DNA of 59,567 bases from Nitrospiria bacterium (GTDB lineage: Bacteria; Nitrospirota; UBA9217): positions 1 through 59,567 of the forward strand of contig CAKKRC010000001.1 of the NCBI GenBank assembly GCA_919902495.1. Reading direction: 5' to 3'. Below the pieces are notes generated by a model, which did not search any database, had not been told where the DNA came from, and saw only the letters and a list, made by a program, of their open reading frames with translations. This document shows, in pieces, positions 1 to 59,567 of the stretch. How positions within the stretch are numbered: the stretch's first letter is position 1; the number at the start of each line of letters is the position of its first letter. Made by a program: the position numbers and the translations under genes.

Positions 1-176
1 AAAAGGAACCCGTCCAGCCGTTTCACCAGGTCGGTAATGGACTGGCCGATGCAGAGGATCGGGACCGGGATGCCGCCGGCCTGCAATACCGCTTTTCCAT
101 AGTCCTGATCGAGGATGTTCAGGCTCCGTGACACCTGCTCATCAAGGTTCATGGTGATGCCGATCAATGGTTTCAT
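1..176 (-). CDS. Class I glutamine amidotransferase-like hydrolase (PuuD/peptidase C26 type), partial
   Basis: Only the first 58 codons are present; the gene runs off the left edge. The N-terminus MKPLIGITMN, then LDQDYGKAVLQAGG and IPVPIL, is the usual opening of gamma-glutamyl-GABA hydrolase-like proteins (peptidase C26), which cleave gamma-glutamyl amides in the cytoplasm. The catalytic Cys-His-Glu residues lie outside the window, so activity cannot be judged. The ATG at 174-176 is preceded on the minus strand by a GGGGAGG ribosome-binding site. It lies downstream of argF but has its own likely promoter at 221-249, so it is probably a separate unit. Family assignment rests on a short N-terminal stretch. 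Confidence 0.75.
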   Translation of the reverse strand, partial: MKPLIGITMNLDEQVSRSLNILDQDYGKAVLQAGGIPVPILCIGQSITDLVKRLDGFL

Positions 177-220
177 GCGCACACCTCCCCGTGTGTCCAT
201 GGCACATTCACTAAGGATAC

Positions 221-249
221 TATATAGCACATTATTTTGGCGTTGTCAG
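221..249 (-). promoter_or_regulatory. Sigma-70-type promoter for the hydrolase at 1-176
   Basis: On the minus strand a CTGACA -35 box (244-249) and a TATATA -10 box (221-226) are separated by 17 nt, 45 nt before the start codon. TATAGT, overlapping the -10, is an alternative with a 19-nt spacer. Confidence 0.45.
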
Positions 250-351
250 CGTGATATTCTAATTTGAGATTTATTGTTCGGCACAGCATTGCCGGATGCT
301 GACCGCTGTGGAAGGGGACCAGGACGTTGAGATGAAAGGGGCATTGCGGGG

Positions 352-1272
352 TCATCCCATCAGGAGTTCCATGATGGCCTTCTGGGTATGCAGGCGGTTC
401 TCGGCCTGGTCGAAGACGACGGACTGGGGCCCCTCGATGACGCCCGCGCTGATCTCCTCGCCGCGGTGTGCGGGCAGACAGTGCATGACGATGGCCTTCG
501 GGTCGGCAAGCTTCACAAGCTTTTCATCGACCTCGTATCCCTTGAACGCCTGAACGCGCAGCGCATGCTCTTGTTCCTGACCCATGCTGGCCCAGACGTC
601 GGTATAGACGACATCGGCGCCTTTAACCGCCTTCTTGGGATCATCGGTCAGCGAGAGCTCCCCGCCCGATCGAACGGCGACCTGCTTGGCTTCGCGCATG
701 ATGGCCGCGTCCGGCGCATAGCCGGCGGGGCAGGCGAGGGAGACGCGCATGCCAGCCTTGACGCAGGCCTCGATGAGGGAATGGGCCATATTGTTACCGT
801 CCCCCACGTACGCGAACGTAAGACCTTTCAGCGTCCCGCGCTTTTCCCGGATCGTGAACAGGTCCGCCAGCGCCTGGCAGGGATGGTGCATATCGGTAAG
901 ACCGTTGATCACCGGTATCGTCGCGTGCTTCGCCAGCTCTTCCACCATCGACTGGGCGAAGGTGCGGATCATGATGCCGTCGAGATAGCGGGAGAGCGTT
1001 CTTGCCGTGTCGGCAACGGGCTCGCCGCGTCCCATCTGGAGATCAGCAGGCGACAGGAACAGGGCCTGTCCCCCCAGCTGATACATGCCGACCTCGAAGG
1101 ACACCCTTGTGCGCGTAGAAGATTTCTCGAATATCATGCCGAGGGATCTGCCCTTGAGCGGGTGGTGCGTGTTGCCGTCCTTCAAGGCCTTCTTGAGCCA
1201 GGCGGAGCGTTCGAGGATCGTGTCCAGGTCCCCGGCGGTGAGATCGTTGATGGTGAGCAGGTCTTTTTTCAT
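352..1272 (-). CDS. argF: Ornithine carbamoyltransferase
   Basis: Converts ornithine and carbamoyl phosphate to citrulline in cytoplasmic arginine synthesis. The 306-residue length is normal. The carbamoyl-phosphate loop STRTR (about residues 52-56), the HHPCQ motif and the ornithine/catalytic loop HCLPAHRGEE are all intact, so it should be active. I chose the ATG at 1272 because AGGAG sits a few bases upstream; an in-frame start seven codons earlier would place that Shine-Dalgarno inside the gene. It follows argD on the same strand, but a hairpin terminator and two inverted repeats lie between them, so co-transcription is doubtful or attenuated. Confidence 0.96.
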   Translation of the reverse strand: MKKDLLTINDLTAGDLDTILERSAWLKKALKDGNTHHPLKGRSLGMIFEKSSTRTRVSFEVGMYQLGGQALFLSPADLQMGRGEPVADTARTLSRYLDGIMIRTFAQSMVEELAKHATIPVINGLTDMHHPCQALADLFTIREKRGTLKGLTFAYVGDGNNMAHSLIEACVKAGMRVSLACPAGYAPDAAIMREAKQVAVRSGGELSLTDDPKKAVKGADVVYTDVWASMGQEQEHALRVQAFKGYEVDEKLVKLADPKAIVMHCLPAHRGEEISAGVIEGPQSVVFDQAENRLHTQKAIMELLMG

Positions 1273-1307
1273 TTCTTCTCCTGAAAGAAACATTGTAAAG
1301 CTGAAAA

Positions 1308-1380
1308 CGCACCCTAAAGGGTGCGGCTACCAATTATAAGATCAATGCGTTACGATCTGGTAGCCGTCCCGCTTTGCGGG
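1308..1380 (-). promoter_or_regulatory. Inverted repeats in the argF leader
   Basis: Three hairpin-forming segments precede argF: CGCACCC/GGGTGCG (1308-1325), GGCTACC/GGTAGCC (1325-1331 with 1359-1365, with AGATC/GATCT inside), and CCCGC/GCGGG (1368-1380). They may form a 5' leader structure. There is no leader peptide or ARG box I can recognise, so a regulatory role is inference. Confidence 0.3.
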
Positions 1381-1406
1381 GCGAAATCAGTGTTTCAACA
1401 GCTTGC

Positions 1407-1440
1407 TAAAAAGTATAGGCGGCTTTCTGAAAAGCCGCCT
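1407..1440 (-). terminator. Rho-independent terminator after argD
   Basis: A perfect 10-bp stem AGGCGGCTTT/AAAGCCGCCT (1417-1440, 4-nt loop) is followed, on the minus strand, by ATAC and a run of T. The adjacent 16 nt at 1393-1408 match one arm of the palindromic element at 6761-6907. Confidence 0.65.
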
Positions 1441-1466
1441 TAAACAAGTGCCGACGCATTGCACCG

Positions 1467-2660
1467 TCAGCGCTTTTTGAATATGCCGTCCAGAGCGTTC
1501 ACGAGCCTGTCGATCTCTTCCACGCTGATGATGAGCGGAGGAATGAACCGCAGGACCGTGTTCATGGTGCAGTTGATCAGGAACCCCTGCTTGAGGCATT
1601 CCGTCACGATCTCCTTGCCGTCGAAATCCAGCTCTATGCCGATCAGAAGGCCTTGTCCCCGCACGTCCTTGATGAACGGGTACTTGCTTTTGAGCGTTTC
1701 CAGGCCCGTGACGAAATGCTTCCCCAGGGCCCCGACGTTCTGGATGATGATGTTGTCCTCGAGCAGCGTCTCGAGCGAGGCAAGTCCTGCCGCGCAGGCA
1801 AGGGGATTGCCGCCGAAGGTCGAGCCATGGGACCCCGGCGTGAAGCCCTGGGCGGCCTTGTCCGTGGCGAGAAGTGCTCCGATCGGCATGCCAGAGCCGA
1901 GGCCCTTGGCAAGCGCCATGACATCGGGTGTGACGCCCTCGTGATCGTAGGCGAAAAGCCTTCCGGTCCGGCCCATGCCGGTCTGGATCTCGTCCAGCAT
2001 CAGAAGCAGGCCGTGCTTGTCGCAGATCTCCCGGAGCGCCTTCAGGTATCCAGCAGAAGGGATGTTGACGCCTCCCTCGCCCTGGACCGGCTCAACGAGG
2101 ATGGCGCAGGTGCGCTCGTTCACCGCTTCTTCGACGGCCTTGAGGTCGTTGAACGGCACATATCGGAAACCCGGCACCATGGGCTCAAATCCCTGGTGGA
2201 ACTTTTCCTGGGCCGTCGCGGAGACCGCGCCGTAGGTGCGTCCGTGGAAAGATCCGAAGCAGGTGATGACCTCGTACCGGTCCTTTTTCAGCACCTCACG
2301 GCTGTACCGCCGGGCGAGCTTGATCGCGGCCTCGTTGGCCTCGGCGCCGGAGTTGCAGAAGAAGACCTTGTCTGCGAAGGAGTTCTTTACGAGCGCCTTC
2401 GCCAGGTTCACCTGCGGCTCGATGTGGAAGTGGTTCGAGACGTGCATGAGCCGCTGCGCCTGTTTCTGGAGGGCCACGACGACCCGCGGATGGCAATGGC
2501 CGAGGTTGTTCACCGCGACACCGGCCAGGAAATCGAGGTACTCCCTGCCGTCGGAGTCGTAAACGGTCGCGCCGCGCCCCTTCACCAGCACCAGGGGCTG
2601 TCGGCTGTAGGTGTTCATCAAATACGTCTGCGAGTCCTTGATAATATCGCCGGTGATCAT
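1467..2660 (-). CDS. argD: Acetylornithine aminotransferase (class III PLP enzyme)
   Basis: Transfers the amino group from glutamate to N-acetylglutamate semialdehyde, the step before ornithine release in arginine synthesis. The 397 residues show the family pattern: YLMNTYSRQP near the start, GVAVNNLGHCHPRVV, FFCNSGAEANEAAIK (phosphate-binding), LDEIQTGMGRTG, and the PLP-lysine region MALAKGLGSGMPIGA. An upstream in-frame TTG at 2699 is possible, but the ATG at 2660 gives the usual distance to the YLMNTY motif; neither has a strong ribosome-binding site. It is divergent from folD. Assignment is firm, although such enzymes often also act on succinyl-diaminopimelate intermediates. Confidence 0.95.
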   Translation of the reverse strand: MITGDIIKDSQTYLMNTYSRQPLVLVKGRGATVYDSDGREYLDFLAGVAVNNLGHCHPRVVVALQKQAQRLMHVSNHFHIEPQVNLAKALVKNSFADKVFFCNSGAEANEAAIKLARRYSREVLKKDRYEVITCFGSFHGRTYGAVSATAQEKFHQGFEPMVPGFRYVPFNDLKAVEEAVNERTCAILVEPVQGEGGVNIPSAGYLKALREICDKHGLLLMLDEIQTGMGRTGRLFAYDHEGVTPDVMALAKGLGSGMPIGALLATDKAAQGFTPGSHGSTFGGNPLACAAGLASLETLLEDNIIIQNVGALGKHFVTGLETLKSKYPFIKDVRGQGLLIGIELDFDGKEIVTECLKQGFLINCTMNTVLRFIPPLIISVEEIDRLVNALDGIFKKR

Positions 2661-2719
2661 AGAGGCGTTAAAATTATCATAACCTTCAAGGAAAATCAAA
2701 TGGAAATTGGCCTTCGCCG

Positions 2720-2748
2720 TTGTGTCCTGCGCTTTGTCGTGCTATAGT
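2720..2748 (+). promoter_or_regulatory. Likely sigma-70 promoter of folD
   Basis: TTGTGT (2720-2725) and TATAGT (2743-2748) are separated by exactly 17 nt and lie 31 nt before the folD start, in the argD-folD divergent spacer. Confidence 0.5.
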
Positions 2749-2779
2749 TGGCGTACGAATCCATCGCCACGGAGGGGAT

Positions 2780-3679
2780 ATGGCCACATTGATGAAGGGA
2801 ACGGAGCTTGCGACGAAGATCATCGGAGTGGTGAAGGAGGAGACGGGCCGCCTCGCGAAGCACGGCATCAGGGCGGGGCTTGCCCTGGTCCTCACCGGCG
2901 ACGACAAGTCCTCGTACCTCTATTACCAGGCAACCCAGAGCGCCGCGGTCCGGGCGGGCGTCGACGTATACAACCATACTCTGCCGGCGTCCGTTTCGCT
3001 GAACGAGCTCCTGAACCTCGTGAAGAACCTGAACACCGACGAGCGGATCAACGGCATCCTCATCTTCCTGCCGCTGCCGCGCCACATCGACACGCGCAAG
3101 GTCATGAACGCCATCTCGCCGGAGAAGGATGTGGACGGACAGGGATCGATCTCCGTGGGGCGGCTCTCAGCGGACGAATCCACGACCCAGCTCTTCGAGC
3201 CTGGGTTCACGCTCGCCGCGAAGTCTACCTTCCTGCCCTGCACGCCCTACGGGGTCATGCGGCTCCTGGAGCACTATGGCATCGACCCGAAGGGGAAGAA
3301 GGCCGTGGTCGTGGGCAAGAGCCTTGCCGTGGGCAAGCCGCTTGCCATGATGCTGCTCGTCAAGGAGGCGACGGTCACGGTCTGCCACCGGGAAACGAAG
3401 GACCTGGGCGCCGAGACGCGGCAGGCCGACATCCTCTGTACCGCGACCGGAAGGACCGGCCTCATCACCGGAGATATGGTGAAGGAGGGGGCCGTGGTGG
3501 TGGACATCGGGATCAACCTCCTGCCGGACGGACGGATCGTGGGCGACGTGGATTTCGACGCGGTAGCGAAAAAGGCGTCGCTTCTCACGCCGGTGCCGGG
3601 CGGCGTGGGGCCGGTGACCATCGCCATCGTCCTCAAGAACACCGTCATCTCGGCAAAGCGCATGGTGGGGATGGAATAA
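2780..3679 (+). CDS. folD: FolD-like methylene-THF dehydrogenase/cyclohydrolase lacking catalytic Lys and Gln
   Basis: The fold and NADP site are clearly FolD: KDVDG, GRLS, FLPCTPYGVMRLLEHY, VVVGKSLAVGKP (Rossmann) and TPVPGGVGPVT. FolD normally interconverts methylene-, methenyl- and formyl-tetrahydrofolate in the cytoplasm. Two active-site residues are missing in an otherwise gap-free alignment with E. coli FolD. The segment SQIYVASKRK corresponds here to SYLYYQATQS, so the catalytic Lys is Thr. ILVQLPLP corresponds to ILIFLPLP, so the conserved Gln is Phe. About 15 residues are inserted between GRL and the LPCTP motif. The ATG at 2780 has a perfect GGAGGGG site. It may be dehydrogenase-only, a paralogue with another substrate, or inactive; the gene symbol states the family, not proven activity. 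Confidence 0.85.
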   Translation: MATLMKGTELATKIIGVVKEETGRLAKHGIRAGLALVLTGDDKSSYLYYQATQSAAVRAGVDVYNHTLPASVSLNELLNLVKNLNTDERINGILIFLPLPRHIDTRKVMNAISPEKDVDGQGSISVGRLSADESTTQLFEPGFTLAAKSTFLPCTPYGVMRLLEHYGIDPKGKKAVVVGKSLAVGKPLAMMLLVKEATVTVCHRETKDLGAETRQADILCTATGRTGLITGDMVKEGAVVVDIGINLLPDGRIVGDVDFDAVAKKASLLTPVPGGVGPVTIAIVLKNTVISAKRMVGME

Positions 3680-3791
3680 CTCCATTCCCATCATGAATAA
3701 GGAATACTGCAAGGAAAAACCAGAACCGCAAGGGCGTCTCTGCGAGCAATTGTTTCCGTTTTGAGAAGGGTCTGATCTTATTCGGCTGACC

Positions 3792-6233
3792 ATGAAAAAT
3801 CTTCTGCTGATCAACTTCGCTGATGCCCGCTATGGTATCTGGGAGGATGCGTTTTCCGCCGTCCGGGGAGCCCTGCCGCTCCATCGCCTTCCGCTCAGCC
3901 CGCCTGCAATAGCGGGGGTCGCTGTCCTTGATGACCGCAGCGCGGTCATTGCCGACCTTGCAGCATGTCTCGGGTCCCCGCCCATAAGAGGCGGGCAGGG
4001 CGGTACATTCCTGATCATCGATGCGCAGGAAAAGATCGCCGGGTTCGCCGTGGAGGGCGGTATCAGCACGGTCGAACATCCTGAGGGCCAAGTGCGTGTG
4101 GTGCCGGACGCTGTGCGGACACAGGTCGTCGACACCTGCGTCGTCATCGAGGGTTCGGTGGTCCCGATCATCAATATCCGGGCGCTCCATGAACGGCTGA
4201 AGCAGGGCATCCTGGCCCCGCCGCAGACGGCGGGCGTCATCGAGGCGTCTCCGCACGTAGATCAGGCCACAACCTTCCCGGTCCGGGCGTTCTCCCTCGG
4301 CGGCGAGCGGTTCTGCGTCAAGGCCGCGGGAACGGATTTTCAGTCGATCTCCGGCGACCAGATCACCCGGCTGCCCGCGAAGAACAACTGGTGCGCCGGG
4401 ATCACGGCATACGATGATGCCGTCCTGCCCCTGGTGCGCCTTGACGACCTTCTCGATATCGAAGCGATCCTGGGACAGCGCGGGATGCTGATCGCGGGCG
4501 ACGCCAGCGGCCGGCATGGCATTCTCGTGGACGAGGACCTGGGCATTATCGAGCAGCAGGACCTCCGGATCTCCGGTCTGCCCGCCCTTGCCCGGCGGAA
4601 CTGGATGCAGGCGGCTGCGGTGAGCAAGGGGAGGGTCTATCCGCTCATCGAAGCGGGCAGGGTCATTTCGGGCCGCGCCGGGGAGGACGCGCAGGAACCC
4701 CCGGGACCGTTCACGCCGACCTCGGACTTTTCCGCGCGGTTCCGATCAGGCGCGGTGGATGTCGTCGAATTCTCACTTCTGGGCACAAGCCACGCGGTCC
4801 CGAAGGATGAGGTCAGAGATGTCCATGCGCTGCTCCCCATAAGCCGCATACCGCATACCCCGGAGATCGTTATGGGGGTCGCGGACCTGAAGGGTGAACT
4901 GCTGCCGGTCCTGGACCTTGCCGCGGTCTTCGGGAGGCGTTCGGCAGTGAACAGAAAATGGCGCATGATCCGCATCGTCAATGGAGATTTCCACTGCCTC
5001 GTCGTCACCGAAACGGTCAGGGGGACCCGAAGGCTTGCGCGTGAGGACCAGAAACAGCTCCCCCTGGCGCTGCCCCATCAGGTGTTGTACGGTTGTTATC
5101 TCGATGAGGGCATGGTCCGGCTGATCATGAACGTCCAATCCCTGGCCGTTCACTTCGAGAAGCGCGCAGTCCGCGACATGGTGACCAGCCTCTCGCCGGA
5201 GCTGGACGCTTCTGAAGAAAGGGTCGTTCCTGTTGAGACGAGACGGTCGCCAGCCAAGCTCCCGAAAGCCGCACCAACAGCCGGCGGTACGGTCGCGGAG
5301 TCCATGCCGGTTCCCACTGAAAGCATCCCGGCCGCGCCCCCGTTCGTCGTCCGGGCAGAGAACCCTGATGCGGCGACCGTGCCGGAAGATCAGAAACGTT
5401 CGGCGGAAGAAGAACGCAGGCGCCGGGAGGCAGTGAAGGCAAGAGACCAAGCGAATGAGCGCGAAGAGGCTGAACGCCGCCGAAGGGAAGACGAGGCGCG
5501 TTTGCGGACGGCTGAGCAGGCGCGTATTCAGGCGGAAGCGGAAGCGAAACAGAAAGCGCTTGTTGAACGGCGCAGGGCGGAGGAGCGGGTACGGATAAAG
5601 GTAGCGGAAGTTGCGCGCGCCCGCGCAGAAGAAGAGGCGCGGGAACGGGAGCAGGAAACCGCGCGGAGAATGGCTGTCGAAGAAGCGGAGCAGCGCCGGC
5701 GAGCGGAAGCGGATAGGCTGGCAGCGGAGAGAAACAGGGTCCCCGAAGTGCCTGCGCCGGAAGCGCCGATTATCGTACCGCGGGATGCTCAGGACCAGCC
5801 GCTTGCGGAGCGAAGAAGCGGGAGAAACACTGCTATCGCGGCGCTTCTTGGCGCGGCACTGGTCATCATCATATATTTCGTGAACCTGCAGGTACGACAG
5901 CCCGCTGCGCCTGTCGTTACCAAGGAACAGCCAACGGTTGTTCAGAAGCCATCACCTCCGCCGGTCGAGGCAAAGAAAGAGGCTCCCGCGACCGTGAAGA
6001 AGCTGCCGGAACTGCCGATCCCGCCTCCGCTCTATCTGACCGTGCCGCCGGAGATGGCCGTGCCGGCACAGAACATCTATGCCGTAGTGAAGGGCGATAC
6101 GCTGTGGGGCATAGCGAAACGGTTCACGGGGAATCCGCTCAACTATCCCCGCGTCGCCAGGGACAACAGCATCGCCACGCCCGACCTCATCTTCCCCGGC
6201 CAGCGGATCAAGCTTGTCCGGGAGAAGCGCTGA
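3792..6233 (+). CDS. Triple CheW-like domain, coiled coil, TM and LysM fusion protein
   Basis: An 813-residue protein. Residues 1-140, 163-295 and 322-455 are three degenerate CheW-like repeats; the third is clearest (IPHTPEIVMGVADLKGELLP, then LDLAAVF). CheW domains couple receptors to the CheA kinase in the cytoplasm. Residues 532-648 are a charged Glu/Arg/Ala coiled coil. Residues 681-697 form one TM segment after RRSGRN (positive-inside). A Pro-rich linker leads to a C-terminal LysM domain (762-809: YAVVKGDTLWGIAKRF and PGQRIKL), which binds peptidoglycan. The inferred topology is CheW domains inside and LysM in the periplasm, a possible wall-anchored chemosensory scaffold. Residues about 61-71 carry an in-frame palindromic insert. 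No che genes adjoin it. Function is inferred. Confidence 0.8.
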   Translation: MKNLLLINFADARYGIWEDAFSAVRGALPLHRLPLSPPAIAGVAVLDDRSAVIADLAACLGSPPIRGGQGGTFLIIDAQEKIAGFAVEGGISTVEHPEGQVRVVPDAVRTQVVDTCVVIEGSVVPIINIRALHERLKQGILAPPQTAGVIEASPHVDQATTFPVRAFSLGGERFCVKAAGTDFQSISGDQITRLPAKNNWCAGITAYDDAVLPLVRLDDLLDIEAILGQRGMLIAGDASGRHGILVDEDLGIIEQQDLRISGLPALARRNWMQAAAVSKGRVYPLIEAGRVISGRAGEDAQEPPGPFTPTSDFSARFRSGAVDVVEFSLLGTSHAVPKDEVRDVHALLPISRIPHTPEIVMGVADLKGELLPVLDLAAVFGRRSAVNRKWRMIRIVNGDFHCLVVTETVRGTRRLAREDQKQLPLALPHQVLYGCYLDEGMVRLIMNVQSLAVHFEKRAVRDMVTSLSPELDASEERVVPVETRRSPAKLPKAAPTAGGTVAESMPVPTESIPAAPPFVVRAENPDAATVPEDQKRSAEEERRRREAVKARDQANEREEAERRRREDEARLRTAEQARIQAEAEAKQKALVERRRAEERVRIKVAEVARARAEEEAREREQETARRMAVEEAEQRRRAEADRLAAERNRVPEVPAPEAPIIVPRDAQDQPLAERRSGRNTAIAALLGAALVIIIYFVNLQVRQPAAPVVTKEQPTVVQKPSPPPVEAKKEAPATVKKLPELPIPPPLYLTVPPEMAVPAQNIYAVVKGDTLWGIAKRFTGNPLNYPRVARDNSIATPDLIFPGQRIKLVREKR

Positions 6234-6270
6234 AGGAATATCTGTAGCGGTCCTCAGGAGTGCCCATTCT

Positions 6271-6735
6271 GTGTCCGAATCAATGAAAACAAAGCTGCTG
6301 CGGTGGGGCTTCAACCTCTTTCCCGCCTACTGCTCCACCGGCGCCCGCATCACCTACGTGGCGAGCGACTTTCGCGAGGTCCGCATCAGGCTGCCGCTCT
6401 CCTGGCAGACGAGGAACTACGTGGGCACCATCTTCGGCGGAAGCATGTACGCGGCGGTTGACCCGGTGTACATGCTCATGCTGATCATGAACCTGGGAAA
6501 GGACTATGTCGTCTGGGACAAGTCAGCCTGCATCAACTTCAAAAAACCGGGAAGGACGGCCCTTTTTGCGAGGTTCCAAATCGATGGGAGCGAGCTTGAC
6601 CTGATCAGGAAGGAATTGGAACATGCACGGCATGTGGACCGCACCTATCATGTGGAACTGACCGACGAGCAGGGCATTGTGCATGCTTCTATAGAGAAAG
6701 TGGTGTATATCAGGAAGAAGGAAAAAAGCGGTTAG
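6271..6735 (+). CDS. DUF4442 hotdog-fold protein
   Basis: The 154 residues match the DUF4442 family, a PaaI-thioesterase-like hotdog fold: WQTRNYVGTIFGGSMYAAVD, VVWDKSACINFKKPGR, and a C-terminal VHASIEKVVYIRKK. Function is unknown; an acyl-CoA thioesterase-like activity is only suggested by the fold. I favour the GTG at 6271, 10 nt after AGGAG (6256-6260), over the ATG at 6283, which would leave 22 nt. It begins about 40 nt after the CheW-LysM gene and could be co-transcribed. Confidence 0.85.
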   Translation: MSESMKTKLLRWGFNLFPAYCSTGARITYVASDFREVRIRLPLSWQTRNYVGTIFGGSMYAAVDPVYMLMLIMNLGKDYVVWDKSACINFKKPGRTALFARFQIDGSELDLIRKELEHARHVDRTYHVELTDEQGIVHASIEKVVYIRKKEKSG

Positions 6736-6760
6736 AGTCGATATAAAGTTTCATGCCGAC

Positions 6761-6907
6761 TAGCAGGTTGTTGAAAAAACCCTATTTTGTCATTGCGAGG
6801 AGCGCTTATTGCGACGCGGCGATCTCGAACTTGTTGATCTATGTAACTGCGAGATTGCTTCGCTTCACTCGCAAAGACAGCTAAAATACTTTTTCAACAG
6901 CCTGCTA
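6761..6907. repeat. MITE-like palindromic element, 147 bp
   Basis: Outer arms TAGCAGGTTGTTGAAAAA (6761-6778) and TTTTTCAACAGCCTGCTA (6890-6907) are inverted with one mismatch. The interior carries CATTGCGAGGAGCG and a partner ACTCGCAAAG. No transposase is encoded. A lone copy of the outer arm lies at 1393-1408, beside the argD terminator, so the element family recurs in the genome. Confidence 0.7.
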
Positions 6908-6938
6908 ATGTCCAAAACCGCAAACATCCGGAGGTCCC

Positions 6939-7259
6939 ATGGCTGCATCGTTTATCATCGGAATTCTCGCCAAGATCCCATGGAAGGAGATCCTAAAATA
7001 CGGCCCGGTCATTATTGATACTGCTTCCAACCTGCTTTCAAAGAACAGATCAGCCAAGATCGGTCCGGCTGATACTGTTGAAATACGAATTGCCCGGCTT
7101 GAACAGAACGAAAAAGACCAGGCAGAACTAATAAAGAGCATGGCCGAACGTCAGGAAATATTGGTCCACAGTATTCAGGTCCTCAATGCAAGGTTGAATA
7201 TTTCATTGTTGATAGCAGTACTACTGGTCATTGGGTTCATCTATATTCTTTTTCGATAA
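6939..7259 (+). CDS. Small C-terminally anchored membrane protein, unknown function
   Basis: 106 residues, not recognised. The N-terminus is amphipathic (IIGILAKIPWKEILKYG), residues about 45-80 are charged and likely coiled-coil (EIRIARLEQNEKDQAELIKS), and residues 88-105 are a hydrophobic tail anchor (LLIAVLLVIGFIYILF). The ATG at 6939 has GGAGG at 6930-6934. Base usage is A+T-richer than neighbouring genes. It lies just after the MITE-like element, with no operon partner. Confidence 0.6.
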   Translation: MAASFIIGILAKIPWKEILKYGPVIIDTASNLLSKNRSAKIGPADTVEIRIARLEQNEKDQAELIKSMAERQEILVHSIQVLNARLNISLLIAVLLVIGFIYILFR

Positions 7260-7289
7260 GAATAGTCTCAGGCATACGGTTCTCCTGGG

Positions 7290-7316
7290 GTCCACCGACA
7301 TCTTGGCGACGCCGTT
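7290..7316. repeat. 27-bp exact copy of a segment of the FlgT-N-type gene
   Basis: Positions 7290-7316 are identical to 8165-8191, which is internal to the minus-strand gene at 8045-9232. The copy sits in an otherwise featureless spacer downstream of the cytochrome gene. Confidence 0.8.
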
Positions 7317-7341
7317 CTGGTTGCTCCTGTCGTACAAACCC

Positions 7342-7674
7342 TTATTTACGATGGCATTTTGAACAGCTGAGGTTGTCTGTTGCGGAAAAAGCTTTCTTCC
7401 CGTCGTGACAATAACCGCAGGACGATCCTAACTCCATTTTTCTCATGGTGATCGTGTCCGAACCCTTTTTCATTTCGAAGAGCGCAGATGAAAAACCGTG
7501 TTTCTCATGACAGTAATAACAGGTATAGCCCTTGGAGGTATGAACGGTAACGTTAAAAACCACCTGCCCCGCACCCTTTCCATCGAACACGATGTTGTCC
7601 TCGCATCCCGTAGCAGATGCATATCCGGCAAGTGAACAAAGAACCATTCCTGTTATCATCAAATAGTATTTCAT
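7342..7674 (-). CDS. Triheme c7-type cytochrome
   Basis: 110 residues with a signal peptide (hydrophobic residues 4-20, cleavage near YASA). Three CxxCH heme-attachment motifs (CYYCH, CGYCH, CSKCH) and HTSKGYTCYYCHEKHGF followed later by HDGKKAFS fit the c(7)-type triheme domain. It should be periplasmic, carrying electrons between membrane and extracytoplasmic enzymes; the partner is unknown. Additional His residues could be distal ligands. No strong Shine-Dalgarno is seen. It is monocistronic between two spacers. Confidence 0.85.
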   Translation of the reverse strand: MKYYLMITGMVLCSLAGYASATGCEDNIVFDGKGAGQVVFNVTVHTSKGYTCYYCHEKHGFSSALFEMKKGSDTITMRKMELGSSCGYCHDGKKAFSATDNLSCSKCHRK

Positions 7675-7986
7675 GGTATTTCTAGGTTATCTGCCCCATG
7701 CGCTAATAAGTCTAATGGAGTCTCAAAGGTAAAGGTTCCGAACGCTCATGGTTATAATAGCAATTAGTATGCCCGTTTGTTATCGTATAAAATCAGGCAT
7801 CTATGCAACAATTGATTGATTCAGGACCAATGGATCTGGTGAATTCACCGGTTGCCTGTGCTGAATCGCTCAAACAGAAAGTTCTTTTAAAGCCGATCAA
7901 GCCGTGTACGCTTGTAAGCTCCTTTCGGATTACGTTCTGCATCCATATTCATATTCTGCTATCTTCCAAGTTTAGTTTGTAAAAAA
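7675..7986. other. Intergenic spacer without recognised genes
   Basis: An A+T-rich stretch between the cytochrome gene and the FlgT-N gene terminator. I see no credible reading frame, RNA gene or repeat in it; it must contain the cytochrome promoter, but no clear -35/-10 pair stands out. Confidence 0.5.
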
Positions 7987-8014
7987 ACGCCTGTCAGGAA
8001 ATCCTGACAGGCGT
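7981..8014 (-). terminator. Rho-independent terminator after the FlgT-N-type gene
   Basis: A perfect 12-bp stem ACGCCTGTCAGG/CCTGACAGGCGT (7987-8014, 4-nt loop) is followed on the minus strand by a run of T (complement of 7981-7987). It lies 31 nt after the stop codon. Confidence 0.9.
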
Positions 8015-8044
8015 TCGTGTTTTTGTATCTGTTCCAGTTGCTCG

Positions 8045-9232
8045 CTACTTCGGCACGACCTTCAACTCCAGCTGATTTGCCGTGGAGCTCACGACCTCGA
8101 CGGCGAAGGTCCCGAAGTCCTTGAGCGACAGCTCGTCGGAGATGATCTGGGCGCTGTTCTTGGAGTCCACCGACATCTTGGCGACGCCGTTGTTGAAGCT
8201 CCGCTCGTTCAGACCTTTGATGCCGCGCACCTGGTTCCGGAGAACGTCCTTGAACTTGACGAACTGGGTCTTGTTCAGGCCGGTGACCGTGATGTTGACG
8301 GACCGCGTGCCGCCCACTTCCTTGGAGTAAATGGCAAGGATCTTGGGGATCATTTGTTCGGCCGCTTCCGTGGCTGCCTTCTTGAGCGCGTCATTTCCCG
8401 CGGTGGTCTCGCTGATATGCACTGCCGCTGCGTGGGTCGTAGCTGTCGCGAGCACCTGGCCCGTGTCGGTGCGCACCGCGCGGAGGGAGACGTCCGCCTG
8501 GACCGACTTCAACCCGCCGCCCACGTTCCCGTACAATTTCGCCAGTCCCTTGCCGGTGATGACGACCTCGGCATGGGCCTGGCTGCCCAGCGTCCGCGCC
8601 TGCTGAGCCGAAAGGTCCTGAACGTTGTAGGCATTTGTGACCTTGATGTCCTGCGACGCGGCCTGATGATCGATCATCTCGAACCCTTTTTCAACGAACT
8701 TGTCCATCAGGGTATTGTCGATGATGGCCATGTCGGTCTGCTGGGCATGGTGATGGACGTTCCCGCTGTACCACCACCACGCGACCCATTCCTGGCCGAT
8801 GTTCTGCTCGGCGACGAGGATCATGGTGCGCGGCTTGTGCATCTGGCCCATGAGGATGCCGATGGCGGAAAGATCATCTCCCAGCTTCCCGAGTGCGACC
8901 TCGGCGGTGATGCTGACGCGCAGGAGATTGTCTTCCTTGACCTCCCGGACGACGTTGTAGCGCTTGATGTATCCCTTGGTCTGGGAGAGGATGCTGTCGC
9001 TGATGACCTGGAAGTTCTCGACCTGCGTCTGGGAATCGATCAGGATGCCGATGGCCTGCTCAACGGCTTTTTGCTGGGCGTCAGAGATGGCCGCATCGCG
9101 GGCGATGTCCATGTTGGCGCCCTGGACCACGGCGACGCCTTCGGCGGTGACGGTCTTCGATTCCTGGGCGAAGACCGGGGAAACGAGCAGGAGCAGGGAA
9201 ATCAGAAGAGCGAAACGGGTGATGCGGACCAT
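8045..9232 (-). CDS. Exported protein with FlgT N-terminal-like domain
   Basis: 395 residues with a signal peptide (hydrophobic 7-20, cleavage after VFAQ). Residues about 25-110 match the flagellar assembly protein T N-terminal domain: VTAEGVAVVQG, then ARDAAISDAQQKAVEQAIG, QVENFQVISDSILSQTKGYI. The rest (AEVVITGKGLAKLYG and a C-terminal ITVTGLNKTQFVKFKDVLR segment) looks like repeated alpha/beta folds of outer-membrane-associated proteins. FlgT helps build periplasmic flagellar rings in Vibrio, but this domain also occurs in non-flagellar LPP20-like proteins; no flagellar genes adjoin it. AAGGAGGAACCC precedes the ATG, and a good promoter lies at 9280-9308. Confidence 0.8.
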   Translation of the reverse strand: MVRITRFALLISLLLLVSPVFAQESKTVTAEGVAVVQGANMDIARDAAISDAQQKAVEQAIGILIDSQTQVENFQVISDSILSQTKGYIKRYNVVREVKEDNLLRVSITAEVALGKLGDDLSAIGILMGQMHKPRTMILVAEQNIGQEWVAWWWYSGNVHHHAQQTDMAIIDNTLMDKFVEKGFEMIDHQAASQDIKVTNAYNVQDLSAQQARTLGSQAHAEVVITGKGLAKLYGNVGGGLKSVQADVSLRAVRTDTGQVLATATTHAAAVHISETTAGNDALKKAATEAAEQMIPKILAIYSKEVGGTRSVNITVTGLNKTQFVKFKDVLRNQVRGIKGLNERSFNNGVAKMSVDSKNSAQIISDELSLKDFGTFAVEVVSSTANQLELKVVPK

Positions 9233-9279
9233 GGGTTCCTCCTTGAAGAAGAAAAAATAGAGTAATGCGCGGTAGGGGA

Positions 9280-9308
9280 ACTATACCAGAGACCCGATGC
9301 CGGGTCAA
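9280..9308 (-). promoter_or_regulatory. Sigma-70 promoter of the FlgT-N-type gene
   Basis: On the minus strand TTGACC (9303-9308) and TATAGT (9280-9285) are separated by 17 nt; both boxes match consensus at 5 of 6 positions, about 48 nt before the start codon. Confidence 0.75.
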
Positions 9309-9463
9309 GGGAGGAAACGCAGCGCGGACCGTTCGCGGAGCAGGTGTGCTGAACATAAACTGCTGGATATTTCAGGGGAGAGATGATAGAATTTGTCCGT
9401 CAGTGATCCTGCATCGCATAAAGAATCCCCGCCATTGCGCGTGAGGATGAGGAGGAATGCCAG

Positions 9464-10180
9464 GTGCTCAGGCTGTCCGTGAACATCGACCATATCGCGA
9501 CGATCCGCCAGGCGAGGAGGGGCGTCGAACCCGATCCGATCGCGGCGGCCGTGCTTGCCGAACTTGCCGGCGCCGACGGCATCATCATGCACTTGCGTGA
9601 GGACCGGAGGCATATCCAGGACCGGGACCTGCGCCTCGCGCGCCAGGTCGTCCGGACGAAGCTGAACCTGGAAATGGCCGCCACCGACGAGATGCAGCAC
9701 ATCGCGCTTGACGTGAGGCCCGACATCGTGACCCTGGTCCCGGAAAAGCGGGAGGAACTGACCACCGAGGGAGGGCTTGAGGTCTTCGCCCGGATGGATT
9801 CCGTGAAAAAGTTCATCGGCCCGATCCAGGATGCAGGCATTCCCGTGAGCCTCTTCGTCGATCCCGACGAACAGCAGATCTCTGCGGCGAAGAAAGCAGG
9901 GGCGGCATGGGTCGAGATCCACACGGGCGCCTATGCGAACGGGAAGAACGACCGGGAACGGAATGAAGAGTTCGGGAAGATCGTGGAGTCGGCGCTGCTT
10001 GCCGCGAGCCTGGGGCTCAGGGTGGGCGCCGGGCATGGCCTCAATTATGTCAACGTGAAGGCGGTCGCCCGGATCCGCGAGGTCGAGGAGCTGAACATCG
10101 GCCACAGCATCATTTCCCGCGCGTCCCTCGTGGGGATCGAACGAGCCGTGCGGGACATGATCATGGCAATTTCAAATTGA
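9464..10180 (+). CDS. pdxJ: Pyridoxine 5'-phosphate synthase
   Basis: Condenses 1-deoxyxylulose 5-phosphate with 3-amino-2-oxopropyl phosphate to give pyridoxine 5'-phosphate (vitamin B6). The 238-residue TIM barrel has the family motifs [16 protein letters not shown] near the start, [52 protein letters not shown] and AGHGLNY. It starts with GTG at 9464, 7 nt after GGAGGA; no ATG is closer. It leads a pdxJ-acpS-nnr arrangement common in bacteria. Confidence 0.97.
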
Positions 10181-10206
10181 AAATTGTAAATATCAAATTG
10201 CAAATT
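10169..10206. repeat. Short-word repeat arm (CAAATTG-type)
   Basis: Degenerate tandem 7-8-mers (CAAATTG, AAAATTG, TAAATAT) fill the spacer between pdxJ and acpS and overlap the pdxJ stop. A similar arm lies at 54121-54165. Confidence 0.5.
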
Positions 10207-10217
10207 CGAGGAAAGAT

Positions 10218-10631
10218 ATGATCATCGGCATTGGAACTGACCTGGTGAAGATCAGCCGGATCGAGAAGGCTGGGGAAAATCATCCGAGCTTCCTTGAGCG
10301 GGTGTTCACGAAGAGGGAGCAGGAGTACTGCGATCGCCAGAAGTTCCCTGCCCAGCACTATGCGGCGCGCTTCGCGTCAAAAGAAGCCGTCCTGAAGGCG
10401 TTCGGCACCGGCCTCTCGGCTGGGATGAAGTGGACCGACATCGAAGTGCTGCACGGCGAAGGCGGCGGGCCGATCGTGAACATCTCCGGCGCTGCAAAGG
10501 ACCTGGCCGATCTCAAGGGCGTCAGCCAGATCATGCTCAGCTATTCCCACGACGAGGGATATGCCGTTGCCCATGCGGTGCTTATCGGCGGAGCGCGGTT
10601 TGGAACCACCGAGGTCCATCACGAGGCGTGA
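10218..10631 (+). CDS. acpS: Holo-[acyl-carrier-protein] synthase
   Basis: Transfers 4'-phosphopantetheine from CoA to a serine of acyl carrier protein. Residues MIIGIGTDLVKISRIEKA (start) hold the conserved metal-binding Asp, and ARFASKEAVLKAFGTGL holds the catalytic Glu-Lys region; SYSHDEGYAVAHAV closes the fold. At 137 residues it is slightly longer than the usual ~125. The ATG at 10218 follows GAGGAAAG. It is 37 nt downstream of pdxJ. Confidence 0.95.
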   Translation: MIIGIGTDLVKISRIEKAGENHPSFLERVFTKREQEYCDRQKFPAQHYAARFASKEAVLKAFGTGLSAGMKWTDIEVLHGEGGGPIVNISGAAKDLADLKGVSQIMLSYSHDEGYAVAHAVLIGGARFGTTEVHHEA

Positions 10632-10664
10632 TGATAGTAAATACACAAGGCCAATTGATAAAGC

Positions 10665-10845
10665 TTTCACCACGGAGACACGGAGGCACGGAGAACAGAT
10701 TTAACACAAAGAATAGAACACTCTAGATGACTTTGTTTCCGATATACTTAGATACAATAAAAGATAAAAGGAATCGTTAATTATTACTATTACTGTTTTT
10801 TTGAGTCTTTCTCCGTGTCTCAGTGCCTCCGTGGTAATCTTTTAG
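10665..10845. repeat. Inverted pair of CACGGAG-word arms
   Basis: The left arm (10665-10696) has tandem CACGGAGA/CACGGAGG words and the right arm (10806-10840) is its approximate inverse, TCCGTG/TGCCTCC. They flank about 110 nt of A+T-rich sequence between acpS and nnr. No gene is seen in the spacer. Confidence 0.75.
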
Positions 10846-10869
10846 TTTTAGTTCTGTTACACTTATCTT

Positions 10870-12429
10870 ATGAAGATCGCCACCGCAAAACAGATAGGGA
10901 ACATCGACCGCCGGGCCATACGGGAGTTCGGCATACCCGGGCCGGTCTTGATGGAGAACGCGGCATCCGCGATCGTATTCGAGATGGAGCGCTTCTTCGA
11001 AGGCCTTGACGGCGTGAAGGTGGGCATCATCTGCGGCAAGGGGAACAACGGCGGAGACGGGCTCGCCCTGGCGCGCAGGCTCCGGATCCGAGGCGTTCCC
11101 GTGCGTGTCTGCCTCCTTGCTTCCTTCGCTGCCCTCAAGGGCGAGGCGAAGCTGAACCTTGGGATCCTCAGGAAGATGGACGTGGAGATCGTGCCGAACG
11201 CTTCGCCGAAGGTGATCGCGGAGATGATAGCGTGGTCCGATGTCCTTGTCGACGCCATGCTCGGCGTGGGACTTTCTTCGCCGCTCAAAGGGAACTACGC
11301 GATCGCCGCGGAACTCATGAACATGGCGGGCCGTCCGGTTGTTGCCGTTGACATCCCCACCGGCGTCAATGCCGATACCGGCGAGGTGATGGGCGTTGCG
11401 GTGCGGGCGGACCTCACGGTGACCATGGTCCTGCCCAAGCGGGGACTGGTGCTGTATCCCGGGTCCGCCTTCGCTGGGCAGGTGCGGGTGGCGGATATCG
11501 GCATCCCGGCGGAGGTCGTCGAGAAGGAAAAGATACACGTCGGTCTTCTGGAACACGGCCTGGCTTGGGGGTTGACGGGCGAGCGCGACCGGGATTCCCA
11601 CAAGGGAGACTTCGGGCATCTCATGATCATTGCCGGCTCACTGGGCAAGGCAGGTGCGGCGGTGATGGCAGCGCAGGGGGCCTTGCGCACCGGCGCGGGC
11701 CTCGTGAGCGTAGCCGCGCCCATGGGGATCATCCCCATCATCCAGCAGCAGGTCATGGAGGCCATGTGCATTCCCGCGGGCGAGAGCATTGACGGTACGC
11801 TCGGCATGGGTTCGGAAAATGAGCTCCTCAAGGCATCGGGCGGCATGACGGCCTGTGCCATCGGTCCGGGGCTCACGACGCACTACGAGACCGTCCAGGT
11901 CGTCAGGAGCCTGGTCCAGCGCATGTCCATCCCGATGGTGATCGATGCCGATGGGGTGAATGCCCTCGCGGGGTCCGCTGATATGCTGAAAAAGGCAAAG
12001 GCGCCCGTGGTCATGACGCCCCATCCCGGGGAACTGGCAAGGCTCCTGGGTGTCTCGACCGACGATGTCCAGAAGGACAGGATCGGCATGGCGTCGGGCG
12101 TTGCCGCAAAATACGGCGTGACGCTGGTGCTCAAGGGAGCGGGGACGGTCATCGCAACGTCCCACGGCGAGGTGTTCATCAATACGACGGGCAACCCCGG
12201 CATGGCAAGCGGCGGAACGGGCGACGTGCTGACGGGCATGATCGGGAGCCTGCTCGCCCAGGGATACGGCCCGACGGAGGCATCGTGCCTTGCCGTCTAT
12301 CTCCACGGTCTTGCCGGCGACCTGGCGGCGGACGAGAAGGGCGAGGCGGGGATGATCGCCGGGGACGTGATCGGGAAGATACCCGACGCGATGAAGCAGA
12401 CGATGGAAACCACGGATGAACACGGTTAG
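10870..12429 (+). CDS. nnr: Bifunctional NAD(P)H-hydrate epimerase / ADP-dependent dehydratase
   Basis: Repairs damaged NAD(P)H hydrates. The 519-residue fusion has an N-terminal YjeF/NnrE epimerase domain (1-220: GIPGPVLMENAA, GKGNNGGDGLALARRL, AVDIPTGVNADTG) and a C-terminal ribokinase-like NnrD dehydratase domain (230-510: HKGDFGHLMIIAGSLGKAGA, MTPHPGELARLL, and the ADP-binding loop GNPGMASGGTGDVLTG). Both active regions look intact. The ATG at 10870 follows a spacer with inverted repeats; no strong ribosome-binding site is visible. Confidence 0.96.
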   Translation: MKIATAKQIGNIDRRAIREFGIPGPVLMENAASAIVFEMERFFEGLDGVKVGIICGKGNNGGDGLALARRLRIRGVPVRVCLLASFAALKGEAKLNLGILRKMDVEIVPNASPKVIAEMIAWSDVLVDAMLGVGLSSPLKGNYAIAAELMNMAGRPVVAVDIPTGVNADTGEVMGVAVRADLTVTMVLPKRGLVLYPGSAFAGQVRVADIGIPAEVVEKEKIHVGLLEHGLAWGLTGERDRDSHKGDFGHLMIIAGSLGKAGAAVMAAQGALRTGAGLVSVAAPMGIIPIIQQQVMEAMCIPAGESIDGTLGMGSENELLKASGGMTACAIGPGLTTHYETVQVVRSLVQRMSIPMVIDADGVNALAGSADMLKKAKAPVVMTPHPGELARLLGVSTDDVQKDRIGMASGVAAKYGVTLVLKGAGTVIATSHGEVFINTTGNPGMASGGTGDVLTGMIGSLLAQGYGPTEASCLAVYLHGLAGDLAADEKGEAGMIAGDVIGKIPDAMKQTMETTDEHG

Positions 12430-12510
12430 ACATTAACAATAACCATAGTAACGAAGGAATCAAAAATATTCTCAAAACGGATGGAATATTAAGACGAAAA
12501 CTTAGAACCT

Positions 12511-12623
12511 TCTCTCTCGCAAAGCCGCAAAGGCCGCAAAGAACGGCAAAAACAAAATGGATTATTGTTTTAATTCAAGACTTGCAAGCTTTTCTTTGCG
12601 AGCTTTGCGGCTTTGCGCGAAAA
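12511..12623. repeat. Inverted pair of CGCAAAG-word arms
   Basis: The left arm (12511-12550) repeats CGCAAAGC/CGCAAAGG words and the right arm (12592-12623) is the inverse (TTTGCG, GCTTTGCGG). The same word family flanks the spacer at 46107-46270. The 380-nt gap between nnr and the CBS gene holds this and the next element and no gene. Confidence 0.75.
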
Positions 12624-12662
12624 TGATTTGCTTGGTTCCGGCTTGTCCGGGCTAGGATATTA

Positions 12663-12753
12663 GCCGCGAATTCTCGCGAATTGATGCGAATGAAGTCAAG
12701 ACCGAAAAGAATCCCGGCGATATTATTCGCGAACATTTGCGTTCATTTGCGGC
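12663..12753. repeat. Inverted pair of GCGAATT-word arms
   Basis: The left arm (12663-12692) repeats CGCGAATT/TGCGAATG and the right arm (12724-12753) is the inverse ATTCGCGAACATTTGCG. It is immediately upstream of the CBS-domain gene leader. Confidence 0.65.
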
Positions 12754-12809
12754 AGATCAGCTGTATCGATTTCATCCGTAGTTAAATCTGATTTTCTTGT
12801 GAGGTGCCC

Positions 12810-13268
12810 ATGCTGACCGCGAAAGATATCATGACCAAGGACGTAGTGACCGTGACGCCCGACACCTCCATCGAGGAACTGTCCAACCTTCTCGTGTCGA
12901 ACGAGATAAGCGGCGTGCCGGTCGTGGACGCCGGCAGCGCCATTGTCGGCATCGTGACCGAGAACGATCTCATCAGCAGGAACAAACGGCTCCACATCCC
13001 GACGGTGGTCAGTTTCCTGGACGCGGTCATCTATCTCGAGAGCTCAAAGAAGTTCGCGGAGGATGTCAAACGTCTCACGGCGACAAAGGTCGGCGATATC
13101 TGCGTCAAGAAGGTCGTCACGATCACCGAGGACACCACGCTCACCGACATTGCCACGCTCATGTCCGAGAAGAAGGTGCACCTGCTTCCCGTGGTCGCCT
13201 CCGGCAAGATCGTCGGCATCGTGGGAAAGCGTGATGTCGTCAAGGCCGTCGCCCAGCAGGCGGGCTGA
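12810..13268 (+). CDS. Tandem CBS-domain protein
   Basis: 152 residues forming one CBS pair (Bateman module): AKDIMTKDVVTVTPDTSIEE with SGVPVVD and VGIVTENDL in CBS1; VGDICVKKVVTITEDTTL with HLLPVV and VGIVGKRDVVKAV in CBS2. Such proteins bind adenosine nucleotides and regulate partners. The ATG at 12810 has GAGG five bases upstream; the GTG two codons earlier overlaps that site. Its stop overlaps the tsaE start (TGATG), suggesting an operon with tsaE and nadK. Its target is unknown. Confidence 0.88.
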   Translation: MLTAKDIMTKDVVTVTPDTSIEELSNLLVSNEISGVPVVDAGSAIVGIVTENDLISRNKRLHIPTVVSFLDAVIYLESSKKFAEDVKRLTATKVGDICVKKVVTITEDTTLTDIATLMSEKKVHLLPVVASGKIVGIVGKRDVVKAVAQQAG

Positions 13269-13762
13269 TGTTCAGCATCATCACCTCGAGCACAGAGCAG
13301 ACCGAGGAGGTCGGGCGTGTTCTGGGGACGATGCTTGAGCCCGGCGACCTGGTCTGCCTGTTCGGCGACCTCGGCGCCGGCAAGACCCATTTCTCCTTCG
13401 GCATCGCCCAGGGGCTCCAGGTCCCGGACCACTACATCACGAGCCCCACGTTCACGTTCGTGAACGAGTACCATGGACGGATACCGTTCTATCACATCGA
13501 CCTTTATCGGCTGAAGGACCCGTCGGAGCTGGAGTCCATCGGGTTCGAGGAGTATATTGATTCCGACGGAGCAACGGTGATAGAATGGGCCGAACAGGCG
13601 GAAGAGGAACTTCCCGAAGACAAGCTCAATATATACCTCTCCGATGTTTCCGAGAACAGCAGAGAGCTGGGATTCTTCGCGGAAGGGGAACGATACAGGA
13701 AACTGCTGGCCGATCTCAGGAAGGCCATCGAAGACAAAAAGTACATCGAGACGAAACAGTGA
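13268..13762 (+). CDS. tsaE: tRNA threonylcarbamoyladenosine biosynthesis ATPase
   Basis: The ATPase component of the TsaBDE complex that makes t6A37 on ANN-decoding tRNAs. It has the P-loop GDLGAGKTHF (about residues 37-46), SPTFTFVNEYHG, and YHIDLYRLKDPSELESIGFE containing the Walker-B-like region. The 164 residues are typical. It overlaps the CBS gene upstream and is one base from nadK. Confidence 0.95.
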   Translation: MFSIITSSTEQTEEVGRVLGTMLEPGDLVCLFGDLGAGKTHFSFGIAQGLQVPDHYITSPTFTFVNEYHGRIPFYHIDLYRLKDPSELESIGFEEYIDSDGATVIEWAEQAEEELPEDKLNIYLSDVSENSRELGFFAEGERYRKLLADLRKAIEDKKYIETKQ

Positions 13763-13763
13763 T

Positions 13764-14615
13764 ATGAAAAAGATCGGGATCATAGCAAAGGACATACCGC
13801 GGGCGCACGCCGCTGTCAGGAAGCTGTCGAAGTGGCTGACCGCAAAAGGACGGAAGGTGTTCCTGGAGGAGCGAACCGCGGCTTCAGTCGGCATGCCGGG
13901 ACATCCGGCAAGGAAGCTCCCTTCCCTGGTCGAGATGATCATCGTCCTCGGCGGAGACGGGACGCTCCTTTCCGCCGCGCGGCTCGTTGCCGACTCAAAA
14001 AAGAACGTTCCCATCTTCGGCGTGAACCTCGGGAGCCTGGGATTCATGGCCGAGGTTTCGCTCAACGAACTTTACGCGAACCTGGAAAAGGCGCTTGCCG
14101 GGAAGCTGCAAGCCGAAGAGCGCATGATGCTGACGGCAGGCATTATTCGGAAAGGGAAACAGGTCTCCGAATACAACGTGCTGAACGACGCGGTCATCAG
14201 CAAGGGCGCAATTGCCCGCATGGTGTCGCTCGAGGTGTCGGTGGGGGAGGATTATCTCACCTCCATCCGCGCTGACGGGCTGATCCTCGCGACGCCGACA
14301 GGCTCCACGGCCTATTCACTGTCAGCCGGCGGGCCGATCATTCATCCTGCGCTCCAGTGTTTCGTCGTTACGCCTATCTGTCCTCACACGCTCTCGAACC
14401 GCCCCATCGCGATTCCCGACAGCGCGATAGTCCGGGTGAAGCTTGTTTCCCGGAGCGAAGGCGTTTCTCTTTCCCTCGATGGCCAGGTGGTGAGCCCTCT
14501 GCGTCTGAACGATATCGTTGAGGTGAAGAAGGCGAAGTACCGCGTCAAACTCATCAAACATCCCACCAAGAACTACTACGAGATCCTGCGGACGAAGCTG
14601 AAGTGGGGGAACTGA
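13764..14615 (+). CDS. nadK: NAD kinase
   Basis: Phosphorylates NAD to NADP. The 283 residues contain the diagnostic GGDGTLLSAARL (active-site GGDG), FGVNLGSLGFMAE, the NE/D segment NVLNDAVISKG, and ILATPTGSTAYSLSAGGP. The ATG at 13764 is two bases after the tsaE stop, so translation is probably coupled; a longer frame from 13644 would overlap tsaE by over 100 nt and adds no family sequence. Confidence 0.96.
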   Translation: MKKIGIIAKDIPRAHAAVRKLSKWLTAKGRKVFLEERTAASVGMPGHPARKLPSLVEMIIVLGGDGTLLSAARLVADSKKNVPIFGVNLGSLGFMAEVSLNELYANLEKALAGKLQAEERMMLTAGIIRKGKQVSEYNVLNDAVISKGAIARMVSLEVSVGEDYLTSIRADGLILATPTGSTAYSLSAGGPIIHPALQCFVVTPICPHTLSNRPIAIPDSAIVRVKLVSRSEGVSLSLDGQVVSPLRLNDIVEVKKAKYRVKLIKHPTKNYYEILRTKLKWGN

Positions 14616-14623
14616 ATTTCTCA

Positions 14624-14655
14624 ATTGCGGATTGCGGATTTCGGATTGCGGATTA
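14624..14655. repeat. Short-word repeat arm (GCGGATT-type)
   Basis: Four tandem words of the form TTGCGGAT/TTTCGGAT lie between nadK and the glycosylase gene. The same word appears as an inverted pair at 31998-32197. Confidence 0.65.
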
Positions 14656-14692
14656 AAATCACAACCTCACACCAGACACTACCTGGCAAATC

Positions 14693-15514
14693 ATGAGTGA
14701 CATTCAGAAAGAATTCCTCGACATCCTTGCCGACGTGCGGGCGCACCTTGAGTATCAGCGCGCGCTCGGAATCAAGTCGATCGAACTGCCGCAGGGCGAC
14801 CGGACAGATCAACCACGATCTTCATCCGCAGCGAAACCCGCACCATCTCCCGTTGCAACGAGTAAAACCGGGACCACCCCCGCCTTGTCTTCCTCCCCCC
14901 TCGAGGGGGAGGATAAGAGGAGAGGGGGAGACATCGCAGGACAGTCCATGACCCTGGCGGCCATTCGCGAAGAGATCGGAGATTGTACGCGATGCAAACT
15001 TCACAAAGGCAGGACGAATATAGTATTCGGCGAAGGGGAACCGAAAGCAGTGATCGTGTTCGTCGGCGAAGGACCGGGCTTCGAGGAAGACCAGCAAGGA
15101 AGGCCCTTTGTCGGCGCGGCGGGACAGCTCCTTACCGACATCATCGAAAAGGGCATGAACATCAAGAGGGCCGAGGTCTATATCTGCAATATCGTCAAGT
15201 GCAGGCCCCCGAACAATCGCAATCCCGAACCCGACGAGGTCGAGTCCTGCATCGGTTTCGTGAAGCAGCAGATACGGGCCATCCATCCCACTGTCATCGT
15301 TACGCTCGGGAACGTGCCGACGCAAAATCTGCTCAATACAAAGCAGGGCATCACGAAGCTGCGCGGCGTCTGGCAGGAGTACGAGGGCATCCCCGTTATG
15401 CCGACTTTCCATCCGTCCTATCTTCTCCGGAGTCCGGGGGAGAAGAAGTGGGTCTGGGTGGATATCAAAAATGTGTTGAAGAAGCTTGGAATGCAGGTGC
15501 CTACGAAGGGGTAG
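14693..15514 (+). CDS. Family 4 uracil-DNA glycosylase (Fe-S type)
   Basis: Removes uracil from DNA in base-excision repair. The catalytic domain (about residues 85-270) has CTRCKL, GEGPGFEEDQQGRPFVGAAG (motif A), CNIVKCRPPNNRNP, VTLGN and HPSYLL (motif B); the four cysteines of CTRC and C...C fit the family's 4Fe-4S ligands. The N-terminal extension has a KYLADVRAHLEYQ-like helix (ILADVRAHLEYQRALG) seen in longer family members. Residues 66-80 are encoded by a palindromic word repeat (14888-14931) that resembles an inserted repeat element. The ATG at 14693 has only a weak upstream site. Confidence 0.93.
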   Translation: MSDIQKEFLDILADVRAHLEYQRALGIKSIELPQGDRTDQPRSSSAAKPAPSPVATSKTGTTPALSSSPLEGEDKRRGGDIAGQSMTLAAIREEIGDCTRCKLHKGRTNIVFGEGEPKAVIVFVGEGPGFEEDQQGRPFVGAAGQLLTDIIEKGMNIKRAEVYICNIVKCRPPNNRNPEPDEVESCIGFVKQQIRAIHPTVIVTLGNVPTQNLLNTKQGITKLRGVWQEYEGIPVMPTFHPSYLLRSPGEKKWVWVDIKNVLKKLGMQVPTKG

Positions 15515-15572
15515 GTATAAGAGGCCGGCATTGTTTTTGCTAAATTCGCTAAGACCGCAAATTCGTTCTTTC

Positions 15573-15590
15573 CTATCCAAATATGGATAG
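15573..15590. promoter_or_regulatory. Palindrome upstream of the accessory island
   Basis: CTATCC/GGATAG with a 6-nt A+T loop, about 30 nt before the first island gene and next to the A+T-rich ATATATACT, where a -10 box would sit. It is a possible operator; no cognate regulator gene is seen. Confidence 0.35.
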
Positions 15591-15621
15591 ATATATACTG
15601 GTTAGGTAAAGGAGAAATAAT

Positions 15622-16455
15622 ATGTTATGTCCGTTGACTGGGGAGCAAGAATGCAAGAAAAAAATTGAGCCAGATATTAAGCTATTTTTCTTTGGCTTCC
15701 CATATTTAGATTCATTTGAAGATGTTGAATTAACTGTAACTGAAACCATGAAAGAATTTGGTTTTATACCGTACACTGCAAGGGATGAAGTGTTTCTAAA
15801 ACATATCCTTTGCAAGGTGTGTAATAAAATGCAGGAAAGTAGCTTTGGTATCTTCGAATTGACGGATAGAAATCCAAACGTAATGTATGAACTTGGCATG
15901 ATGGGTGGGATGGGTAAGCATTTCGTAATTATCGCCAGAAAAGGTACAACTGTTCCGTCTGATCTGGGGGGTATCGAATTTATTGAGTACAAGAGTTGTC
16001 AGGATTTAAAGAAAAAATTGGTTCATATAAAGGATGCTTTCAAAAAGATTGCTGAACGAACTTTAAGAGATATACAAAATATACCTGTAGGCCGGAAAGC
16101 GGATTCGACAGCGACCTCCTTTTCTTTGCCAGATATACTTCCGTCTACAACTTATAACGTTGAAACTGGTTGCGGATCGCTACATATTAGTATTTCCAAA
16201 ATCGATGGTAAACCTGTTAAGGTTCACGCACAAATGTCTAAATCCGGCGGTTGTGCGGCTTCAATGACAGATGCGTTATCATCAATGGTATCGGCTGCTT
16301 TACAATATAACGTTCCGGTAGATATCATTATACAGGAATTAAAAGGTGTACGATGTCCTGCTCCTGCTTGGGGTGAGGGCGGTAGTATTTTATCTTGTGC
16401 TGATGCGATAGCTCGAAAACTAGAGTTGGATATCCGTAATTCAACCAAAGATTAG
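15622..16455 (+). CDS. TIR/deoxyribosyltransferase-like domain fused to a TSCPD domain
   Basis: 277 residues with two parts. Residues about 18-150 form a Rossmann-like TIR/NDT-type domain: KLFFFGFPYLD, then SSFGIFELTDRNPNVMYELG (Glu90 at the expected catalytic position), MGKHFVII and PSDLGGIEFIEY. Such domains bind or cleave nucleotides, often NAD. Residues about 168-270 closely match the TSCPD domain from the C-terminus of B12-dependent ribonucleotide reductase (NrdJ): VETGCGSLHISIS, SKSGGCAASMTDAL, LKGVRCPAPAWGEGG and SILSCADAIARKLE, with Cys184, 211, 245 and 259. There is no reductase barrel. GGAG lies 7 nt before the ATG. It is A+T-rich and next to other TIR-like and caspase genes, so an immune role is inferred. 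I know of no described protein with this fusion. Confidence 0.8.
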   Translation: MLCPLTGEQECKKKIEPDIKLFFFGFPYLDSFEDVELTVTETMKEFGFIPYTARDEVFLKHILCKVCNKMQESSFGIFELTDRNPNVMYELGMMGGMGKHFVIIARKGTTVPSDLGGIEFIEYKSCQDLKKKLVHIKDAFKKIAERTLRDIQNIPVGRKADSTATSFSLPDILPSTTYNVETGCGSLHISISKIDGKPVKVHAQMSKSGGCAASMTDALSSMVSAALQYNVPVDIIIQELKGVRCPAPAWGEGGSILSCADAIARKLELDIRNSTKD

Positions 16456-16564
16456 GATTTTTGAGATTAAAAGAAATATGAATCGGACAGCAGGTCTGTG
16501 TGATTGAGTTTTGCGATTTGCCTGCCCACCCTCTGTTTTGGTGCCGAACCATTTGGAGTTTCAA

Positions 16565-17293
16565 ATGAATAATGTATTTGTGAGCAGACCAACCTGGATA
16601 GCGAGTGAATTTCAGCCTGGGCTTGAGTGCTTTCTCCGATTCATGAGAAGCCACGAACTCAATCCAAGAACACTCGGAGCCAGTGATTATCCGAGCAAAA
16701 CCCCACTGGACGAGGTCATTTCTTTGATGTCGCTGTGTTCTGGCGCTATTATTTTGGGCTACCCGCAAATCTATATCGAAAAAGGGTTGCTGAAGGATCA
16801 GTCCATACCTACTCCGAGTACGCAACCATATTTTCTCCCAACAGAGTGGAACCACATTGAAGCTGGCCTCGCACATGCGCGCGGCTTACCTCTTCTTGTA
16901 ATCCATCATAAGGGTATACGTCGGGGCATATTTGACCGAGGCGCAATAAGCAATTTTATTTATGAACGTGATCTAACGGATGCGTCCTGGCCATTACACG
17001 AGGATATCAGTGGCGCGTTTGCAAAGTGGAAATCTGACCTTCGTCAATCTAAGCCAATTGCTCAAAATGCAACTGGCGTCGCTTTAGAAATTCATCTTAT
17101 CCAGGCACGCGGTGTGCTCTGGAATAGATCGGCCGAAGGAATAGAGGAGGTCGCTTACTGCCCGAAATGCCATCTAGCGATGTCTGTGTTTCCGCCAGGT
17201 TCTGACGAGATGATTGCGTGCTCACAGTGTAACTTTATCGCTCCTTTTCGCCCCAGCGAAATAGGAGGGATAATCGCTGGCATTAAACAATAA
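16565..17293 (+). CDS. TIR/NDT-like protein with C-terminal zinc ribbon
   Basis: 242 residues. The N-terminal domain (1-150) begins MNNVFVSRPTW, with LNPRTLGASDYPSKTPLDEV, AIILGYPQIY, and WNHIEAGLAHARGLPLLVIH; Glu99 in the last motif sits where NDT- and TIR-like nucleotide hydrolases keep their catalytic Glu, followed by KGIRRGIFDRG. Residues 195-225 are a zinc ribbon (CPKC at 199-202, CSQC at 219-222). The ATG at 16565 has GGAG 6 nt upstream; an in-frame start at 16511 lacks one. It is 19 nt before the TIR gene, suggesting an operon. Its function is unknown; nucleotide cleavage or signal production is inference. Confidence 0.72.
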   Translation: MNNVFVSRPTWIASEFQPGLECFLRFMRSHELNPRTLGASDYPSKTPLDEVISLMSLCSGAIILGYPQIYIEKGLLKDQSIPTPSTQPYFLPTEWNHIEAGLAHARGLPLLVIHHKGIRRGIFDRGAISNFIYERDLTDASWPLHEDISGAFAKWKSDLRQSKPIAQNATGVALEIHLIQARGVLWNRSAEGIEEVAYCPKCHLAMSVFPPGSDEMIACSQCNFIAPFRPSEIGGIIAGIKQ

Positions 17294-17312
17294 ATTAGTG
17301 GAGGTGCATCTC

Positions 17313-17702
17313 ATGGCAAAGAAAAGAGCATTCATAAGTTTTGATTTTGATCACGATGAAGACTTGAGAAACCTGCTCGTTGGGCAAGCACGCAATTCTG
17401 ACACACCATTCGACCTTGCTGATTGGTCGCTGAAAGATGCATTAAGCGGGAATTGGCGTGACAAGGTTCGGACGCGTATTCGCTCCTGCGATGTCGTTAT
17501 AGTTATATGCGGAGTATACACTAACAACGCAACAGGTGTGAGCGCTGAAGTCAACATCGCCCGCGAAGAGAGCATCCCGTACTTTCTGCTCTGGGGACGG
17601 AGCGATAAGAGTTGCACCAAACCCCTGGCGGCTCTTGAAACGGACAAAATCTACAAGTGGACATGGGATAATCTTAAGGCCCTAATCGGTGGTGCACGCT
17701 AA
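17313..17702 (+). CDS. ThsB-like TIR-domain protein
   Basis: 129 residues made almost entirely of an MTH538/ThsB-type TIR-like domain: KRAFISFDFDHDEDLRNLL, FDLADWSLKDAL, RIRSCDVVIVICGVYTNNA and GVSAEVNIAREESIPYFLLW. Glu79 in SAEV is the expected catalytic residue. In Thoeris defence, ThsB-type TIR proteins use NAD to make a cyclic signal when phage is sensed. The ATG at 17313 has GGAGG 8 nt upstream. Its stop codon overlaps the caspase-gene start by one base, so the pair is translationally coupled; the partner is the likely effector. Confidence 0.85.
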   Translation: MAKKRAFISFDFDHDEDLRNLLVGQARNSDTPFDLADWSLKDALSGNWRDKVRTRIRSCDVVIVICGVYTNNATGVSAEVNIAREESIPYFLLWGRSDKSCTKPLAALETDKIYKWTWDNLKALIGGAR

Positions 17703-18649
17703 TGCGAAGAGCACTCATTATTGGCATTGACGAGTACCCCGGCTGTCCACTTCAGGGCTGCGTCAGTGATGCCACTCGTCTCGCACAAGTACTTGGTCGT
17801 CATCACGACGGGCGCCTCAATTTTCAGTGTGATGTCCTAACAGCGCCGCCGCAGACCATTTCCAGATCCTTGCTGCGACGTAGAATTAGCGAATTATTTG
17901 AGCACCCGGCAGACCTTGCATTTCTTCACTTTTCTGGTCACGGTACGATAAATGGCCTAGGCGGTTTCTTGGTTACTCCTGACTACTCTGAGTATGATGT
18001 TGGGATTTCCATGTCAGAGGTACTTGCTTTAGCCAATCAGGCGCAGGTCGATGAAGTATTTATTACCCTTGATTGTTGCCATAGCGGCGCGTTTGGACTA
18101 GTGCCCGCAGTGAGCAATGACAAGGTCATACTTTCCGAAGGTGTTTCGGTTATTACCGCAACCAGAAAAGGCCAAGAGGCCTTAGAAGTCGGAGGCGGTG
18201 GAGTGTTCTCTTCGCTTCTTGTCGAAGCGCTCGAAGGTGGAGCGGCCGGCATTCTCGGTGAAGTATCCGCGGCAAGTGTGTATGCTTATATTGATAATGC
18301 TATGGGTGCATGGGATCAACGCCCACTGTTCAAGGCGAATGTAAATCGCTTCGCGCGTCTTCGTGATACACCTCCGAAGGTCGATCACACACTTCTAAGA
18401 AGATTGCCCTCGTTCTTTCCCCTGCCAGCAGAGGATCTTCCCTTGTCACCAGCATTTGAGCCTGAGATTGAACCCCATGATATTGAGAAGGAGGAAATCT
18501 TTCGGGGGCTCCTGAAGCTTCGTTACGCGGGGCTTGTAGAGCCTGTTGGCGCAGATCACATGTACCACGCCGCAGTACAAAGTAAGTCGTGCAGACTCAC
18601 ACGATTGGGTCGCTACTATTGGCGGTTGGTGAATGATAACAAAATATGA
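17702..18649 (+). CDS. Caspase-like (peptidase C14) protease, likely TIR-activated effector
   Basis: 315 residues. Residues 1-215 are a caspase-fold domain: RRALIIGIDEYPGCPLQGC at the start, the catalytic His80 in HFSGHG, and the catalytic Cys126 in LDCCHSG. Residues about 255-312 look like a small winged-helix domain (EEIFRGLLKLRYAGLVEPVG, then CRLTRLGRYYW), perhaps for sensing or dimerisation. The start overlaps the TIR gene stop. A TIR gene coupled to a caspase-like gene matches the layout I recall for type IV Thoeris, where the TIR-made signal turns on the protease. Catalytic residues are intact. System membership is inferred from context. Confidence 0.85.
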   Translation: MRRALIIGIDEYPGCPLQGCVSDATRLAQVLGRHHDGRLNFQCDVLTAPPQTISRSLLRRRISELFEHPADLAFLHFSGHGTINGLGGFLVTPDYSEYDVGISMSEVLALANQAQVDEVFITLDCCHSGAFGLVPAVSNDKVILSEGVSVITATRKGQEALEVGGGGVFSSLLVEALEGGAAGILGEVSAASVYAYIDNAMGAWDQRPLFKANVNRFARLRDTPPKVDHTLLRRLPSFFPLPAEDLPLSPAFEPEIEPHDIEKEEIFRGLLKLRYAGLVEPVGADHMYHAAVQSKSCRLTRLGRYYWRLVNDNKI

Positions 18650-18724
18650 TTAGCTAACAATCGGCGCCACTTTATTTATTGTCCGAGGCGAGGGATAGGC
18701 CGAGCAATAGCCGACAAGATAATT

Positions 18725-18772
18725 CTAACCTGCGGCTCGACCCGACGAAACGCGGGTCAGCCGCGCGTTAGC
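18725..18772 (+). other. attC-like recombination site closing the island
   Basis: The folded pattern of an integron attC site is present. Outer CTAAC (18725-18729) pairs with GTTAG (18767-18771), then an unpaired spacer, GCGGCT/AGCCGC, one extrahelical C (18738), GACCCG/CGGGTC, and an 8-nt loop. An alternative longer site would use GCTAAC at 18653-18658 with GTTAGC. It lies just after the caspase gene, in the expected orientation for plus-strand cassettes. No integrase is in the window. Confidence 0.55.
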
Positions 18773-18896
18773 CTTACACAATGCGTTGGGTTTTGCATGA
18801 ACCGTTCCGTTTGCACGGGGATGACGAAATCGAAACTGAAGATGTATCATCGACTGCCGACTGCACCATGACTATCGACTGCATCTCGACTGATCT

Positions 18897-21575
18897 ATGA
18901 CTGATCTGACCCCCCTCATGAAACAATACCGCGAGATCAAGCGTCAGCACCTTGACGCGATCCTGCTGTTCCGCATGGGCGACTTCTACGAGATGTTCGA
19001 CCAGGACGCGGTGACCGCGTCCAAGGTGCTCGAGATCACGCTGACCGCGCGGAACAAGTCCAAAGGCATCGAGACGCCCCTTTGCGGATTTCCCTATCAC
19101 GCCGTCGAAGGCTACATCGCCAAGCTCATCCGGCGGGGGTTCAAAGTGGCGATCTGCGAGCAGGTGGAGGACCCGAAGCTTGCCAAGGGCATCGTGAAGC
19201 GCGAGGTCATCCGCGTCGTGACGCCCGGGACCGTTCTCGACGCGAACTTGCTGGAGGCCAAGGACAACAACTACCTCGCCTCGCTCTATCCCGCGAAGGA
19301 AGGCTATGGCGCTGCGTTCCTCGATATCTCCACCGGCGACTTTTTCATGGCCGAGGTGGACGGCGCGGGCAATCTTGCCGAGCTTGACACCCTGCTCTCC
19401 CGGTTCACGCCGCGAGAGGTCGTGCTGCCGAAGGGGCAGGAGGCGGCATCGGGACTCACCGCTCTCCTCATGCAATATACGCAGGCGATCAATCCTTACG
19501 AAGACTGGACCTTCGACCGGGAGACCGCGAAAAGATCGTTGCTCGACCATCTAAAGACCGCGACCCTTGAAGGATTTGGCTGCGGGGACATGACCCTGGG
19601 CGTTTCGGCCGCGGGCGCCGCGCTCCGGTATATCGAGGAGACGCAGAAGACGGCGCTTGCGAACATCCGGGGCGTCAGGCCCTTCCTTGTCCGGTCCTAC
19701 ATGGTACTGGACGGGCCGTGCCAGCGAAATCTCGAACTGGTGAAGAACGTCTACGACGGTTCCGGCCGGGGCACGCTCCTGTCGGTGCTCGACCACACGG
19801 TAACCTCCATGGCAGGACGGAAGCTTCGAGAATGGCTCCTGAACCCGCTCCTGGACGTGCAGGAGATCGATGCCCGTCTCACCGCCGTCGCCGAGTTGAA
19901 GGAGCGCCACCAGGTGCGCGCAAGCCTCAGGAACACGCTCGGGAGGGTCTATGACCTGGAGCGGCTCATCAGCCGCGTGTCCCTCGGCATGGCGAACGCC
20001 CGGGACCTTATCGCCCTGCGCCAGTCCTTCCTTGTCCTGCCGGATCTCAGGAACTTTCTCGCTCCCAGCGCCGCCGGCCTGCTCAAGACCGTTCATGACG
20101 GGTGGGACGACCTGCAGGATGTGCATCAACTCATCGAGAACGCGATCCATGACGATCCTCCCTACACGCTTCGCGAAGGGAAACTGATCAAAAAGGGCCA
20201 CAGTACGGAACTGGACGAACTCCGCGCAATCAGCACCGAGGGCAAGGGCTTCATAGCCGCCATCGAACAGCGCGAACGGGAACGCACGGGCATCAACTCC
20301 CTCCGGGTGAGCTATAACCGGGTCTTCGGTTATTATATAGAAGTGACCAAAACGAACCTGGCGAATGTGCCGCAGGACTACATCCGGAAGCAGACGCTCG
20401 CGAACGCCGAACGGTTCATCACGCCGGAGCTGAAGGAATACGAGGAGAAGGTGTTGGGCGCCGAAGAGAAGATCCTGGACCTCGAGTACCGGCTATTCCA
20501 GGATATACGCGAGAAGGTCGCTGCCGAGACCGTGCGCATCCAGGACATGGCGCGAAGGCTTGCCGTGCTCGATTGCATCGCGTCGCTTGCCGAGGCCGCG
20601 GCGAAGAACAACTATGTCCGCCCCGTCATCGATGACAGCGATGTCCTGCGGATCGGCGAAGGCAGGCACCCGGTGATCGAGCAGCTCACCGAAGAGCGGT
20701 TCGTGCCGAACGACACCTTGCTCGACACGAACGAGAACCAGTTGATCATCATCACCGGACCGAACATGGCCGGAAAATCCACCTATATGCGCCAGGTCGC
20801 GTTGATCGCCATCATGGCGCAGATGGGCAGCTTCGTCCCGGCGAAGGAAACGTATATCGGGATCGTTGACCGGGTGTTCACGCGCGTGGGAGCTTCTGAC
20901 TTCATCAGCCGGGGCCAGAGCACCTTCATGGTGGAGATGAACGAGACCGCCAACATCCTGAACAACGCCACGGATAAAAGCCTCATCATCCTCGATGAGA
21001 TCGGCAGAGGGACCAGCACATTCGACGGCATCAGCATCGCCTGGGCCGTGGCGGAGTTCATTCACGAGAAGCTCAGGGCGCGCACGCTCTTCGCCACCCA
21101 TTACCACGAATTGACCGACCTTGCGCTCACCATGGACCGGGTCAAGAACTACAACGTCGCCATAAAGGAATGGAACGACCAGATCATCTTCCTCCGGCGG
21201 GTCGTCGAGGGAGGCGCGGACAAGTCCTACGGCATCCAGGTGGCGCGGCTCGCCGGTCTTCCTGCCGGGGTTATCGCGCGGGCGCGTGAGGTGCTGGCGA
21301 ACCTCGAAAAGGCGGAGTTCGATGAGCAGGGCGTGCCGGTGGCAGCGCCTAAAAGCGGACGCGGGGACGCGGGGACAGGGGGACAGGGAGAAAAGACCGA
21401 CAAGGAGACTGGGGGACAAGGTGACAAGGTGAAAGAGCGGCAACTAGGCTTGTTCGCAGCCCGTGACGCGAACCTTGTGCGGGAGATCGCCGAACTCGAC
21501 CTGAACAGCATCACGCCGCTCGATGCCATGAACAAGCTGGCGGAGATCAAGAGGAAGGCGGAAGGCGGCGTCTAG
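18897..21575 (+). CDS. mutS: DNA mismatch repair protein MutS
   Basis: Recognises mismatches and recruits MutL. The 892 residues include the mismatch-reading FYEMF near residues 30-34, the connector and clamp domains, and the ATPase core: Walker A GPNMAGKSTYMRQ (about 620), SLIILDEIGRGTSTFDG and ATHYHEL. The C-terminal tail ends LDLNSITPLDAMNKLAEIKRK, as in long bacterial MutS. Residues about 820-846, in the linker before that tail, are Gly/Asp/Lys-rich and encoded by tandem GGGGACA and ACAAGGTG words (21355-21434) typical of intergenic repeats. The ATG at 18897 is preceded by CGACTGC word repeats and lacks a clear ribosome-binding site. Confidence 0.97.
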   Translation: MTDLTPLMKQYREIKRQHLDAILLFRMGDFYEMFDQDAVTASKVLEITLTARNKSKGIETPLCGFPYHAVEGYIAKLIRRGFKVAICEQVEDPKLAKGIVKREVIRVVTPGTVLDANLLEAKDNNYLASLYPAKEGYGAAFLDISTGDFFMAEVDGAGNLAELDTLLSRFTPREVVLPKGQEAASGLTALLMQYTQAINPYEDWTFDRETAKRSLLDHLKTATLEGFGCGDMTLGVSAAGAALRYIEETQKTALANIRGVRPFLVRSYMVLDGPCQRNLELVKNVYDGSGRGTLLSVLDHTVTSMAGRKLREWLLNPLLDVQEIDARLTAVAELKERHQVRASLRNTLGRVYDLERLISRVSLGMANARDLIALRQSFLVLPDLRNFLAPSAAGLLKTVHDGWDDLQDVHQLIENAIHDDPPYTLREGKLIKKGHSTELDELRAISTEGKGFIAAIEQRERERTGINSLRVSYNRVFGYYIEVTKTNLANVPQDYIRKQTLANAERFITPELKEYEEKVLGAEEKILDLEYRLFQDIREKVAAETVRIQDMARRLAVLDCIASLAEAAAKNNYVRPVIDDSDVLRIGEGRHPVIEQLTEERFVPNDTLLDTNENQLIIITGPNMAGKSTYMRQVALIAIMAQMGSFVPAKETYIGIVDRVFTRVGASDFISRGQSTFMVEMNETANILNNATDKSLIILDEIGRGTSTFDGISIAWAVAEFIHEKLRARTLFATHYHELTDLALTMDRVKNYNVAIKEWNDQIIFLRRVVEGGADKSYGIQVARLAGLPAGVIARAREVLANLEKAEFDEQGVPVAAPKSGRGDAGTGGQGEKTDKETGGQGDKVKERQLGLFAARDANLVREIAELDLNSITPLDAMNKLAEIKRKAEGGV

Positions 21576-21610
21576 CGCACGGATCTCCAATCCGCCTGTT
21601 CTCGAAACGT

Positions 21611-23434
21611 ATGCCACATCAATCACCTATCAGTGACAACGTAGCGCATGACGTTCTCCGCACCGTGTTCGGTTTCGAATCGTTCCGGCAGGATCAGGAG
21701 ACCATCATCAGGCAGGTCCTGAACGGGAAGGACGTGTTCGCGGTCATGCCCACCGGGGGAGGGAAGTCCCTGTGCTACCAGTTGCCCGCGCTTCTGATGG
21801 AAGGAACGGCGATCGTCATCAGTCCTCTCATCTCGCTGATGAAGGACCAGGTCGACGCCGCAGTGGAAAACGGCATCGCGGCCGTGTTCATGAACAGCTC
21901 GCTCGATCAGCGCGAGATCTCGGACGTCTACCGGCGGCTCAAAGAACAACAGGTCAAGCTCCTCTACATCGCGCCGGAACGGTTTGCCATGCCGCAGTTC
22001 ACCGAGATGCTGAAGGGAATTCCCCTTTCGCTTTTCGCCATAGACGAGGCGCACTGCATATCCGAATGGGGCCATGATTTCCGGCCCGACTACCTCGCCC
22101 TGTCCGCTATTCCCGCGCTCTTTCCCGGCATCCCCATAGCGGCGTTCACCGCCACGGCCACGCACAAGGTCCAGCAGGACATCATCAGCAAGATCGGGCT
22201 CAGGACGCCCCATTCCGTGCGCGCTTCGTTCAACCGGCCCAATCTTTTCTACCAGGTCGAACCCAAGTCGCAGGTAGAGCAGCAGCTCCTGAAATTCCTG
22301 AAGGACCGCGAGGGAGAAGCGGGGATCATCTACCGGACGACCCGCGACGCGGTCAACGAGACAGCGGAATTTCTTGACTCCAGCGGCATCAAGGCTCTGC
22401 CGTACCATGCAGGGCTGTCCGTGGAGGTCCGTGAACGGAACCAGGAGGCCTTTAACAAGGACGAGGTCTCGGTGATCGTGGCGACCATCGCCTTCGGCAT
22501 GGGCATCGACAAGTCGAACGTACGGTTCGTGGTCCACGCCGATCTCCCCCGGCACATCGAAGGATACTACCAGGAGACTGGCCGGGCGGGGCGGGACGGC
22601 GAACCGGCCCATTGCCTGCTCTTTTTCAGCAGGGGCGATATTCCGAAGATACGATACTTCATCGACAAGATGGAGGACGAGGGGGAGCGCCGGATAGCCC
22701 TTGAGAAGCTGAACCAGACCGTGCGGTTCGCGTCCCACAACGTATGCAGACGGAAGCAGCTCCTCTCCTTTTTCGGAGAAGCCTATCCAGCGGCGAATTG
22801 CGAAGCCTGCGACATCTGCACCGGCTCAGCGGACCGCATCGACATTTCGACCGATGCGCGGATATTCATGTCGGCCATGGCCAGGACCAATGAGCGCTTC
22901 GGCATCGTCCATATCATCGACGTCGTCATGGGCGCGGACACGAAGCGCGTCAGGGAACTGGGCCATCACGAGATCAAGACCTTTGGCGCGGGACGGCTTC
23001 ACGATAAGAACCACTGGCACTTCATTGTCGACGAGCTTCTTGCCCAGGAGCTGATCAAACAGGACGGCGATCGCTACCCGGTGCTGAAACTCACGCCCAG
23101 GGGAGCGGGTGTGCTCACCGGGCCGGGCGAGGTCTTCGGGCTCAAGCGTGAAGCGGTAAAAATAAAAGTGCGGCGACGGAATACTGTGGAAGGCGGGCGC
23201 TACGACGAGGCACTCTTTGAGCGTCTGCGCGCTGTCAGGAAGAAGATCGCCGGGGAGAACCATGTTCCGCCCTACGTAATATTTTCGGACAAGACACTGC
23301 ATGAAATGTGCGTGCATTTCCCGAAGACCGCCTCCGAGATGAGAATGATCTCCGGCGTGGGGGATGTCAAGCTGAAGCGTTATGGTGGAGAGTTTCTAAA
23401 AGAGATCCTGTCCTATCGGGAAAAGGCCACATGA
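21611..23434 (+). CDS. recQ: ATP-dependent DNA helicase RecQ
   Basis: 3'-5' superfamily 2 helicase in recombination and fork repair. Domains in order: helicase core (TGGGKSLCYQLPAL, DEAHCISEWGHDFR, FTATAT, QETGRAGRDG), zinc-binding RQC region (CRRKQLLSFFGE, then CEACDIC) with winged helix, and a C-terminal HRDC domain (FERLRAVRKKIA to ISGVGDVKLKRYG). The 607 residues are typical. The ATG at 21611 is 35 nt after mutS, and the gene overlaps the downstream methyltransferase start by four bases. Confidence 0.97.
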   Translation: MPHQSPISDNVAHDVLRTVFGFESFRQDQETIIRQVLNGKDVFAVMPTGGGKSLCYQLPALLMEGTAIVISPLISLMKDQVDAAVENGIAAVFMNSSLDQREISDVYRRLKEQQVKLLYIAPERFAMPQFTEMLKGIPLSLFAIDEAHCISEWGHDFRPDYLALSAIPALFPGIPIAAFTATATHKVQQDIISKIGLRTPHSVRASFNRPNLFYQVEPKSQVEQQLLKFLKDREGEAGIIYRTTRDAVNETAEFLDSSGIKALPYHAGLSVEVRERNQEAFNKDEVSVIVATIAFGMGIDKSNVRFVVHADLPRHIEGYYQETGRAGRDGEPAHCLLFFSRGDIPKIRYFIDKMEDEGERRIALEKLNQTVRFASHNVCRRKQLLSFFGEAYPAANCEACDICTGSADRIDISTDARIFMSAMARTNERFGIVHIIDVVMGADTKRVRELGHHEIKTFGAGRLHDKNHWHFIVDELLAQELIKQDGDRYPVLKLTPRGAGVLTGPGEVFGLKREAVKIKVRRRNTVEGGRYDEALFERLRAVRKKIAGENHVPPYVIFSDKTLHEMCVHFPKTASEMRMISGVGDVKLKRYGGEFLKEILSYREKAT

Positions 23435-24294
23435 CATCCATCCTCCAATGTCCCGTCTGCCGGGAAATCACACTACGTTCCGAGACCGGATGCCAATGCG
23501 CCAACAAGCACACCTTCGATGCCGCCCGTCAGGGGTACGTCAATTTTCTGCTTGCCCACCAGAAGCATTCAAAAGAGCCCGGTGACAACAAGGCCATGAT
23601 CCAGAGCCGCAGAAGGTTTCTTGACCGTGGGCATTACGACCGGCTATCGGACGGCATCAACGAAGCTATTGCCGGTATTCTCTTGGGACCGGAGAAGGGA
23701 CAGGTATGCAACATCCTTGATGCAGGCTGCGGGGAAGGATTTTATCTCAAGCGGCTGAAGGAGTCTCTGGACCGAAGCTCCGGGGAACCAGCCGTCTCCC
23801 GCTATTACGGTGTCGACATAGCAAAATTTGCGGTCCAGCAGGCCACCCAGCGCGACAGAACAATGAACTGGTTCGTTGCCAGCATCATTGACCTGCCTTT
23901 TCTGAACTCATCCCTGGATATCGTTCTGAACGTCTTTTCTCCGCTGAACTTTACTGAATTTGCACGGATACTCAAGGACACCGGCAGGCTCGTGATCGCC
24001 CATCCCGGCCCCCGGCATCTGAACGGGCTAAGGGAGGTTATCTATCCGGTCGCCAGAGAGCATGAAGAATCCGACATGGTCGAGCAGGCCGGCGACCTGT
24101 TTTCTCTTTCGAACAGAGCAAGGGTCAATTATCAGCTTGAGCTCATAAATAGCGGAGAGATCATGGACCTTCTTGCAATGACCCCGTATTATTGGAACAT
24201 CGATCTGAAGACCCGGTCAAAGGTCGAGGCGCTTGAGCGGCTGGCGCTGGATGTCGATGTGATGATAAGCGTCTTCAGCAAGACCGGGGGATGA
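23431..24294 (+). CDS. RlmA-like rRNA guanine-N1 methyltransferase
   Basis: 287 residues. The N-terminal zinc finger CPVC...CQCANKHTFDAARQGYVNFLL is the hallmark of RlmA/RrmA enzymes, which use SAM to methylate N1 of a guanine in 23S rRNA; the SAM site is ILDAGCGEGFYL and later VIAHPGPRHLNGLRE is also family-typical. The second metal Cys pattern (CPVC then CQC) is intact. The start overlaps the recQ stop (ATGA). Position specificity (G745 versus G748) cannot be read from sequence. Confidence 0.9.
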   Translation: MTSILQCPVCREITLRSETGCQCANKHTFDAARQGYVNFLLAHQKHSKEPGDNKAMIQSRRRFLDRGHYDRLSDGINEAIAGILLGPEKGQVCNILDAGCGEGFYLKRLKESLDRSSGEPAVSRYYGVDIAKFAVQQATQRDRTMNWFVASIIDLPFLNSSLDIVLNVFSPLNFTEFARILKDTGRLVIAHPGPRHLNGLREVIYPVAREHEESDMVEQAGDLFSLSNRARVNYQLELINSGEIMDLLAMTPYYWNIDLKTRSKVEALERLALDVDVMISVFSKTGG

Positions 24295-24370
24295 GAAATA
24301 ACAGAAAAGTCTCCGGGGAATGCGCTCGTTCCTGGATTCACGGCCAATTTTACGATTGCTAATCACTTTA

Positions 24371-24402
24371 TATAGTGCTATATATAATGCTAAATAAAGC
24401 AT
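24371..24402. promoter_or_regulatory. Operator-like palindromes before the toxin-antitoxin pair
   Basis: TATAG/CTATA (24371-24382) and ATGCT/AGCAT (24387-24402) lie just upstream of an AGGAGG site, in the usual place for autoregulation by a Phd-type antitoxin. Confidence 0.5.
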
Positions 24403-24417
24403 CATAGGAGGTGCGAT

Positions 24418-24705
24418 ATGTCTCGCATAAGTCTTTCGGAGGATATTCGCTCTGTTACCGATCTGAAACGGAACACTCGAGATATTCTTGATCATCTCCA
24501 CGCAACGGGGCGACCGGTAATTCTCACGGTCAACGGCAAGGCCGATTCCGTACTGCTGGATGTGCATGTCTACGAAAAACATCTGCATGCCGGGAACCTT
24601 GCAAAACTTCTTGCGCCGGCCGAGCAGGATGCGGCAAGCGGCCGGACTCGTTCCGCCCGGGACTTTTTAAAAGAGTTCAAGCATGCCAAAAAAATTCATC
24701 GTTGA
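24418..24705 (+). CDS. Phd/YefM-family antitoxin
   Basis: 95 residues: SVTDLKRNTRDILDHLHATG and PVILTVNGKADSVLLD are the Phd/YefM DNA-binding and dimer core; the C-terminal tail (ARDFLKEFKHAKK) should wrap the toxin. It should neutralise the following RelE/ParE-like toxin and repress the shared promoter. AGGAGG lies 6 nt before the ATG. It overlaps the toxin gene by 23 nt. Confidence 0.9.
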   Translation: MSRISLSEDIRSVTDLKRNTRDILDHLHATGRPVILTVNGKADSVLLDVHVYEKHLHAGNLAKLLAPAEQDAASGRTRSARDFLKEFKHAKKIHR

Positions 24706-25009
24706 CATCACCGCGGCCGCGGAAGCCGATGCGGCCGAAATATGGGAGTACATCGCCCAGGACAAACCCGATGCTGCAACCGCATTTGTCCTGCAGCTGG
24801 AGGAGCAGATCGGCACACTGGAGCGTTTTCCCGAACGCTGCCCGCTCGTGCGGGAGAACGAATTGCTCGGCACGGCCTACCGTCATCTGGTGTACGGAAA
24901 TTATCGAACCATCTTTAAAATTGTTGAGTCGAGGGTGATCATCATGCGGGTGCTGCATGGGGCGCGACTGCTGGATACGGGGATGCTGGAGGAACCGACG
25001 AAGTCATGA
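24683..25009 (+). CDS. RelE/ParE-superfamily toxin
   Basis: 108 residues with the family pattern AAEADAAEIWEYIAQDKPDAA, LERFPERCPLVRENELLG, YRHLVYGNYRTIFKI and VIIMRVLHGAR. RelE relatives cut ribosome-bound mRNA and ParE relatives poison gyrase; the sequence alone does not decide, although the YGNYRTIFKI/RVLHGAR end is common in ribosome-dependent members. It is paired with the Phd-type antitoxin. Confidence 0.9.
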   Translation: MPKKFIVDITAAAEADAAEIWEYIAQDKPDAATAFVLQLEEQIGTLERFPERCPLVRENELLGTAYRHLVYGNYRTIFKIVESRVIIMRVLHGARLLDTGMLEEPTKS

Positions 25010-25287
25010 ACAATCTATCGCTCGATCGGCCAGAACGGACGCTTCGCGAGAGGATGACCGATTGATACTTTTCGAAATCGGCAACGGACGCGGAAACCGC
25101 GGATGTGTGGCATTTCTTGTAGGGTAAGGCGGGGGGTATCCCGCTGAACAGGATTCGGCGATCAAAAAGAAACGATCAGTACGGAGGCTGAGCGCGGTTT
25201 CCTCAGATGCGATGAGAAAAATGGACCGTGCTATCGCGATAAACCTCGGCATGATCGAACCATAGAAAATACTGATTCTACAATCCG

Positions 25288-25938
25288 TTAATAGTTCGCC
25301 CGCAGCTCCCCTTCGATCAACGCCTTCAGCTGCTCGTACCCGAAGCTCACCAGCGGCTTCCCATTGACGAAGAACCCCGGTGTTTTCGTGACCTGGAGGG
25401 TCCTGGCGTCCGCCATGTCCTGCCGGATCAGTTGGGCGATCGCGGGGTCGTTCACGTCCTTCTTCAACTGGTCCACGTTCAGCCCGATGCGGGGCAGGTG
25501 CTTCCAGAGGAGCTCCGGGCGCGCCCTGTGGTGTTCCGTCCACTGCGGCTGGGTGTCATACATGAGCTGGCGGGTCTCCCAGTACTTCCCCTGCTTTCTC
25601 GCCGCTTCGAGCACCGCGCACATATAGTCCGCGCCCTCATGCAGGGGAGCATACCGGACGACGAGCTTGATCTTGCCCTGATAGGCGGCCATCATCTGCT
25701 TGATGAAGGGGTCAAAGGCGCGGCAGGTCTCGCACGCAGGGTCCATGAACTCCGTGATGGTGACCTTTGCCGCGGGATCACCGAGGACCGGAGAATGGTC
25801 TCGGACGAGCGCCTCGGCGTTCTTACGGGCCAGGGAACCCAGGGTCTCCGCCTGCCGGTCTTTGACCAGGAAACTGCCGAGAACGAACACCATCACAAGA
25901 ACAATGCCTGAGATCACGACAATATGTGTTTTTTTCAT
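25288..25938 (-). CDS. Membrane-anchored DsbA-like thiol oxidoreductase
   Basis: 216 residues with an N-terminal anchor (7-27) and a thioredoxin-fold DsbA-like domain: ITEFMDPACETCRAFDPF holds the CETC active site and KTPGFFVNGKPL the cis-Pro loop. It acts in the periplasm. It overlaps the upstream DsbB-like gene by four bases (ATGA), so the two form an oxidant and regenerator pair. Confidence 0.9.
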   Translation of the reverse strand: MKKTHIVVISGIVLVMVFVLGSFLVKDRQAETLGSLARKNAEALVRDHSPVLGDPAAKVTITEFMDPACETCRAFDPFIKQMMAAYQGKIKLVVRYAPLHEGADYMCAVLEAARKQGKYWETRQLMYDTQPQWTEHHRARPELLWKHLPRIGLNVDQLKKDVNDPAIAQLIRQDMADARTLQVTKTPGFFVNGKPLVSFGYEQLKALIEGELRANY

Positions 25939-26384
25939 GGAGCGAGCCTCCTTTGGAGTATGAAGAGCAGTATGATGATCGCTGAAAATGACAGGAGCGA
26001 CAGCAGGGGGATGGACAGGAACCCGAACAGTTCAATGTACTTTTCCGTGCAGGAAACGCCCTCGCTGCAGGGCTGGAGGCTCTTCGGGATGACCCCCGAA
26101 TACAGCAGGGTGTGATACAGCGCGACCAGCCAGCCCGCGACCGCCAGGGGCAGGGAATATTTGATCACGCCCGCATCAAAGGAAAAGAGCCCGACGCCGA
26201 AGATGAGGACCAGGGGATAGACGCCTATCCGCTGATACCAGCAGAGCACGCAGGGCGCGAAACCCATGACCTCGCTGAAGAACAGGCTGCCCAGGGTCGA
26301 GACGCTGGCAATGAGCCAGCAGAGGAAAAGGAGCGTCCAGTTCACGTTCGCTGATCGTTCGGTACCGGTCGTTTCGGTCGTCAT
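25935..26384 (-). CDS. DsbB/BdbC-like disulfide bond membrane protein
   Basis: 149 residues with about four TM segments. The first cysteine pair is in FAPCVLCWYQRI and the second in LQPCSEGVSCTEKY, as in DsbB/BdbC, which pass electrons from DsbA to quinone. I chose the ATG at 26384 because AGGA lies five bases upstream and the preceding codons encode no family sequence. It is operonic with the DsbA-like gene. Confidence 0.9.
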   Translation of the reverse strand: MTTETTGTERSANVNWTLLFLCWLIASVSTLGSLFFSEVMGFAPCVLCWYQRIGVYPLVLIFGVGLFSFDAGVIKYSLPLAVAGWLVALYHTLLYSGVIPKSLQPCSEGVSCTEKYIELFGFLSIPLLSLLSFSAIIILLFILQRRLAP

Positions 26385-26700
26385 CGGATTCCTGCTCCAG
26401 TTCGCTGCGCACCGCTCGGGACAGTTGCAATGCCCATGACGTACACCCTTCATGATCATCGGCAACGTGGAAATATAACAAATTTGCATCTTGATAACAA
26501 CATCGAAATTCAGGTCCGGGTGAACAAGAACTTCCGAGTGTCCTGTCCGTTCAGCTGGTATTGCATTCCATGACGCGTGACAGGCTTTGCCGGGGCCAAT
26601 TAACCCGCTGATAGTACATGCAAAGTGCGGTTGCAATGCATTGGAGCATCTGCTAAACTACGGACGCTTTGAACGTCGGATGCCAGTGCGAGGGAAAATC
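26385..26700. other. Divergent spacer without recognised genes
   Basis: Separates the minus-strand dsb pair from the plus-strand lipoprotein gene. It should hold both promoters; I see a TGCTAAACT -10-like stretch near 26650 but no convincing -35, RNA gene or repeat. Confidence 0.45.
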
Positions 26701-28083
26701 ATGGTACATTCGTCCTGCATTATTAAAACGGCCCTTCTGTTTTCTCTGATGGTGAGTTTGCTGGGAGGGTGTGGGAACAAACGCGATTCGCTATCCCCGC
26801 AGCCTATCATCAATCAAAACCGGAACCCGGTTGCGAATGCAGGACCCAACCGGGTTGTTCTCGCCGGTGTGAATATCACACTGGAAGGCAGCGGCAGCTC
26901 TGATGCCGATGGCGATGCGCTTGCCTATTCCTGGTCGCTGATTCGGAAACCGGCGGGAAGCACTGCTGTGCTGTCAAATGCGACATCAGTCAACCCCTCA
27001 TTTACATCGGATAAGGATGGTCTGTTCGTGGCAGAGCTCATCGTCAGCGATGGTACGGGCAGCAGCGCCCCGGTAACCGTGACCATAACCCGGTCCTCGC
27101 CTTCCTGCAGTACTGATGATATTCTGAAGACACAGACAACAGGATCGATGATCGTAGGGCCTTCCGAGGACTTCATCCCGCTTTGTAACGGTGTTGTGCT
27201 CTTCGGCGATCGGGAACTGAATCAGATTAGATTATTGGACGTCGTATCGGGCGGTACGGGTACACCATTCCAGCTCACGGCTGCTCCAAAGGGGCTGGCG
27301 CTGGACCCGGACAATGACCTTCTCTACGCAGCTCATGCACCAGCCACCTTTCTCACCCGGATGGACCTCCTCTCCGGCGCGAAGAGCCAGATAACGCTCA
27401 GCAAGGGCGCCCTGAACCTTGCCGTAGTCGGCGGTGGAAGGGTCTTTGCGTCCCTTGATGAGAACGCATCGAATGATCACCCTCTCGCTCTTGTCAGCGG
27501 ATTGACGGGAACAGTGGAACAGGAGTACCCGGGTGATTGGGATCCTTATCCCGGTCACTATGGTCATCTACTGGCATATGACCCTGTACACGGTCAGCTG
27601 TTTTCAGCAAATTCCTACGACCTTGTTCGTTATAGTTTTGATCCTAACCTCAAGACGCTGACCCAGGTTGAATCACTGACAGGATATTGCTCGAATGGAG
27701 AGGACCTCGCGATTTCGCCCGATGGCGAGCATGTCGCTTACGCCTGCGGCGGAGGGAACGGGCCCGGCTACTCCATCTATGACTTCTCGTCCACTGCGAT
27801 GGGTTATATCTACGGCGCTTGGGAGACAGGCGCGTACCCGGCCTCTGTGGCTTTCGACCCAAGCGGCGCCTATGTCGCAGCGACGGACACTAATAATATC
27901 CTCATATTCGATACATCGACACATGTTCTGTTGCAGACCTATCCGGTTGATCTGAGCGACTGTTCTTCCCCGGGCCTTTCCAGGGTCCGATTCTCCCGCG
28001 GCGGTAACATTGTGTTTGCGTATGCGTTCTGCGGATTTTGGAGCAATTCCGGAAAGTTGTTCTGGGTTGTTCTGCAGCCGTAA
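26701..28083 (+). CDS. Lipoprotein with PKD-like domain and beta-propeller-like region
   Basis: 460 residues. The signal peptide ends in a lipobox (LLGGC, Cys24), so it should be lipid-anchored outside the cytoplasm. Residues 40-125 form a PKD/Ig-like domain (NPVANAGPNRVVLAG, SGSSDADGDALAYSW, GLFVAELIVSDG). The remainder has repeated beta-propeller-type motifs (KGLALDPDNDLLYAA, LAISPDGEHVAYACGG, ASVAFDPSGAYVAATD). Ligand and partners are unknown. The ATG at 26701 has GAGGG six bases upstream; longer frames add no signal sequence. Confidence 0.75.
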   Translation: MVHSSCIIKTALLFSLMVSLLGGCGNKRDSLSPQPIINQNRNPVANAGPNRVVLAGVNITLEGSGSSDADGDALAYSWSLIRKPAGSTAVLSNATSVNPSFTSDKDGLFVAELIVSDGTGSSAPVTVTITRSSPSCSTDDILKTQTTGSMIVGPSEDFIPLCNGVVLFGDRELNQIRLLDVVSGGTGTPFQLTAAPKGLALDPDNDLLYAAHAPATFLTRMDLLSGAKSQITLSKGALNLAVVGGGRVFASLDENASNDHPLALVSGLTGTVEQEYPGDWDPYPGHYGHLLAYDPVHGQLFSANSYDLVRYSFDPNLKTLTQVESLTGYCSNGEDLAISPDGEHVAYACGGGNGPGYSIYDFSSTAMGYIYGAWETGAYPASVAFDPSGAYVAATDTNNILIFDTSTHVLLQTYPVDLSDCSSPGLSRVRFSRGGNIVFAYAFCGFWSNSGKLFWVVLQP

Positions 28084-28235
28084 AAAAGCGTAAGCAGGAA
28101 CCTGAATGCCAGCATCCATTCTGGAACATCCCTATGATGGCCTGCAAAGCTGGATAATCTGTTTGGTTTGTTTGGTTTGTATGGAAGTGCTCTGAAGTCA
28201 TCGATTAAATCTCTGATAACGTTATAAATTCCCTG

Positions 28236-28264
28236 TTGACACCCGGCCCCTGTTCTGGTAGTAT
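28236..28264 (+). promoter_or_regulatory. Sigma-70 promoter of rplI
   Basis: A perfect TTGACA (28236-28241) and TAGTAT (28259-28264) are separated by 17 nt, 40 nt before the rplI start. Confidence 0.75.
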
Positions 28265-28303
28265 CACCGTCTACGAAAAAAGCTGAAAGGAGTTGCACAC
28301 GCA

Positions 28304-28750
28304 ATGCAGGTAATTTTACGTGAAGATGTTGATAATCTGGGCAAGATCGGCGACCTCGTGAAGGTGAAGCCCGGGTATGGCCGGAACTTCCTGGTCCCCT
28401 CGAAGAAGGCCCTCGAGGCCACCCCGAAGAACCTCAAGGCGATGGAACACGCCAAGAAGATGGTGTCGGACCGCATCCGCACGCTCAAGAAGACGGCAGC
28501 CGCCGACGCGGACCGGATCAAGTCCCTTGCCATCACCATCAAGGCCAAGGTCGGCGAGGAAGGCAAGCTCTTCGGTTCCGTGACGACCATGGACATCGCC
28601 GATGCAGCAAAGGCGTTGGGCGTGGACATCGACAAACGCAAGATCACGCTGGAAGAGCCCATCAAACGGCTCGGCGAGTTCACCGTTCAGGTGAAGCTCC
28701 ATTCCGACGTCGTTGCGGACCTCAAAGTCTCCGTCATCGCTGAAGAATAA
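28304..28750 (+). CDS. rplI: 50S ribosomal protein L9
   Basis: 148 residues, the normal length. The N-terminal signature MQVILREDVDNLGKIGDLV and VKPGYGRNFLVPSKKA are diagnostic; the C-terminal domain ends VQVKLHSDVVADLKVSV. L9 binds 23S rRNA at the base of the L1 stalk. An AGGAG site lies 11 nt upstream. dnaB follows, separated by a likely terminator. Confidence 0.98.
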   Translation: MQVILREDVDNLGKIGDLVKVKPGYGRNFLVPSKKALEATPKNLKAMEHAKKMVSDRIRTLKKTAAADADRIKSLAITIKAKVGEEGKLFGSVTTMDIADAAKALGVDIDKRKITLEEPIKRLGEFTVQVKLHSDVVADLKVSVIAEE

Positions 28751-28771
28751 CGGAACGACCCACGACTGTAT

Positions 28772-28836
28772 TCAGGAGTCAGGAGTCGGGAGTCAGGAGG
28801 TATTCTTCTGGTTTCCGGCTGCTGGCTCCTTTTTTA
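28772..28836 (+). terminator. Terminator built from CAGGAGT word repeats
   Basis: Tandem CAGGAGT words start at 28772. The last, GGAGTCAG (28789-28796), pairs with CTGGCTCC (28822-28829) with one G-T wobble, and a run of six T follows. It lies between rplI and dnaB. Confidence 0.5.
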
Positions 28837-28857
28837 TTCCTCCCCTGAGGTATTGAC

Positions 28858-30240
28858 ATGCCCCTCCAGGAAGAAGTCTCGCTCCAGAAGCTCCCCCCTC
28901 AGAACATCGAAGCCGAACAGATGGTCCTCGGCGCCATTCTCATCGAGAACAGCGCGATGGAGAACGTCAGCGACATTCTCGTTCCCGATGATTTCTACAA
29001 GGATGCGCATCGCAGGATCTTTGCCGCCATGCTCGAAATGTTCGAGACCCGCGACGCGATCGACCTCGTGACGCTGACGGACGCCCTGCGTCACGGCGGC
29101 GCCATCGACAAGGCGGGCGGCGCCTCCTACCTCTCCACGCTGGTAAGCCTCGTTCCGACGGCGGCGAACGTCAAATACCACGCGCGGATCGTCCGGGACA
29201 AGTCCGTGCTCCGCCAGCTGATCCACGCCTCGACGGACATCATCACCCGGAGCTACGACGGCTCTCCGGAGGCCGTCAAGATCGACGAACTCATCGACCA
29301 GGCGCAGCAGCGGATCCTCGAGATCTCCGACAAGAAGATGACGGAGCCGTTCTCGTCGCTCAAGGACATCGTCCACGGAAGCTTCAAGACCATCGAGCAG
29401 CTCTTTGACCGCAAGGAAATGATCACTGGGCTTGCGACCGGGTTCATCGACCTCGACAAGCTCACCTCGGGATTCCAGGCCAGCGACCTCATCATCATCG
29501 CGGGCCGCCCCTCCATGGGCAAGACCGCCTTCTGCCTGAACATCGCCGCCCACGCTTCGCTGGAGACCGGCAAGACCGTGGCGATCTTCAGCCTGGAAAT
29601 GGCCAAGGAGCAGCTCGGCCTCCGCATGCTCTGCTCCGAGGCGCGGGTGGACGCGCACAAGCTCCGGACGGGGTACCTTGCCGAGTCGGACTGGGGGAAA
29701 CTTTCAACCGCTGCCGGGAGACTGGCGGAAGCGCCGATCTATATCGATGATTCCGGCGCCATCGGCGTCCTCGAGATGCGTTCCAAGTCCCGGAGGCTCA
29801 AGATGGACAAGGGACTGGACCTGATCATCGTGGACTACCTCCAGCTCATGCGCGGCAGGGGTGAGGACAGCCGGGAGCAGGAGATCTCCAACATATCACG
29901 GTCGCTCAAGGCGCTCGCCAAGGAGCTTAAGGTCCCGATCGTCGCCCTTTCCCAGCTCAACCGCGCCGTGGAGACCCGGGGCAAGGACAAACGGCCCATG
30001 CTGGCCGACCTCCGCGAGTCCGGCGCCATCGAGCAGGATGCCGACGTGATCCTGTTCATCTACCGCGAGGAACAGTACAATAAGTGCGAGTGCCCCTGGG
30101 ACGGTGAATGTCTCTGCGGGAGACGGGGGAAGGCGGAAGTGATCATCGGCAAACAGCGCAACGGCCCGACGGATATCGTGGACGTGACCTACCTGAAGCA
30201 GTTCACGAGGTTCGAGAATGCCGAAAAGAGAAGCTTTTAG
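28858..30240 (+). CDS. dnaB: Replicative DNA helicase DnaB with a four-cysteine insert
   Basis: 460 residues. The N-terminal domain starts KLPPQNIEAEQMVLGAIL; the RecA-like motor has Walker A GRPSMGKTAF (about 215), DLIIVDYLQLM, SQLNRAVE and LRESGAIEQDADVILFIYR; GKQRNGPTD closes it. It is the hexameric fork helicase. Between YREEQYN and GKAEVIIGKQR, where most DnaB proteins have a short Pro/Asp loop, this one has C410, C412, C418 and C420 (CECPWDGECLCG), a plausible metal-binding knuckle. The ATG at 28858 has GAGG 9 nt upstream. No intein is seen. Confidence 0.97.
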   Translation: MPLQEEVSLQKLPPQNIEAEQMVLGAILIENSAMENVSDILVPDDFYKDAHRRIFAAMLEMFETRDAIDLVTLTDALRHGGAIDKAGGASYLSTLVSLVPTAANVKYHARIVRDKSVLRQLIHASTDIITRSYDGSPEAVKIDELIDQAQQRILEISDKKMTEPFSSLKDIVHGSFKTIEQLFDRKEMITGLATGFIDLDKLTSGFQASDLIIIAGRPSMGKTAFCLNIAAHASLETGKTVAIFSLEMAKEQLGLRMLCSEARVDAHKLRTGYLAESDWGKLSTAAGRLAEAPIYIDDSGAIGVLEMRSKSRRLKMDKGLDLIIVDYLQLMRGRGEDSREQEISNISRSLKALAKELKVPIVALSQLNRAVETRGKDKRPMLADLRESGAIEQDADVILFIYREEQYNKCECPWDGECLCGRRGKAEVIIGKQRNGPTDIVDVTYLKQFTRFENAEKRSF

Positions 30241-30257
30241 AAATCCGGAAAATAGTA

Positions 30258-30263
30258 TATAAT
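30258..30263 (+). promoter_or_regulatory. -10 element upstream of the first TPR-cNMP gene
   Basis: A perfect TATAAT lies between dnaB and the TTG start at 30326. The best -35 candidate (TTTAGA, 16 nt upstream) is poor, so this is tentative. Confidence 0.35.
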
Positions 30264-30325
30264 TGACCCCACATGGACGGCTACGACCGGCCGGCCATGA
30301 TCCCGCAATGACGGAGGATATCACC

Positions 30326-31108
30326 TTGGCGTCAGAAAAAGCGCAGCTCACCGAGAACGTCCAAAAATACATCCAGAAGAGCGACTGGAAGAACGCGATC
30401 GCCGACATGGATAAGCTCTTTGCCATCGACCAGGACCCGCAGGTCAAGGTGCGCATGGGTGACATCCGGCAGAAGATGAACCAGAAGCCGCAGGCCATCA
30501 ACGAGTACATGAAGGCCGCCGAGATATTCGCGGAAAAGGGGTTCGTCGTCAAGGCCCTGGCCATGTACAAGATGGTGCTGCGGCTGGACCCGAGCAACAA
30601 CAAGGCACTGGAACAGATGTCCTCGCTCCATTCCAACAAGTCCGTGACCGAACTGAAGCTCGAACCCGTGGAGCTCGGCGAGGTGGCGCCGCAGAGCAGC
30701 ATCGTCCCGCTCTTTTCGGACCTCAACCAGGAAGAGTTCAATGAATTCACCAAACGCATGGTGTTCCATACCGTGCCGGCCGGCCAGGCGATCGTCAAAG
30801 AGGGCGAGACCGGTGCGTCTGTCTTTGTGGTCACGCGCGGCACCGTGCGCGTCTCGACGACCATGGATGGCAAACAGGTGGACCTGGCTGTGCTCCAGCC
30901 CAGCGATTTTTTCGGAGAGATCGCGTTCCTCACCGGCAAGCCGCGGACGGCGACCGTGGAGGCCGCCGAAGAGTGCGATATCCTCGAAGTTCCCGAGGAC
31001 CAGCTCAAGGACCTTATCGGTTCGAAGCCCCGCATCCGCGATGTCATGCAGAACTACTACAATCAACGGGTGGCCAATACCCTGCAGAAGCTGAAAGGGA
31101 TAGGATGA
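30326..31108 (+). CDS. TPR and cyclic-nucleotide-binding protein (paralogue 1), TTG start
   Basis: 260 residues. TPR-like helices span about 10-110 (WKNAIADMDKLFAID, QAINEYMKAAEIFAEKG, VKALAMYKMVLRLDPSN). A cyclic-nucleotide-binding beta-barrel spans about 125-240, with phosphate-binding cassette FFGEIAFLTGKPRTATVE holding the Glu and Arg expected for cNMP contact. There is no DNA-binding domain, so it may act as a cNMP-dependent adaptor. I chose the TTG at 30326 because GGAGG lies 8 nt upstream and its N-terminus aligns with the paralogue at 31196; the ATG at 30308 has no ribosome-binding site. Confidence 0.82.
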   Translation: MASEKAQLTENVQKYIQKSDWKNAIADMDKLFAIDQDPQVKVRMGDIRQKMNQKPQAINEYMKAAEIFAEKGFVVKALAMYKMVLRLDPSNNKALEQMSSLHSNKSVTELKLEPVELGEVAPQSSIVPLFSDLNQEEFNEFTKRMVFHTVPAGQAIVKEGETGASVFVVTRGTVRVSTTMDGKQVDLAVLQPSDFFGEIAFLTGKPRTATVEAAEECDILEVPEDQLKDLIGSKPRIRDVMQNYYNQRVANTLQKLKGIG

Positions 31109-31195
31109 TAGAAGCCGTTAGGCGTAAGGCGTAAGTGCGTGAGACGTAACAGATAAGTCCTGATCGGAAAACGACAACATCGTCCGGAGGCGAAG

Positions 31196-31990
31196 ATGGG
31201 CGCAGAGAACAAGGGACAGCTGATCGAAAGTATCCAGAAATACCTGGGCAAGGGGAAATGGAAGGAAGCCGTTTCCGAAATGGAGAAGCTCTTTGCCATG
31301 AATCCCGATCCCATCATCCGTGTCCGCATGGGGGATGCCTATCAGAAACTGAGCTCGAAGCCTGAAGCGACGCGGGAATATGTTTACGCGGCGGACCTCT
31401 ACGCCGAGACCGGCGCCGTGGTCAAGGCGCTGGCCCAGTACAAGCTTGCGCTGCGCATCGATCCCCAGCACAAGCGCGCCCAGGACCGGATGTCCGCGCT
31501 CCACTCCAACAAGACCATCGCCGAGAAGAAGGCCGAGCCCGTGGAAGAGGGAAAGCAGAAACCGGCCAACAGCGCCATACCGCTCTTCGCGGGATTCACC
31601 CAGGGTGAGTTCCAGGAGTTCACAAATTTAATGAACGTCCATACCCACGCCCAGGGCGAGGTCATCGTACGCGAAGGGGACAAGGGCAAGTCCGTTTATA
31701 TCATCGCCAGCGGCTCCGTACGGGTCTATACGACCCTGCTGTCGGGCGAGGTCGTTGTGCTGGCGAAGCTCTGGCCCAGCGAGTTCTTCGGCGAGATATC
31801 GTATCTTACCGGCAAACCACGGACCGCCACGATCGAGACGCTTGAGGAAACCACGGTCCTGGAACTGACCGAGGACAAACTGAACTATCTTCTCGAAAAA
31901 CACCCGCGTGTCCGCGAGGTCCTGCAGAAGTTCTCCGAAATGCGCCTCAAAGGCACCATCGAGACGGTCATCAGCAAGTCAGTGGAGTAG
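31196..31990 (+). CDS. TPR and cyclic-nucleotide-binding protein (paralogue 2)
   Basis: 264 residues, clearly a tandem duplicate of the preceding gene: KGQLIESIQKYLGKGKWKEA at the start, TPR helices, then a cNMP domain with FFGEISYLTGKPRTATIE, which keeps the Glu and Arg of the phosphate-binding cassette. The ATG at 31196 has GGAGG upstream. The 87-nt gap from paralogue 1 suggests one transcript. The adenylate cyclase at 55805 could supply a ligand, but the link is inference. Confidence 0.85.
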   Translation: MGAENKGQLIESIQKYLGKGKWKEAVSEMEKLFAMNPDPIIRVRMGDAYQKLSSKPEATREYVYAADLYAETGAVVKALAQYKLALRIDPQHKRAQDRMSALHSNKTIAEKKAEPVEEGKQKPANSAIPLFAGFTQGEFQEFTNLMNVHTHAQGEVIVREGDKGKSVYIIASGSVRVYTTLLSGEVVVLAKLWPSEFFGEISYLTGKPRTATIETLEETTVLELTEDKLNYLLEKHPRVREVLQKFSEMRLKGTIETVISKSVE

Positions 31991-31997
31991 TACAAAT

Positions 31998-32197
31998 TGC
32001 GGATTTCGGATTGCGGATTGCGGATTGGAACAGAGTACGACAACCATTAACGTACTCTTGTTCTCATCACGCAAGAAATATTACCCTTCAGTTGTTTTAT
32101 TGTTAACCAACCTCTCGCACTTCCTCAATCTTTCATCAATAGTGATATAATCTAAGCAGTTTCAAATCCGCAATCCGCAATCCGAAATCCGCAATTG
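31998..32197. repeat. Inverted pair of GCGGATT-word arms
   Basis: The left arm (31998-32028) has four tandem GCGGATT/TCGGATT words and the right arm (32160-32197) is the exact inverse type (ATCCGCA). About 130 nt of A+T-rich sequence with no gene lies between. A single arm of the same word is at 14624-14655. Confidence 0.8.
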
Positions 32198-32207
32198 AGA
32201 GGTTCCC

Positions 32208-33035
32208 ATGATCCGTCAACCGGCTGTCGCAGGATATTTCTACCAGGGTTCACCGTCGGCCCTGCGGGACCAAGTCGAGCTATTTGTGGAGCCCGAGGCG
32301 AAAAAGGCCAGGGCTTTCGGCATCGTTTCTCCTCACGCGGGCCTCGTCTACTCTGGGCCCGTTGCAGGCGCGGTCTATTCACGTGTCGAACTGCCCGGTA
32401 CCTTCGTGCTCATCGGGCCCAATCATACCGGCCTCGGTGCGCCGGTGTCGCTCATGGCGAAAGGCATCTGGGAAACGCCGCTCGGGTCCGTCCGGATAAA
32501 CGAGGACCTTGCCGCGGCGGTCCTTGCGAAGTCCCGCCATATCCAGGACGACACGATGGCCCATATCCGGGAACACTCCCTTGAGGTCCAGCTTCCCTTC
32601 ATCCAATACCTGAAAAAAGAATTCACGATCGTGCCCATCCAGATGCTGGACACGCGGCTTGAGACCTGCGTGGAACTGGGCAATGCCATAGCAAGTGCGA
32701 TTGCGGAGTGCGGAGTGCGGAGTGCGGAATATAAAGAAAAGGGCGTGCTTATCGTGGCAAGTTCTGACATGAGCCACTATGTCTCAGCCGCGACGGCGAA
32801 GAAGAAGGACCATGCTGCCATCAAGCGCATCCTCGAACTGGACGCGCGTGGATTGTATTACACGGTCCGCGACGAGGGCATCAGCATGTGCGGATTCGGG
32901 CCTGCCGTGGCAATGATCACGGCCTGCAAGGCCCTCGGCGCGACGAAGGCGGAACTTGTCAAATACGCCAACTCCGGCGATGTGAGCGGGGATTACGATC
33001 AGGTTGTGGGGTACGCCGGGATCGTAGTGTCGTGA
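32208..33035 (+). CDS. amrB: Memo-family protein (AmmeMemoRadiSam system protein B)
   Basis: 275 residues, full length. IRQPAVAGYFYQG at the start, SPHAGLVYSGPVAG, LIGPNHTGLG, HIREHSLEVQLPFIQYL, SSDMSHYV and DISMCG-like GISMCGFGP are the Memo pattern; the His and Cys residues resemble the metal site of dioxygenases. AmrB usually occurs with AMMECR1 and radical-SAM partners, neither of which is in view. Residues about 166-175 are encoded by tandem GCGGAGT words (32703-32730), an in-frame repeat insert in a surface loop. GAGAGG precedes the ATG. Confidence 0.92.
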   Translation: MIRQPAVAGYFYQGSPSALRDQVELFVEPEAKKARAFGIVSPHAGLVYSGPVAGAVYSRVELPGTFVLIGPNHTGLGAPVSLMAKGIWETPLGSVRINEDLAAAVLAKSRHIQDDTMAHIREHSLEVQLPFIQYLKKEFTIVPIQMLDTRLETCVELGNAIASAIAECGVRSAEYKEKGVLIVASSDMSHYVSAATAKKKDHAAIKRILELDARGLYYTVRDEGISMCGFGPAVAMITACKALGATKAELVKYANSGDVSGDYDQVVGYAGIVVS

Positions 33036-33063
33036 AAAAACATAATGAATTAAAACATCTTTT

Positions 33064-33155
33064 GCCACCGAGGTAAAAGAGAGCACAGAGAAATGCCTGC
33101 AACAATGGTTGTTCGATATTTTCTCGGTGTCCTCGTTACACTCTGTGGCAAAGTA
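33064..33155. repeat. Inverted pair of word-repeat arms (CACAGAG type)
   Basis: A left arm with CACCGAGG/GCACAGAG and a right arm with TCTCGGTG/TCCTCG/ACTCTGTGG flank a short spacer between amrB and the FAD dehydrogenase gene. Confidence 0.55.
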
Positions 33156-33193
33156 GTTAATGCTCTTGTTTAAAATCATGCATGGACGGTGCT

Positions 33194-34579
33194 ATGTCTG
33201 AACGCTACGACGTGATAATCATCGGGACCGGTCCCGCGGGGATATTTTCCGCGCTGGATCTGGTGAAACAGCCGGGGCTCAGGGTGCTGATGCTCGAGAA
33301 GGGGGGCGATATCCGGTCCCGCTCCTGTCCCATGAAAGACGGCGATATTCCCTGCCTCCATTGCGATCTCTGCGGCATCCTTTGCGGGTGGGGCGGGGCA
33401 GGGGCCTATAGTGACGGAAAATTGACGCTTACCGCCGAGGTGGGGGGCTGGCTCAACGAATACCTGCCGAAGGAGACCCTGGACCGGCTCATTGCCCATG
33501 TTGATTCTGTCTACCGGCAGTTCGGCGCCGTTCAGGAGGTCCACGGCGAGGACCTTGAGGCAGTGAAGAGGCTTCAAAAGAAGGCGGCGGGATACGACCT
33601 GGCGCTCATCCCGGCCCGCATCAGGCATATCGGCACGGACCTGTGCAGAGAGGTCCTCAGGAACATCCACGACCATCTAAAACAGAAGGTCACGATACGC
33701 TTCGATATGGCGGTGTCCCAGGTGACCGTGGAGCAGGGTGCGGTGACCGGTGTTCGCACGCATGACGGGAGCGAGTATCAGGCGCCTGTCGTGATCGCCG
33801 CTGTCGGGAGGGAAGGCTCCCCCTGGCTGTCGGGGGAGGCGAAGCGTCTGGGATTGTCAATGCAGAACAATCCGGTGGATATCGGCGTCCGGGTGGAACT
33901 GCCCGCATCCATCATGAAGGACATCACGGACGTCACCTACGAGGCGAAGTTCGTCTATCACACAAAACGGTTCCACGACCGCATCAGGACCTTCTGCATG
34001 AACCCGTATGGAGAAGTGGTGCAGGAGCGCAGCGACCAGATCTTCAGCGTCAACGGCCACAGTTATCAGGACAAAAGGACTTCCAACACCAACTTCGCGC
34101 TCCTGGTCAGCACGGACTTTACCCATCCGTTCCATGAGCCCATCGCCTATGGGAAGTACATTGCCGGCCTGGCGAACCTCCTGGGCAGCGGCGTCATCGT
34201 CCAGCGGCTCGGCGACCTCAAGATGGGCAGGCGTTCAACGCCCGAGCGCATCGCCGAGGGCTCAGTCCGGCCGACGCTCAGGGAAGCCACGCCCGGCGAC
34301 CTGAGCTTCGCGCTCCCGTACCGCCATCTCACGGCCATCATGGAGATGCTCGAGGTCCTGGACAACGTGGCGCCAGGCGTCAATTCCGGCGATACGCTGC
34401 TGTACGGCGTGGAGGTGAAGTATTACTCCATGAGGCTGAAACTGACGCAGAACCTGGAGACGGAGATCAGGAACCTGTACGCAGTAGGCGACGGCGCGGG
34501 CGTCACGCGGGGGTTGATCCAGGCTTCCATTTCAGGGGTCGTGGCGGCGAGGGAGATAGGGAAGAGAATGATGAGTTGA
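33194..34579 (+). CDS. Uncharacterised FAD-dependent dehydrogenase (COG2509-like)
   Basis: 461 residues. The dinucleotide motif IIGTGPAGIFSALDL is at the N-terminus and LYAVGDGAGVTRGLIQASISG near the C-terminus, as in FAD dehydrogenases. A Cys-rich stretch CLHCDLCGILCGWGGAGAYS (about residues 53-72), followed by DGKLTL, is typical of this family and may bind a cofactor. The substrate is unknown. I prefer the ATG at 33194; the one at 33182 is possible. Confidence 0.88.
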   Translation: MSERYDVIIIGTGPAGIFSALDLVKQPGLRVLMLEKGGDIRSRSCPMKDGDIPCLHCDLCGILCGWGGAGAYSDGKLTLTAEVGGWLNEYLPKETLDRLIAHVDSVYRQFGAVQEVHGEDLEAVKRLQKKAAGYDLALIPARIRHIGTDLCREVLRNIHDHLKQKVTIRFDMAVSQVTVEQGAVTGVRTHDGSEYQAPVVIAAVGREGSPWLSGEAKRLGLSMQNNPVDIGVRVELPASIMKDITDVTYEAKFVYHTKRFHDRIRTFCMNPYGEVVQERSDQIFSVNGHSYQDKRTSNTNFALLVSTDFTHPFHEPIAYGKYIAGLANLLGSGVIVQRLGDLKMGRRSTPERIAEGSVRPTLREATPGDLSFALPYRHLTAIMEMLEVLDNVAPGVNSGDTLLYGVEVKYYSMRLKLTQNLETEIRNLYAVGDGAGVTRGLIQASISGVVAAREIGKRMMS

Positions 34580-34593
34580 AGGCGGAGCTGGGG

Positions 34594-34646
34594 AGAACGT
34601 GGCGCTGACTCGCCGTACGGCGAGTCGATGTCGAGCGCCATGTTGG
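34594..34646 (-). other. attC-like site B
   Basis: AAC (34596-34598) faces GTT (34642-34644). GGCGCT/AGCGCC (34601-34606, 34634-34639) and GACTCGCC/GGCGAGTC (34607-34614, 34619-34626) form the stem, with a 7-nt bulge on one side and a GTAC loop. It directly follows the stop of the minus-strand gene at 34667, as expected for a cassette. Confidence 0.6.
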
Positions 34647-34666
34647 AATCACAGTTGTCGTCGCAC

Positions 34667-35548
34667 TCATGAAGCCTTCTTGACGAAGGCCGCCGTCCAG
34701 TCGGAATAATCTTTCTCATCGGGAAGTAGGTCAGCAGCAGGACCAAAGTCGACTTTGCTCACGATAGGCGCCTCATTCTTGAACATGTTCTTATATTCGT
34801 CGGCCAGGCGCTGTCCGTGCTCACTTAAGTCCTTACAAAGCAGATTGCTAAAGAATATCCCGTCATTAGTTTGGTTAGCAATTGCCTCAACTGAGCTAGG
34901 GTAGTCTAAGTTAACGTGGCCCTCACTATATGGAAGACCAAAGTACAGCTTTGGAAATTTAGGGTTCTTTTCAGCAGACTCAGTTTTATATTTCTCTATT
35001 AATGTGTTCCGCTTTTCGATTGAACCGTCAAGACATCGCGCTGTTTGAGCAAGCGTCATCACAAGATTCAAAGGGCGGCCAACTAGCGATAGGCGCTCAA
35101 ATATTACCTCTTGCAGAATATCAGTCGGAAGAGAAGTCAGTTGTAGCGTTTGGAGGTCCGCTTTAAAAGAAAACAGTTCTTCTTCGGGTACTTCCCCCTT
35201 TATAAATCTTTCGTAAAATGCCTGCGCCGCAGCCCTATCAGTATCATATTTAATTTTCAATTCTTTGACATATTGCTTTTTGAGAGACAGCAGAGAGTTG
35301 CAGATGCCGAAGGCGATCGCAATGGCGGCGTTAGTGTTCCGTATTTCGCGAAGCAATTCTTCGCGACGTTTACCACGCTCAACGATTCTCTGCGCTGCAT
35401 AAGCGCCAGCAAAGGCACCGGCAAGCGAACCAATTAGCGCTGTCGTAAACGCAGAATTGGCGAAATTCTTGAGTGTATCCCAGACCATTGAATTAGTTAT
35501 CGATGACCAAAAATGGCTGAGCGACTGTGCTAATTCGCTTTTAGACAA
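34667..35548 (-). CDS. Cassette gene: membrane-associated protein of unknown function
   Basis: 293 residues, not recognised. Residues about 30-52 (SAFTTALIGSLAGAFAGAYAAQRIV) are a TM or glycine-zipper segment; the rest is charged and helical (RREELLREIRNTNAAIAI, LIEKYKTESAEKN). It starts with TTG, with GGAGG four bases upstream. Base composition is A+T-richer than flanking chromosomal genes, and it lies between attC-like sites B and C, so it is probably a mobile cassette gene. Confidence 0.65.
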   Translation of the reverse strand: MSKSELAQSLSHFWSSITNSMVWDTLKNFANSAFTTALIGSLAGAFAGAYAAQRIVERGKRREELLREIRNTNAAIAIAFGICNSLLSLKKQYVKELKIKYDTDRAAAQAFYERFIKGEVPEEELFSFKADLQTLQLTSLPTDILQEVIFERLSLVGRPLNLVMTLAQTARCLDGSIEKRNTLIEKYKTESAEKNPKFPKLYFGLPYSEGHVNLDYPSSVEAIANQTNDGIFFSNLLCKDLSEHGQRLADEYKNMFKNEAPIVSKVDFGPAADLLPDEKDYSDWTAAFVKKAS

Positions 35549-35602
35549 GTGGCCTCCAATATTGTTTATGAGCAGGCATAGTCAGTCCAGTCTTACTTAC
35601 TA

Positions 35603-35656
35603 CTAACGCGCACCTGCCGCGCCGACTTTGGCGCGTCGCAGTCGAGGCGCTGGTTA
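35603..35656 (-). other. attC-like site C
   Basis: TAAC (35604-35607) pairs with GTTA (35653-35656), then GCGC/GCGC, TGC/GCA and CGCGCC/GGCGCG (35618-35635) with a 6-nt loop and several one-sided bulges. It sits between two minus-strand cassette genes. Confidence 0.6.
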
Positions 35657-35821
35657 ATTAACGATGTTCTGTTCGTCTACTTTCCTTTTGGCCTCCAACT
35701 TACGCTTTCTATATATGTCTAGGAGTGGCTTAAAGGGCAATAAAAAAAATATGACAACCTGCCCCACGGAAAGCAACAACGCGGGCAGTACTATGGAGTC
35801 ACGGAACCAACCTTGCCTTCT

Positions 35822-35960
35822 TGCTTTGAACTTGCAATTCCCTGTAGCTCGCTACAGGGTCACCTTGTAGAGGGAAGAGTTTGAGAAACCGCAGGTTGCT
35901 CAAATGATAATAGTCTTCCCTGTTATAGATACCACGCAGCTTGCTGCGTGGAGGTTCATT
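35822..35960. repeat. Multi-hairpin palindromic element
   Basis: Contains CCTGTAG/CTACAGG (35841-35858), a nested structure AGGGAAGA/TCTTCCCT enclosing TTGAG/CTCAA (35871-35921), and CCACGCAGC/GCTGCGTGG (35932-35951). It resembles the non-coding palindromic elements mobilised by Y1 HUH transposases, but no transposase is nearby. It overlaps the 3' end of the cassette gene at 35900-36310. Confidence 0.6.
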
Positions 35961-36310
35961 TTATATATTCTGCGCTCTCTAACAGTTGCGTGGGAAACCA
36001 TTTTTAGCTTTGGCCCGATATCCTCGTTTGGCAATATAAAATAATATCCACCGTACTTTAATTCGTAACGGTCAGATGCGGGAACAAACTTTCTTTCAAA
36101 CTCTTTATACTTTTCTGGTTTACAGTGAAAACGACTGCCTTCTTTGACTTGATCCTTGGCTTGATCATACAGAGCAACAAGAATTATGCCCTCTGGGATG
36201 ATGCACTCAAACGATCCGGTACAGGGTGCAGCCCATGCAGTTAAGCCAGTAGTTTTAATATTCTGGGTGGTAATAAACCGATCGCCATTAAGAACAGATT
36301 CGATGCTCAT
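35900..36310 (-). CDS. Cassette gene of unknown function, 3' end replaced by a palindromic element
   Basis: 136 residues, not recognised. It starts MSIESVLNGDRFITTQNI and has a compact alpha/beta look (ECIIPEGIILVALYDQAKD, YELKYGGYYFILPNEDIGP). The last ~16 codons after RERRIYKM are read through the palindromic element at 35822-35960, so the native C-terminus is probably lost. It lies between attC-like sites C and D on the same strand. AAGGATGG precedes the ATG. Confidence 0.55.
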   Translation of the reverse strand: MSIESVLNGDRFITTQNIKTTGLTAWAAPCTGSFECIIPEGIILVALYDQAKDQVKEGSRFHCKPEKYKEFERKFVPASDRYELKYGGYYFILPNEDIGPKLKMVSHATVRERRIYKMNLHAASCVVSITGKTIII

Positions 36311-36335
36311 GTTTTTCCATCCTTACGATTTTCGG

Positions 36336-36386
36336 ATTAACGCGCGCGTGTACCGCCGCGAAGCGGTCGGACACGACGCGCTGGTT
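36336..36386 (-). other. attC-like site D
   Basis: AAC (36339-36341) faces GTT (36384-36386). The stem has GCGCG/CGCGC, CGTGT/ACACG with one extrahelical A (36376), and ACCGC/GCGGT with a CGG bulge and a 6-nt loop. The one-sided extra bases are typical of attC. It lies between two minus-strand cassette genes. Confidence 0.65.
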
Positions 36387-36404
36387 GTGATTGATGCCTT
36401 TCCG

Positions 36405-37517
36405 TTAAAAAAGTATATCCTGCTCGTCAGAATCACTCACGGAATAGTTTGTGGATGTTTCTATCGAGGCCTCTTTACGGCGCTTTATTGTTTCGATAAG
36501 CGTAGAAATCTGAGAGCCCTTAAGATCAGGTTCGTTAAACATCTCGGCAGCTCCGTCAAACATGTGGATGAAGTTTTTATTGGTTAAAATTTGTCTTAGA
36601 TGGCTGGCTATGTCACTTTTAATCGTTTCATCTGATCGGAATGAGTAGTTGAATAACCCCGCTATGATATCTGAAACCTGCACACCATAATGTTCGACTG
36701 AGTTTACAGCAGAAACTGTGGATACGGAAAAATCGCCTGTTAATGTGCAGACATCAGATATCCGGAAGGTTTCTCCGAGGTTTGAAATATTGCCAATAAA
36801 AGAAGCCAAACCGTGAGTGCTTGTTGCCTTTGTAAAATCGTAGATAACTTTGGCGCTATTTATACCGAAGCAACTTCTCAAATGGATTATTAGGCCTGTT
36901 AATATTGCTTCGTAAAAACCGGGGTTATACGGCTGTGCAGTTATCTTTATATACGCAAGCTGCGGCTTATGAAGAAATGGACTGAGAAGCTCTGCTGCTT
37001 TTTCATGTTCTAAAGTTTGCATGCAATGCTGCCACAGTTTTTGTAATGCATCTTCATCTCGTCTTCGGATCAGATAATTATAATGACGAAGGAAAGCATC
37101 ATACCATTCTAAACCCATAGTAGCCGGTAGATAATAGGCTAGCTGATTAACATAAATCAGAACCACGCCATCTTTAAATAAGTTTACTCCATCAAGGGTT
37201 AGAGCCGGCAGAATGCAATCGTCCACAAATTTACGGGTCAGAGCGCTACGTTTATCAACAAGGTAACAACAGAATTTGTCATCTTTGCTTTCTAGATAAT
37301 CTATGAAGGCATGTAATTTTTTTTGCCCACTGCTCCGCCCCAATAACCGAGAAAACTTTAGCTCTGATCCTTTATCACCGCAAAATACCGTTGATGATAA
37401 ATTATTCAATTCATCATGGGATAGCATGTTACAAGCTAATGAGAACAATGGTTGATCTGGGTTGACAAAGTCGACACCCGTGTAACCGCTCTCGTCTATG
37501 TAAATATCGTAATCCAT
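36405..37517 (-). CDS. DUF3800-domain protein
   Basis: 370 residues. The N-terminus MDYDIYIDESGYTG has the conserved DES motif of DUF3800, an RNase H-like fold family found often in mobile and defence islands; nuclease activity is suggested by fold only. VEHYGVQVSDIIAGLFNYSF near residue 290 carries the C-terminal Asp expected for the site. I start at the ATG at 37517, since the ten extra codons upstream are not conserved-looking. A+T-rich, first of the three minus-strand cassette genes, followed by attC-like site D. Confidence 0.82.
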   Translation of the reverse strand: MDYDIYIDESGYTGVDFVNPDQPLFSLACNMLSHDELNNLSSTVFCGDKGSELKFSRLLGRSSGQKKLHAFIDYLESKDDKFCCYLVDKRSALTRKFVDDCILPALTLDGVNLFKDGVVLIYVNQLAYYLPATMGLEWYDAFLRHYNYLIRRRDEDALQKLWQHCMQTLEHEKAAELLSPFLHKPQLAYIKITAQPYNPGFYEAILTGLIIHLRSCFGINSAKVIYDFTKATSTHGLASFIGNISNLGETFRISDVCTLTGDFSVSTVSAVNSVEHYGVQVSDIIAGLFNYSFRSDETIKSDIASHLRQILTNKNFIHMFDGAAEMFNEPDLKGSQISTLIETIKRRKEASIETSTNYSVSDSDEQDILF

Positions 37518-37862
37518 CAAGTAATAAAAACACGCGCTCCAATACAATGTTTAGGCTTCTTTCTGAACGCATTATTCAGAAAGAAGCTGGTTGGACTAAG
37601 CCGTTGTGCGCCACGACGCTATGGGATTTCAAAAGATTTATCAGTTTAAAGCGAAGATCGCAGAGACGGCATTGGCAGGGGCGTGAGACTTGTTCGATTG
37701 AAAAGCGGCGATTCCGGACTGTGCCGCAAGCCCCTTTCGCCCTTTCGAAAACGACTATACAGGAAAAAGGGCTTCCGGGCAATAGGGTATCGTTTCGAAA
37801 AACAGGGCTGTTTTCGGAGAAGGATGACCGGGTGAGGTTGTTCATTCCAGCGCTTGCGGTAG
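37518..37862. other. Spacer with a 13-bp perfect hairpin
   Basis: GCTTCTTTCTGAA (37555-37567) and its inverse (37575-37587) form a 13-bp stem with a 7-nt loop, followed by CTGGTTGG, which resembles one half of the attC-like sites. It could be a degenerate attC, a terminator or an IS91-type terminus. The remaining 275 nt toward the transposase hold no credible gene. Confidence 0.45.
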
Positions 37863-38786
37863 TCATATTCGCGGTGGTCCTTTGCAGCGCGCGGGCCGCA
37901 TGATCTCGGTCGTGCGCATCGTGCGTTCACCGCAGGCAGGGCATTTGGCGACATCGATGCCGGCGATTCTGAACAAGGTTTCTTGCCATGTTTCGGTCTT
38001 CTGTTCCGCCTTGTTCTGCCCGGTGCAGGATAGAAGTACCCTGCACTGGTCAAGTTTCTTCCTGCGGCACCTGTTGCCCAACAGGCCATAATGCCTGATT
38101 TTCACAAATCGGTCAGGCAGCACGTGAAGCAGGAACCGCCGGATAAACTCGTCGGCGTAAACGGTCATGATCTTGCTCTTGTTGTTATCGGCATAATACC
38201 GCCATCGGAACGAGACCTTGTCGGCCTCCGTCTTCACGATCCGATGGTTGCTGATCGCGATCCGGTGGGTGTATCTTCCGAGATATTCAAGAACGCCTTT
38301 ACTCCCGTCGAACGGCGGCTTGCAGTAGACAACCCACTTCTTTTTGTATAGATCGGAGATCAGGGCACCCCACGCCGCAGGCTGCGCGAGATGACTTACC
38401 GCGCCGGGGTAAACGAGTTTGTTCTCGGCACGGAGTTTTCGCAGATAGGCAAGGAACTTCCCCCGAAAGAGCTTCGACATTACTTTGACCGGGAGGAAGA
38501 AGTCATTCTTGCACGCCTTCCATTTCCGTCCGTCACGGGACAACCCCCCGCCCGTGACGATGTTGTGGATATGAGGATGGTCCATGAGATTCTGTCCCCA
38601 GGTGTGCAGGATCGAGATAAACCCGATGTCCGCGCCAAGATGCTTCCGGGTTTCCGCGAGCTGGGCCAGGGTTTCTGAAACGGACTTGAACAGGATGCCG
38701 TAGAGGACTTCCTGATTCCGGAGCACAAGAGGGTTGAGAAGATCGGGGAAGGTGACAAAAAGCCCGCTGGACTTCTGATGGCACGG
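37863..38786 (-). pseudogene. IS91-family (HUH Y2) transposase, 5'-truncated
   Basis: The frame is open from 38786 to a stop at 37863 and matches the IS91 transposase core: FVTFPDLLNPLVLRNQEVLY, the HUH motif HPHIHNIVTGGGLS, GVLEYLGRYTHRIAISNH and FVKIRHYGLLGNR, ending in a Cys-containing tail (CPACGER). The N-terminal zinc-binding region expected before FVTFPDLLNPL is absent: an in-frame stop lies 28 codons before VLR. The element is therefore probably dead. IS91-type elements move by rolling-circle transposition and can mobilise neighbouring DNA, here the cassette run. Confidence 0.85.
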
Positions 38787-38803
38787 TTAGGGTGAATTGG
38801 ATA

Positions 38804-38833
38804 AACAAAAAGGACGGCTTTTTGCCGTCCTTT
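38804..38833 (-). terminator. Rho-independent terminator after the DJ-1/PfpI gene
   Basis: AAAGGACGGC/GCCGTCCTTT (38809-38833, 5-nt loop), followed on the minus strand by a T-rich run, 36 nt after the stop codon. Confidence 0.85.
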
Positions 38834-38868
38834 GTCACGTGCAGGAGCATTGAATTATCCTTGCGCGA

Positions 38869-39396
38869 CTACTTCCCGCCGAGCACCCTTATCAGTTCCT
38901 GCCCGAACTGCTTCGCCGCTTCCGGACCTGTGGCGGTCACCACCGTGCCGTCAACGACCACTGGCTTGCTCGTCACAACCGCTCCTTGAGACTTGAGTAT
39001 CGCCACGGAAGAGGGGAATGCCGTAGCTTTCTTTCCTTTCAGCACGCCCGCGTTTGCCAGCGTCGCAGGTGCGATGCAGATGGCCGAGGTGAGCTTGCCG
39101 TGTTCGAAGAACGCCTTCGCCAGGGCGTGCGCGACGGGACTGTCGAAATACTCCTTTGCTCCGCCTCCGCCGACGAAGACGATGCCGTCAAAGTCCTCTT
39201 CCTTCACATTCCCGATCAGTACATCAGGCTTCACCTTGAGCCCCAGCATACCTTCAGACATGTTCAAGGATGACGATGCCACGGTTATGACCGCGCCGGC
39301 GTCTTCCAGGGCCTTCCTGGGTTCGAGATACTCCTCGTCCCGGAACTTGTTCTTCGCGATGATCATCAGGATTATTTTGCCTGTAAGATCCTTCAT
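38869..39396 (-). CDS. DJ-1/PfpI-family protein
   Basis: 175 residues. The DJ-1 fold is clear: IILMIIAKNKFRDEEYLEPR, DFDGIVFVGGGGAKEYFD and TSAICIAPATLANAG, where the Cys is the nucleophile-elbow residue. Members act as chaperones, glyoxalases or proteases; the Glu in FRDEEY fits the usual Cys-activating residue. The ATG at 39396 follows AGGAG by eight bases. It has its own terminator and faces away from the multicopper oxidase genes. Confidence 0.9.
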   Translation of the reverse strand: MKDLTGKIILMIIAKNKFRDEEYLEPRKALEDAGAVITVASSSLNMSEGMLGLKVKPDVLIGNVKEEDFDGIVFVGGGGAKEYFDSPVAHALAKAFFEHGKLTSAICIAPATLANAGVLKGKKATAFPSSVAILKSQGAVVTSKPVVVDGTVVTATGPEAAKQFGQELIRVLGGK

Positions 39397-40216
39397 GACA
39401 TAGGCTCCTCTGATGAAATAGATGAATATAGTACAAGGCTATCAAAAGGCTGGTGCAAATGCAAGGTTTCGTTACCCGCTGTTCGTTCCCATAACGGATG
39501 CAAGTCCACAGTTCACGTCTATAATCGGTCTTTAGCTGTCGATCGAACGGCAAATTGTGCTCAGCCATAAAATAATAGACGAAAAAAGACAACAGTATGT
39601 CCCGGGAAATGAAAGAAAGTGTATCGAGTTCGCGCAGCTATTTCGCAAACGCAGACTGTTATCGTTATTCTGATGCATGTTAGGGCAGTATTAACATCGT
39701 GAACAGGCGAGAGCCCTCACACCAAAGGGCATGCCACGATGCACTTGCTTGCAATAATAATCATGGTAATTTCACATCTGATTCCTTGACAAAAGTCATT
39801 CTAACTTACTAAATAAAGACATCACCGGAAAAGCTGCAGGTCATTGTGCTCTCTGTCCGCCATGCAAATAATGAAAGACAGTATAAAATGTGCAGGAAAT
39901 GGTGATAAAGACATCCAGATGGCAGGGACGCGCCGCCTGGGTCGACAAAGCTGATGATCGATAAGAAATGATACCGGCATTTTCAAGTTCATATATTTTG
40001 TTCCATTACCATAAAGGAGGCGATGTTTATGACCTGACTGAAAAGCGTTGTTTATCAAAGTTTAATCAGTATCAAACCTACGTGTGCAAGGGGATCAACA
40101 CAGTATTATTGTGGTTTTAAAATTGGTTGATGACAACACCGGGAGGGGATGGGAGCTTATCCAAATAGAAAAGGTCACCTTAGGCTTTCTCAAGGTAAAA
40201 ATGGAGGATACCAGTC
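39397..40216. other. 820-nt spacer with promoter and long leader before multicopper oxidase 1
   Basis: A TTGACA (39786-39791) and TAAATA (39810-39815) pair is separated by 18 nt and points to the oxidase gene, which would give a leader of about 400 nt. Inside it, AAGGAGG at 40014-40020 is followed by a four-codon frame (ATG TTT ATG ACC, stop; 40023-40037). No longer conserved reading frame, RNA gene or repeat is recognisable. Confidence 0.5.
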
Positions 40217-42463
40217 ATGAACACTAAAAAAACAATCCTGCTCGTATTACTTGCCGCAGCATTTATCGTTGCGTATTCGCCGGGGACAGGACTTGCAGTT
40301 CAGGGCACCCCCCTACCAGGCAACAAGATCGCCCAGTTCATTGATCCGCTGCCGGTGCTCAATGTTGCGCCCGGCGGTACCATGGAAACCGTTATTGCCG
40401 GCACCGGCGAGATCACGCTGAACATGCTGGAGTTCCGGTCTAAAATCCTGCCGTCCACCTTCGTTCCGGCAAATGGTCTGCCGTATACGGGCACCTGGGT
40501 CTTCGGCTACCGTCTCGGCCCGACATCTGCGCCGGCAGCTGCGGTCGACACCTACGTCGGTCCTGTTATCGTTGCGACACGTAACGTCCCCACCCAGATC
40601 AGGTATGTCAACAATCTCACCGCAAACAACATCGCCTGGAGAGATTGGACTGACCAGAGCCTGCACTCGGCATTTCACCAGGCAGTTGGCCAGCCGATGC
40701 CGATGGTCGGCGATATGATGCACTACATGGGTCCCGTTCTCGCTGTTCCGCATCTGCATGGCGGTGAAGACCCGGCCATCATCGATGGAGGCCCTGAGGC
40801 CTGGTTCGCGAGCAACGTGCCGGGGCCGGACACCATGACCACCTATCTCCCCCATGGTCCCGCCTACTATGCCGGGGTAGACGTGGCCGGTGCCGGTGCC
40901 AATCCGCCTGCGCTTAACGAAGCCATCTACCGCTATCCTAACACCCAGGAGGCGGCGCCGCTCTGGTTCCACGATCATCTGCTCGGCGGCACCCGGCTCA
41001 ACGCGACCTTTGCAGGCCTTGCAGGCGCCTATCCTCTTATTGACCCGAGCCTCAGCTTGCCAGCCGGCCTGGACCCTGTTGGATTGGGGGGCAGGCACCT
41101 GGTTCCCCTGGTCATTCAGGACCGCATGTTCGATACCAACGGCCAACTCTTCTTCCCCAATATCGGCATCAACCCGGAGCATCCGTACTGGGTACCGGAG
41201 TTCGTTGGTAACGCCATCGTGGTGAACGGCAAGGCCTGGCCCTATCTGAACGTTGACCGGCAGCGCTATCGCTTCTTCCTCATCAACGGCTCCAATTCCC
41301 GGCCCTATGACATGTTCCTGCAGGACCAGACCACCGGGATCAAGGGCCCGCGCATGTGGGTGATCGCCACGGACGGCGGCTATTTGGACGCGCCGGTCCT
41401 TATCGACCCGAACGCCACAGGGGCACAGACAAAGGCAGGCGTACAGAAGAAACTGATGATGATGCCGGGCGAGCGGTACGAGATGATCATGGACTTCGCC
41501 GATCCTGTGTGGCTCAATGCCATAACCGCGGCCTACACGGCAATGGGAATGGCGGTTCCGAAACCCATTAACCTCATCCTGCGCAACACTGCACCTACGG
41601 TCAATGGCAACCCCAATACAAAGACCGAAGGCCGGATCATGCAGTTCCGCGTCTCGGCCAATGCGCCTGTCGACACCAGCTATAATCCGGACCCGGCACA
41701 ACCAGGTGGTGGTCTGCCACTGAGACCGGCAATGGTACGTCTGGCAGACCCCGTCCTGGGTACGCTTGCTGCCGGCGTAACCCCCAACCTAACCCGCGAG
41801 TTTACCCTCAATGAGGTTCCCGGCCTCGGCGGACCGCTTGAAGCCTTGGTCAACAACTCCAAGTGGAACGGGCTGCGCTCGGACGGCACGACCTCGATAC
41901 CGGGTTCAACCTACGTGCTCGGCAATTACCTTACGGAGCTGCCCGTCGAGGGTCAGACCGAGGTCTGGGAGATTATCAACACGACCATGGATTCGCACCC
42001 CATACACCTGCACGGCCTGCAGTTCCAGCTCATAAACCGGCAGGCGTTTGACATGGCGGCCTTTATGATGGCCTACAACGCTGCCTTCCCGGGTGGCGTT
42101 TACATCCCGGGCTACGGACCGCCGCTCGACTACTTTACGGGCAACCCGAGAGCTCTGGGCGGCAACCCCGACCCAGCGCTGTTAGGAGCAGCTCTGCCTC
42201 CATTGTCCTTTGAGGCTGGCTGGAAGGATACGGTCATTATGCACCCCGGAGAGGTAACGCGCATCGCGGTACGCATCGCGCCCCAGGATAAGGCTATCGG
42301 CGCTGCCGATCTCTTCTGGAGCTACGCGCCCAACGCGTTGAATGGCGCGTATGTCTGGCATTGCCACATCACCGACCATGAGGACAACGAGATGATGCGG
42401 CCCATCCAGTTCCTGCCGAACGAGACCGTTATCAGGACATACGTCCAGGGAGTCGACTACTGA
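40217..42463 (+). CDS. Exported multicopper oxidase (CotA/bilirubin-oxidase-like)
   Basis: 748 residues with a Sec signal peptide (hydrophobic 6-22). All four copper-binding segments are visible: PHLHGGEDP, LWFHDHLLGG, HPIHLHGLQFQL and YVWHCHITDHEDNEMM; the last holds the type 1 Cys and an axial Met. It couples oxidation of a metal or organic substrate to reduction of oxygen to water in the periplasm. At 748 residues it is longer than CotA (about 510), with long Pro/Ala-rich loops. GGAGG lies 9 nt before the ATG. A strong terminator follows. Confidence 0.92.
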   Translation: MNTKKTILLVLLAAAFIVAYSPGTGLAVQGTPLPGNKIAQFIDPLPVLNVAPGGTMETVIAGTGEITLNMLEFRSKILPSTFVPANGLPYTGTWVFGYRLGPTSAPAAAVDTYVGPVIVATRNVPTQIRYVNNLTANNIAWRDWTDQSLHSAFHQAVGQPMPMVGDMMHYMGPVLAVPHLHGGEDPAIIDGGPEAWFASNVPGPDTMTTYLPHGPAYYAGVDVAGAGANPPALNEAIYRYPNTQEAAPLWFHDHLLGGTRLNATFAGLAGAYPLIDPSLSLPAGLDPVGLGGRHLVPLVIQDRMFDTNGQLFFPNIGINPEHPYWVPEFVGNAIVVNGKAWPYLNVDRQRYRFFLINGSNSRPYDMFLQDQTTGIKGPRMWVIATDGGYLDAPVLIDPNATGAQTKAGVQKKLMMMPGERYEMIMDFADPVWLNAITAAYTAMGMAVPKPINLILRNTAPTVNGNPNTKTEGRIMQFRVSANAPVDTSYNPDPAQPGGGLPLRPAMVRLADPVLGTLAAGVTPNLTREFTLNEVPGLGGPLEALVNNSKWNGLRSDGTTSIPGSTYVLGNYLTELPVEGQTEVWEIINTTMDSHPIHLHGLQFQLINRQAFDMAAFMMAYNAAFPGGVYIPGYGPPLDYFTGNPRALGGNPDPALLGAALPPLSFEAGWKDTVIMHPGEVTRIAVRIAPQDKAIGAADLFWSYAPNALNGAYVWHCHITDHEDNEMMRPIQFLPNETVIRTYVQGVDY

Positions 42464-42483
42464 GACGGCAAAAGATTCGACAA

Positions 42484-42512
42484 GGGCCGCCGAACGGCGG
42501 CCCCTTTTTTTT
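42484..42512 (+). terminator. Rho-independent terminator after multicopper oxidase 1
   Basis: GGGCCGCC/GGCGGCCC with a GAAC loop (42484-42503), then C and eight T. Confidence 0.92.
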
Positions 42513-42563
42513 AAGATCTATGCAGATGAGAACAAGAGGTAATAGAAAGGTATCAAAAAAGAC

Positions 42564-42962
42564 ATGAAGTGCTCCATTTCGGTCATTCTTGGCGTAATAT
42601 TGATTTGTTCTGTCGGTTTTGCCGGTGAGAAGGGCCGCATCGAGAAAAACAAGCCGGCAATTGCTGAAGAAGCCGGGGCCATCGCGGGAGCTCCCGCAGC
42701 ATTACGCCTCAAGATCGTCCGGAATGGATTTCAATTGAGCTGGACGTTGTCTCCTCATGATCCCGGAACAGTGACAGGATATGAAATTGTCCGTTCAGAT
42801 AGGTTCAGCGGCCCCTATGGTCCCGTTGCTATGGTGGAGAAGGGAACGCCTCAATAAGTTGATGTGACGGCATTACCGGACATTATTTGTTTTTTCAAAG
42901 GAAGAGCGGTTGCCGGTAAGGTTTATTCGCCATTTTCAAACACGGTCACCGGAGAAAGATAA
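42564..42962 (+). pseudogene. Exported fibronectin-III-like protein interrupted by a stop codon
   Basis: A signal peptide (MKCSISVILGVILICSVGFA) leads to a single FN3-like domain: GFQLSWTLSPHDPGTVTGYE, IVRSDRFSGPYG. TAA at 42855-42857 interrupts it after KGTPQ. Without any frame change the following codons continue the same domain (VDVTALPD, FFKGRAVAGKVYSPFSNTVT) to a stop at 42960-42962, 133 codons in total. It looks like a recent nonsense mutation, though a base-call error is possible. It lies between the two multicopper oxidase genes. Confidence 0.75.
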
Positions 42963-43007
42963 TTTTCGGGTCGAACTATCGTGGTTAGAGCGAAAGGAGG
43001 CATCGTC

Positions 43008-44540
43008 ATGAAAAAGCTCACCAGACGGGAGTTCCTGAAGCGCATATCGCTCGGCGCGGCGGGCGGCTATCTTGCCCTGAAGGCGCCGCCGTCGTACGCC
43101 CGGATGGTGGGCGGCGGAGGAGGCGGCATGGGCGGGGGAGGGATGGGCGGGACCACGACCACGAGCGTCATCGATCCGCCGCCGGGCGCTGCCTTCGCTG
43201 ACCCCGCGGAGATGCGGAACTTCAGCTCCGTGCCCGGCATCGTTGAAGTGGACCTGCAGGCAAGGCCGGCGTGGGTCAACATCAACGGCACCCTGGCGAA
43301 CCTCATGACGTACAACGGCGCCTATCCCGCGCCGACGATCCGCGTGAAGCAGGGGGACGTCCTGAAGGTCCATTTCAATAACTCCTTGCCCATGATGGGC
43401 AAGAACATCCTGGATCACGAGCGCGAAATGACGAATCTGCATACCCACGGCCTTCATGTTTCACCGTCCGGAAACGCGGACAACTCCATGCTTATGTTCA
43501 TGTCCGGCGATACCTTTGATTATGAGTTCGACCTGATGCATCAATACCCCGGTACGCTCAATTTTTACCATCCGCACCATCACGGCACGGTTGCCGAGCA
43601 GTACTGGGGAGGGATGGCGGGCGCGCTCATCGTGGACGACGACATCTCCGCTCTTTCCGGTTACGAAACGCACCTCCTTATCCTCAAGGACATCACCCTG
43701 AGCGGATCAGCGCCCGAGCCGTATACCTCGATGATGGATTATATGCACGGCAAGGAAGGCGACATCGTCATGGTGAACGGGCAGGTGAATCCGTTACTGC
43801 CAATAAGGCCGGGCCAGGTGCAGCGCTGGAGGGTCCTGAACGCGAGCAACGCCCGTTTCTACAAACTGAGCCTGGAAGGCCATGCCCTTCAGATCATCGG
43901 GACCGAAGGCGGGCTCCTGAAAAATCCCTATCCCGTATCGTCCATCCTGCTCTCACCCGGCGAGCGTCTGGACATCCTCGTGAAGGCGAGCCAGACAAAA
44001 AAGAACTATAGGCTCCTCTCGCTCCCGTACAGCCGCCAGGGAAATATGGGTGGTCAGCAGGTGACGCTCATGACCCTGAGCAATACAGGTTCTCCGGTCA
44101 ATGACGCCATCCCTTCGCTCATCAACCCCGAGTCTGTGCGCATCCGCCCGCAGATCGCGAAGACCGAGCGGATGACGCTGTCCATGGGACAGGGCAAAGG
44201 GTATATCAACGGCATCTCCTTTACCATGGAAAATTACTATGCTATCCAATCCCATCTGGGGACGTACGAGGTCTGGGAAATCGTGAACCAGAGCGGTATG
44301 GACCACCCGTTCCATCAGCACGTGAACCCGTGTCAGGTTCTGTCCATTACCGGCGGCGACGCGTCCTACGCGTCGTTTTTGACCAAGGCGCCGGCATGGA
44401 AGGACGTGGTGATCGTGCCGAAATGGGGGAGCGTGAAGATGCTCGTTCCGGTCATGGATTATCCCGGAATGGCCATGTTCCACTGCCACATCATTGAGCA
44501 CGAGGACATCGGCATGATGGGAGTCTGGGACATCATGTGA
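43008..44540 (+). CDS. Tat-exported multicopper oxidase
   Basis: 510 residues with a Tat-type signal (TRREFLKRISLG) followed by a Gly/Met-rich stretch (MVGGGGGGMGGGGMGG). The copper sites are complete: TNLHTHGLHVS, YHPHHHGTVAEQYW, HPFHQHVNP and MFHCHIIEHEDIGMM. It is probably a copper or metal oxidase that folds with its cofactor before export, distinct in size and route from the oxidase at 40217. AAAGGAGG lies seven bases before the ATG. A terminator follows at 44628. Confidence 0.93.
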   Translation: MKKLTRREFLKRISLGAAGGYLALKAPPSYARMVGGGGGGMGGGGMGGTTTTSVIDPPPGAAFADPAEMRNFSSVPGIVEVDLQARPAWVNINGTLANLMTYNGAYPAPTIRVKQGDVLKVHFNNSLPMMGKNILDHEREMTNLHTHGLHVSPSGNADNSMLMFMSGDTFDYEFDLMHQYPGTLNFYHPHHHGTVAEQYWGGMAGALIVDDDISALSGYETHLLILKDITLSGSAPEPYTSMMDYMHGKEGDIVMVNGQVNPLLPIRPGQVQRWRVLNASNARFYKLSLEGHALQIIGTEGGLLKNPYPVSSILLSPGERLDILVKASQTKKNYRLLSLPYSRQGNMGGQQVTLMTLSNTGSPVNDAIPSLINPESVRIRPQIAKTERMTLSMGQGKGYINGISFTMENYYAIQSHLGTYEVWEIVNQSGMDHPFHQHVNPCQVLSITGGDASYASFLTKAPAWKDVVIVPKWGSVKMLVPVMDYPGMAMFHCHIIEHEDIGMMGVWDIM

Positions 44541-44627
44541 CGCTCCTGTTGCGTCTGCGTTATCGCGCGGATCGACCGGCCGCGAACAAACTATCACGAA
44601 AGAGACAACAATTCAGCGCAATTCAAG

Positions 44628-44652
44628 AGAGCGGAAGACCGCTCTTTTTTTG
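44628..44652 (+). terminator. Rho-independent terminator after multicopper oxidase 2
   Basis: AGAGCGG/CCGCTCT with a 4-nt loop (44628-44645), followed by seven or more T. Confidence 0.85.
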
Positions 44653-44790
44653 CCTCTGCAGGACGTATTGTGCGTACTCGATGTGCTCCTGTCGACCGGC
44701 CCTTATGACGGATAGTCGGAACCCTGTCCACGGGAGAAAGAAACTCGCTGAACCGTTTCACCAACGGCATGACGCTCAAGGCAGGCCTAT

Positions 44791-44819
44791 TTGCTCCTGA
44801 TGCGGCTTTGTGCTATTAT
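44791..44819 (+). promoter_or_regulatory. Sigma-70-like promoter of the first nosL gene
   Basis: TTGCTC (44791-44796) and TATTAT (44814-44819) are separated by 17 nt, about 74 nt before the start codon. Confidence 0.5.
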
Positions 44820-44892
44820 GAAACATTGCACCAGGAGGGTATCTCATCGTCCATTTTGGAGAAACAACATTCGACAGCAGGAGGGATTTGCC

Positions 44893-45408
44893 ATGAGAAG
44901 AGCAGGAATCATAACGGTACTGATGCTGTTTATTGCCACATTGACCGTCTTTGCCCAGGGCGACGATATCAAACTGTCGCCTTCGTGCAAATATTGCGGC
45001 ATGGACCGGGAGAAGTTCGGCCACAGCAGGATGCTTGTCGAATACGATGACGGTACGTCCGTAGGCACCTGCAGCATCCACTGCGTTGCCGTGGAGCTGG
45101 CCTTGTCCATTGACAAGACTCCGAAAGCGCTCATGGTCGGCGATGTTCTGACGAAAAGACTTATTGATGCTGAAAAATCGGTGTGGGTCATCGGTGGAAG
45201 CAAAATGGGTGTCATGACCAGCCGGCCTAAATGGGCATTTGAAAAAAAGGAAGATGCAGACAAGTTTATCAAGGAGAACGGTGGGGCGCTCTCGTCCTTC
45301 GATGAGGCGATAAAATTGGCCTATGAGGACATGTATCAGGACACGAAGATGATCCGGGAACGGAGAGCGATGAAGAAAAAGACCGGCATGGAGCACATGC
45401 ACAAGTAA
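44893..45408 (+). CDS. NosL-family protein 1
   Basis: 171 residues with a signal peptide (7-20). The NosL-type metal motif SCKYCGM is followed by EYDDGTSVGTCSIHC and AEKSVWVIGGSKMGVMTSRP. NosL binds Cu(I) and helps copper delivery to nitrous-oxide reductase, but no nosZ is here, so copper supply to the multicopper oxidases or another enzyme is a guess. AGGAGG lies eight bases before the ATG. A Met/His-rich tail (MEHMHK) could also bind copper. Confidence 0.85.
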   Translation: MRRAGIITVLMLFIATLTVFAQGDDIKLSPSCKYCGMDREKFGHSRMLVEYDDGTSVGTCSIHCVAVELALSIDKTPKALMVGDVLTKRLIDAEKSVWVIGGSKMGVMTSRPKWAFEKKEDADKFIKENGGALSSFDEAIKLAYEDMYQDTKMIRERRAMKKKTGMEHMHK

Positions 45409-45451
45409 GGATGTAACAGGCAGTTACAAAGAATCTCTTGCAGATTAATCT

Positions 45452-45522
45452 GTCATCCCCGTGAAAACGGGGATCCATTTGCTGTTTGAAGAGACTGGAT
45501 TCCCGCCTGCGCGAGAATGACG
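45452..45522. repeat. Palindromic GTCAT...ATGAC repeat
   Basis: GTCATCCCCG/CGGGGAT and ATTCCCG/CGCGAGAATGAC form a nested inverted repeat between the two nosL genes. It is of the dispersed REP-like type seen in many proteobacterial genomes. Confidence 0.65.
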
Positions 45523-45581
45523 GAAAAGGTAGAGAAACTAATATTCAATTGACCGTTTATGAACTCAGGGGAGGATGACGG

Positions 45582-46058
45582 GTGAGGCAGATAGCGATTA
45601 TCGCGGCGGTGGTCTGGGGCCTGGGCTTCAGCCACGCTGACGCCGCGGAAACAAAATTCACCAAGCCCGCGGAGCGGGACAAGTGCCCGGTCTGCGGCAT
45701 GTTCGTCGCCAAGTATCCCGACTGGGTTGCCCAGGTCGTGTTCAAGGACGGATCATATGTGGTGTTCGACGGCCCCAAGGACCTTTTTAAGTTCATCCTT
45801 GATCTGAAAAACTACGCTCCGGGAAAGGGGCAGAAGGACGTTGACGCGGTCTTTGTGAGCGATTATTATGCCGTCAGTCCGATCGACGGCCGCAAGGCGT
45901 TCTATGTGCTCGGGAGCGATGTCTTCGGCCCGATGGGGCGGGAACTGGTCCCCTTCGCGAAAGAGGCCGATGCGCGGGAGTTCCTGAAGGACCACCGCGG
46001 CAGGAAGATACTCCGGTTCGACGAGATCACTGCAGACGTCTTGAAACCGCTTGATTAA
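45582..46058 (+). CDS. NosL-family protein 2
   Basis: 158 residues, signal peptide (cleavage near ADA), metal motif KCPVCGMFVAKYP and VVFDGPKDLFKFI. It starts with GTG, with GGGAGGA about 5-6 nt upstream. It is likely a periplasmic Cu(I) chaperone. Together with NosL 1 and the ABC genes at 46625-48438 it forms a copper or enzyme-maturation block; the client is unknown. Confidence 0.85.
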   Translation: MRQIAIIAAVVWGLGFSHADAAETKFTKPAERDKCPVCGMFVAKYPDWVAQVVFKDGSYVVFDGPKDLFKFILDLKNYAPGKGQKDVDAVFVSDYYAVSPIDGRKAFYVLGSDVFGPMGRELVPFAKEADAREFLKDHRGRKILRFDEITADVLKPLD

Positions 46059-46106
46059 TAAATGCAGGATCATTCGTAATAAAGTTGAAAAGACACTGCG
46101 AACAGC

Positions 46107-46270
46107 TATCTCTCGCAAAGCCGCAAAGACGCAAAGTAAGACAAATCTCCACTGGACGGTTGATGTAAAAAACAGAGCTTGATTTAAATTCTTTTCGTCC
46201 AGATACTATGGCTTTTTTTAACTTCTGTTGTTGCTTTACTTTGCGCCTTTGCGTCTTTGCGAGAAAATGG
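46107..46270. repeat. Inverted pair of CGCAAAG-word arms
   Basis: The left arm (46107-46141) with CGCAAAGC/CGCAAAGA words faces the right arm (46232-46270) with TTTGCGCC/TTTGCGTC. The same word family as at 12511-12623. No gene in the spacer. Confidence 0.75.
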
Positions 46271-46328
46271 TTTTTGTTGAGGAATCGCTGTGTTTTATCC
46301 ATGCATCGCAAATAATGCGCTTTATAAA

Positions 46329-46622
46329 ATGAGAAAATCCACCCTGTTCTTCATGTCCATCGCCGTCCAGTCGGTCCTTCTGCTCGGCGCGTTCACCCAT
46401 GCGGCGTACCAGCGCGGGCGCGATGCGTCGATCCTCGGGGAAACGGTCGCGTTGGTGAAGCGTCTCGACCTGACCGATCTCTGCCTCTTTACCGAGGCCC
46501 GGTACACCCGCCATCCCACGCAGGCGGATCTCCACTCGCCGTTCCAGGACCATCCGATGTCGCTGGAGCATTTTCCCTCGGGGTCGCTTTTAGCACCCCG
46601 GAAAGGCATCGGGTACCGATAA
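46329..46622 (+). CDS. Small membrane or exported protein upstream of ABC genes
   Basis: 97 residues, not recognised. One hydrophobic segment (residues 5-22, LFFMSIAVQSVLLLGAF) is a signal anchor; the rest is short and soluble, with LTDLCLFTEARYTRHPTQAD and FQDHPMSLEHFPSGSL. It ends two bases before the permease start, so it is likely part of that operon and perhaps an accessory subunit. The start is uncertain; the frame is open from 46290. Confidence 0.6.
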   Translation: MRKSTLFFMSIAVQSVLLLGAFTHAAYQRGRDASILGETVALVKRLDLTDLCLFTEARYTRHPTQADLHSPFQDHPMSLEHFPSGSLLAPRKGIGYR

Positions 46623-46624
46623 CC

Positions 46625-47761
46625 ATGGGCAACTGGTTCGAACGGCAGCGGAACATCATCGACTTTACCCTTTCCTCCCTGGTCCGCAGAAAAGGAAAGA
46701 ATCTCGCCCTCCTGCTGGTGTACACCCTTCTGGTGTTCCTGCTCGCGTCGGTCATGTTCTTTACCCACGCCCTCCGCAAGGAGGCGTCCCTCGTTCTTCA
46801 GGGAGCGCCCGAGATGGTCGTCCAGAGGATGGCGGCTGGACGCCACGAGCTGGTGCCGCGCCGTTACCTCGGCATGATCAAGGGGATAAAGGGCGTGAGC
46901 GGCGCGCGGGGAAGGCTCTGGGGGTATTATTTCGATCCCGTCATGAGCGCGAATTACACGATGGTGGTTCCCGAGGACCATCCCCTCGGCGCGGGGAGCA
47001 TATCCATCGGCCAGGGCATATCCCGCTCCCGTCTCGCACGGGTCGGAGATTTTATCCCATTCCGGCGATACGACGGGACACCGATGGTGCTGACCGTCAG
47101 GGAAGTGCTCACGACAGGTTCGGAGCTGGTCTCCTCTGACCTCATCCTTGTATCGGAAGGGGACTTCCGGAAGCTCTTCGGCATGGCACCGGACCTGTAT
47201 ACCGACATCGTCCTGTCCGTGCGGAACGCCAAAGAGGTCGCCACCGCAGCGCAGAAGGTCCAGAAGCTCCTGCCCGACACACGGCCGATCATGAAGAGCG
47301 AGATCTTACGGACCTACGACACCATCTTCGACTGGCGGAGCGGCATCATCGTGGTCATCCTGTCCTCGGCGGTGCTGGCCTTCATCATCTTCGCCTGGGA
47401 CAAGGCGTCGGGCCTTTCGGCTGAGGAGCGGAAGGAGATCGGCATCCTGAAGGCCATCGGGTGGGAGACCTCCGATGTCCTGCTCATGAAGTTCTGGGAA
47501 GGGGCGGCTGTGTCCCTGTCCTCATTCCTGGCGGGGGTCCTGTTTGCCTACATACATGTTTTCTTCACACCGGTGATGCTGTTCGAACCGGTGCTCAAGG
47601 GATGGTCCACGCTCTACCCCTCGTTCAAGCTCGTCCCGTTCATCAGCCCTTACCAGGTCGCGATGCTGTTCTTCCTCACCGTGGTCCCCTACACGGTGGC
47701 GACCATCGTCCCTTCATGGCGCGCGGCGACCATAGACCCCGATTCGGTGATGCGGTCATGA
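46625..47761 (+). CDS. FtsX/MacB-type ABC transporter permease
   Basis: 378 residues. The N-terminal TM (23-45) is followed by a large extracytoplasmic domain (MacB periplasmic-like, residues 50-230) and three TM segments (about 240-260, 295-320, 345-365), as in FtsX-like permeases. AWDKASGLSAEERKEIGILKAIGW is the family coupling segment. It should work with the ATPase encoded next, whose start overlaps its stop (ATGA). Substrate unknown; the NosL neighbours suggest a role in metalloenzyme maturation. Confidence 0.85.
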   Translation: MGNWFERQRNIIDFTLSSLVRRKGKNLALLLVYTLLVFLLASVMFFTHALRKEASLVLQGAPEMVVQRMAAGRHELVPRRYLGMIKGIKGVSGARGRLWGYYFDPVMSANYTMVVPEDHPLGAGSISIGQGISRSRLARVGDFIPFRRYDGTPMVLTVREVLTTGSELVSSDLILVSEGDFRKLFGMAPDLYTDIVLSVRNAKEVATAAQKVQKLLPDTRPIMKSEILRTYDTIFDWRSGIIVVILSSAVLAFIIFAWDKASGLSAEERKEIGILKAIGWETSDVLLMKFWEGAAVSLSSFLAGVLFAYIHVFFTPVMLFEPVLKGWSTLYPSFKLVPFISPYQVAMLFFLTVVPYTVATIVPSWRAATIDPDSVMRS

Positions 47762-48438
47762 TCGAGCTCAGGGACATACGGAAGGTCTTCAACGAGGGGA
47801 AGCCCCATGCGCTCACGGCGGTTGACGGGGTAAGTCTCATCCTCGATGCCCGCGCCGTGACCGTCCTGCAGGGGCCGAGTGGATCGGGCAAGACGACGCT
47901 TCTCTCCCTGGTGGGATGCATGGCGCGGCCCACCGAGGGGAGGATCATGCTGGAAGACCGGGAGATCACCAGCCTGCCGGAGCGGTTCCTGACGGACGTC
48001 CGCCGCAGGACCTTCGGGTTCATCTTCCAGCAGTTCAACCTGGTCAAGGGGATCTCCGCTCTGGAGAACGTCATGCTTCCCGCATACCCGCTGGGCGAGC
48101 GCCATGCCTCACTGAAAAAACGGGCCCGCGGCCTCCTCGATCTGTTCGGCATCCTGCCCCGGGAGTCATCCAGGGCCGAGTGGCTGTCCGGAGGCGAGGC
48201 CCAGCGAACGGCCATCTGCCGGGCGCTGATCAACGACCCGAAGATCATCATCGCCGACGAGCCGACGGCCCACCTTGATACAAAGCTCTCGCGGGAGTTC
48301 ATGGACATCGTAGGCCGGCTCAAGGCGGAGCAGAAGACCGTGATCATCGCGAGCCACGATCCGCTGGTATATGGATCATCGGTGGTGGACCGCGTCATCA
48401 CGATGCGTGACGGCAAGATCGAGGCCGCAGGCCGATGA
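47758..48438 (+). CDS. ABC transporter ATP-binding protein
   Basis: 226 residues. Walker A GPSGSGKTTLLSLVG, Q-loop FGFIFQQFNL, signature LSGGEAQRTAICRAL, Walker B IIIADEPTAHLD and H-loop IIASHD are intact, of the LolD/MacB type. It pairs with the FtsX-like permease upstream and overlaps the membrane-protein gene downstream by four bases. Confidence 0.93.
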   Translation: MIELRDIRKVFNEGKPHALTAVDGVSLILDARAVTVLQGPSGSGKTTLLSLVGCMARPTEGRIMLEDREITSLPERFLTDVRRRTFGFIFQQFNLVKGISALENVMLPAYPLGERHASLKKRARGLLDLFGILPRESSRAEWLSGGEAQRTAICRALINDPKIIIADEPTAHLDTKLSREFMDIVGRLKAEQKTVIIASHDPLVYGSSVVDRVITMRDGKIEAAGR

Positions 48439-49427
48439 TCCTGCATCCCGCGATCATCGCGCTCCTGGTGGCATCCATCCTTATCGCCGCGCTGGTCCTG
48501 TACGCGTTCTGGTACGGCGTAAAGATCCTCCGTTCCTGGGACCTCCGGAGCGGCAGCAGCCTGCAGCTGGAACTCGAACGCCGGACCTACCTCATATCCA
48601 CGGTCCTTGCCTATGTCTTCGGCTTCCAGATTGCTTCCCTCTTTCTCCTCATCTATACGGCGGACAGCCTCAGCACGCTCTTTACCGGGGCCATGTGCGC
48701 CGCCGGGACCTTTAACGTCAATGCCTACGGCTATCCGCTATTGGTCTTAAAGCTCATAAACTTCCTTCTGGCCGGGCTGTGGCTTATCGTGAATTATGCC
48801 GACAACCAGGCATACGACTACCCGCTCATCAGGAAAAAGTACGCCTTGCTCCTGCTCCTCGGCCCGTTCATTGTGCTGGAGACGTTCCTCCAGGCCCGGT
48901 ATTTCCTCGGTATGAGGCCTGACGTGATCACGTCCTGCTGCGGGAGTCTCTTCAGCGTCAACTCGTCCGGAGTGGCAGCTGACCTCGCCAGCCTTCCGGC
49001 CGTCCCCCTGCAGTACGCCTTCACCGCGATCATGGCGGCAGCGATCGCGCTCGGTGTTGCCGTTGCGGTGACGGGAAGGGGAGGATACGCACTCTTCGTC
49101 GCGGCGGGAATGGCGTTCATCATAGGGATAGCTTCCCTGATCTCCTTTATTTCTCCCGCGGTCTACGAACTTCCCACCCATCATTGCCCATTTTGCGTCC
49201 TCCAGAAAGAGTATGGCTACATAGGGTATCTTTTTTATGCTGCTCTGCTTGGGGGGGCGGTCACCGGGATGGGGGCGGGGGGCCTGAATCCGTTTCGGTC
49301 CGTTCCCAGCCTGGTCGTCATTATCCCCTCCCTGCAAAGAAAACTGGCCTTTATTTCCATTCTCTTCCATATATTCACCTCTCTGCTTACCTTGGCAGCA
49401 GTCTTTCGATCGAACCTCCGCTGGTAA
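48435..49427 (+). CDS. Polytopic membrane protein of the ABC/NosL block
   Basis: 330 residues with about eight hydrophobic segments. Two Cys-containing spots could bind copper or form disulfides: TSCCGSLFSV (about 158-167) and HHCPFCVLQKEYGY (about 249-262). I do not recognise the family. It is translationally coupled to the ABC ATPase, so it probably acts with that system, possibly in metal or thiol handling; this is inference. Confidence 0.75.
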   Translation: MILHPAIIALLVASILIAALVLYAFWYGVKILRSWDLRSGSSLQLELERRTYLISTVLAYVFGFQIASLFLLIYTADSLSTLFTGAMCAAGTFNVNAYGYPLLVLKLINFLLAGLWLIVNYADNQAYDYPLIRKKYALLLLLGPFIVLETFLQARYFLGMRPDVITSCCGSLFSVNSSGVAADLASLPAVPLQYAFTAIMAAAIALGVAVAVTGRGGYALFVAAGMAFIIGIASLISFISPAVYELPTHHCPFCVLQKEYGYIGYLFYAALLGGAVTGMGAGGLNPFRSVPSLVVIIPSLQRKLAFISILFHIFTSLLTLAAVFRSNLRW

Positions 49428-49641
49428 TCAAGGTCGTTTCTCTCATCCTAATGTCTGCGTATTGAGTGTCAGTCTGTTTCGAAAGTTCACACTTAGCCTT
49501 TTGAAGCAGATGAGTGTGGAAATTTGTAACAAAATGTGATACATTCCATCCATTCAAACATGGTTTGTCAGTTTTACCGGATCTGAACGCTCACGTAACC
49601 CGGTTTGTGCAGAAAGGTTACATGAAATGGGAGGAATCACC

Positions 49642-49818
49642 ATGAGGCGTGACATCTGGATATTTCTATTCTTTCTTGGTTCGATCCTGTTCGGATGGCC
49701 CTTTCTCCGGATATTTCATAGAAGTCTTACCTACTATCTCTTCATCACCTGGTTTGTCTTCATCGGACTGCTCTTCCTGGCTTCCTTATTATCGGATAGA
49801 GGGGACGGAGGAAACTAA
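49642..49818 (+). CDS. Small two-TM membrane protein ahead of the symporter-kinase
   Basis: 58 residues: two hydrophobic stretches (IWIFLFFLGSILFGWPF and LFITWFVFIGLLFLASLL). Small proteins of this type often precede SSS-type symporters or symporter-kinases. GGAGG lies seven bases before the ATG at 49642. Its stop is immediately followed by the GTG of the next gene, so the two are coupled. Confidence 0.75.
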   Translation: MRRDIWIFLFFLGSILFGWPFLRIFHRSLTYYLFITWFVFIGLLFLASLLSDRGDGGN

Positions 49819-52761
49819 GTGTTCTCGCCCTGGGTCCTGCTGACGATCATACTGGCCTATCTCCTTTTTCTTTTCTTCGTTGCCTATATAGCCGAACGGA
49901 AGGAGCGGCAGGGGAAGAGCCTTGTCTCGAATCCCTATATCTACTCCCTTTCCCTGGCCGTCTATTGCACCTCCTGGACCTTCTATGGCAGTGTTGGCAG
50001 GGCGGCCAACTCAGGGCTCAGCTTTCTCACCATCTATCTCGGCCCGACCCTCATGGCGGCCCTCTGGTGGCTCATCCTCCGGAAGATCATCCTCATTTCC
50101 AAAGAGAACCGCATCACCACCATCTCGGATTTCATCTCTTCCCGCTACGGCAAGTCCCTGGGCCTCTCGGCCCTCGTGACGATCGTGGCGGTCGTCGGCA
50201 TCACCCCGTATCTTGGCCTCCAGCTCAAGGCGATCATGTCGACCTTTTCGCTCCTTTCCGGCCAGCATGAGGGGAGCCACTTCGCGGGATGGTTCATATC
50301 GTTCATCCTGGGCGTGTTCGCCATCATCTTCGGCGCGCGCCGCCTCGATTCCTCGGAGCGGCACGGCGGCCTGGTGTTCGCCGTGGCCTTCGAGTCGGCC
50401 TTCAAGCTCGTGGCCTTCCTGCTCGTCGGCATCTTCGTCACCTACGGCCTTTTCGACGGCATCGGCGATATCATGGCCAAAATGAAGGAAAGCTCCTACG
50501 CCGGCCTCATGACGCTGAGCGAAGGATCGCAGGAGAGCTACCTCGAGTGGACGTCACTCACGTTCCTCTCGATGATGGCCATCCTGTTCCTGCCACGGCA
50601 GTTCCACGTGGCCGTGGTCGAGAACACCTCGGCGGACCACGTCAAGAAGGCGGTCTGGCTATTCCCGCTGTATCTTTTTCTCATCAATCTGTTCGTTCTT
50701 CCGATCGCTTATGGCGGGCTCATGCTGGGTGGAGCGCAGGAGAAAGCTGATTTCTTCGTGCTTTCCATCCCGCTCCAGCAGGGGAACCCGCTCCTGGCGG
50801 CCATCGTCTTCCTGGGCGGGTTTTCGGCGGCAACGGCCATGGTCATCGTCGAGTCATTGGCGCTCTCGACCATGGTGATGAACAGTCTGGTCCTGCCCGC
50901 CCTTCTCGGTTTTAATATCAAAAGCCTGCACATGGTGATCCTGAACATAAAGCGCCTGGTGATCCTGGGGCTTGTGTTCATGGGGTATATCTTTGCCGTG
51001 TCCATCGGCGAGTTCTACAGCCTCGTGGACATCGGACTGAAGTCATTCGAGGCGGTTACCATCTTCGCGCCCGCGCTTCTGCTGGGGCTTATCTGGAAGG
51101 GCGGGAACCGGAAAGGCGCCATTGCCGGCATCCTGGCAGGGTTCTCCGTCTGGATCTATACGCTGCTGATCCCGGCGATGATGCGGGCCGGTATCATCGA
51201 GAAGGGCGGCTTCATGGAGTCGGTGTTCAATTCGCATCTCCTGAATCCCACGGCGCTCTTCGGCCTCCAGGGGCTGGACCGGTGGACCCACTCCCTGTTC
51301 TGGGGTCTTCTGCTCAACCTTTTCTTTTTCTTCACCGTCTCGATCTTCACCCGGCAGAGTGATGAAGATACCCGCCAGGCCATCATTTTCGTCGATTCGT
51401 TCTCGCCGCGCCATTTTTCATCGATGCAGCGCCCCGCCACGATCGCGGTGATCGAGGACGCGCTCGGCCAGTATATCGGACCCGGTGAGGCGCGCGAGGC
51501 GATAGAAGGTTTTCTCAGGAGGAACAATCTGACGCGCGAGGCCATATCGGGTGAGTGGCTTATGCGGCTGCGCGAGGAGGCCGAACGGATCCTTTCGGGC
51601 GTTCTGGGCCCGTCCATCAGCACCCTGGTCTTTCAGGAACTGAGCGCGATGTCCCACGACGAGACGCACCGCGTCTCCAACTCGATCCGCCAGATATCCC
51701 GGAGCCTCAGGCTGTCGCGCCAGGAGCTCGCCGAGGCAAACCGTCAGCTTGCCATGCTCAAGGAATTCAGCGAGAACATCATCGAAAGCCTTCCTGTGGG
51801 GGTTGCAACCCTCGACGATTCCCACCGGGTCACGTATTGGAACTCGGCCATGGAGATGATCACCGGCGTAGAGAAGTCCGACGCCCTGAACAAGGATGCG
51901 GGACGGCTCCTCACGTGCCTCGAACCCCGCCTGTTCAATCCCACGATCGAGGAGGGAGAGATCACCTGCCGCCGCAACTTCGATCCCCAGATCATCCTGA
52001 AGGGTTACGTCAGCAGGCTGACCGGCGTCCAGAAGGGGTACGTGCTGGTGCTCGAGGATATCACCGAGAAGAAAAAGATCGAGGAGGAGCTGTTCAGGAC
52101 GACGAAGCACGCGAGCGTCGGCAGGCTTGCGGCGGGCGTGTCCCACGAGATCGGGAATCCTCTGGCCTCCATATCCTCACTGGTGCAGGAGCTCCTGACC
52201 GAGGACGGGTCCTCGTTCGTGAAAGGGTCTCTTAATACCATCCATCAGCACGTGAACCGCATCGCCCGCATCGTGCGGAACCTCGGCGATTTCGCGCGGC
52301 TCTATCCCCGTCAGCGGGTGCCGACCAGCCTGCGGGACATCCTGCAGAACACCATGGACCTCGTGCGGTTCGACAAGAACTTCAAGAAGATCGAGGTCAT
52401 AACGGACGTCCAGAACGTGCGGCCCGTCAAGATCGATCCCGACCAGATGCAGCAGGTCTTCCTGAACCTCCTGTTGAACGCGCGGGACGCCATGCCCGAG
52501 GGGGGGAAGCTCGATATCTCGATGAAGGAGAGCGAGGGCCGCGTGGCTATGGTGTTCGCCGACACGGGAACGGGCATCGAAACAGAGGTAAAGGACAAGG
52601 TCTTCGACCCGTTCTTTACCACCAAAGGGCCGACCCGCGGCACGGGGTTGGGTCTTTCCATCTGCTACAGCATCGTCAAGGACCACGGCGGTACCATCGA
52701 GGTGGAGTCCGAGAAGGATAAAGGAACGAAATTCATCATAACCCTGCCGGTCGAGGAGTAA
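49819..52761 (+). CDS. Sodium/solute symporter-linked PAS sensor histidine kinase (CbrA-like)
   Basis: 980 residues. An SSS/SLC5-type 12-13 TM symporter domain (1-510) is followed by a linker helix, a PAS domain (about 650-760, FSENIIESLPVGVATLDD), HisKA with phospho-acceptor His776 in VSHEIGNPLAS, and HATPase (NARDAMPEGG about 887, ADTGTGIE, GTGLGLSI about 941). CbrA-type proteins sense or take up a nutrient and signal to a sigma-54 regulator. The GTG start is adjacent to the small membrane protein. The regulator gene is two bases downstream. Confidence 0.93.
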   Translation: MFSPWVLLTIILAYLLFLFFVAYIAERKERQGKSLVSNPYIYSLSLAVYCTSWTFYGSVGRAANSGLSFLTIYLGPTLMAALWWLILRKIILISKENRITTISDFISSRYGKSLGLSALVTIVAVVGITPYLGLQLKAIMSTFSLLSGQHEGSHFAGWFISFILGVFAIIFGARRLDSSERHGGLVFAVAFESAFKLVAFLLVGIFVTYGLFDGIGDIMAKMKESSYAGLMTLSEGSQESYLEWTSLTFLSMMAILFLPRQFHVAVVENTSADHVKKAVWLFPLYLFLINLFVLPIAYGGLMLGGAQEKADFFVLSIPLQQGNPLLAAIVFLGGFSAATAMVIVESLALSTMVMNSLVLPALLGFNIKSLHMVILNIKRLVILGLVFMGYIFAVSIGEFYSLVDIGLKSFEAVTIFAPALLLGLIWKGGNRKGAIAGILAGFSVWIYTLLIPAMMRAGIIEKGGFMESVFNSHLLNPTALFGLQGLDRWTHSLFWGLLLNLFFFFTVSIFTRQSDEDTRQAIIFVDSFSPRHFSSMQRPATIAVIEDALGQYIGPGEAREAIEGFLRRNNLTREAISGEWLMRLREEAERILSGVLGPSISTLVFQELSAMSHDETHRVSNSIRQISRSLRLSRQELAEANRQLAMLKEFSENIIESLPVGVATLDDSHRVTYWNSAMEMITGVEKSDALNKDAGRLLTCLEPRLFNPTIEEGEITCRRNFDPQIILKGYVSRLTGVQKGYVLVLEDITEKKKIEEELFRTTKHASVGRLAAGVSHEIGNPLASISSLVQELLTEDGSSFVKGSLNTIHQHVNRIARIVRNLGDFARLYPRQRVPTSLRDILQNTMDLVRFDKNFKKIEVITDVQNVRPVKIDPDQMQQVFLNLLLNARDAMPEGGKLDISMKESEGRVAMVFADTGTGIETEVKDKVFDPFFTTKGPTRGTGLGLSICYSIVKDHGGTIEVESEKDKGTKFIITLPVEE

Positions 52762-52763
52762 TA

Positions 52764-54113
52764 ATGTCAAAGAGCCTGTTGATCGTGGAAGACGAGGAAA
52801 CCCTGCGGGAGTCCATGAAGCGGATATTCTCCAAGGAGGGATATGCCGTGGAGGCCGTGGACTCGGCGGAGAAGGGGCTTTCTTTGCTGGAGGCCAATCT
52901 GTATGACGTCATCATCTCCGATATCATCCTGCCGGGGATGGACGGCATCGAGATGCTGACCAAGGTGCGGGAACAGCTCCCGGACCAGATCTTCATCGTG
53001 GTGACGGCCTATGCGTCCCTCGACACGTCGGTGAAGGCGCTCCGGGCGGGCGCTTACGACTACATCATGAAGCCCATCATCCACGAAGAGATCAAGCAGG
53101 TGGTGCGGAACGCCCTGAAGCAGAAGAGCCTGCAGGTCGAGAACATCCTGCTGAAGCGCGAGATCGCCAAGGAACATGATTTCAGCACGATCATCGGTGA
53201 TAGTGCGGCGATCAAAACGATCCTTGCCGAGGTCAGAAAGGTCACTGACACGCGGAGCAACGTGCTGCTGCTCGGCGAGACCGGCACGGGAAAGGAGCTC
53301 TTCGCCCGGGTGATCCACCATAACAGCTCGCGTCGCGACATGCCCTTTGTGCCCATCAACTGCTCGGCGATCCCCGAGAACCTTCTGGAGACCGAGCTCT
53401 TCGGACATGTGCGCGGCGCGTTCACCGGCGCCGTTGCGTCCAAGAAGGGACTTCTCGAAGAGGCTGACGGCGGGACGGTCTTTCTGGACGAGATCGGCGA
53501 CATGAGCCTCCCGCTTCAGGCGAAACTGCTCCGGGTCATCGAGGACCAGGTGATCCGTCCGGTGGGAAGCACCAAGGGGACCAAGATCGACATCCGCTAT
53601 ATCACCGCCACCAACCGTGACCTCCGGGCGGCTGTGCGGGAGAACGCTTTTCGCGAGGACCTCTACTACCGGATCAACGTGATATCGCTCCAGATCCCGC
53701 CGCTCCGGGACCGCAAGGACGACATCAGCAGCCTGGTAAAGCACTATCTCAACAAATATGTCCACGAGATGGGGAAACAGGTCAAGGACATCGCGCCCCA
53801 GGCACTTGATGTGATGGTGAACTATCCGTGGCCGGGGAATGTTCGAGAGCTCCAGAACGTGGTGGAACGGGCGATCCTTATCGCCGAAGGGGACACCATA
53901 ACTCCGGAGTGTCTCCCCGAGGGGGTCAAGGCAGGTGACGGTTTTCAGCAGACCGTCTCCGACCAGAAGCTCACCATCGAGGACTATACCAAGGCCTTTA
54001 TCCAGCGCTATCAGCTTCAGCACAACGAACAGCAGATCGCCGATATGCTCGGCATCACGCGGAAGTCCCTGTGGGAGAAGCGGAAGAAGTGGGGGATACC
54101 GAGGGAGCGGTGA
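52764..54113 (+). CDS. NtrC-family sigma-54-dependent response regulator (CbrB-like)
   Basis: 449 residues. Receiver domain with phospho-acceptor Asp53 (IISDIILPG), AAA+ domain with Walker A GETGTGKE (about 171), GAFTGA (about 218, the sigma-54 contact), Walker B GGTVFLDEIGD, and a Fis-type HTH (NEQQIADMLGITRKSLWEKR). It should activate sigma-54 promoters when phosphorylated by the adjacent kinase. All activating residues are present. Target genes are unknown. Confidence 0.95.
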   Translation: MSKSLLIVEDEETLRESMKRIFSKEGYAVEAVDSAEKGLSLLEANLYDVIISDIILPGMDGIEMLTKVREQLPDQIFIVVTAYASLDTSVKALRAGAYDYIMKPIIHEEIKQVVRNALKQKSLQVENILLKREIAKEHDFSTIIGDSAAIKTILAEVRKVTDTRSNVLLLGETGTGKELFARVIHHNSSRRDMPFVPINCSAIPENLLETELFGHVRGAFTGAVASKKGLLEEADGGTVFLDEIGDMSLPLQAKLLRVIEDQVIRPVGSTKGTKIDIRYITATNRDLRAAVRENAFREDLYYRINVISLQIPPLRDRKDDISSLVKHYLNKYVHEMGKQVKDIAPQALDVMVNYPWPGNVRELQNVVERAILIAEGDTITPECLPEGVKAGDGFQQTVSDQKLTIEDYTKAFIQRYQLQHNEQQIADMLGITRKSLWEKRKKWGIPRER

Positions 54114-54119
54114 GGCGTC

Positions 54120-54310
54120 TATTGGAAATTGCAAATTGTAAATTGTAAATTTGAAATTGTAAAGTATTTAAGAAAAGAATATTTACCGCAGAGTTCGCAG
54201 AGATCGCAGAGGAAAGCTTTGGTAAAGTAGTAACGGCGAGAGAATCAACAAAGTCGTAATAGTTAATTATCAGGATTTACTCTGCGTTCTCCGCGTTCTC
54301 TGCGGTGAAA
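54120..54310. repeat. CAAATTG-word arm and inverted CGCAGAG-word pair
   Basis: CAAATTG/TAAATTG words (54121-54165) are followed by a left arm of CGCAGAG words (54184-54213) and its inverse with CTCTGCG/TTCTCCGCG (54278-54306). They fill the spacer before the MCP gene. Confidence 0.7.
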
Positions 54311-54350
54311 AAAGCATTTTCAGGTGCGTTTCCCGTATTCAGGAGGGACA

Positions 54351-55808
54351 ATGATCACTGGCATTATGGTAACGGTCGGCATCGCGCTCGCGATCATCGG
54401 AGTGGTCGTGGTCGCGCGCAGATCACGCCGCACAGGCCCTGACGAAGCGCTGCCCGGAAGACCGGACCTGGGCACCCGGCTCCCGGTGAACCGTCTTGCC
54501 GGGGTGAGAAGCGGGATGGCCTCCCGCGTCAATTCCCTGCTTGACGAGGTCGGCGCCGCGCTCAAGCATCTCTTTGCCCGGGGATTCGAGCAGACGCGGA
54601 TATCCGACAGCGTAAAGAACGCCGCCGGCGAGATGGTAGAGGCCGCTGACCGGACCCGGGCGCTGGCCGGGCAGGTGGCCGCGTCCATGGATGAGATGGC
54701 GGCCATCGTTGCCGAGATCGCCCGGACCGTGAACGAGACCTCCCGGGACGCGAGGGCCGGAGAAAGGACCCTGGAACGCCAGGACTCCTCGCTCGATAGC
54801 GTTAAGAAGCTCTCCCTCCAGATATCGACCTGGGCCGAGACCAACAAGGCGCTGTCCCAGGCAACGAAGGACATTGCCGGCTTCATCAAGGTCATCAGCG
54901 AGATCGCCCGGCAGACGAATCTCCTTGCGCTGAACGCGGCCATCGAGGCAGCGCGGGCCGGCGAGAAAGGCCGCGGCTTCGCGGTGGTCGCCGGCGAGGT
55001 GCGCAAACTTGCCGACCGGACCGCCCAGCACACGCAGGAGATCGCCGGCACTCTGGGAGTGATCCGGGAAAAGGCCGAGGATTCGCTCATGAACATGGAG
55101 GCCACCCTCGACATCGTGGCGGAGAGCATTAAAAAGGCCCAGGCCACCGATGAGTCCCTGCGTCAGATCACGTCAAAGGCGTCCTCGATCGCGGCTGACG
55201 TGTCTTCGAACATGACGGAAGTTTCCCTGCACGCGAACAACGCGCGGGCGCTGGCGGAGCGCATCGCGCAGTCCGGCGAGGCGGTCGCCCTCGGCACCCT
55301 GGACATCTATTCGCACCTGTGCGCGTTCAGGCTCGACGACACCGACCGGACTGCCGAGGACTTTATCGTTACCGCCGCCGCGCGGTTCCGGGAAACGCTG
55401 CTCGCGGACCTGGCTTCCGGCAAGGTCCGCATGGAGGACCTGTTCGACGAGAACTATTCGCGGATCGAGGGGGACCGGTTCGGGAACCGCTCTTCCGCGT
55501 ATTTCGATACGGCGGTACTGCCGAAGCTCAGGGAGTGGTCCGCGGCGCACCGGAACACGGTCTACGTGGTCGCCATGGACCGGAACGGGTTCATGCCGGT
55601 CCACGTCATGCCTGCACGGACGGGCGTGATCATGAAGGATGCCGTCTCGCAGCAGGGCGCCCGGTCTCCGAAGATCATCGGTCAGGCCTTCCGCCGGCCC
55701 ATCGCGGCGGGCGGCCAGCTCGTCGTCGATGTGGCCTGTCCCATCACGATCCGTGAACGCCACTGGGGCTGCCTCAGGATCGGGTATTTGCCCTCCATCG
55801 GCGCATGA
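54351..55808 (+). CDS. Methyl-accepting chemotaxis protein with C-terminal sensory domain
   Basis: 485 residues. One N-terminal TM (4-22), no periplasmic domain, then a signalling hairpin with the conserved tip [20 protein letters not shown] and [17 protein letters not shown]. The last ~140 residues are a Cache/PAS-like domain of the type found C-terminally in some MCPs ([32 protein letters not shown]). It likely senses a cytoplasmic ligand. AGGAGGGACA directly precedes the ATG at 54351. The next gene overlaps its stop by four bases. Confidence 0.9.
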
Positions 55809-57028
55809 AAACATCGGCGCAGGACCTCGAAGCACGTCTGAAGGGAACGCGGTGGGGGCATGTCACGCTGGAGTTCTTCACGAACAGCGCACATTTCCCG
55901 ATCGCGAACCTGTTCCTCGAACTGCTTAAGGAAGGCCCGGAGATCTTTCTGAAGCCGGACGTCTATACCATCGTCCTGGCGGCGCTCGTGCAGGCCCTGT
56001 ATCTGGGAACCCGGGAGTATGAGGGCAGGCCCCGGCCATTCATCGGCAATCTTATCGGGCCGCTCATCTATACGGTCATCGAGATGTCGCTGGAGGGGTG
56101 GGCGTTCTTCAAGACCGGGAACCATCTTGCCTACCTCCTGTTCGGTCTTGTCATCGGCTTGCTCCAGGAAACGAGGTCGCGGACCGCGGGCGTGATCAGC
56201 AGCACTATCCTGGTAGCCGAAAATATCGTTCGCGCGAACATCCTGGTCGTCATGTACTGGATCTTCGAGGCGGCTGACGATCCAAAGTATGCGACCCTTC
56301 CAGGATTCCTGAGCGACGGGAGCCATATATTCATTATTCTTGCTCTGGCGTTCCTGGGAAGCATGCTCGGCCTGGCCAATGTACATGCCCATGCGTACCT
56401 GGCGATCCTCAGGGAGACGGCGCATCAGCTCAAGCGTTACTCCGAATGGTTCCTCGGGAAGGATATCCTTCACTCAGCCGTCGCTGACCCGTCGGCGCTG
56501 TCCATCCAGCGCCGCGAGCGAACGGTGCTGTTCATGGATATCCGCGGGTTCACGGGATGGAGCGAGACCCAGCGGCCCGAAGAGGTCGTCGATATGCTGA
56601 ACGGGTTCTTTGAACGCTCGGAGAGCATCTGGGAACGGTTCAACGCCATCAAGACAAAGTTCACGGGTGACGAGATCATGCTCGTGTTCGCAGCGGAAAA
56701 AGACGCTGCCCTGGCCGGCCTGGGTCTCATCAGGGAGAACACCCTTCATCTCAAACAGTTCGGTCTCGCGGCGGGGATCGGCATTCATACGGGTGTCCTC
56801 GTGGAGGGGCTGATCGGAAGCAAGGAAGTGAAGGGATACGATGTGATCGGCGATACGGTGAACACGGCCAAACGCATCTGTGACAAGGCAGCGGGTGGCG
56901 AGCTGCTGGTCTCCGGTGTGGTGTTGCGGGCGCTCGGAGAAAGCGCCGTCATCCGGAGGTCCCAGCAGATCTCGATGAAGGGCAAGGCGGAGCCGATCGA
57001 GGTCTATTCACTTGAGGATGTGCGTTGA
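55805..57028 (+). CDS. Membrane class III adenylate/guanylate cyclase
   Basis: 407 residues. About five TM segments (50-195) lead to a helical linker and a class III catalytic domain: metal-binding Asp245 in [11 protein letters not shown] and Asp289 in [13 protein letters not shown], plus [19 protein letters not shown]. The Lys and Asp at the base-specifying positions favour ATP, so cAMP is the likely product. Start overlaps the MCP stop (ATGA), so the two are co-translated. TPR-cNMP proteins at 30326-31990 could be downstream receivers. Confidence 0.9.
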
Positions 57029-57130
57029 TCGCCGGGCGGACGCTGGGAAACATTACAGCATTGCAGGTCTAACCCATACGCTCTCCGATATATCGCGGTC
57101 CCGGACAGCTGCGGCCTATTGAATCCGGGT

Positions 57131-57197
57131 ATGATGAGTGGACAGCTGCAATAAATGCGCAAGGCCGGCAAAGAACTCTGCCTGCCTTTTCTTGTTT
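57131..57197 (+). repeat. Repeat copy 1 with terminator-like 3' end
   Basis: Shares GGACAGC, GCAATAAATG, GGCCGGCA and CTTTTCTTGT in the same order and spacing with 59453-59517, so the two copies flank the lipoprotein gene in direct orientation. In this copy the final stem (GGCCGGCA...TGCCTGCC) is imperfect. The rest of the 418-nt gap holds no gene that I can support. Confidence 0.7.
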
Positions 57198-57382
57198 GGG
57201 GATGTTGCATGGCGGCAAAGATCCTTTTTCGCATAGCGTCCGCATGTTTCGTTGGTGGTATCCGAGATACAATGCATCCTTCGAAATTCAACACTCAATA
57301 ACATCTAATAGTTGTCATCTCCAATAAATCAGAACTGAAAGTGCCCTTCCACGAATACCCCAAAACTACCCTATCATTGCGC

Positions 57383-57412
57383 TTGCGTTCCCCATAAAAT
57401 TTGTTCTATAAT
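57383..57412 (+). promoter_or_regulatory. Sigma-70 promoter of the beta-helix lipoprotein
   Basis: TTGCGT (57383-57388) and TATAAT (57407-57412) are separated by 18 nt; the perfect -10 lies 35 nt before the start codon. Confidence 0.6.
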
Positions 57413-57446
57413 TTGCCATCCTAATATTGTCAGGGAGGGTAATGTC

Positions 57447-59369
57447 ATGAGTATGGATAAGCTTATTGCATCAGTGACGATTCTCTTTCTATCTCTTTTG
57501 GTCAGCGCGTGCGGCGGGGGAGGGGGCGGTGCTGCTCCTGCAGGTCCGGCAGTTGTTTCCCTTTCAACAGTAACTGCATTGTATCCATTGAACGGAGCCA
57601 ACTGGAACGATTATGTCAAAGGGACCAGCATAACTGCTACCGATACGCTTTGCAATGCTGCGACCGATGCAGCCTGCTTGCACGGCGGCGAGAAGCGGGT
57701 TGTTACAGTGACTGGACGGTCCTCTTGCTCCGGCATAACAGCAACTGATACGTTAGGTGTATTCGATTGGACGTGCGACGCAAGCACCGGTACGGCTCGG
57801 GTCATTTCTACAGGCCTCAAGAACGGAAAATATCTCTCCGATCTGCTCAACTTTACGACGCCTGGATGGAATGCCAATGTGGTTAACGTAAATGTAGCAG
57901 GAACGATCTATTCCACAGCATCATCCACGCAGTGGTGGAGCAATCCAACGGTCATTAATAACATAGGCGGCAGTCTCGCATCCGCCGGCACAATCTATGT
58001 CGTTACGTCCAATTCTTCGGGCACGTATTCCATTGATGCGTCAAAAGTGGGCGTTGTCGTCAAGCCTGGGGCAGCGATCAACGGTCCTAACGATGTCTGG
58101 GCCCGATTATTAGAGGCGAACAATAAGGACTTCATCTGGATAGAGGGTATGTTCAACATTCAAGGCAGTGATATAGGAATATCCTGGAATTTCGTCAAAT
58201 TCTCGGTCCTCATGAATGTTACTGCGAATAATGCCAGCGGCATCAATAAACGGGCGCTCCTTATTTCCGGGGCTTCCTACAACAAATTTACGGATATAGC
58301 GGCCTCCAATAACGGTGAAACAGGTCTTTGGTGCAACACGTGCAGCAATAACCTGTTTACGAATATACGATCATCAAACAACGGATTCTATGGTATACAG
58401 CTTGACAGTTGCTCAAATAATGTCTTCAGAAACGTGGTCCTTGAGAACAACTCCAGTCACGGCATTCAAGCCAATGTATCTTCGAACAATGTTTTTACTG
58501 CTGTAACCACGGGAAATACCGGCAGTGGCGGCGGAACGGGGATCGGGCTCCAGTTCAATTCCTCGAACAATAACGTCTTTTCGAACGTCTTGACGGCAAA
58601 CAACGGCAGTGACGGGGTCGCGCTCGTTTCATCCTCGAGCAATACTTTTTCGGATATCGCCTCCGACAGTGTAGGCTACGATTTCTATCTTTACGGTTCT
58701 TCGTACAATCATTTTACCGGACTGCTGAAAGTGAACAATAATTGCTATGAGACCGGTGGAACGAACCCCGGTCTCGTTAACTGGACATGTACCATGTTGG
58801 GAACCACCGGTTCTAATACGTACGGTGCTGGTAATTCATCGAATGCTACCTTGACTTCAGGTATCACGCTGACCTCGTCATTTGCGGGCAAGATCGTGAC
58901 GGATGACATCGTAAACACAAGTGACACGAACGGCGCATCGGCGACGTATCCTGCTGACCCTGCCGCATTTGACTGGTCAGGTTTCCAAAACACGTACAGG
59001 GCCTGGGGAAAGGACGGTACATTAGGTAATTTAGACAGCAGGGGGCGGTGGATCACAGGGGGGGCTGGCCGAATATGGGACTGGAGCCTCAGCAGCTCGG
59101 ATACGATCGTAAATAGCGTCCTCGCTGTGCCTACTGGCAACGATACGTTGACCCATACGTGGTCTGACGCTTCGACAACGACGGTCCTCAGGCATGCTAT
59201 AGAGCTCGTAGGCAACGGAAACGGACTTTGCGAATCGGGTGAGACCTGTCTCTATACGCCGAATATCGGTGCGTACCAGGGCCACGGCAATCTGATATCG
59301 GCCGGGGCTTTCTCCGACGGTACGATCACCGGAGTTACGCTTATGAAGTTCGAGACCAACGGACGGTGA
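57447..59369 (+). CDS. Lipoprotein with right-handed beta-helix (PbH1-type) repeats
   Basis: 640 residues. The signal peptide ends in a lipobox (LVSAC) followed by seven or more Gly, so it is lipid-anchored. Residues about 250-430 contain ~22-residue repeats built on SSNNVFTN/NNGFYGIQ/CSNNVFRN, typical of right-handed parallel beta-helices such as NosD-like or polysaccharide-active proteins. The C-terminal 180 residues resemble other surface proteins but match no family I know. No catalytic residues are recognisable. GGAGG lies eight bases before the ATG. It lies between two repeat copies (57131, 59453). Confidence 0.8.
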   Translation: MSMDKLIASVTILFLSLLVSACGGGGGGAAPAGPAVVSLSTVTALYPLNGANWNDYVKGTSITATDTLCNAATDAACLHGGEKRVVTVTGRSSCSGITATDTLGVFDWTCDASTGTARVISTGLKNGKYLSDLLNFTTPGWNANVVNVNVAGTIYSTASSTQWWSNPTVINNIGGSLASAGTIYVVTSNSSGTYSIDASKVGVVVKPGAAINGPNDVWARLLEANNKDFIWIEGMFNIQGSDIGISWNFVKFSVLMNVTANNASGINKRALLISGASYNKFTDIAASNNGETGLWCNTCSNNLFTNIRSSNNGFYGIQLDSCSNNVFRNVVLENNSSHGIQANVSSNNVFTAVTTGNTGSGGGTGIGLQFNSSNNNVFSNVLTANNGSDGVALVSSSSNTFSDIASDSVGYDFYLYGSSYNHFTGLLKVNNNCYETGGTNPGLVNWTCTMLGTTGSNTYGAGNSSNATLTSGITLTSSFAGKIVTDDIVNTSDTNGASATYPADPAAFDWSGFQNTYRAWGKDGTLGNLDSRGRWITGGAGRIWDWSLSSSDTIVNSVLAVPTGNDTLTHTWSDASTTTVLRHAIELVGNGNGLCESGETCLYTPNIGAYQGHGNLISAGAFSDGTITGVTLMKFETNGR

Positions 59370-59452
59370 GGATGGTTGTGACCCAGGTGAGACCTGAAGC
59401 GGGCCTGCGTAGGGCAGACTGATGCACACGGTCCGAGATTAGTGACCTGGGC

Positions 59453-59517
59453 ATGATGGGTGGACAGCAGCAATAAATGATAGGGCCGGCAGGGTATCCT
59501 GCCGGCCTTTTCTTGTG
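59453..59517 (+). terminator. Repeat copy 2 with strong rho-independent terminator
   Basis: GGCCGGCAGG/CCTGCCGGCC with a 4-nt loop (59484-59507), followed by TTTTCTTGT. It is the direct-repeat partner of 57131-57197 and terminates the lipoprotein gene. Upstream, CCCAGGT (59383-59389) and ACCTGGG (59445-59451) could also pair, hinting at a structured RNA 3' end. The last 50 nt of the window hold nothing recognisable. Confidence 0.75.
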
Positions 59518-59567
59518 TATGCCAGGCATGACGTTCTGTACTTTGGTACAGGCCGGTCAGATGTGGT

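Follow-up and report, generated by a model that had tools for sequence, protein, structure and literature searches.

An intact fusion of an NDT/DNPH1/TIR-superfamily domain with a TSCPD domain in an integron cassette of a Nitrospiria bacterium

The window analysed here, meaning the whole stretch of 59,567 nucleotides of contig CAKKRC010000001.1 (Nitrospiria bacterium, assembly GCA_919902495.1), carries an insert of four genes between udg and mutS, the first of which encodes a protein of two domains (Table 1). This gene is a single intact open reading frame with no internal stops, and its ATG lies a few bases downstream of an AGGAGA-type ribosome site. No promoter-like match was retrieved directly upstream of it, promoter-like counts being at or below chance. 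Its GC content is 38.8%, against approximately 57-61% for udg, mutS and recQ. The A+T-rich island pointed out in a preliminary description of this DNA was therefore borne out, and can be refined to a 3.17-kb integron cassette; the TIR and caspase genes reported beside it are indeed present, and no reductase lies nearby, as had also been claimed, the NrdJ of this genome being encoded on another contig. The gene is an intact fusion with a predicted fold for each half, its TSCPD domain has kept the cysteine loops while losing reductase-type residues, and it is carried by an integron cassette.

Table 1. Features of the fusion gene and of the cassette that carries it (window coordinates).
Feature	Position	Strand	Remarks
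Fusion gene, 277 aa	15622..16455	+	NDT/DNPH1/TIR-superfamily domain (~17-152) and TSCPD (IscU-like) domain (169-273)
N-terminal domain, residues 17-152	15670..16077	+	Predicted nucleophile E90 in NPNVMYELG; RDE at 54-56
TSCPD/IscU-like domain, residues 169-273	16126..16440	+	Cys184, Cys211, Cys245 and Cys259 kept; without terminal zinc finger
Integron cassette with four genes (3.17 kb)	15602..18767	+	Inserted between udg and mutS
Left cassette boundary, GTTAGGT core (GTTRRRY)	15601..15607	+	Sister genome: GTTAGAC at the same point
attC-like hairpin at cassette end, CTAAC..GTTAG arms	18724..18773	+	DNA fold -18.1 kcal/mol
TIR-like protein with C-terminal CxxC..CxxC ribbon	16565..17293	+	Cassette companion, probably separate
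ThsB-type TIR, type IV Thoeris-like	17313..17702	+	PF08937 at 1.3e-6, above cut-off
EACC1-type caspase, TIR partner	17702..18649	+	PF00656 at 6.9e-16, above cut-off; SGHG and DCCHSG catalytic-type motifs

The N-terminal (residues 1-158) and C-terminal (159-277) parts of the protein were modelled separately, each alone. The AF2 model of the N-terminal part, for which the alignment was built from relatives on viral contigs, is confident (pLDDT 89.7, pTM 0.85) and displays a TIR/NDT-superfamily fold. Its best structural match is DNPH1 (Z 15.7, rmsd 2.0, 123 aligned), followed among solved structures by a deoxyribosyltransferase (Z 15.1), the CMP N-glycosidase MilB (14.7) and BcmB (14.2), while the TIR domains of SPARTA and SfSTING both reach Z 13.7. 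In profile searches of solved structures, DNPH1/Rcl is again the top match of the N-terminal family (1.3e-4), the glutamate of YELG being aligned. The NPNVMYELG motif occupies residues 84-92; its E90 is invariant in the alignments of the N-terminal relatives and, together with most of the family-conserved residues, is present in the fusion. Related domains are found in phage-borne and plasmid proteins, with assorted partner regions.

Calling this half TIR/NDT-like, as in the preliminary description, was therefore right, although the Pfam searches sustain only the TIR side of that name. The CAP12-PCTIR_TIR model (PF10137) scores above its cut-off (E 1.8e-6, 28.4 vs 24.7 bits) over residues 71-124 only, corresponding to profile positions 70-118/119, whereas the NDT model (PF05014) remains below its own (13.4 vs 28.8 bits, E 0.089). 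The PADLOC profiles of CBASS-TIR effectors match the same half at approximately 3e-6. The domain thus appears to lean towards the nucleotide N-hydrolases by structure and towards the TIR effectors by Pfam score. With the CAP12/Pycsar-type TIR effectors (PF10137; SfSTING TIR, 7un8) it shares the fold (Z 13.7, 23% identity), a profile match above the Pfam cut-off and the ELG catalytic glutamate. It differs from them in that the enzyme domain stands N-terminal to the TSCPD domain, only the C-terminal half of the PF10137 profile is matched, the protein contains neither STING nor a cyclic-nucleotide sensor, and no CD-NTase was found beside the gene. DNPH1/Rcl, MilB and the nucleoside deoxyribosyltransferases are the closest structures (Z 15.7 to 13.3), but the fusion is set apart from them by its score under the NDT cut-off and by its second domain. 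The 5'-phosphate-binding loop of DNPH1 is of the GSIRGG type; the putatively corresponding stretch of the fusion reads GFPYLDSF, and the loop is not evident.

The C-terminal half belongs to the TSCPD family as proposed, with a Pfam match (PF12637) over residues 178-269 that scores 63.8 bits (E 1.8e-17), well above the 22.8 needed, and a match to the NCBIfam B12-RNR model (NrdJ equivalog) at 4e-23 over residues 164-275. All four TSCPD cysteines are present, and the SC.D motif corresponds to S258-C259-A-D261. The AF2 model of residues 159-277 is also confident (pLDDT 91.0), and IscU/SufU are found among its top fold matches, weakly (Z approximately 6 over 87-92 residues); the hhalign comparison of TSCPD and IscU was not significant (P 0.02-0.03), and a sequence search of solved structures retrieved none with a TSCPD-like sequence. 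Nevertheless, these weak fold matches agree with the published description of the long C-terminus of class II reductases, in which an IscU-like domain with no reported role precedes a zinc finger (PMC9669993), and we take the TSCPD domain to be probably IscU-like. The cysteine-rich tail is reported to function in oligomerisation and electron delivery, its terminal cysteines being essential (PMC5704485). The fusion has the four cysteines and the predicted fold in common with the class II reductase tails (PMC9669993; PMC5704485; split NrdJb), at up to 53% identity. It differs from NrdJ/NrdJb in having no catalytic barrel and no tail with a terminal zinc finger: it stops soon after the SCADA motif, where the NrdJ of the host runs on with CPECPDCGG..CAVCRGCGFSKCG.

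A further difference from the reductase tails lies in the many reductase-conserved residues that have disappeared from the fused domain. With 23 non-redundant reductase TSCPDs as the reference set, conservation reaches 90% or more in 26 columns. The fusion has lost 10 of them (R169, G175, Y188, T190, N192, E200, F202, G206, R221 and R228), compared with six in reductase copies of like divergence and zero to four in stand-alone phage TSCPDs, and it retains all 12 of those situated in the cysteine loops. Under random placement, the loops would be spared with a probability of 1.9e-4, a value to be read knowing that the columns were picked after looking. This pattern suggests that the fused TSCPD has been released from its contacts with a reductase while keeping its cysteine site.

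Stand-alone TSCPD proteins of approximately 110-250 aa are encoded on 13 of the phage contigs inspected (L149-L154, L159, L160, L168, L172, L173, L175 and L177). Most of them retain the reductase-type conserved residues, some with the terminal zinc finger. One contig (L168) has a large reductase-like frame near its TSCPD gene. In several others no reductase is apparent in the few kb examined, and there the TSCPD gene is located near nuclease, recombination-type or UDG-like genes.

The gene reached this locus as part of a larger insertion. In ten relatives examined, udg and mutS are neighbours and the 3.17-kb cassette is missing. GTTAG is present at either end of the cassette, and the attC-like hairpin at its end folds better than all of 200 shuffled sequences (z -4.9); an attC scan of the whole window returned, beyond overlapping calls at 18724-18773, one weaker and unrelated call. 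The fusion gene begins 16 bp past the left boundary, and cassette genes generally begin shortly after the boundary. In a genome of the same genus (G001), the left flank is common up to window position 15605 (GGTTAG), and on the right the shared sequence starts again at approximately 18752; at the identical udg-mutS site this genome carries another insert of approximately 0.5 kb with its own attC hairpin (z -4.7). The host genome contains two integron-integrase matches above cut-off, both on other contigs, and no attC or cassette array was recognised beside them. We therefore interpret the insert as an integron cassette lodged at an outlying site of fixed position, where the integrase would act in trans.

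Some further features of these loci may be mentioned. The small cassette of the same-genus genome (contig C50, about 2478-2980) carries a gene for a small membrane-type protein. Both integrase frames of the host are approximately 490 residues long, compared with a model of 315 positions, because of an N-terminal extension. In several relatives (L079, L082, L083 and L085) the udg-mutS gap contains other small genes, hence repeated gene uptake; judged by eye, these are HIT-type in L082, L083 and L085 and four-helix-type in L079 and L085.

The codon usage of the fusion gene is foreign to its host. The GC3 values of its two halves are 0.35 and 0.27, the latter for the TSCPD half, compared with 0.94 for the stretch of the host nrdJ that encodes its TSCPD, 0.70 for udg and 0.82 for mutS, while the three downstream cassette genes range from 0.45 to 0.51. 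Low GC3 common to both halves, against the high value of the host nrdJ, speaks against a fresh capture of that gene and against an artefact of assembly from host sequence. These values speak for a separate A+T-rich donor of the fusion gene and make recent recombination with the host improbable. In the TSCPD tree, the NrdJ copies of the family group together (98/97) to the exclusion of the fusion, which is located on a long branch. Capture of the TSCPD domain from the resident nrdJ was also considered and rejected, given this exclusion from the NrdJ clade, the identity of 48% to the host NrdJ and the GC3 of 0.27 against 0.94.

A second fusion was sought in approximately 1,500 genomes, in plasmids, in phages and, with a coarse pattern, in GTDB and IMG/VR, a survey with partial coverage of bacteria; none was found. 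The fusion was not retrieved elsewhere in the 14 genomes of the host class, being missing from all 13 others (nearly all of which have NrdJ), nor by a search with the N-terminal half in 296 genomes of the phylum, nor in four other groups (297, 395, 398 and 168 genomes), where in three of the groups a ceiling of E 1e-26 to 1e-28 was applied to keep out reductase hits, so that weak fusions could escape. Two TSCPD frames recovered from these group searches proved to be pieces of NrdJ. A viral scan with the full fusion as query gave no match, and the pattern MYELG..KxGGC gave one match in IMG/VR and five in GTDB, all of them unrelated proteins; this pattern, with its exact MYELG and limited spacing, is narrow and had no positive control, as the genome of the window possibly lies outside the set. 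The literature search likewise found no paper describing a TIR-TSCPD protein, consistent with the earlier remark that the fusion is unfamiliar. With only one occurrence, there is no orthologue and no dN/dS, and thus no evidence for selection on the fusion as such.

Taking these features together, we tentatively favour, with a confidence a little short of even, the idea that the product of this cassette-borne gene is an N-glycosidase effector whose IscU-like domain binds metal and serves in regulation or oligomerisation. The N-terminal NDT/DNPH1/TIR-superfamily domain would cleave a (deoxy)nucleotide or NAD through E90. The TSCPD would be the IscU-like domain known from class II reductases, now detached from the reductase, its four cysteines probably binding Zn or an Fe-S cluster. 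Through oligomerisation or as a metal/redox switch, it would keep the enzyme off until a trigger arrives, most likely phage infection or a similar stress. The fold itself does not imply a role in defence, since the superfamily also includes housekeeping hydrolases. It had initially been suggested that TSCPD senses a nucleotide or reductase-related cue, such as phage nucleotide metabolism, and gates the cleavage; this received no direct support. The published IscU-like fold points to a metal, redox or oligomerisation role.

TIR/NDT-type effectors occur with many sensor domains, and none with an IscU-like reductase domain was found in the literature and collections searched. The stronger proposal, that the fusion is a new sensor-effector pairing in which an IscU-like domain was repurposed as an Fe-S/Zn or redox switch on an N-glycosidase by which infected cells are killed or stalled and which is spread by cassettes, appears rather doubtful to us. 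If the protein is active, it would tie the cleavage of nucleotides in immunity to the state of metals or redox, and what TSCPD binds could be learned in a small system separable from the reductase. The locus is also an example of a cassette with a defence-type module that is exchanged at one fixed site, between udg and mutS, in a class of bacteria that has received little study.

The single occurrence among all sets searched and the long branch in the TSCPD tree could also be expected of a passenger, a chance fusion carried along by its cassette that has hardly any function, or none, and is possibly decaying. We consider this unlikely, because the frame is intact with a good ribosome site, the family-conserved catalytic glutamate is retained, both halves give confident fold models, and the residue losses spare every cysteine loop (with the proviso given above for columns chosen post hoc).

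A metabolic role, in which a nucleotide-cleaning hydrolase works with a class II reductase or regulates it through TSCPD, is suggested by the closest fold, DNPH1 being a deoxynucleotide N-hydrolase, by TSCPD being a domain of reductases and by the presence of NrdJ in the host. Nevertheless, it seems similarly unlikely, as none of the other 13 genomes in the class, almost all NrdJ-positive, has the gene, its cassette and codon usage are both foreign, and the reductase-type residues are lost. The same losses bear on the idea of an integrated decoy, in which TSCPD would mimic the class II reductase tail and a reductase-binding phage or host factor would trigger the enzyme. Indeed, many phage contigs carry NrdJ bearing TSCPD or stand-alone TSCPD, so that reductase tails are part of phage biology. 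However, a decoy ought to keep the conserved strand positions, whereas those lost include alternate positions of two strands (188/190/192 and 200/202), and the zinc finger is missing too. The loss of so many reductase-conserved residues argues against a faithful mimic or partner of the reductase, and we regard the decoy as very unlikely.

As for the genes that accompany the N-glycosidase candidate, the TIR and caspase frames abut. In the part of the work of Rousset (2025) relayed in PMC12847820, type IV Thoeris is described as a system in which N7-cADPR activates a caspase-like protease, and the TIR and caspase make-up reported there is matched by this pair. EACC1-type caspases are common on plasmids, and in all four that were opened a TIR gene lies immediately upstream, without the fusion, which is thus outside the module as found there. 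The pair is a separate and widespread type IV Thoeris-like module with a codon usage unlike that of the fusion. That the fusion is a fourth component of this system, for example a signal degrader or regulator, is highly improbable: the genes have strand and cassette in common and no second attC between them, but the fusion differs in GC3 from the three downstream genes (0.27-0.35 vs 0.45-0.51), a 110-bp gap intervenes, and the pair occurs without it on four plasmids, so that the neighbourhood alone does not place it in that system. The remaining cassette protein, TIR-like with a zinc-ribbon end, is named by no family library and has matches of approximately 37% identity on Halorubrum and Rhodococcus plasmids; close to its Halorubrum relative are a gene with a cyclase domain and two TIR genes. 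Elsewhere in the window, a second A+T-rich island (34667-38726) contains a membrane-type protein, a gene with a YIDESG start that is DUF3800-like by eye (36405-37547) and a frame resembling a portion of an IS91/IS801-type transposase (37863-38726).

Follow-up and report, generated by a model that had tools for sequence, protein, structure and literature searches.

Putative attI-type docks and cassette sites dispersed over the chromosome of a Nitrospirota bacterium

The Nitrospirota bacterium analysed here seems to spread docks for integron cassettes over many places of its chromosome, with the gene of the recombination enzyme at only a couple of them. The usual picture of an integron is one platform with one integrase, one attI site and one cassette array. 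The window, meaning the whole stretch of 59.6 kb that was analysed, is contig C1 of a metagenome-assembled genome (G000; 3.67 Mb, 110 contigs, 97% complete) and contains two sets of cassettes. The most probable explanation is that docks and attC sites distributed over the chromosome are served in trans by the integron integrase IntI; the anatomy of these dispersed attI docks is well supported, while their function is putative. The features that carry this explanation can be read from the sequences themselves, namely the attC sites, the integrases, the copies of the dock together with the way they are ordered and oriented with respect to attC, and the cassettes that differ between sister species at the UDG–mutS locus. 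A more far-reaching version is considered evenly balanced: one or two loci would encode the recombinase, about a dozen attI docks would stand at fixed places, cassettes would be swapped in trans, and integrase-less arrays (CALINs) and single attC sites would be live docking bays and not debris. If this is true, the docks would take swapped cassettes, likely including phage-defence genes, beside ordinary genes.

Cassette sites of the window

The attC sites were searched for using a covariance model (R1) built from 19 attC-like hairpins that adjoin the integrase genes of integrons in G000 and its relatives, none of which came from the window. These were chosen by judgement from 40 listed hairpins, the remainder lying away from integrase arrays or being coding-like, and the E-values are from a shortened calibration. 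Four hairpins had been described in an earlier note made from the sequence alone. All were found to be present (Table 1), and the best match in the window after these four reached only 14.5 bits (E 0.18); by R1 the earlier list was therefore complete and held no false positives. The covariance search that the note had proposed as a check was performed with R1 instead of the model of IntegronFinder and gave 33–50 bits at all four sites, so the sub-threshold scores that were to speak against them did not occur. Under R1 the window sites score with known attC, and they show the folded form, the outer AAC/GTT core and the L-box layout. Furthermore, strand agreement is complete (4/4), each site following genes of its own strand, plus for one and minus for the other three. 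The hairpins are genuine integron cassette sites.

Table 1. Features of the two cassette regions of the window
Feature	Positions	Strand	Evidence
Putative attI-type dock, 85-bp element with hairpin, terminal core G/TTAG	15521..15605	+	R2 78.3 bits, E 2.4e-14 (window copy held out)
Cassette gene, TIR-like and TSCPD domains	15622..16455	+	Pfam PF10137, PF12637
Cassette gene, unknown family, 260 aa	16511..17293	+	No Pfam or NCBIfam match
Cassette gene, ThsB-type TIR protein	17298..17702	+	Pfam PF08937, E 1.3e-6
Cassette gene, caspase-like protein	17702..18649	+	Pfam PF00656 (Peptidase_C14) E 6.9e-16; PADLOC caspase E 2.6e-19; SGHG and DCCHSG motifs
attC closing the docked cassette	18723..18773	+	R1 37.8 bits, E 4e-8; right flank from GTTAG onward common to G001
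attC site B, downstream CALIN end	34592..34648	-	R1 40.0 bits, E 9.4e-9
Cassette gene B, 293 aa, no known family	34667..35548	-	ORF; no Pfam, PADLOC or NCBIfam match
attC site C	35601..35659	-	R1 50.3 bits, E 1.1e-11
Cassette gene C, 136 aa, no known family	35900..36310	-	ORF; no Pfam or PADLOC match, one sub-threshold NCBIfam match
attC site D	36335..36390	-	R1 33.1 bits, E 8.5e-7
Cassette gene D, DUF3800 protein	36405..37517	-	Pfam PF12686, E 3.4e-9
IS91-family element at upstream CALIN end	37549..38726	-	Edge at 37549; 38726 is the transposase gene boundary; NCBIfam NF033538, 313 bits

As a positive control, the class 1 integron dfrA12-orfF-aadA2 of an E. coli plasmid (L315) was searched with R1, and two of the three expected attC sites were detected (38.0 and 23.0 bits). 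As a negative control, 14 Nitrospirota genomes that lie outside the family and have no integrase above the cut-off were searched, with the best 150 candidates scored: ten gave no match at E 0.01, and the remaining four gave two to four matches each. A folding-only scan for AAC...GTT hairpins also recovered the sites, together with many hairpins within genes, and hairpin energy alone was therefore not used as evidence. No matches were obtained on the window with Rfam (gathering thresholds) or ARAGORN.

The UDG–mutS locus and the 85-bp element

The site at 18725 had been counted among the attC sites of a window without an integrase. Both parts of this description stand; however, the site is not a stray, as it closes a cassette that starts at an attI-type element. 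The four-gene cassette begins exactly at this 85-bp element, which itself begins 6 bp past the UDG stop codon, and ends at the attC. The order at UDG–mutS would thus be a dock, one TIR/caspase-like cassette and an attC. The ThsB-type TIR gene directly adjoins the caspase-like gene; we take this pair to resemble the TIR-caspase (presumably type IV Thoeris) defence system, in which a signal produced by the TIR protein switches on the protease and phage is stopped.

In the sister species G001, the UDG–mutS locus contains the same element, a different cassette, a different attC and the same right flank. The left flank is common to both genomes up to ...TATATACTGGTTAG, beyond which the cassettes differ, and the common flank resumes after the attC at GTTAGyCTTACACAATGCG. 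Yet another attC lies just before mutS in G002, and only ∼100–430 bp separate UDG and mutS in five other genomes of the family. Since different cassettes stand between identical flanks, site-specific gain or loss must have occurred after the species split.

The element was modelled from nine copies (covariance model R2), excluding the window copy and its ortholog L167. The sources were 13 motif matches, of which three without leader context were dropped and one (L130) repeats another (L254); L009 was added by eye. After the window copy, the next R2 match in the window has an E-value of 1.2. In the complete integron on contig C15 of G000, this element is found in the place of attI, with the intI promoter on one side and the first cassette on the other; in G002 it lies beside intI on C81. 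It also precedes the first cassette at other dispersed loci of G000 and G001; the window copy has no intI. At UDG–mutS, G000 and G001 diverge right after GTTAG, which places the insertion point G/TT directly before the first cassette. In the alignment of the element, six of the ten predicted pairs change on both sides with pairing kept. The 85-bp element probably functions as attI, and many of the dispersed places would carry a dock of their own (85 bp, covarying hairpin, G/TTR core) directly before the first cassette.

R2 copies number 14 in G000, one of which is beside intI, and 11 in G001; they are present in 12 of the 14 family genomes, and outside the family a match was obtained in one of 104 Nitrospirota genomes (E 0.011). 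Each of the 14 copies in G000 is followed on its own strand by an R1 match, which is weak in two cases (13.5 and 14.4 bits). Among 37 fetched docks with at least 450 bp downstream (L297, which repeats L230, was left out), a same-strand downstream attC match lies within 3.3 kb in 33, with none on the opposite strand and one upstream, and four have no downstream match; this set is partly biased because many of the loci were fetched for their attC. When only usable loci retrieved because of their dock are counted, 12/16 have a downstream attC match. A consensus promoter scan of the dock gave no match. A second type of attI, found beside the C12 integrase, was considered as a further dock at dispersed loci and was rejected, as all three of its matches in 80 loci are beside integrase genes.

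Integrases, dispersed clusters and the origin of the docks

Integrases were searched for over the contigs of the genome with the TIGR02249 profile and its curated cut-off. Matches in G000 are confined to contigs C12, C15, C72 and C73, with none on the window contig, which bears out the earlier statement that the window lacks an integrase. A search elsewhere in the genome had also been suggested, and here the picture changes: two integron integrases exceed the cut-off, on C12 (383.8 bits) and C15 (362 bits), and the integrase is therefore missing from the window only. Complete integrons, with intI adjoining attI and cassettes, are found on C12 and C15 and not in the window. Both proteins (∼477 residues, of which ∼160 at the N-terminus are unassigned by Pfam) align over the full length of the Vibrio IntI4 structure 2a3v (E 4e-76 and 3e-73, respectively). 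The alignments also cover the segment that separates the two catalytic halves, and motifs that we take to be the HxxR, GH and IYTH motifs of integrases are present. An over-cut-off integrase occurs in nine of 41 genomes (G000 and 40 relatives).

By R1, G000 contains at least 31 attC sites at E 0.01 and at least 33 at E 0.03, spread over many contigs. These counts are lower bounds because the genome search scores the best 150 candidates; one training attC was absent from that search and was recovered by a direct search. Grouped by hand at ∼4 kb, the sites form ∼26 clusters, two with intI (C12 and C15) and 24 without. All 14 family genomes have R1 matches, from at least one to at least 38 each. 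At least six clusters of G000 are within 2 kb of a contig end in this fragmented assembly, and some clusters may therefore be cut arrays; one such cluster, on C75, matches an intI locus of G001. At half of the clusters (13/26) the flanking DNA is common to attC-bearing loci of G001. An R2 dock precedes the first cassette at ten clusters, nine of which lack intI, and ∼15 of the 26 have no R2 dock. The leaders at places shared between G000 and G001 are sometimes of different hairpin types, which indicates that the docks themselves turn over. One or two integrases (C12 and C15) very probably act in trans on the attC sites at the ∼24 other places; that is, IntI would recombine the dispersed sites.

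An alternative is that many complete integrons each lost intI, leaving docks and cassettes as inactive debris. Remnants of this kind do exist. Upstream of one dock in G001 (C2) and one in G003 (C66), IntI survives as its C-terminal 23 and 17 residues, respectively, in the correct orientation and at equal distance; the promoter region that comes next closely resembles the one in the complete integron on C15. With this stub of IntI and the promoter region of its gene still in place, these two docks are integrons from which intI was deleted, and at least two docks in relatives are therefore of this kind. In addition, the attC sites after several docks are weak and possibly decayed. No convincing intI remnant was found upstream of the docks in 36 of the 38 examined. 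The docks probably arose mostly through loss of intI and not through copying. Three observations speak against inactivity: different cassettes stand between identical UDG–mutS flanks in two species, the docks are still recognizable whereas the DNA upstream of most of them is not, and IntI is intact by alignment in G000. Inactive debris is therefore considered unlikely as a description of these loci.

The CALIN array and its relation to known systems

The three minus-strand genes at 34.6–37.5 kb are each followed by an attC, as had been observed earlier, and the cassette DNA is indeed A+T-rich, with 43.5% G+C at 34649–37548, whereas the genes on either side have 61.0% and 57.8%. Three attC sites by R1 and no integron integrase nearby (TIGR02249 search of contig C1) support the assignment of B, C and D as the attC sites of a three-cassette CALIN. 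The use of this label in the earlier note fits the definition in the accessible part of PMC9024848, namely at least two attC (the default threshold) with no intI nearby. These attC sites probably belong to the integron that is spread over the chromosome. No dock was found at this array by the R2 search of the window, and an IS91-family element lies where the upstream end would be. Its Y2 transposase gene is at 37863–38726 and its edge at 37549 lies upstream of gene D, ∼30 bp from the start codon; on contig C60, a second IS91 copy has the same edge about equally near the start of another cassette gene. A palindrome near 37549–37596 was considered as a fourth attC and was rejected, since it scores 9.6 bits with R1 and the same sequence forms the edge of the second IS91 copy. 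The array may have lost a dock that the IS91 element replaced, or the cassettes may have entered at an attG site; either origin is compatible with its structure. The three cassettes sit between an FAD gene and a DJ-1 family gene, and in G001 and G002 this place is ∼0.8 kb long without attC. The best named relatives of the FAD protein are from Nitrospirae MAGs, the first being DeMMO3_8 at 89%; from the agreement of coordinates and identities, this MAG appears to be G001. No description of DUF3800 together with an integron was found in the literature search.

Entry at attG sites could also be extended to the whole genome. Cassettes from the main integrons would then have entered chance GTT-type targets, and clusters without intI would need no dock. 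Integration at attG, described as neither attC nor attI, has been reported for E. coli (Loot et al. 2024, as cited in the accessible parts of PMC12444791 and PMC12690207). This reading would suit the present CALIN and the ∼15 of 26 clusters without an R2 dock, and the lack of attC at the FAD/DJ-1 place in G001 and G002 is as expected of a recent insertion. However, the first cassette at the ten clusters with a dock is preceded by an element that is shared with the attI of a complete integron, and its 85 bp are far more than the minimal core, unrelated to attI, of an attG site; the copy at 15521–15605 likewise matches the attI model over 85 bp. Furthermore, the 13 clusters at places common to attC-bearing loci of G001 argue against chance entry, and the attG reading is judged quite improbable for the genome as a whole. 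The last alternative, that the hairpins are not attC and are due to chance or to another type of G+C-rich repeat, is scarcely credible: although individual sites fit the textbook core GTTRRRY only partly, the R1 scores of all four sites, the detection of the class 1 control, the few matches in the control Nitrospirota genomes and the full strand agreement are all against it.

The explanation by dispersed docks served in trans can be compared with described systems, as far as these are covered by the accessible parts of the cited papers. It has been proposed that CALINs are degraded integrons, lone attC sites go unreported under default settings, and the presence of a CALIN in one Nitrospira genome is already in print (PMC9024848). 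B–D resemble CALINs in their three tandem attC, co-oriented cassettes and lack of intI in the window, and the UDG–mutS unit has a single attC without intI; however, CALINs are defined without attI, whereas an attI-type element opens this unit with its single attC, as well as other dispersed units of the genome. Complete sedentary chromosomal integrons, such as that on C15, share the attC type, the dock element and the cassette order with the window units, but the window loci lack intI and there are many docks per genome instead of one. On a Shewanella prophage (M16-3; PMC9892861), one CALIN with its own attI has been described, an array that lacks intI and opens with the attI sequence found in the cell's complete integron; that is one copy on one prophage, in contrast to 14 chromosomal copies in G000 and an occurrence in 12 of the 14 genomes of the family. 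Xanthomonas has CALINs at fixed loci (PMC12444791), where intI-less arrays occupy the same chromosomal loci in several species; the accessible text reports no attI there, and seven loci over the genus compare with ∼24 in G000. Insertions at attG (Loot et al. 2024, via PMC12444791 and PMC12690207) likewise place cassettes outside an integron platform at many loci; the docks here, by contrast, have 85 bp and a hairpin in common with a complete integron's attI. The literature search, which had most subscription journals outside its scope, turned up no account of a single genome with many attI docks. The use of CALIN cassettes in trans has been noted, and attC sequences of Nitrospirota have been mentioned (PMC9668308).

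Dispersed sites that have the 85-bp element in common with the attI of the complete integron in the same cell, many of them at places shared by different species and one of them with different cassettes in sister species, make the liveness of intI-less arrays directly testable. In addition, attI can be found by a comparative covariance search in lineages in which its sequence is unknown, and the locus at UDG–mutS places a TIR–caspase gene pair in integron cassette traffic.

Gene content of the docked cassette and unusual dock arrangements

The attI-type dock element of the window is followed by a single integron cassette of ~3.1 kb with four genes, which encode a TIR-TSCPD protein, a 260-aa protein without an assigned family, a ThsB-type TIR protein and a caspase-like protein. 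The third and fourth of these proteins resemble a TIR–caspase phage-defence pair, located here within an integron cassette. In relatives, a tandem pair of dock elements with a spacing of 133 bp was observed ahead of one cassette (contig C73 of the sister-species genome G001). In another genome, G009, a dock element is directly followed by the gene for a tyrosine recombinase with ~32% identity to the integron integrases.

Integron integrases and their promoter region

Both integron integrases of the genome (G000) carry an N-terminal extension of ~160 residues, to which Pfam gives no assignment; this long form is common to several relatives. A conserved palindrome-like sequence, GTGAACGTTCGTTCAC, is found in the promoter region of the integrase gene (intI), upstream of intI or of an intI stub, at loci L009, L123, L130, L134, L236 and L299, the last two of which carry a similar sequence, and it is possibly an operator.

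Surroundings of the cassettes and comparison with the sister genome

The first cassette gene has an IS91-family element starting ~30 bp ahead of its start codon, and a second copy of this element, on contig C60, is similarly near the start of another cassette gene. The element may prefer the recombination core, as judged from these two cases only. The downstream end of cassette C contains two short palindromes, CCCTGTAGCTCGCTACAGGG and CCACGCAGCTTGCTGCGTGG. Two further stretches of the window, a block of 3.9 kb and a region with a multicopper oxidase, lack a counterpart in G001 (L013), with which the window is collinear elsewhere.

Positions of the features in the window and in fetched loci (L)
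Feature	Location	Position
Four-gene cassette	Window	15606-18722
3.9-kb block	Window	24297-28227
Palindromes, cassette C	Window	35840-35960
IS91-family element	Window	37549-38726
Multicopper oxidase region	Window	39361-44921
Second IS91-family copy	L220	~5994
Tandem dock pair	L245	8544-8762
Dock and tyrosine recombinase	L303	551-1678
Integrase extension	L007	14638-15126
Integrase extension	L009	14440-14934
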